The notes under the pieces: generated by a model | What the model saw: only the letters and a program-made list of their open reading frames with translations | Told to the model about the DNA's origin: nothing | Databases searched by the model: none | Made by a program: the position numbers and the translations under genes | Virus record (IMG/VR): IMGVR_UViG_3300027852_000862 | Coordinates: 1 to 22,760 of that record | Source of the DNA: a virus | Strand: one strand, 5' to 3' | Length of the DNA stretch: 22,760 nt | In this document: piece by piece, positions 1 through 22,760 of the stretch | How the letters are laid out: every line of letters starts with the position of its first letter | How positions within the stretch are numbered: the stretch's first letter is position 1

Positions 1-1
1 C

Positions 2-163
2 CGATCTAAGACCTGCGGCCGGGACGCCTGGAGGCGCGGCGGAGCGCTCTACATGCTCAAGCGCTTCGGGGTCGAGAGGTCGAGCCACGACGGAGCTGGG
101 CGCCAGGCCTGGCAGGCTCGTCGCTCACGCGAGAAGCTCCACCGGACCCAGCGCCCAGGGTGA
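2..163 (+). CDS. Possible 3' end of a converging plus-strand gene (partial, uncertain)
   Basis: A plus-strand frame is open from the left edge of the window to a TGA at 161-163, giving about 53 Arg-rich residues that end in ...LHRTQRPG. No family is recognised. By hand count about 44 of 53 third codon positions are G or C, against about 34 of 53 second positions, which is coding-like for this genome. The minus-strand frames I checked across the same stretch are broken by stops, including one near 50-52. The TGA lies 7 bases from the last codon of the minus-strand operon, so the two would be tightly convergent genes. It could equally be a chance open frame in GC-rich DNA, because only 160 bases are visible. 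Confidence 0.35.
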   Translation, partial: RSKTCGRDAWRRGGALYMLKRFGVERSSHDGAGRQAWQARRSREKLHRTQRPG

Positions 164-170
164 GGTCCGC

Positions 171-794
171 CTAGCCCTCGAAGGGCTTGGGCGGGTCGCC
201 GGCCTTGCCAGGAACGGTGTCGCCAGGTCCGCCGTATCCCGGCTGCTCCTCGTCGTCCGAGTGCAGGAGGCCGGGGATCTTGAGTAGGGATGCCGCGGCG
301 CTGGCCAGAGACCCCTTCATCGTGTGGTCCAGGCTCTTGCCCAGGTGCTTGCGCGGCCTCTCGAAGAGGAAGGCGAGCAAGAGGGGGGCTGCCTGGGGCA
401 GGCCTGGGGGCAGGAAGGGCAAGAAGGGGGCTGAGGCCCCAGAGATGATGTCGCCCACGAGCTCGTCGCGCGCGTCAGCCTCGGACTCCCAGGCCTGGAC
501 CGCCATGCCGTAGTCGAGCCGGTGCGCCTCGGCCTGAGCTTCGAGCTCGGCGTACTGCTCCTGGATCTGCGCGACCGTCAGGCCGTCCACGTTGGCCACG
601 AGGTCCTCCATGGCCTTGATGACCGAGAGGAACTCGGACTGGATCGCATCGACATTCACCTCGAGCGCCTCGAGCTTCTTGTCGCTGTTGGACAGCTCGA
701 CTTTCTGAGCGGGCGTGGCGATATCCTCGGCCTTGCAGGACACGAGAGAGAGGGCGGCGAAGGCCACCAATAGCAGGTACTTCATGGGCCTCAT
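171..794 (-). CDS. Lipoprotein with internal coiled coil and second membrane segment; candidate unimolecular spanin
   Basis: This 207-residue protein starts with a lipoprotein signal peptide: a hydrophobic run from about residue 6 to 19 and a lipobox L17-V18-S19-C20. Residues about 35-115 are charged and heptad-like, probably a periplasmic coiled coil. Residues about 117-142 form a Pro-rich hydrophobic stretch followed by the basic patch ERPRKHLGK, consistent with a membrane segment whose C-terminal side is cytoplasmic. A lipid-anchored N terminus joined by a periplasmic helix to an inner-membrane segment is the plan of unimolecular spanins such as T1 gp11, which fuse the two membranes at lysis. 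The roughly 65-residue tail after the membrane segment is longer than expected for that class. The start overlaps the upstream stop as ATGA. Met4 (783-785) would give a more canonical MKYLLL signal and is an alternative start. Function is inferred from architecture only. Confidence 0.75.
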   Translation of the reverse strand: MRPMKYLLLVAFAALSLVSCKAEDIATPAQKVELSNSDKKLEALEVNVDAIQSEFLSVIKAMEDLVANVDGLTVAQIQEQYAELEAQAEAHRLDYGMAVQAWESEADARDELVGDIISGASAPFLPFLPPGLPQAAPLLLAFLFERPRKHLGKSLDHTMKGSLASAAASLLKIPGLLHSDDEEQPGYGGPGDTVPGKAGDPPKPFEG

Positions 795-1120
795 TGGGCT
801 GGGTCGGTGGTGGGAAACTCGATGACGGCCGCCTCCAACTCTGTGCGGTGCCTCGCAGCGTGCTCTTCCGGTGTCTCGGGCGGATCGGTCGGGCCGTCGT
901 GTTCGCCGCGGTGGGTCACCAGGCGATGGCTGAATCCTCGATAGTCGGTCCAGGTGGTCTCAAGCATGACTGTTTCCTCGCTATAGATTGGCGGGGTTAG
1001 GGCTGGTTGCGGATGGCGGGCCGCCAGGACGAGGCGGGTGGTAAAGAACAGGGTCACGAGCAGGAGTACCGTGACTGTCGCCTGAAACGAGGGAGAGGCA
1101 GGCGGCCTCGGCTTGGGCAT
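791..1120 (-). CDS. Small single-pass membrane protein, unknown function (lysis/envelope cassette)
   Basis: This 109-residue protein has a short basic, Pro-rich N terminus (MPKPRPPASPS). One transmembrane segment follows at about residues 13-33, and then a soluble domain rich in Glu, Thr and His. The basic residues before the membrane segment favour an N-in, C-out orientation. Its ATG shares one base with the TAA of the preceding 81-aa gene (TAATG), and GGAAGGTG sits just upstream as a ribosome binding site. Its stop overlaps the start of the lipoprotein gene (ATGA). Position between two other membrane proteins at the end of the virion operon suggests a holin, spanin partner or envelope function, but no family is recognised. 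Confidence 0.7.
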   Translation of the reverse strand: MPKPRPPASPSFQATVTVLLLVTLFFTTRLVLAARHPQPALTPPIYSEETVMLETTWTDYRGFSHRLVTHRGEHDGPTDPPETPEEHAARHRTELEAAVIEFPTTDPAQ

Positions 1121-1365
1121 TAGTCACCTTCCAGTATCTCCACACGCTTTACTAGGTCGTCAAAGCGCGCCAGGAATGCAGACGGGATCGGCTGTTTTCG
1201 GATCTCGCGCAACTCCAACTTGATCTCACCCATATCCTCTCGGATCGGGTCGAGCTCGTGGGAAACGAACCCCGCGCCTAGCGTCACTACGCCAAGAAGA
1301 AGGCCGATCTGGATGCCCGAAACGGCCGTTTTTTCGGACACGGTTTTGGTTGGCCTGTCGCTCAT
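1120..1365 (-). CDS. Small membrane protein with C-terminal coiled coil; holin or Rz-like candidate
   Basis: This 81-residue protein has a short polar N terminus, a single hydrophobic segment at about residues 18-36 (GIQIGLLLGVVTLGAGFV), and a charged heptad-like C-terminal half (residues about 42-80). A single-pass, N-in protein with a coiled-coil ectodomain resembles i-spanins (Rz) and some small holin-like proteins. It is shorter than lambda Rz (153 aa). It begins inside the stop of the 2,805-aa gene (ATGA at 1362-1365) with only a weak GGA upstream, so translation is probably coupled. Together with the next two genes it forms a three-gene membrane cassette. The exact lysis role cannot be assigned from sequence alone. 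Confidence 0.7.
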   Translation of the reverse strand: MSDRPTKTVSEKTAVSGIQIGLLLGVVTLGAGFVSHELDPIREDMGEIKLELREIRKQPIPSAFLARFDDLVKRVEILEGD

Positions 1366-4300
1366 TTGGAGTTCCGTCTGGAGAGGATTGCCGTCCAGAG
1401 CCCGATCTCCTCCAGGAGTTCGATCTTCCGGTCGGTGTCAGCGGTGTTGCCCATCTGGGTTCGGAGGTCCTGGATGTGCTCGTCGGGGGTCATCGGCCTG
1501 GTGCTGGCGGCCATGAACCCGAAGGACTTGGCCACGGCCGAGAAGGCGTCGATCTCGCCGGTGCTCCAGCCCATGAGGTTCTGGACCTGGATGGGCATCA
1601 TGCCGGCGAGCTGGGAGAGCAGGTAGCTCGGGATCTGCTTGTACTCGAGGGGGCCGCGGCGGCCGCTCCACTTCACGGTCTGGCCGCGCATCTGGCCTCC
1701 GCGCTCCATGCCGGGATAGGTGAAGGTCCCGTCGGCGCGCATCCGGCTCGCCTTGTAGAGGCCCTTGTCGTCGAACCCGGCGAGCTCGTCGAAGGACGTG
1801 AAGGGGCGGCCTGCCCAGTCGGTCCCGGTGAGGGCCTCCTGGCCGATGGCAAGGACCGGCGAGCCCTTGTGCTTGAGGCTGGTCACCGGGTGGAGCAGGA
1901 ACTTGACCGGGTCGCGGAAGTGGCCCAGGATCGAGAAGTAGTAGCGCTGGTCGCGCGAGCCCCCGAAGGCCCGGGCCATAGGCGTGATGTCCACCTCGAG
2001 GAAGCGGAGGTTGCCGGCCTTCCAGGAAGCCTTCTGCCGGGAGAGGAAGCTCCGGCCCGCGGGGTCGTCCTCCTCGTCGTCGAGCCCGGCCATGATCAGG
2101 TTGGCCAGGACGGTGAGCAGGCCGGCGCGCGCACCCACGCGCTTCCACATGTCACGGTAGGCCTGGCCCTCGCGGCCCCGGGTGAAGGCCTTGTACATGG
2201 ACCGCACGTTGGACTCGGTCCAGTCGGGCGCCAGGAGCAGGAGCCGCATGAGGTGTTGGACCTTGGGGTTGCGGCCCATGCGCTGCAGGTTCAGGCCGCC
2301 GAAGTCGTCGTTGGCCATGTTGGCCGCGATGGTCGCCAGCTCCTTGACCGAGACCCCACCGCCCTCGAGCTCGGCACGATGCTTGTGCATCAGGTGGCGC
2401 AGCTCGAGCAGGGCGGTCTGGGCCTTGAGGTAGGGTCCCAGGCGGTTGAAGAGGAAGGCGGTCTGTTGGTCCCGCGCGGCCACGACGGCGTTGCGGGCCG
2501 CGCCCACCGCGCCCATCTTGTCCAGGATCCGGCCTACAGCGGTCTTCTGCTTGAGGTGCTCGCGCTCGAGGTCCCGCCCGGCGTCGAGGGTGAGCCCCGC
2601 GCGCACCAGGAGCTCGAGCTCGGGCGTCCAGGCGTCGATGGCGGCCCGGCCGAGGCCGTAGGCCTTGCGGGGGCTCATGTCGCCCAGGCCGTCCACGATG
2701 GGCGTGCCGAAGGCGTAGGAGCGAAGGAAGGCCTGGTGGTGGAACAGGGACGTGAAGAGGATGGTGGCCTTGAGGTTCGCGTTGGCGGTGGTGAGCGCCT
2801 CCATGAAGTCACCCTCCCACATGCGGCCCGTGGCGTTGTTCAGCCCCTTGGCCAACCCCTTGGGAGCGTAGATCGTGGCGCGCCGCTCGAGGTTCCCCTC
2901 CTCGGTCACGCGCACGTCCTCCCCATAGACGGTCCCTGGCTCGGCCTTGCCGGCGTGGACCCACCGCTTGAAGCCTGGGTGGTCCAGGGCCACGTAGCCC
3001 ATGCGCTGCACGGGGGAGAAGACCTTGGCCTTGAGGCCGTAGTCCCGGAGGTGGCGGTCGTAGATCGCCTGGGCGGTCTGCCGGCGGGAGAGGTGCTGGG
3101 CGTCGATGGCCGAGGGGACGGCGAGCTCGCGGCCCTTGGCCCACCCCTCGAGGATGGAGCTGTAGCCCCTGGCCTTGAAGCGCGGGGACGTGGGGGAGAA
3201 CTTCGCGTTCCCACCAACCGGGTCGCCCTCTTCCCGCGGCTGCCAGACGCGCGCCGTGTAGTCCTCGATGGCCTGGCGGATCAGGCCGCGCTTCTCGAGC
3301 TCCTTGCCTCGAGCGTGGTTCTCGGCCCGGATGCGGTCGGCCATCTCGCGGATCGGAGCCGGCAGGCTCTGGGAGAGGTGGAAGACCTCGCGTTGCTCGC
3401 CGGAGAGCTCCTCGCGGAACATGGCGAACTCCTCGCCGGCCCGGTCGCCCAGGTCGATGTAGAGGTGCATGGCCAGGTCCATCTGCTTCATGGCGCGCAG
3501 CGGCTCGCCGGCGAAGGCCTCTCGGACCACGTCGGCCACGTCGCGCCGGCCCAGGGTCGCGCGCAACTCGCGCTCGAGGATCGCGGCTCGGCTTTGGGCC
3601 CACTCCTCGGCCACCTGGCGGTCGGCCAACCACTCATCGAAGAGCACGGCGCCGGCAGGCTCCAGGCCAGCAGCGTCGGGGTCCAGGGTGAGGAAGGCTG
3701 GGTCCTCGAAGAGGATGTCCTGTTCGGTCCGGTCGCTCGTCGGTCGCTCGTACACCGGGAAGAAGCTGGCCTGGCCCGGGTGGTTGGTCCCGGTGACCCC
3801 CATGGCCTTGCGGAAGGCCGGCGGGACATAGAAGAGGCTCCCCTGATTGCGCTTCCCGCCCATGTTGCCGTGCCACAGGTCGCGCGGGACCGCATGGCGG
3901 CCGGCCTGATTGCGGAAGTGGTCCTCGATCACCTCGAGGATGTCGCCCTTGCGGATGCTCTGCTGGGCCGTGCCGCGAGCTCGAGCGGCCAAGCTCGGCT
4001 GCAGGAACTGGATCACGTAGTAGAGGTAGTCGGGGAGCAGGACCTCTCGGTCGGTGGCGATGGCGAAGTCGCTCGGGCCCTGGCGCTCCTTGTGCGGGGT
4101 TCCGGCGTTCGGACCCACTCGCTGGACGTAGAAGTCGCCCCCACCGCTGGAGCGAACGTCGATCAGGGGCTGTTGGCCGCGGGGCACCGCGAAGAGGCCT
4201 TCGCCCGCCTCGTTGTAGAAGGTCGGCGTTCCGTGGCGCATGGACTCGATGCGCTCTTCGGCCGCGACCACGGCCTCCTCGAAGGTCTTGCCGTGCTCAT

Positions 4301-7300
4301 CCATGAGCCGGAAGGTCTCGACGGCGATCTCCTGGTCCGTCGGCACGTCGGCTAGGGACCAACCGCGCTCTTCCTGGTCGGAGTCGGGCCCGATGTCCCC
4401 CTCCAGGTCAGACCTCGAGGGGTTGCGCTCGAGGAAGTCCCTGATCGTGTCGATGGGGTTGGGGTTCTCCTCGTAGAGCCGCGCCTCCGCATCCCGAACG
4501 TCGCCGCCGGCCGCCTCGGGGAACCACCCGGCATCGAACATCGCCCGGATGAGCATGTCGGGCGCGGCGCCCTTGCCCTTCTTGGTCTGTACCGGGTGCG
4601 GGATGCCCCAGGCACCCTTGAGGACGCTCTTGTCCTCCTTGGAGCTGAACTGCGAGAGATCGCCCTGGGCGTCGTGCACACCGCCCATGGCGCGCAGCCA
4701 GACCATGAAGGGGCTCTTCGGGTCGCTGGCGAGCTTCTCGCCGCGGGCGTTGAAGGCCTTGATGGCAGCTGTGGACCTGTTCACCCGCGACTGGGCCTTG
4801 GAGGGCTTGGTCGGTGGGTCGGGATCTGGGTCGGGCTCGAGCTCGGCCGCGCGGTTCTCGGCCTTCCAGACCTCCTTGCCGATGTTGCGCCAGCGCCTCT
4901 CGGTCTCGTCCGCGTACCGGCGCTGGGCCTGGATGTCGTCCCAAGCCTCCTTGGTCGTGGTCGGGTCAGCCTCCGCGGCCTCGAGGGCCTCGGTGTAGGA
5001 GCTGTGCGCGTCCTGGCGGTCGGTCTCCGCCTCTTGTCGGAGTTCGTTGGCCCATGCGCGCAGGGCTACGGGGTCATCCCAGATCGACTCCAGGGGGTTG
5101 AGCGGAGTGACCTCTTCGGTGACCTCCTCGATGTCCTCCGCGGCCTCGGTCGCGGTTTCCACCTTGGCCGCGAACGCGCGCAGCCGGGCAATCTCCTTCT
5201 TGCCCTCGAAGGTCTGCTCGAGCTGGTTCGAGCCCGTCGATTGCAGGACCACGACGGGGACGGTGCGGGATCGGCGGTTGCCGTCGGGGGTGCTTCGGAA
5301 GTAGCTGGAGATCACCACAGAGGGGCCGAGGCCGGGGAGGTTGACCTCCCTGCCCACCGGGAACTCGCCCACGGGCTTCTCGGCCTTCTTCTTCTGCTCG
5401 ACGGCACCTTTCTTCCCGTCGAGGATTGCGAGCTTGAGGTGGACGATGGGGTTGAAGCCATTCCGGTCGGCCAGGTACTGGTCCGCGACGTTCCAAACCT
5501 CACTCATCCGCGGGAGTTGGTCATCCTCGAACCTTCCCTCGGCCAGGTCCAGAGCGGTCTCGAGGATCGCCAGGGCCGCGCGGTAGACGCGGCGGAGCCC
5601 CAGGAGCCGCTCGCCCTGCCCCGACTCCGCGAATATCTCCTTGGCTCCGGTCTCGGTCATGCCCATCTGGACGAGGAACTCGCGGGCTCGCTCCTTGCCA
5701 ATACGCTTGAGCTGGGCCGCTGACAGCACCATCAGCTTGTCCAGGGCCAGGACTTGGCTCCTTCGCTGGCCGGCGGCATCGCTAGGCCTCAAGCCCTTCC
5801 AGCCCGCGCCTCCAAACTGGCGCCGAAGGATGCCGTGGATCAGCTCGATGGTTGGCTCTACGTAGCGGTCGGCCTTGGGGTGCTTGGCGAGCTTGTCGAG
5901 CGGGATCGTGAGCCCTCCGCCCGCTGGACGGACGAGGCCGTCGTACTCCTGGTGGGGCGCCGCGTCGTCGATGCCGGGGTACTCGGACTTGATCTCGCTT
6001 CGGACCGCGTCAGCGAAGGCCTGCTGTTCGGCCGCGGCATCCTCTTCGGCCGCGGCGATCATCTCATCGCCGTCGAACATGCGCGGGGCGGCCTCGGCCT
6101 GGAACTCCGCGTCTAGCAGGCTGGTCTGGCCGCGCGCGCCGGTGTCCTCCTGGAAGAGCCCGCCCTGGGCCTGTTCGTCCTCGAGCACCTCGCGCCGGGT
6201 GCCCTTCTTCTCTTCGGTCTCCCCGAACATGTCGGGGGCCGTGCGCGGCATCTCGGCCACCGTGACCTCGGGGGCCACGATTAGGGCCTTGTCCGCGGCG
6301 TCCACGTTCGACTGGGACACAATCTCGAGCAACGCGGCCCGGTCGAGCAGCTCGTAGACGTTGACCCCCATCTCCGCGAGGGCATCGGCGTGAGCGTCGG
6401 GCCCCTCACGCCTAGTCCGAACGCCGACCTCGCCGCCCGCCCACAGGGTCAGACTGAGTGCGCCGTCTGGGCCGTCCGCCACGACCAGCCCATGGCCGCC
6501 GCCGAGGCTTCTTCCTCCGGCGATGCTGTCACGGAACAGGGCCCCCTTGGCCGCAGCCAGAAGCGCATCACGGTCTGCACCGCGGAGCCGTGTGGGAGAC
6601 TCCGGGTTGCTGGGCTCGGGGACCTTGGCGGCTCCCCACTCCTTCTCACGCTGCTCGATGGGGGCCAGGTGCACCGGCGCCTCGACCCCGGCCACCGCGT
6701 GGAACGGGTAGCCCTGGTCGTCGTAGAGCATCTGGGTCGCGCCGACCGCGCGCAGGATCTCGAGGTCCCGGGTTACGCCCCGAAGGAGCTCGCCCTCGCC
6801 AGCCTTGCCCTTCTGGGACTTCAGCTGCAGGTCCTGAAGGGTAGACCACGGAGCCTTCTTGACGCGCGCCCAGAGTCTTCCGATCCTCTTGGCCGCGGCC
6901 GTGACCACCGCCCCGTCGAAGGATCCGCCGGTCCCGTCCTTCTCGAGCTCGCGCCGCACGGCCGACTCGACAGCCTTGCGCGTGTCCGGGGCGGCCTCCT
7001 CTTCCGTCGCGGCCGGCTCCTTGGCCTTGGCGGCGCGCTCGGCGTCCTCCTCCTCGCGCTTCCTGTGGGCCCAGTCGGCGCGGGCCTGGGCAACCTCCTG
7101 GTTGCGACGGTCGAACTCCTCGCGCTCGAGTAGCTCGACGCCCCCCTCGGTGGCGAACCGGATGGCCGCATCCAGGTTCTCGAAGTCGGTGTCCTTATGG
7201 GGGTAGAACTCGGGCGGGAAGGTGCGAACGCGCCATTGGTCTCGACCCTCCTGGGTGAGACCGTTCTGGTGGAGGTGCGCGTAGCCGTCCTTGCGCTCGA

Positions 7301-9779
7301 CCAGGATCTCCGGGTCGTACTCGCTGTCGCCAGCCTCGTCGGCGTCGTACTGCTCACGCGCGCGCTTGCGGAAGCCAGCTGGCGTATCGGTCTGACTGAT
7401 TCGATCCGGGCCAGAATCGGGCTTCTGGGCCTCCTGGGCGGGTTCGAGCGCGGCACGCCAGCGGTCCATGGGGATTGGATCCAGCTCGTCCCGCGTCCCG
7501 GGCTTCTTGGCCCAGACGATGACATCGCCGGCGTCTGGCGCGTGCGGCGGCCGGCGCTCGACGTAGGCCGCGGTCCGCTCCTCGCCGTCGATGACGGCCG
7601 CACCGCCCCCGAGAACGATGGCTCCGTGGGTCTCGTAGACCCCGCCGATGTAGTCGGCGCCCTCGAGCTCCTCGTCGGAGGGCATCTCGGTAGCGGGCCG
7701 GATGTGGCTGGTGTCCATCTCGCCCGAACCGTTGGGCCCCGTCGGCCTGGCGGTCCCGAAGCCCGGCGCAAGGTCGGTATCCTCGGCGGCCTGATTGGTT
7801 CCAGGCTCCTCGGTGACCCCGGAGGGCTCGTCCGTTTGGGTGGCCACGCCCGAGGTGGACGACCCCTCTGCATCCTTACGGGGGCTTGAGGCCTCTTCTG
7901 GAGCAGGAATCTCGGATTTACCTTCCTCGGGTGCCCCGACGGGGTGCGCGGCGGCGAAGGCTGATTGGTTCCAAGCCTCGTCCGGGCCATCCCAGGGCCG
8001 ATAGAGGGGCTCGTCGGCGCCCAATTCGATGATCCGCCTGGGGCTGGCCTCGAGGAAGGCGGCGCGCAGGACCTGGAGGGTCTGGCGGATGGCGTCCGGG
8101 GTTGCGCCCATCTCCTTGAGCCGCTCGAGCTCCTTGGTGAAGGGCTGCATGGCCTCGAGGAAGGCCTGGTCCTCGGTCGTGAGGCCCTCGCCGTTCAGGA
8201 GCCGGCGGTCGGCGCGGACGAAGAGGTCGCGGATCGCGGCCACCATGCCCTTGCGCTTCACCAGGCCCCGGTCGTCCAGGGGTAGGGTGCCCTGCACCGA
8301 AGCCATGAGGGACTGAGGCATCAGCTCCGCGAGCCGGGCCCAGCCCTCCTCGGTGAGCAGCGCCAGGCGCCTCTGGGGATCAACCTCTCCCGCGAAGGGG
8401 TCCTCGCCCAGGAACTCCTGGTAGTCCGCCCTGTAGGCCTCCATGGCGCCCTCGAGCACCGCGGCGACTCCCGGGTTGGCCGCGGCAGCTCGCGCAGCCT
8501 CACGGCCCGCAGGGGTGCCTGCACCGGCAGCCCAATGGAAGAGCTCGTGGGCCGCAACCTCGTCAGCGAGCTCGGCGCCCGCGTTCCGGTCCAGGAGGAT
8601 GATCCCGTCCTTGGAGAAGGCTGTGCCGCCCAGGGGGCGGCCGGCGTCCACCAGGTGGATGTCCTCGAGGCGTGCGTCGGGGTAGCCCAGCGCGCGGGCC
8701 ACCCGGAGCAGGTTCTCGGCCGCCGGGCCGGTCGCGGAGCCCATGCCCTCCATGGAGAACTCGTCAATGCCCATCTCCCCCAACCAGACCTGGGCGATCT
8801 CGCCGGCCTCGCCACGGACGACGGGAGCATCCTGGACTAGGTCAGCGACCCACTCCAGCCCCACGCGCACCTCGGCCGCATAGGCCTTCTTCGACTTGGC
8901 CAGGGCCCGCTCCTGCAGGACCGACCCCCCACCGCCGAGGCCGGCACCGAGGACCATGCCGATGGCGGCGCCGTCCTGGGCGGCCTTGAGGATCTCGCCC
9001 CACTCCTGGTCATCGGCGTACTCGAGGAGGAAGGTGGCCACGGCCTCGGTGCCCATGGTCTGTCCGAACTCCTGGCTTCCTTCCTCGAAGCCCTCCACGG
9101 CGACCTCCTTGAGAACGCGGCGGAGACCCCCGCCGGTGCGGGAATCCAGGCGCGAGAGCATGCCGCCGACACCGATGGCCTCGGTCGAACCCCAGACCGC
9201 CCCGTTGGTCCACGCCAGCCAGAGGTCCCCTCCCTCCTTGCCAGCCTCCTCCGCGCGTCGGAACTCGGCCTCGGCGCCGCGCGCTGTACCAAGGAGCGCA
9301 CCGGAAGCGCGCCCCATGACGCCCACGCTACGAAGTGCACCGGCCCCGAAGAGGAAGGTGCTCGCGTCGCCAAGGCCCCGGGAAAGGTCCGCCACGCCGC
9401 CCATGTCCACGGTGGGCTCCCCACCGACCATCATGGACTCCGCGGGCTCGGCCAGCCCGCGAATGGAAGCGCCGGCGCGGCGGAGGAAGTTGCCATCCGG
9501 CCCCTTGTCGGTGCCCGGGATCGCCTGGACCAACTGGCCGGCGAGCTCGGGGATCGCGGCGACACCGGTGGCCAGGCCCTCGGTGAGAGGCTGGGCGAAG
9601 CCATGGTAGAGCTTGCTCACGCCCTTTTCCGTGGGGCTCATCCGGGCCCATCGCTCCTCCTTCTGGTCCCTGGAGAGGTCGGCCGGCTCGATGCCGCGGC
9701 CCTGCAGGTCCTCCCGCATGCCCTCGATCAGGGCGCGGAGCTGGTCCGGCTTCACTCCCTTGGTCGGATCGTCGGGCAT
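1362..9779 (-). CDS. Giant 2,805-aa polyvalent / virion-ejected protein with zincin-type HELFH motif
   Basis: The layout by residue is: 50-300, helical Ala/Gly-rich region including EGFEEGSQEFGQ (about 230-241) and a Gly-rich hydrophobic run (about 269-283), likely membrane-interacting. About 365-480 is a zincin-like metallopeptidase module with H411-E-L-F-H415 after a beta-strand-like GIILLD; Glu477 or Glu478 could be the third zinc ligand. About 600-700 is a Ser/Pro/Glu-rich disordered linker, and about 890-960 a charged coiled coil. D1183-MFGE, Q1205-GGLF and Q1218-TSLL are short linear motifs in a linker. About 1290-1450 is helical, and about 1540-1660 is helical ending in a DPDPDP linker. 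About 2320-2805 is a long helical C terminus with hydrophobic segments near 2330 and 2554. The start is fixed by the TGATG overlap and GGAGGG 8 bases upstream. Position after nozzle and internal-virion-like genes suggests it enters the cell with the DNA. Domain assignments are by eye, and catalysis is inferred from one motif. Confidence 0.85.
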   Translation of the reverse strand: MPDDPTKGVKPDQLRALIEGMREDLQGRGIEPADLSRDQKEERWARMSPTEKGVSKLYHGFAQPLTEGLATGVAAIPELAGQLVQAIPGTDKGPDGNFLRRAGASIRGLAEPAESMMVGGEPTVDMGGVADLSRGLGDASTFLFGAGALRSVGVMGRASGALLGTARGAEAEFRRAEEAGKEGGDLWLAWTNGAVWGSTEAIGVGGMLSRLDSRTGGGLRRVLKEVAVEGFEEGSQEFGQTMGTEAVATFLLEYADDQEWGEILKAAQDGAAIGMVLGAGLGGGGSVLQERALAKSKKAYAAEVRVGLEWVADLVQDAPVVRGEAGEIAQVWLGEMGIDEFSMEGMGSATGPAAENLLRVARALGYPDARLEDIHLVDAGRPLGGTAFSKDGIILLDRNAGAELADEVAAHELFHWAAGAGTPAGREAARAAAANPGVAAVLEGAMEAYRADYQEFLGEDPFAGEVDPQRRLALLTEEGWARLAELMPQSLMASVQGTLPLDDRGLVKRKGMVAAIRDLFVRADRRLLNGEGLTTEDQAFLEAMQPFTKELERLKEMGATPDAIRQTLQVLRAAFLEASPRRIIELGADEPLYRPWDGPDEAWNQSAFAAAHPVGAPEEGKSEIPAPEEASSPRKDAEGSSTSGVATQTDEPSGVTEEPGTNQAAEDTDLAPGFGTARPTGPNGSGEMDTSHIRPATEMPSDEELEGADYIGGVYETHGAIVLGGGAAVIDGEERTAAYVERRPPHAPDAGDVIVWAKKPGTRDELDPIPMDRWRAALEPAQEAQKPDSGPDRISQTDTPAGFRKRAREQYDADEAGDSEYDPEILVERKDGYAHLHQNGLTQEGRDQWRVRTFPPEFYPHKDTDFENLDAAIRFATEGGVELLEREEFDRRNQEVAQARADWAHRKREEEDAERAAKAKEPAATEEEAAPDTRKAVESAVRRELEKDGTGGSFDGAVVTAAAKRIGRLWARVKKAPWSTLQDLQLKSQKGKAGEGELLRGVTRDLEILRAVGATQMLYDDQGYPFHAVAGVEAPVHLAPIEQREKEWGAAKVPEPSNPESPTRLRGADRDALLAAAKGALFRDSIAGGRSLGGGHGLVVADGPDGALSLTLWAGGEVGVRTRREGPDAHADALAEMGVNVYELLDRAALLEIVSQSNVDAADKALIVAPEVTVAEMPRTAPDMFGETEEKKGTRREVLEDEQAQGGLFQEDTGARGQTSLLDAEFQAEAAPRMFDGDEMIAAAEEDAAAEQQAFADAVRSEIKSEYPGIDDAAPHQEYDGLVRPAGGGLTIPLDKLAKHPKADRYVEPTIELIHGILRRQFGGAGWKGLRPSDAAGQRRSQVLALDKLMVLSAAQLKRIGKERAREFLVQMGMTETGAKEIFAESGQGERLLGLRRVYRAALAILETALDLAEGRFEDDQLPRMSEVWNVADQYLADRNGFNPIVHLKLAILDGKKGAVEQKKKAEKPVGEFPVGREVNLPGLGPSVVISSYFRSTPDGNRRSRTVPVVVLQSTGSNQLEQTFEGKKEIARLRAFAAKVETATEAAEDIEEVTEEVTPLNPLESIWDDPVALRAWANELRQEAETDRQDAHSSYTEALEAAEADPTTTKEAWDDIQAQRRYADETERRWRNIGKEVWKAENRAAELEPDPDPDPPTKPSKAQSRVNRSTAAIKAFNARGEKLASDPKSPFMVWLRAMGGVHDAQGDLSQFSSKEDKSVLKGAWGIPHPVQTKKGKGAAPDMLIRAMFDAGWFPEAAGGDVRDAEARLYEENPNPIDTIRDFLERNPSRSDLEGDIGPDSDQEERGWSLADVPTDQEIAVETFRLMDEHGKTFEEAVVAAEERIESMRHGTPTFYNEAGEGLFAVPRGQQPLIDVRSSGGGDFYVQRVGPNAGTPHKERQGPSDFAIATDREVLLPDYLYYVIQFLQPSLAARARGTAQQSIRKGDILEVIEDHFRNQAGRHAVPRDLWHGNMGGKRNQGSLFYVPPAFRKAMGVTGTNHPGQASFFPVYERPTSDRTEQDILFEDPAFLTLDPDAAGLEPAGAVLFDEWLADRQVAEEWAQSRAAILERELRATLGRRDVADVVREAFAGEPLRAMKQMDLAMHLYIDLGDRAGEEFAMFREELSGEQREVFHLSQSLPAPIREMADRIRAENHARGKELEKRGLIRQAIEDYTARVWQPREEGDPVGGNAKFSPTSPRFKARGYSSILEGWAKGRELAVPSAIDAQHLSRRQTAQAIYDRHLRDYGLKAKVFSPVQRMGYVALDHPGFKRWVHAGKAEPGTVYGEDVRVTEEGNLERRATIYAPKGLAKGLNNATGRMWEGDFMEALTTANANLKATILFTSLFHHQAFLRSYAFGTPIVDGLGDMSPRKAYGLGRAAIDAWTPELELLVRAGLTLDAGRDLEREHLKQKTAVGRILDKMGAVGAARNAVVAARDQQTAFLFNRLGPYLKAQTALLELRHLMHKHRAELEGGGVSVKELATIAANMANDDFGGLNLQRMGRNPKVQHLMRLLLLAPDWTESNVRSMYKAFTRGREGQAYRDMWKRVGARAGLLTVLANLIMAGLDDEEDDPAGRSFLSRQKASWKAGNLRFLEVDITPMARAFGGSRDQRYYFSILGHFRDPVKFLLHPVTSLKHKGSPVLAIGQEALTGTDWAGRPFTSFDELAGFDDKGLYKASRMRADGTFTYPGMERGGQMRGQTVKWSGRRGPLEYKQIPSYLLSQLAGMMPIQVQNLMGWSTGEIDAFSAVAKSFGFMAASTRPMTPDEHIQDLRTQMGNTADTDRKIELLEEIGLWTAILSRRNSK

Positions 9780-11281
9780 CAGTAGGGCCCTCCGAGGCGA
9801 CCCTTGGCCCAGTCATCATGGACCTTGGCGGCCCGGTCGCTCTTCTCCTTGTCCTGCACGTCACCGCTATCGAGGGCCTCCAGGGCCTTCTCAAGCAGGG
9901 TGAGCAGCTGGCCCCCCAGCTCCTTCGCGCGCTTGGGATCCTCGGCCTCGAGCTCGGCGTATCGAGCCATGGCCTTCTCGCGGACCTTGTCCGGGTCCTC
10001 GAGGTCTTCCGGCGCGAGCTGCACGCCCAGGCCCTTGAAGGCGTCGAGCATCTTGCCCTGGACCGCAGCCCGGCTCTCCTCGGACCCCTTGGCGTCCTTG
10101 AAGGGCTCGGTGCCTCGGATTGAGTCCTCAGCCGTCTTGAAGCTGGGGTCGGTGCGGGTCGCCTGGTCCTCGGTCCCGACCTGCTCGGAGACCTGGGGCT
10201 CTTCGGCCGGAGCTTGGGTCTCGGCCCCCGGGGCCTGGTCGGACTGGAAGAGCATGCGGCCGCCCTCGGCGTCGTCCTGATAAAGGCTGCCAGGACCAAT
10301 GAAAGGACTGACGAAGCCGCTGTCCACCTTGATCGGGAGGCCGGCCTGGGTGAGGCGCTCCTCGAGCTCCTGGATCTGGGTGTCGAGCGCCAGGAGCTGC
10401 TGTTGCCCCTGCTCGGTCATCGCCAGCATGGGATCAAGCGAGGCCTTGGACTTGTAGAGGTCCCCGAGGACGCCGCGGAGGGTTCCACCAAGGGCTTCAA
10501 CCTCAGGGCTCGGGCGGTCCAGGATGGCGAGCGCCTTGTCGGTTCCGGCGCCGATGTCGTAGTCGGGGTCGAGGCGCGCGCGGATCTGGGCATCCTGGAG
10601 GGCGGCATTGGCCTCGTGCACGCGGCTCTGCTTCCAGGCCGGGACTGGGAGCCCGTTGGTCTGGTAGAGGGTGATGGCTTCCTGGTGCGCTTGGACGCCA
10701 CGGGTGCCGCGGTCCAGGTTCAGGTCCATGAGGCCCTGGCGACGCTGCATCTCGCGCGCTCTCCCGGCGGCGCTGATGAGCTGCTGGTGCACGGCCTTCG
10801 CCGGCGCGCCGGCCTCACGCAAGGCGTCGAGCTCGGCCAGGCCAGCCTCGTCGATGAGTCCCGCCTCGAGGGCGCCGCCCATGGCGTAGGTGAGGCCATC
10901 GTCGGCCAGCTCCTCCTCGCGCCTGGCGAGCTCGGGGGCTAGGCCCTCCTGGAAGATGGCCAGGGCCTGGGGGTCGCTGATCGTCCCCATGGTGGAGTGC
11001 ACCGAGTCCAGCCAGAGCTTGTGCTCGCGGGCGCTCTTGCGGGGCTTGCTGTAGAGCGCCGAGACCTTCTCGTTTTGGTGCGGCCCCATGAGCTTGGCAT
11101 CCATCTCCTCGGCCATAGCCATGAGGCTGGTCTTGTGGGCCTCGAAGGAGCCCGAGACCGCCTTCTGGATGTCCTCGGCCTTGGCCTGGCGGCGCTCCTC
11201 TTCGCGCTTGCGCTCGAGGCCCTCGCGGGCGCCCTCACCGAACTGCCCGCTGTTCCCGCCGTGCACGACTACGATGGCCAT
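9779..11281 (-). CDS. Helical internal virion / DNA-ejection protein candidate
   Basis: This 500-residue protein is mostly helical and highly charged. After MAIVVVHGG there is a Lys/Arg/Glu-rich helix at about residues 17-40 (EGLERKREEERRQAK). Long Ala/Glu/Leu/Gln-rich helices continue to about residue 330. A Gln/Glu/Thr/Pro-rich disordered stretch covers about 340-400, and a final helical, acidic region runs to the C terminus. No enzymatic motif is visible. Known podovirus ejection proteins (T7 gp14-16, P22 gp7/16/20) are similarly helical and lie after the nozzle or tail genes, as here. The start is 3 bases after the upstream stop and has GAGGAGG 8 bases before it. Its TGA overlaps the giant gene's ATG by one base, so the two are probably co-produced. 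Function is inferred from context and composition. Confidence 0.7.
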   Translation of the reverse strand: MAIVVVHGGNSGQFGEGAREGLERKREEERRQAKAEDIQKAVSGSFEAHKTSLMAMAEEMDAKLMGPHQNEKVSALYSKPRKSAREHKLWLDSVHSTMGTISDPQALAIFQEGLAPELARREEELADDGLTYAMGGALEAGLIDEAGLAELDALREAGAPAKAVHQQLISAAGRAREMQRRQGLMDLNLDRGTRGVQAHQEAITLYQTNGLPVPAWKQSRVHEANAALQDAQIRARLDPDYDIGAGTDKALAILDRPSPEVEALGGTLRGVLGDLYKSKASLDPMLAMTEQGQQQLLALDTQIQELEERLTQAGLPIKVDSGFVSPFIGPGSLYQDDAEGGRMLFQSDQAPGAETQAPAEEPQVSEQVGTEDQATRTDPSFKTAEDSIRGTEPFKDAKGSEESRAAVQGKMLDAFKGLGVQLAPEDLEDPDKVREKAMARYAELEAEDPKRAKELGGQLLTLLEKALEALDSGDVQDKEKSDRAAKVHDDWAKGRLGGPY

Positions 11282-11284
11282 GGT

Positions 11285-11899
11285 CTAGCCCTCCTCGCTG
11301 GCGCCGAAGTCGAGCAGGCCAGACCAATCGAGACCACCGGCGATGTCGCCGGCCAAGCCCCAGAGGCCGCCCGATCCGCTGGTGTGCTGCACGTTCCCCA
11401 GGACGCCCTTGCCGTAGTTGTCGGCCTTCCACTTGGAGAGGTTGGCCAGGGATGCGTAGCCCTGAGCCATGGACTCACCCTCCTGGGTTGCCACGTCGGC
11501 GCCCATGAGCGCGATCTTGTTCCCGTGGTCCCCCAGGGCTGCCTGGGTCGCGGCGGTGACCTGGTTCTGAGCGTTGCCGACCGCGGTGGTGTTCCCCAGG
11601 CCCTTGGCCGTGAGGTCGCTGGTGACCTGGGCGGATCCCTGGGTGCCGGCCTCAAGGATGGCCTTCTCTCCCAGCGCGCCCTGCATGCCGATGGCGTCCT
11701 TGGCCTGGTCGTACCCGGCCTTCTTCGCGTCGAGCCCCTTGAGCAGCTGGGCCCAGGCGGTGTTGAAGCTCTTGTCGTAGATGCCGCCGATCTTGTCGAT
11801 GTTGGCCTGGTTCGCGCCCTTGGCCGACGAGTCAGCCTTCGAGCCCATGAGCCCCGAGAGGGCGCTTACGCCCGCTCCGATGAGTGATCCCCAAGCCAT
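11285..11899 (-). CDS. Gly/Ala-rich ejection-protein candidate with amphipathic N terminus
   Basis: This 204-residue protein opens with a Gly-spaced hydrophobic segment (MAWGSLIGAGVSALSGLMGS), a pattern common at the N terminus of small phage internal or DNA-injection proteins. Ala/Gln/Lys-rich helices follow at about 25-160. A Gly/Trp-rich C-terminal stretch (about 168-198) contains a second hydrophobic segment, GGLWGLAGDIAGGLDW. Such ends could insert into the host envelope when the virion proteins are released. It has a clear GGAGGA site 5 bases before the ATG, inside the last codons of the preceding gene. It is the first of three consecutive genes (204, 500 and 2,805 aa) that look like an ejected protein set. 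No catalytic motif is visible, and assignment is by composition and order. Confidence 0.65.
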   Translation of the reverse strand: MAWGSLIGAGVSALSGLMGSKADSSAKGANQANIDKIGGIYDKSFNTAWAQLLKGLDAKKAGYDQAKDAIGMQGALGEKAILEAGTQGSAQVTSDLTAKGLGNTTAVGNAQNQVTAATQAALGDHGNKIALMGADVATQEGESMAQGYASLANLSKWKADNYGKGVLGNVQHTSGSGGLWGLAGDIAGGLDWSGLLDFGASEEG

Positions 11900-11900
11900 G

Positions 11901-12161
11901 TCAGTCCTCCATGATGCCGGCCGCCTGTAGGGCAGCCAATAGCGCGTTCAGTTGATGATCGCCTTCCGTGGCCGGATTAGCAATCGGATCGACCCGTGCG
12001 ACCTGGTCGAAGGTCACGCGGCCGTTCTCGTCGTAGCGCAAGGGCGGCGCGAGGTCGTCGGAAGTGGTAGAGCGCCCAGCGTTCCTCCGCTGTCGGGAGG
12101 ATCCCTCGCTGCGCGAGAGTCGCACCCGTCCGCGTGCGCCGCGTCCCTTGCCGAAGGTCAT
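11901..12161 (-). CDS. Small protein with basic N terminus, unknown function
   Basis: The protein has 86 residues. Residues 1-30 are Gly/Arg/Ser-rich and strongly basic (MTFGKGRGARGRVRLSR...), which could bind DNA or be disordered. Residues about 40-86 are more ordered: RYDENGRVTFDQVARV, then a helix ending LNALLAALQAAGIMED. A C-terminal helix of this LNALLxALxxAGIM kind occurs in small phage tail or neck-associated proteins, but I cannot name a family. The start at 12159-12161 is chosen because it overlaps the nozzle TGA as ATGA and has GGAGGG 4 bases upstream. Upstream in-frame Met codons would run far into the nozzle gene and lack this signal. Confidence 0.65.
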   Translation of the reverse strand: MTFGKGRGARGRVRLSRSEGSSRQRRNAGRSTTSDDLAPPLRYDENGRVTFDQVARVDPIANPATEGDHQLNALLAALQAAGIMED

Positions 12162-15100
12162 CTGGCCCTCCGGCGTCCGCCGCGGGAGACCGAGGCCGAG
12201 AGCTCTTCGATGGCCCACCGCTGGCCGGCCGAGACATTCCCGACCTTGATCCAGACGTAGGCTCCCCGCTGTCGGACGGAGAGGGTGTCACTCAGGCCGG
12301 GTGCGAACTCGCCACACCAGACCGGCTCCTCGGGGAGCTTAGTGCTCGAGTTGACGTAGACCTGGACCATGACCGGCGCGAGGTCGTGGGCCATGACGGC
12401 GCGCAACTTGATCAGCTTGGTCTCGAGGTCGCCGTCCGTTCGGATCGGCCCGTAGATGACCCAGGAGTCGATGGGCAGGCCGTCGTCGTCCTTGGCGTCC
12501 TTGGAGATCAGGCGGACATAGCCGTCCTGGCAGCCATGGGCCACGACGCGATCATCCGGGTCATCCCCGTCGAAGACCGCGATGGAGTAGGGCTGGTGCC
12601 CGGCGTCCACCATGGAGTCAGGCCACCAGGCCGCGGTCTTGTGGCTCCAGAAGTAGAACTCGAGGGACGCGGTCCCGCCCACCACGAAGGGGATGAGGTA
12701 GACCCGAAGGCCCATGTTCTCGTGGTCCCAGACGAGCTCGACGCGGTAGGCCGAGAGATCCATGTCGCGCAAGCGGCGCTCGATGCTCACGTCGTTCCCG
12801 CTGCGCGCGTCCGAGAGGTGCTCGGGCTGGCCGCCGGGGACCATGCGGTAGACCCCGCCCTTCGAGCCGAAGAAGTAGAGGACGCCGGAGGGGTCCTTGC
12901 ACCAGGAGCGCCCGAAGGCCATTCCCGTGATGTCGGAGACCAAGTCGAAGGCGCCGCCGGAGACCGGGTTGCTCACCAGAGCGTAGATCGAGCTGTCGCA
13001 CCCGAAGAGCAGGAGGTCGTCGTTGTAGGGGACGAGCGTGTTGATGATGTCGGGACAGAGCCCGGTGATGTCGGCGTTGTTGCCCGAGATCGCCATGAGG
13101 TCATTGGGGACCGGCGGGAAGTTGTCCCAGTCGAGGGGGTCGCCGGCGGCGCTCATGTGCCAGTTGTGCGGGTCGCCGGAGCCGCGGGCCATGACGACGC
13201 GATCCAGCCAAGTCGTGATCAGCTGGCACTTCTGGGGCATGGAGCCGGACCCGGTGGCTTCCCAGGCCTCGAGCAGGTCGGTCTTCGGGGTGTAGACCCC
13301 GTAGGTGCTCCCGTCGGTGATGTAGAGCTTCTGCTGGTGCGTGGTGCTGGCCAGGTAGGTGGCCGTGTTGGAGAAGCTCACGCCGGCAACGGAGGCCCAG
13401 CTCGCGCCGTTCCGCTTGGAGAGCGCGCCGCCGGCGATGGCCAGGTAGCGGAAGTCTCGCGGCGTGTTGGTCAAGACCGTCGCCAGGGCCGTGCGGAACT
13501 TGCGGAGCGCCTCGCTGGGGTCCGTGGTGCTGTTGTCGTCGGTCTCGAGGCCGACCGTGGCGAACTCAGCCCGCGGGAAGCCGCTCGCCGTGAAGTCGTC
13601 GGCGTCGAACTCCGGCTCGTTCTGGGGGACCGTGACGCAATAGCCGTTCTGGTAGGCGGTCACGCCGTGGTCCTCGGTCGAGAGGCGAAGGAGGTGGGTG
13701 CCGTCAGCAGCGAACACGCGCGCGCAATCGAAGAGATCGTAGTTGGTGCTGGTCGCGGTCGGTGGGATCGGCACCCACAGGTTGTCCTCCTTGTCCCGCC
13801 AGAGGCGGACAAGCTCGTCGGAGGCGAAGTTGCAGGCGTGCTCGACCCCCGTGGTGCCCGCGTGGGGGAAGCTCACGTCGGTCGAGTCCCACCAGAACTT
13901 GATCTCCAGCTCCTGATCGGAGACCCCCTGGATGCTGTCCACGTCGGTCAGCTTGGCCATGCAGACGATCCCGTCATCGTCCAGGCCGGGGCCGGCCACG
14001 TAGATCCCGCCGTCGCTGGCGAGCTCGATGCCGCCCGTGCACTTCGCCGCGGGCACGTAGGCCACGTCGTTGATGTCCACGGAGGGGCCGCCACCCACGT
14101 TCAGCCCGACCAGGGCATAGATGAGTTCGCCGGCCGGGGACTGCTTGACGAGGAGGGGGTCGGTCTCGCGCAGGTTCTTCACCGCCGCGGGACCGGACTG
14201 CAGGGCGGAACTGATCGGCAGGTCGAAGGTCAGGGAGCCGAAGGAGGGGCGCGAGTGCGTGTGAGGGAAGCTGGCCGTGTGGTCCGGGAGCACCAGGCCG
14301 ATGCCCCAGCTGTGGGCCAGGTAGCCCTCGAAGCGCTCGAGCTCGGTGGTGTTCAGGGCGCTGGCCGTCCCCACGAAGCTGGTCGTCCCATAGGCGTGGT
14401 CATCGCTGGCCCCGGACGGGGTCGGCGGCCAGGTGCCCTCGGGGTACTCGCCGGCGCCGCGGTAGTCGCTCGCATCCCCGTACATGGGGTGGGAGAGGAT
14501 CGTGGGCTCCGAGAGGTCGGCGCCGTCCTTCCGGCGCTTCACGACGATGATCTCGTACACGTCGCCCAGGAAGGGGCGCATGCTCGAGGCCGCCTCCGGC
14601 TGGAAGACATGCCCCAGGATCGTGGGGCTGGCATCGACCACGTCCGCGAGGATCCGGGCCGTGCCGACGCTGTCGTAGCCGGAGAGCTGCATAGGGTGAC
14701 TCTCCCACCGGTCGATGGGGACGCCATTGACCCTCAGGAGGGACCGGGTCATGCAGTCGCGGTCCTGGGGGGTGACCTTGACCGTGTAGGTGCCGTCGGC
14801 CGGAAGGGATCCGGTGGTGAGGGTGACCGTGCTGTTGCCCTTGGCCGTGACTACGAAGGGTCCGGTGACCGTGCCCGCGGAGTCGGTCAGGGTCGCCGTG
14901 TCGCCGGTGGTCAGCCGGTAGGGGTGGAAGGCGAAGGTCGCGCCGGTGAAGACGCCGGTGCTCTGGACCAGGGTGCCCTCGGACTCGTAGTAGCTCGAGA
15001 GGCCGCCGTCGTGGATCATCGAGATCACGATGGCGTTCTCGGCCGTGCCGCTCCCGGAGCCCAGGTAGCTCCCCTCGGTGGGGAAGCCGTAGGTCCCGCT

Positions 15101-16663
15101 CCCCAGGTTCAGGTCGCTGTTGGCGTAGGCCGTGGTGCCCGTGCGGTGGAGGAAGCTGGTGTACGCTCGGACGGCGCCGGGCACGAAGTTGCCCTCCCAG
15201 TTCTCATCGGCCGAGTCGTTCCCGTAGTGGTTGAAGGTGTAGGGGTTGCTGGCCGACCGGACCTCGCTGTTGAGCGCGAGCCCGGACACGAACTCCGAGG
15301 CATAGGGGTAGGCGTAGGCGCCGTAGCCCGAGTGGCTGGCGTCGTAGTTCAGGTTGTGGCGCTGGAAGATCAGGTGGCGACGCTGCTCGGCGCCCCCGAT
15401 CTCGCCCGCATCCCCGACCTGGGGGCGGCAGACGATGAAGATGGCGTAGGCGCCGTCGGCGTAGTTGGGGATCGCGGAGAGCTGCTCGCTCGAGGTGGAG
15501 TCCTTGCCCCCGCCCGACTCGCTGATCAGGGCGGACTTCCCGTTGAAGAAGACGCCAGGCCGTCCCGCCAGGCGATTCTCGAGGACCGTGGGCTTCGATC
15601 CCTCGGGGATCTCGACATGGCCGTGCACCGCCTTCTTGGTGATTTGGAGGTCGTCGTTGACCGCGGGGCGCCAGTCGCGGCCGTGGCCCATCCGGTCACT
15701 CCAGCTGAACACGGGCTCGCCGGCGCCGTTGGCTTCGAGGGCGTCCTCCGGCATGTACCAGGACCAGATGCGGTTCTCCCAGTCCTCGAGGTCCTCGGGC
15801 GTCCAGTCCTGTAGGGGTAGCGTGGTCCCGGTCGCCTGGGGGTTGCTGTCGCGGTCCGCGTACTCCGGGTGGCCGGTGACGATGGAGCCGTCCTCCTTCA
15901 CCGCCATGCACGTGGCCGGATAGGGCGCCTTGATCACCGAGGAGGGCTTCGGCGCGATGGTCGTGAGGTTGGCGTAGGTGACGGCCAGGGCCGAGTAGGT
16001 CTTGTCGTCCTGCTCGAGGGCGATGAGGCTCTGCTGGTAGAGGCGGAGCTCGCGCACCCACCGGCCAACCGTGAGGGACCAATGGAGCTCGGGCTCGGTG
16101 TCCTTGCTGTTCGCCACCGGGATCTGGCGAATGCGGTAGATGGCGCTCTTCGATTGAAACTTCCCGGAGGCTGTCGCCGTGTAGACGTTCCCGCCGGTAT
16201 CGACCCGGACCGACCCCAGAACCATGCTGTCCGAGGGCAGGGGGATGGGGAAGGACCAAAGCAGCGCGCCGGAGGAGTTGCGCTTCTCGATCACCTTGCC
16301 GGCGACGGTGTAGGTGTTGTCCTGCTGGTCCACGTCCTGGGCGGTCGCGCCCTGCCCCGAGGCCGTGTCCTTGGCCCACTCCTCCGAGACCTTGGGCGTG
16401 CCGGAGTCCAGCTCGCCGTAGAGCTCGTCGTACTGGATCGCCTTCTGGTCGAAGGTGATCGAGGTTAGGTGGGTCACCTCTGCGCCGAGGGCCGCGGTGA
16501 TGAGCTTCTGGGTTCCCTCGCGCTGCGAGATGCGGACGCGGCCGGTAGCGGGATCCACGGACCGGGTGTTCTTCGCGTCGTGGGCGGTATCCGGGCGCTG
16601 GTCCCCCTCGCCGCGGTTCTCGTCCACGCCACGGATCGGTGCTGGGATGCGCGAGAAGTTCAT
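12158..16663 (-). CDS. Tail nozzle / tail-tubular-B-like protein with inserted LamG-like domain
   Basis: This 1,501-residue protein is beta-rich throughout. Residues about 60-300 and 810-1100 contain blade-like repeats (GGNVYTATASGKF, DGSIVTG, DGGIYVAG), suggesting a beta-propeller. Residues about 1150-1280 carry a pattern I associate with podovirus nozzle or stabilisation proteins: LDRVVMARGSGDPHNWH, AGDPLDWDNFPP, DDLLLFGCDSSIYAL and GRSWCKDPSGVLYFFGSKGG. Between about 320 and 800 lies a segment with hallmarks of phage LamG/concanavalin-like domains: VFSWSDRMGHGRDW, PGVFFNGKSALI, YEIIVVKR and ELERFEGYLAHSWG. Inside that segment is a short Thr/Val-rich beta module at about 578-632. T7 gp12 is 794 aa, so the extra length is largely this insertion. 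The start overlaps the previous stop (ATGA at 16660-16663) and no Shine-Dalgarno is seen, so it is probably coupled. The nozzle call is fairly firm; carbohydrate binding is inferred. Confidence 0.8.
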   Translation of the reverse strand: MNFSRIPAPIRGVDENRGEGDQRPDTAHDAKNTRSVDPATGRVRISQREGTQKLITAALGAEVTHLTSITFDQKAIQYDELYGELDSGTPKVSEEWAKDTASGQGATAQDVDQQDNTYTVAGKVIEKRNSSGALLWSFPIPLPSDSMVLGSVRVDTGGNVYTATASGKFQSKSAIYRIRQIPVANSKDTEPELHWSLTVGRWVRELRLYQQSLIALEQDDKTYSALAVTYANLTTIAPKPSSVIKAPYPATCMAVKEDGSIVTGHPEYADRDSNPQATGTTLPLQDWTPEDLEDWENRIWSWYMPEDALEANGAGEPVFSWSDRMGHGRDWRPAVNDDLQITKKAVHGHVEIPEGSKPTVLENRLAGRPGVFFNGKSALISESGGGKDSTSSEQLSAIPNYADGAYAIFIVCRPQVGDAGEIGGAEQRRHLIFQRHNLNYDASHSGYGAYAYPYASEFVSGLALNSEVRSASNPYTFNHYGNDSADENWEGNFVPGAVRAYTSFLHRTGTTAYANSDLNLGSGTYGFPTEGSYLGSGSGTAENAIVISMIHDGGLSSYYESEGTLVQSTGVFTGATFAFHPYRLTTGDTATLTDSAGTVTGPFVVTAKGNSTVTLTTGSLPADGTYTVKVTPQDRDCMTRSLLRVNGVPIDRWESHPMQLSGYDSVGTARILADVVDASPTILGHVFQPEAASSMRPFLGDVYEIIVVKRRKDGADLSEPTILSHPMYGDASDYRGAGEYPEGTWPPTPSGASDDHAYGTTSFVGTASALNTTELERFEGYLAHSWGIGLVLPDHTASFPHTHSRPSFGSLTFDLPISSALQSGPAAVKNLRETDPLLVKQSPAGELIYALVGLNVGGGPSVDINDVAYVPAAKCTGGIELASDGGIYVAGPGLDDDGIVCMAKLTDVDSIQGVSDQELEIKFWWDSTDVSFPHAGTTGVEHACNFASDELVRLWRDKEDNLWVPIPPTATSTNYDLFDCARVFAADGTHLLRLSTEDHGVTAYQNGYCVTVPQNEPEFDADDFTASGFPRAEFATVGLETDDNSTTDPSEALRKFRTALATVLTNTPRDFRYLAIAGGALSKRNGASWASVAGVSFSNTATYLASTTHQQKLYITDGSTYGVYTPKTDLLEAWEATGSGSMPQKCQLITTWLDRVVMARGSGDPHNWHMSAAGDPLDWDNFPPVPNDLMAISGNNADITGLCPDIINTLVPYNDDLLLFGCDSSIYALVSNPVSGGAFDLVSDITGMAFGRSWCKDPSGVLYFFGSKGGVYRMVPGGQPEHLSDARSGNDVSIERRLRDMDLSAYRVELVWDHENMGLRVYLIPFVVGGTASLEFYFWSHKTAAWWPDSMVDAGHQPYSIAVFDGDDPDDRVVAHGCQDGYVRLISKDAKDDDGLPIDSWVIYGPIRTDGDLETKLIKLRAVMAHDLAPVMVQVYVNSSTKLPEEPVWCGEFAPGLSDTLSVRQRGAYVWIKVGNVSAGQRWAIEELSASVSRGGRRRAR

Positions 16664-17052
16664 CGGAGGGTGCGGAAGAGCATCGTGGGCTTGAGCGACA
16701 GGGAGGAGACCTCGAGGGAGGGGAGGCCGTTGATCAGCATGGGGCCGGCGCCCTGCAGGAGGTCGATAGGCCCGCGCTCGCCGGTGGCGGCCAGGGTCAC
16801 GTCGAGCTGGACGTGGGCGTTGCCGTCCCGGAGGATGACCTGGCCGGAGGCCACCGGGGACACGATGATCGCATCCACGAGGAAGGCGCTCGAGCGAGTG
16901 AAGAGCACGCTGTTCTCCGCCGCCTGCCCGCACCGGCCGTCAGGCTGGTAGGGGAAGTAGGGCGTGCCGGTAGCGAAGGCGACGCTGTCGTCGTCGCTCC
17001 CGCTCGACGGCACGTGCATCTTGTGAGTGCCCAGCTCCGGCTCAACGATCAT
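16660..17052 (-). CDS. Small beta-rich virion protein candidate, unknown function (130 aa)
   Basis: This 130-residue protein is rich in alternating hydrophobic and polar residues, as in a small beta-sandwich (AFLVDAIIVSP, SGQVILRDGNAHVQLDVTL, LEVSSLSLKPTMLF). No enzymatic motif or membrane segment is visible. The ATG at 17050-17052 overlaps the upstream TGA (ATGA), which fixes the start; longer in-frame starts would run deep into the previous gene. Its own stop overlaps the nozzle start in the same way. It lies between the adaptor and the nozzle, together with another beta-rich small protein, so a neck, tail or fibre role is likely. No family is recognised. Confidence 0.65.
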   Translation of the reverse strand: MIVEPELGTHKMHVPSSGSDDDSVAFATGTPYFPYQPDGRCGQAAENSVLFTRSSAFLVDAIIVSPVASGQVILRDGNAHVQLDVTLAATGERGPIDLLQGAGPMLINGLPSLEVSSLSLKPTMLFRTLR

Positions 17053-17459
17053 CCGGCGTTGCCACCCAGGCGGATGATGCGGTAGTAGATCCGGTAGGCT
17101 GCAACCGCGCCGCTGGACAGGGTGTTGAAGCCGCCACGGAAGACCTTGCCGACCTCCTGCATGCGGTCGGTCGTGGTGCTCACGCCGGGCATGTAGGGCG
17201 TCTTGAAGTCCATGGCCATGGAGCCGGTCAGGGCCGTCACGGTGACAGTCTCGGCCGCGGCTGCGGCGGTCGGGCCGGCAAGCCACTCGATGGCCTCGAT
17301 GAGCACGTCGTGGCCGTTGGGCAGGCCGCCGGCGGTGGCCAGGGTGCGCCAATGGGCGTCACCGACCACTCCGGTCGCGTCGCCGTCGCCGGTCTCCGGG
17401 TACTGGGCGCCGGTGCCTCCGAAGTCGCCATGGAAGCGGCCAATCTGGGGATACATCAT
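17049..17459 (-). CDS. Small beta-rich virion protein candidate, unknown function (136 aa)
   Basis: This 136-residue protein has a Gly/Asp/Thr-rich N terminus. It continues with alternating strands (DVLIEAIEWLAG, AETVTVTALTGSMAMDF) and ends with GAVAAYRIYYRIIRLGG. Its ATG lies in an ATGA overlap with the stop of the 325-aa adaptor gene (17456-17459) and there is no clear Shine-Dalgarno, so translation probably depends on the adaptor. It may share a general fold with the next 130-aa protein, since both have a 'V/LxEA/DAI' strand followed by a Thr/Val-rich strand. That resemblance is weak and by eye. A structural role at the head-tail junction or in a fibre is inferred from position. Confidence 0.65.
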   Translation of the reverse strand: MMYPQIGRFHGDFGGTGAQYPETGDGDATGVVGDAHWRTLATAGGLPNGHDVLIEAIEWLAGPTAAAAAETVTVTALTGSMAMDFKTPYMPGVSTTTDRMQEVGKVFRGGFNTLSSGAVAAYRIYYRIIRLGGNAG

Positions 17460-18433
17460 GTGATGGTTACTGGGTCAGAGGCCCAGATCAGGGCCTGGCT
17501 GTGGTTGATGGAGTGTCCTTCCGCCTGGTCCCAGGCGGTGTTCTGCATGGCCCCGAAGTTCCACTCGCGGCGCTCGTCGTGCTGCATGGCGAGGGCCCAG
17601 ACGGGGCCGCTGAGGACCTTGACGATCCGGTCGTCCACGTCCATGCCGGTACCCTCTTCCTCCTCCATTCCGCGGGCGTAGGCCCGGAGCATGGACAGGA
17701 AGGCCGGGATGGCGTAGTCCGGGATCGGGACCTGGGCGTCGGGGCCGTCCACGTCCACCCACCGCGCGCGGTAGTTGATCGAGAACGCATCCCAGTCGTC
17801 CTCGTTCGGCGCCGGCCAAATCTCGAGCACGGTCTCGGGTGCCAGCTCGGCGCCCAGCTTCGCCCCGAAGAGTGCGGCCCAGGTCTCGAAGCCAGACCAA
17901 CCCAGGGACGTGGTCCGAAGGTTGATGAGCTCGTCGGGCGTGGTCTTGACCAGGGCGCGCGAGAACTGCTCGGAGGCCGTGAGCTCGAGGGTGCCACCCC
18001 AGTCGCTGGGCAGCTCAAGCCGCGAGGTGTCGATGGCCAGGTCAAGGGCGTTCGTGTCCTGCACGGCCAGGGCGTTGGTCACGGACTGGACGGTGAGCAC
18101 GTCGTCCGTCTTCGATGCGATGTCGAGCTGGGCCAGGCTCACGCCGGAGCTGTCGGAGACCGTGACGAAGTCGCCGGCCACGAGCTCGTAGGAGGCGAAG
18201 CCGCCGACCTTGGTGAAGGTCTTGGCCGAGTGGCTGTAGGTCGCCCCCGTGACGGAAACGGCCGCTCGAGCCGCCAGGCGCTGGACGCGGCGCTCGAGGA
18301 AGCCCCAGGAGTGCGAGGAGAAGAAGAGGTTGCCCACCTGGTTGAGCAGATCCTCCTTGTCTAGGCGGTCATCGGGCTCGCCACCGAGGGCGTGGGTCAT
18401 GTAGTCCAAGGCCTTCTTGACGGTGAGGGGCAT
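17456..18433 (-). CDS. Head-tail adaptor / tail-tubular-A-like protein candidate
   Basis: This 325-residue protein lies immediately after the capsid and decoration genes and before the nozzle, where podoviruses encode the adaptor ring (T7 gp11-like). The N-terminal helical segment has an adaptor-like pattern: KALDYMTHAL, DLLNQVGNLFFSSHSWGFLERR. A beta-rich middle follows (about 55-130), and then a C-terminal half with the strand LEIWPAPNEDD and helices from about 235 on (IPDYAIPAFLSMLRAYARG). No catalytic residues are visible. The start has AGGAGG 5 bases upstream, one of the strongest ribosome binding sites here, in keeping with a gene that begins a new run after a 72-base gap. Its stop overlaps the next start. 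Family identity is inferred from position and pattern. Confidence 0.7.
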   Translation of the reverse strand: MPLTVKKALDYMTHALGGEPDDRLDKEDLLNQVGNLFFSSHSWGFLERRVQRLAARAAVSVTGATYSHSAKTFTKVGGFASYELVAGDFVTVSDSSGVSLAQLDIASKTDDVLTVQSVTNALAVQDTNALDLAIDTSRLELPSDWGGTLELTASEQFSRALVKTTPDELINLRTTSLGWSGFETWAALFGAKLGAELAPETVLEIWPAPNEDDWDAFSINYRARWVDVDGPDAQVPIPDYAIPAFLSMLRAYARGMEEEEGTGMDVDDRIVKVLSGPVWALAMQHDERREWNFGAMQNTAWDQAEGHSINHSQALIWASDPVTIT

Positions 18434-18444
18434 GCGGACCTCCT
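18431..18444 (-). promoter_or_regulatory. Strong ribosome binding site deciding the adaptor start
   Basis: AGGAGG (18439-18444 on the minus strand) lies 5 bases before the ATG at 18431-18433. It re-initiates translation after the gap that follows the decoration gene. Confidence 0.75.
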
Positions 18445-18460
18445 AGTTGGATGGGGTGCC

Positions 18461-18495
18461 CCCCCCGGGCTGGCAACATGAAGCGGCCCAGGGGG
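18461..18495. terminator. GC-rich hairpin between decoration and adaptor genes
   Basis: Arms at 18461-18470 and 18486-18495 pair over 9 of 10 positions (one C-A mismatch), almost all G-C, around a 15-base loop. It sits in one of only two gaps above 20 bases in the minus-strand operon. There is no T-run on either side, so a classic intrinsic terminator is not supported. A leaky terminator, an RNA processing site, or a structure protecting the 3' end of capsid mRNA are all possible. Confidence 0.45.
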
Positions 18496-18505
18496 AGCGG
18501 GGGGA

Positions 18506-18952
18506 TCAAGTCTCGTTGTGGCCGAGACCGTTGAGGCCGTCGAACCAGACCTTGGACAAGGCCGAGGCCGAGTAGGCCTCGAGCGCGCGCCCGACGATCT
18601 TGGTGTTGGTCACCGCGGTCGCGTCCTGGAGGTCGAACGCGGCGTTGGTGACGGCGAGGATCTCACCGGCCGCCACGCCGGAGTCCACGTTCGAGAGCAC
18701 GACGCCGGAGAAGTAGAACTTCCCGGTGGCGCCGGCCGCCAGGTCCTGGGCTGCGATAGCGACCACGTCGTACTCCTGCTGCGCCGTCGCCGGCGCTTTC
18801 GTGAGGTACGGGAGGCCGCTCGTCGAGTCGAAGGCGGCGAAGCTGACCACGATGGAATCACCCTCGGAGAGCGCGGCATGCGCCTCGAGGTAGCCGGTCT
18901 GGTCAGAGATGGAGACGCCGTTTCCGACGCCGATGGTTTTCACGTTGGCCAT
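18506..18952 (-). CDS. Capsid decoration / head-stabilising protein candidate
   Basis: This 148-residue protein is rich in Ala, Val, Gly, Ser and Thr with many short beta-strands (GDSIVVSFAAFD, GKFYFSGVVLSNVD, VAAGEILAVTNAAF, NTKIVGRALE). It has no membrane segment, cysteine or catalytic motif. Small beta-rich proteins of this composition directly following the major capsid gene are commonly head decoration or cement proteins. The AVTNAAFDL...NTKIVGRALEAY pattern fits the beta-tulip/SH3-like decoration proteins I know. Here the gene precedes the adaptor and follows the capsid gene by 12 bases. Translation starts from a strong site that overlaps the capsid stop codon. The assignment is by composition and order. 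Confidence 0.65.
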   Translation of the reverse strand: MANVKTIGVGNGVSISDQTGYLEAHAALSEGDSIVVSFAAFDSTSGLPYLTKAPATAQQEYDVVAIAAQDLAAGATGKFYFSGVVLSNVDSGVAAGEILAVTNAAFDLQDATAVTNTKIVGRALEAYSASALSKVWFDGLNGLGHNET

Positions 18953-18967
18953 GTGGGGTTCCTCCTA
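18950..18967 (-). promoter_or_regulatory. Ribosome binding site overlapping the capsid stop codon
   Basis: On the minus strand the capsid stop TAG is the start of TAGGAGG. The AGGAGG core (18961-18966) lies 8 bases before the decoration gene ATG, so termination of capsid translation and initiation of the next gene occur at the same spot. Confidence 0.75.
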
Positions 18968-20179
18968 CTGGCTGATCTGGGCGGACGGGTGGACGACGCC
19001 GAGCTTCCGGCGATCACGGCACCAGAGCTGGCACCACACCTCGAAGTTCTGGATCCAGCTGGTGGGCTGGCGGATGTCCTGGCCGGGCTTGTGGCTGTGG
19101 AAGTAGCGCTCCTTGAAGAAGACCTGGCGGAGCGCATCCTTGGTCAGGAAGTAGAAGCGGGGGCCGGTGAAGTCGGCGTCCGCGCTGTCCTCGGCAACCA
19201 ACGTGTTGTTGGTCGTGTCGATGTAGGCCGGGGTCGTGTCGAGCTCGCTGATGTAGACGATCTCGACGCCACCCACGGTCAGGGTGCCGTCCTCCATCTC
19301 GGCCGCGCCCCAGGTGTCCTTGCCACCACGCAGGCCGGTCGAGAAGGCCTCGCAGCCCCACTCGGACGAAGCGATGATGTGGGGAGCCGAGGCCATGTCG
19401 CCGTACTGCGGCTTGCCGGGGAGCTTCTGGTAGGAGAGCTTCCGGCGCATGCGCTTGAGCTTCCCGACCAGGTCGCCACCGGCCACGTACTTGGTGTCGG
19501 CCGTGTCACCGCCGACGCTCGAGTAGGTGAGGCTCTGGTTGTCCCAGGCCGTGTTGGTGGCCGCGGTCGCGGTCGGGATCGTCTGAACGGTCGAGCCCCA
19601 GCTCGCGCCGCCGGTGGCGGACGGCGGGACGTGGATGCCCGAGGTGGCGTCCGTGTACTCGTTGACGAAGGACAAGATCGACTGGGGGCGCTTGGCGGTG
19701 CCGGTGGCCTCCATGTCCGCGTAGACCGGGGGAGCCCACTTGGCGTACTCCATCGCGTTGACCGCGTTGGTGTGGGCGACCTGGCGCTTCTGGAACATGA
19801 GCTCCTTCAGCTGGTGGGCGGCGTAGCGCTTGCCCACTCCGGTCGGCACGTCCATCATGATCTCCTGGTCGGTCCAGGCGACATCGAACATGTAGAACCG
19901 CCAGTTGGCGGTCATCTCGGTACCCGTCTGCGGGTTCTGGTAGTCCTTCTCGTAGCCCGCGGGGAGGTACCACTCGCCCCGGTCGGTTGCGGTGAGGAGG
20001 ATGCGGTCCTTGAGGACCGGGCCGGCCTTGAAGACCTCCCGTTCCTTGCGGCCGCCGATGAGGAAGGCGCTGGTGTAGTTTCGCTTGGTCAGCGTGTTGA
20101 CGATGTCCTTGGGCTTACCCATGAAGGTAGGGCCCTGGGACTCCATCAGCGTCGCAAATGCGGTGATGGGATCAGCCAT
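18965..20179 (-). CDS. Major capsid protein (HK97-fold expected)
   Basis: This 404-residue protein follows the portal and scaffold-like genes and precedes a decoration-like gene, the standard place for the major capsid protein of tailed phages. It is soluble and has no enzymatic motif. Segments such as GRKEREVFKAGPVLKDRI, LPAGYEKDYQNPQTG and WRFYMFDVAWTDQEI recall capsid proteins annotated in marine podovirus-like genomes. That pattern is a conserved strand pair, then NPQ, then a Trp-rich strand and an E-x-M turn into the long helix region. The HK97 fold is assumed from the tailed-phage context, not read directly. A 56-base gap separates it from the scaffold gene. No clear Shine-Dalgarno precedes the ATG (the region reads ...CCTCACCTGAATC), which is odd for a very abundant protein. 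No better downstream start was found. Confidence 0.75.
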   Translation of the reverse strand: MADPITAFATLMESQGPTFMGKPKDIVNTLTKRNYTSAFLIGGRKEREVFKAGPVLKDRILLTATDRGEWYLPAGYEKDYQNPQTGTEMTANWRFYMFDVAWTDQEIMMDVPTGVGKRYAAHQLKELMFQKRQVAHTNAVNAMEYAKWAPPVYADMEATGTAKRPQSILSFVNEYTDATSGIHVPPSATGGASWGSTVQTIPTATAATNTAWDNQSLTYSSVGGDTADTKYVAGGDLVGKLKRMRRKLSYQKLPGKPQYGDMASAPHIIASSEWGCEAFSTGLRGGKDTWGAAEMEDGTLTVGGVEIVYISELDTTPAYIDTTNNTLVAEDSADADFTGPRFYFLTKDALRQVFFKERYFHSHKPGQDIRQPTSWIQNFEVWCQLWCRDRRKLGVVHPSAQISQ

Positions 20180-20235
20180 GATTCAGGTGAGGGTTCTCGG
20201 TTTGGGATCGTGGCCAACCGCGCCGTCCGCTCTCG

Positions 20236-21219
20236 TCAGTCGAGGAGGCCCATGATCATCGTGTCGAGCTCGTCGAGGCTCTCTTCGGTGCCCTGGTCAC
20301 TCCCGCCTGGCGTTGATGCGGTGGTGCCGCCGGCCAAGGGATCGGAACTCGGAGCGACCTGTGCGGCAGCATCCCGGAGGGCCAGCTCGATCCGCCCCGC
20401 GACCGTTGAGGGTTCGCGGTACTTGGCGGCTCCGCTGGCGATCAGTTGCTGCGCGCGCGCATCGACCTCGTTCCAGACATCGGGTTGTGCGAGCTGCGGA
20501 AGGTCGGCCTTCTGCAGCTCTCGCCTCACGTTCGCCACCTCCATCGTCACGACCCGCGCTTCCGCCTGCTGGGACCGCAGTTCAGCGGCCTGGAGCTTGG
20601 GAAGGGAGTCGTAGAGCGGTTGCAGGGCCGACTTGAGGACTTCCGACGCCTCCGCGTCGATCTCGGCCAAGGGTTGCAGGACCTCGTCGAGCTCGGGCAG
20701 GGCCGCGGGCTGTCCCTCGGTCGAGTCTTCCTGGGTTCTACCCGGATCGTCCGCCGTGGGGGCCGCGGCCGTGTCACCCGTGCCTTCGGTGGTCCCGGCC
20801 TCGCCAGAACCGGCTCGGAGCCGCTCGTAATCCCGCTGCTGGTCGGCAAAGACCTTTTGAGCATGCCGCCCAGCCTCGAAGATCGCTTCCCTGGAAAGGC
20901 TCCCCTCCAGGGCGGCGGGGTCGAGGCCGGTGGTGCGCTGGACCGCCTGGAGCGCCTTGCTGTAGGCCTCGTCGGCGGCAGGATCACCGGGTTGCTCATC
21001 AGCATCCTGGGACGGCTCCCGGCCCTGGTCAAGGGGTTTCCCATCGCCAGCCGCTCCCAGAGTCCCGTAGGGGTCCTCGTTCGGGTCTGGCGCAGGGCCG
21101 CTTGCGGGTGGCTCGTCGTCGATCAAGCCGTCCAGGGCCTCCATGAGAACCGCGTCCGCGGCGTCCCCAAGGCTGTCGTCGTAGTCGGGCTCGAGGATGT
21201 CGTTCTTAGATTCGTTCAT
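20236..21219 (-). CDS. Scaffold-like protein (capsid assembly)
   Basis: This 327-residue protein is acidic, with a disordered N-terminal 130 residues full of Asp, Glu, Pro and Gly. A helical, Gln/Glu/Ala-rich region at about 175-280 follows (AAELRSQQAEARVVTMEVANV, DARAQQLIASGAAK), and the C terminus is short and acidic (ESLDELDTMIMGLLD). Scaffolding proteins typically show this acidic, helical composition and lie between portal and capsid genes, as here. No protease signature (Ser/His/Asp triad) is evident, so a fused prohead protease is not supported. The start at 21217-21219 is chosen because it overlaps the upstream stop (ATGA). A Met 14 codons upstream exists but would overlap the previous gene by about 45 bases. 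No Shine-Dalgarno is present, so coupling is likely. Confidence 0.7.
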   Translation of the reverse strand: MNESKNDILEPDYDDSLGDAADAVLMEALDGLIDDEPPASGPAPDPNEDPYGTLGAAGDGKPLDQGREPSQDADEQPGDPAADEAYSKALQAVQRTTGLDPAALEGSLSREAIFEAGRHAQKVFADQQRDYERLRAGSGEAGTTEGTGDTAAAPTADDPGRTQEDSTEGQPAALPELDEVLQPLAEIDAEASEVLKSALQPLYDSLPKLQAAELRSQQAEARVVTMEVANVRRELQKADLPQLAQPDVWNEVDARAQQLIASGAAKYREPSTVAGRIELALRDAAAQVAPSSDPLAGGTTASTPGGSDQGTEESLDELDTMIMGLLD

Positions 21220-21563
21220 TTGTCGAGGTTGAGGCGGTGCTTGTTGGCCCCGTGCTTCCATCCGGGGTTCTGGCGCTGAATCTCGTCGATGTCGCGCTGC
21301 GAGGTGATGACGGGGGTTCCGTCCTGGAGGTAGGCACCAGCCCCCTTGGTGAGGGGTTGGTTGTGCTCATCGAAGCCCGTGGGGAGGCTGTGCGCGACGT
21401 GGGCCACGCTCTCGATGATCGGCACCCCCGGGATGTCCGGGAGGCGCCTGTAGTCCCGGCCCTCGTACTGGAAGACCGTGCCGATCTCCGGGGCCTGGGA
21501 CATCGGGAGGACGACGAGGGTGTGCTGGCCGCTCTCGAGGTCGATGGCGCTGTAGCTGGGCAT
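21216..21563 (-). CDS. Small conserved-looking protein between portal and scaffold, unknown function
   Basis: The protein has 115 residues. The N terminus (MPSYSAIDLESGQHTLVVLPMS) and the strand VFQYEGRDYRRLPDIPG suggest a small beta domain. The C terminus ends with the helix TSQRDIDEIQRQNPGWKHG. Similar small proteins between portal and scaffold in podovirus-like genomes sometimes derive from FmdB-type zinc ribbons with the shared 'PxxxSxRxIxE' tail. This one has no Cys pairs, so a zinc ribbon is not present. The ATG shares one base with the portal stop (TGATG), with a G-rich run (GGGGGT) upstream. It is a hypothetical protein, probably related to head assembly given its place. Confidence 0.6.
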   Translation of the reverse strand: MPSYSAIDLESGQHTLVVLPMSQAPEIGTVFQYEGRDYRRLPDIPGVPIIESVAHVAHSLPTGFDEHNQPLTKGAGAYLQDGTPVITSQRDIDEIQRQNPGWKHGANKHRLNLDK

Positions 21564-22760
21564 CAGGCGACCCCCAGCTGCTTGGCGGCCTCGGCGCCGG
21601 CCGCGGTCCCCGGCATGGGCGTCCCGCTCACCGGTGCGATGGCCGGGGCGGCACCGGTCGGCGCACTCGGCTTGGACGGCTCATCATCCGCAGGATCAGG
21701 CGTCCCGAAGAACTTGCCCAGGCCGGGGAGGTTGAGCTGGCCGGCGGCGTGGTCGATGAGCCCGGGCACGTCGTTGATGGCCCCTGGGGCCTCGACCGCG
21801 GCCTTGGCGATGGTGAGGCCGAGCTCGATGCTCTCCTGCACGCGCTTCATCTGCAGGCCTTCGGAGGTCCGCTCCATGCTGTAGGGCTCGATCTCGATGG
21901 CCAGGTCCTCGAAGACCGTGCCCTTCTTCTCGAGCTTCTCTCCGCTCCCGCCCTGGTACATGAGCCCGGTGCCCTCGGGGAGCACGGCCGGGTCGATGCC
22001 GAGCTCCTCGGCGGCCTCGGGCGGCAGGGGGACCATGATCTTGGGGTCGTGCCAGATGTACCAGGCCACGGCCGAGAGCATCTTCCCCGTGTTGCCCTGG
22101 AAGTTGCCCTTGTGCATGGCCAGGCGGAGGGCGCCGGCCTCGGACGCGATGGCCGACTCCGTCGCGGTCCCGCCGGTGAGCAGGCCCTTCTTGTTCTGGC
22201 TGGTGCCCGAGGTCTCCTCCTCGTTCGAGGTGAAGAACTCGACCGCGGTGATGAGTTGGGCGGTGGGTCCGCCCCAGTTGAACTCGCTCACGGCATGCTG
22301 GACCGGCATCTTGGAACTGATGCCCAGGCTGCCCACGCTCCCGCTGCCGATGGCCCGGATCCTCGCGGCCACGGTGTTGTTCTGGGCCAGGATCGCACTC
22401 TTGTAGTTGCGGATCGCGCGGACCAGGGCCTTGCCGGCGGTGACGCGCGCGCGGCGCTGGTTGTCCGAAGCCATGAGGGGCGCCAGGCGCTTCGAGCTCG
22501 AGGGGATCGGCACACCGCCGTAGACCTGGTAGGGGCCGGTCTTGGGCCCGAAGAAGGGCCGCGGCTCCCGGAGCTCGAGGCCGCCGTCCTCGCCGCCCAT
22601 GATGGTGAAGATGGACCCGTGGTAGCGGCGGTCACCCTTGGCCTTCTTGCCCTCGGGGGTGTTGGGGTAGTAGTGGGGAACCCAGACGCACCAGACCTCG
22701 AGCATGGTGTCGTTGGTGTCCTCGTTGAAGCTCTCGCCGGTGGCGGCCTCATAGACAGCC
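21563..22760 (-). CDS. Portal protein (C-terminal part; 5' end beyond right edge)
   Basis: The frame is open to the right edge, giving 398 visible residues, so the N terminus is outside the window. The sequence has the portal-like segment GTATESAIASEAGALRLAMHK followed by NTGKMLSAVAWYIWHDP. Near the end comes FEDLAIEIEPYSMERTSEGLQ, matching the beta-strand, short turn and long-helix arrangement seen in podovirus portals. The last roughly 70 residues are Pro/Ala/Gly-rich and probably disordered. Portals form the 12-subunit ring through which DNA is packaged and ejected, and bind the adaptor. Gene order (then scaffold, capsid, adaptor) agrees. The Met at 22703-22705 is not the true start because in-frame codons continue upstream. 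The large terminase gene is expected just outside the window but is not seen. Confidence 0.85.
   Translation of the reverse strand, partial: AVYEAATGESFNEDTNDTMLEVWCVWVPHYYPNTPEGKKAKGDRRYHGSIFTIMGGEDGGLELREPRPFFGPKTGPYQVYGGVPIPSSSKRLAPLMASDNQRRARVTAGKALVRAIRNYKSAILAQNNTVAARIRAIGSGSVGSLGISSKMPVQHAVSEFNWGGPTAQLITAVEFFTSNEEETSGTSQNKKGLLTGGTATESAIASEAGALRLAMHKGNFQGNTGKMLSAVAWYIWHDPKIMVPLPPEAAEELGIDPAVLPEGTGLMYQGGSGEKLEKKGTVFEDLAIEIEPYSMERTSEGLQMKRVQESIELGLTIAKAAVEAPGAINDVPGLIDHAAGQLNLPGLGKFFGTPDPADDEPSKPSAPTGAAPAIAPVSGTPMPGTAAGAEAAKQLGVA

Follow-up and report, generated by a model that had tools for sequence, protein, structure and literature searches.

Background

The virion RNA polymerase (vRNAP) of phage N4 is packaged in the virion and ejected, and its isolated N-terminal domain (NTD) enters membrane nanodiscs (PMC12633501). 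This domain has been proposed to serve, with the gp51 tunnel, as the inner-membrane anchor of the ejected protein (PMC12633501). In polyvalent proteins, zincin-type domains have been proposed to process the protein itself or to act on host proteins (Iyer et al., PMC5512222). Profile searches with the N-terminal region and the polymerase domain of N4 vRNAP recovered only related phages and prophages (Iyer et al., PMC5512222). As we also found no paper on a link between the N4 vRNAP N-terminal region and polyvalent giants, the connection reported here may be undescribed.

Results

Gene integrity and neighbourhood

The stretch of DNA analysed here (the window) comprises 22,760 bases of one virus record. 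Over a third of it is taken up by one gene, the giant, whose 2,805 codons run uninterrupted from an ATG at 9779 to 1362 on the minus strand (Table 1). An SD site (GGAGG) lies about 8 nt 5' of this ATG. The giant overlaps both of its neighbours, with its start lying over the stop of the upstream gene and its stop over the start of the following one. Codon-position GC was even over the whole gene (GC3 0.80-0.97, GC2 0.41-0.56), indicating one single coding frame. Origin of the giant as a frameshift chimera was ruled out by this uniformity.

As a single-sequence query, the whole giant had no match in Pfam, PHROGs, PDB, named phages, IMG/VR or plasmids, and no Pfam domain was recognised in it. The initial annotation had called this gene at the same place and length and had described it as poor in recognisable enzymatic modules; the gene proved intact by codon-position GC. 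The LPD38 model (PF18857) did not match at E-values up to 5. No single-subunit RNA polymerase domain was matched in Pfam, PHROGs or PDB sequences and, judged on its sequence, the giant does not count as a vRNAP. Three regions were set by homology, namely the N-module, a cargo region with a probable zincin, and the C-module; a second enzymatic domain was not recognised.

The genes of the structural block all lie on the minus strand, in the order portal fragment, scaffold-like, major-capsid-like, adaptor-like and nozzle-like genes, genes of 105, 204 and 500 aa, the giant, and three small genes. Labels on the capsid side were given by order and appearance, the exception being the nozzle, which has homologues at the same place in many relatives. 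The run from nozzle to giant follows the order of T7 genes 12-13-14-15-16, and its order and size also fit N4 gp52-gp51-gp50. The giant had been said to follow nozzle and ejection genes, and nozzle-, gp14- and gp15-like genes do precede it. In relatives with enough flanking sequence, the usual order is the nozzle, a gene of about 180-300 aa, one of about 300-800 aa and then the giant. The positional counterpart of the 204-aa gene in locus L129 (L-numbers denote relative loci or contigs) matched a virion structural PHROG, and no sequence homologue of the 500-aa gp15-like gene was detected.

Several further features of the window were recorded. The nozzle-like protein contains an insert of about 400 residues (aa ~206-611), a candidate receptor-binding insertion, which is also present in L089, L117 and L097 and is missing from other nozzles of about 1,000 aa, including those of L029, L033 and L012. 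The three small genes past the giant (171-1365) encode, respectively, a hydrophobic N-terminal segment with a coil, a hydrophobic N terminus, and a lipobox (LVSC), and may form a lysis or spanin-like set. Over 9,651 bases (13110-22760) the window shows 100% identity to the IMG/VR contig L002 (11,981 bp). A second record, IMGVR_UViG_3300027852_000169 (L074, 23,582 bp), overlaps the portal end of L002 by 136 bases at 99.3% identity and is probably the rest of the same phage genome.

Table 1. Features of the giant and of the genes preceding it, in window coordinates
Feature	Position	Strand	Basis
Giant gene, 2,805 aa, candidate ejected polyvalent protein	1362..9779	-	ORF and translation
N-module, aa 1-296, homologous to the N4-type vRNAP N-terminal domain and the Ruegeria phage 45A6 giant	8892..9779	-	profile comparisons
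Hydrophobic glycine-zipper-like segment, aa 270-288, candidate membrane-inserting helix	8916..8972	-	hydropathy
Variable cargo region, aa 297-2039	3663..8891	-	no alignable relative except two short pieces common to L116
Probable zincin metallopeptidase domain, about aa 340-530	8190..8762	-	profile match and L108 alignment
HELFH zinc-binding motif, aa 411-415	8535..8549	-	sequence; HExxH enriched in family
EEGWA, aa 477-481, candidate third zinc ligand (Glu)	8337..8351	-	EE[GS]x[AS] recurring after HExxH
Disordered linker, about aa 597-700	7680..7991	-	composition only
Cargo segment aa 1160-1252, 43% identical to L116	6024..6302	-	alignment
Cargo segment aa 1638-1874, 29% identical to L116	4158..4868	-	alignment; GGV...AGWF pattern within
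C-module, aa about 2040-2770, predicted fold like large polyvalent phage proteins	1470..3662	-	family conservation and predicted fold
Nozzle-like tail gene	12158..16594 (start assumed at ATG 16594)	-	homologous large gene at same place in L089, L117, L097, L029 and others
105-aa gene, place of T7 gp13	11901..12218	-	position
204-aa Gly-rich gene, place of T7 gp14 / N4 gp52	11285..11899	-	position; L089 counterpart weak match, E 0.02
500-aa gene, place of T7 gp15 / N4 gp51 (periplasmic tunnel)	9779..11281	-	position only

Relatives of the giant

Relatives, which are mostly metagenomic fragments, were reached first via the portal gene and then via an alignment of the C-module. With the portal fragment as query, 77 IMG/VR contigs were hit, the majority at about 25-37% identity. 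When the giant was compared with 40 whole portal-matched records, four had matches, which fell in residues ~2041-2766 and 35-278. The C-module alignment as query recovered 17 viral loci and a further 18 in contigs of bacterial MAGs; when the zincin segment was used instead, no viral contig yielded a relative.

Outside viral contigs, L117 and L119, both Planctomycetota (Phycisphaerae) bins, are among those with the nearest C-modules. The window phage may therefore infect this phylum, but only 3 of 294 Planctomycetota genomes had a match, two of the three being small fragments. Two loci differ in gene structure. In L088 (IMGVR_UViG_3300007512_000119, 4736-14269) the giant is present as two ORFs of 2,438 and 723 aa. 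L130, in the 5.35-Mb chromosome of a member of the Anaerolineales (CP070811.1), holds a copy of the C-module that is about 650 aa long and contains a TGA in frame, possibly a decayed prophage.

The N-module and N4 virion RNA polymerase

The N-module was also found in L089, L117, L098, L097 and the 3,912-aa giant of Ruegeria phage 45A6. The L089 protein (1,844 aa) combines it with LPD38 (2e-30) and an HEVGH of its own. An iterated N-module profile run over thousands of ORFs recovered only giants, plus N4 vRNAP at an E-value of 3.6e-4; the first ORF that was not a giant scored an E-value of 1.4. Local shuffling of the N4 N-terminus, repeated 1,000 times, never gave a score as high as that of the real N4 vRNAP.

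The N-module was compared by HHalign with an independent 15-row Schitoviridae vRNAP profile, made from the N4 NTD and 14 other Schitoviridae vRNAPs. The match (96.7%, E 4e-10 for one comparison) pairs residues 156-282 of the giant with about 310-436 of N4, and the controls (six column-shuffled, one reversed and two other segments of the N4 NTD) were null. These profile comparisons establish homology between the N-module and the N-terminal domain of N4-type vRNAPs. T7 gp16 scored below zero bits against both the N- and the C-module profiles.

The N terminus had been described as Gly-rich and membrane-like. It is indeed rich in Gly and Ala, and it has one hydrophobic, glycine-zipper-like segment near the module end with a moderate Kyte-Doolittle value (1.45), not a strong classical transmembrane helix. 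A comparable segment occurs at the end of the module in L089, L098, L117 and 45A6.

The C-module

Altogether, 32 giants or fragments contain a recognisable C-module. In the members scanned, the only Pfam or PHROG matches over it were below threshold or overlapped it in part, and tblastn queries from five phages, one of them the window, gave no hit to the C-module among 50,697 named phage records. The family is not named in current databases. An AlphaFold model from 17 rows (pLDDT 73, pTM 0.65) was nearly all helical, in keeping with the long helical C terminus predicted earlier.

Foldseek searches of the model against viral models gave 36 matches at E-values up to 0.001. Top-ranked were proteins whose names refer to large polyvalent protein domains (5.8e-15, TM 0.54), and others were named for ART-PolyVal, RelA/SpoT or Zeta toxin. 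One match came from Escherichia phage PTXU04, which is congeneric with Pondi, and the giant of Pondi can be aligned with the L089 protein that bears LPD38. Profile-profile comparison found no link of the C-module to LPD38-type C-termini or to the N4 C-terminal domain (CTD), and VIA-align against PDB matched only the last long helix, with no informative solved relative. The tie to polyvalent proteins of the LPD38 type is thus one of predicted fold.

The cargo region

The giant and L096 are 48% identical in the C-module and alignable nowhere else; with L116, 52% identity in the C-module is accompanied by two cargo pieces, which lie about 385 residues apart in the giant and adjacent in L116. A pattern of the GGV/GGI...AGWF type, perhaps a small recurring payload domain, was observed in the giant (aa 1696-1800, window 4380-4694), in L116 (157-256) and in L117 (551-615). 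Linkers and coiled coils had been read from the sequence; by composition, aa 601-750 is consistent with a disordered linker, as 15% of its residues are hydrophobic and Pro and Gly are abundant.

Wherever both modules were found, the order N-module, cargo, C-module was kept, and the distance between the modules ranged from 65 aa (L098) to 1,781 aa (the window). The smallest family members (about 1,090-1,130 aa) contain little besides the two modules. Known domains occupy the cargo place in other members: ART-PolyVal in L096 (1.1e-14) and weakly in L104, inorganic pyrophosphatase (InPase) and MuF_C in L129, an Eco57I methylase and an SNF2-type helicase in L133, and PBECR2 in L123. L100 has a DarB-like similarity that partly overlaps the C-module. 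From these comparisons, the exchangeable stretch between the modules looks like payload.

A probable zincin around HELFH

The HELFH motif lies exactly where the initial annotation placed it, and the helix motif is followed by a downstream Glu in EEGWA, both at the level of sequence motifs (residues 411-415 and 477-481). By chance, HExxH would appear in about 6% of shuffles of the giant. For HExxH followed within 20-90 residues by EE[GS]x[AS], a motif picked after inspecting relatives, p was about 0.001. HExxH was present in 14 of 36 giants or fragments, a set with two pairs of near copies and some fragmentary entries, compared with 1.2 expected from shuffles. Both motifs together occurred in 6 of 40 family entries (0.01 expected, for a motif chosen post hoc).

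Residues 347-527 aligned with L108 656-832 (z 4.4) with HExxH and EE[GS]x[AS] in register, and the zincin segment aligned with L106 at z 3.8; most other pairs were not significant. A metallopeptidase profile from eight Schitoviridae vRNAPs found its best place in the giant at ~383-454 (score 32.6), with an E-value of 3.5e-4 that is per comparison and the best of 43 windows tried. Windows without HELFH scored at most 19.6, and one holding it near its end scored 24.5. When the segment was combined with L106 and L108, the three-row alignment scored 24.4 against the N4 metallopeptidase profile, below the 32.6 of the giant alone, and the motif was out of register; the evidence for a zincin is therefore not fully consistent. 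The AlphaFold model of the region, from ten divergent rows, had a pLDDT of 43, too low to show whether the fold is that of a zincin. On the motif statistics and the N4 metallopeptidase profile, a zincin around HELFH is likely.

Mapped on the C-module tree, HExxH switches between presence and absence nine times, with clustering no stronger than that of shuffled labels. This is consistent with repeated gain and loss of the motif, to which truncated entries are uninformative as regards absence.

Discussion

The giant is probably the last and largest internal (ejection) protein of a short-tailed phage, a carrier in which an N- and a C-module enclose an exchangeable payload. Its earlier description as a polyvalent protein in an ejected-protein block gains from the N4 vRNAP NTD homology, the C-module fold, the polyvalent domains of relatives and the T7-like gene order. 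The strongest new support for an ejected polyvalent protein is the homology of the N-module to N4 vRNAP. Homology to the polyvalent network was found in the C-module fold match (5.8e-15) and in the domains of C-module homologues. From homology and gene position we infer that the giant is present in virions, and the N4 vRNAP NTD homology and gene order support its likely delivery into the host with the phage DNA.

In the course we propose, the giant would be stored in the capsid and would leave it after the gp14-like and gp15-like proteins had formed a channel. As in the model put forward for N4 vRNAP, the N-module would dock at the inner membrane, with the payload and C-module reaching the cytoplasm. 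There, the putative zincin would most likely free payload domains by cutting the polypeptide, a role that we rate at about even chances, or it would cut a host protein, a role that we think rather unlikely. More tentatively, the N-module may be a general docking and membrane module of ejected giants, common to N4 virion RNA polymerases and polyvalent carriers, which, with a C-terminal module, makes a natural carrier for swapped payloads, the members of about 1,090 aa being nearly empty.

The giant occupies the position of T7 gene 16. The members of about 1,090-1,130 aa are little more than N- and C-modules, so the core function may be structural. On such a reading the protein would have a structural role alone, as an ejection protein like T7 gp16 whose whole chain forms an inner-membrane channel, with HExxH incidental or a dead remnant. 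We consider this unlikely, as neither module is linked by sequence to T7 gp16, the middle differs in length and content and in relatives holds known effector-type domains, and HExxH is strongly over-represented in the family.

The probable zincin immediately follows the putative membrane module. Among the giants of similar fold in the viral structure library, one takes its name from a lysozyme-like domain (LT_GEWL), and one relative has a weak peptidoglycan-binding match (E 0.0055, below the cutoff). An enzyme that opens the wall or envelope for DNA entry, replacing the T7 gp16 transglycosylase, would account for these features in place of a cytoplasmic processing or effector protease. The detectable similarity is instead to the N4 vRNAP metallopeptidase and not to a known peptidoglycan hydrolase, and the N4 ejection proteins are reported not to appear to harbour wall-degrading activity, which makes this role improbable. 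We found no paper reporting these proteins in virions, but synthesis after infection as a late or accessory factor, and not as a virion component, is very improbable given the translational coupling to ejection-type genes, the same gene place in informative relatives and an N-module common to the packaged N4 vRNAP.

For an ejected carrier, the shared N-terminal domain joins two classes that have been handled separately, the N4 virion RNA polymerase and the polyvalent giants, and suggests a common docking and delivery route for very large proteins of short-tailed phages. The module boundaries of the giant are now defined and testable. The C-module family occurs in viral contigs and in bins of Planctomycetota, Nitrospirota, Thermodesulfobacteriota and other under-studied groups, and its payload regions may supply anti-host domains that are as yet uncharacterised.

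Comparison with known systems

The giant shares with T7 gp16 its place after nozzle, gp13-, gp14- and gp15-type genes and differs from it in that neither module has a detectable sequence relation and no transglycosylase was found. The likeness to N4 gp50, the Schitoviridae vRNAP, is closer: each is a giant last gene after two smaller ejection genes, with a homologous N-terminal domain, an HExxH metallopeptidase (probable in the window giant) and a membrane-associated N terminus (putative in the window giant). Unlike N4 gp50, the window giant has no polymerase domain that we could find, its C-module has no sequence-profile relation to the N4 CTD, and its probable metallopeptidase lies near the N terminus, whereas that of N4 lies in the CTD.

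The giant of Ruegeria phage 45A6 (ANH49087.1, 3,912 aa) has the same N-module (E 5.7e-24) and gene position, but the C-module was not detected in it. The giants of Vibrio phage 1.183.O, Thalassomonas phage BA3, Escherichia phage Pondi and L089 also occupy this position; the N-module is shared strongly by L089 and weakly by the other three, and three of the four carry the zincin motif. They differ in an LPD38-type C-terminal region (shown for L089) that has no sequence-profile link to the C-module of the window. Compared with the polyvalent proteins of Iyer et al. 2017 (PMC5512222), the window giant is without a recognisable Pfam domain and its C-module family is without a Pfam or PHROG model, but it resembles them in its giant, apparently multidomain architecture, probable zincin and predicted C-module fold, and its C-module relatives carry ART-PolyVal, InPase, PBECR2, MuF_C and SNF2/methylase domains.
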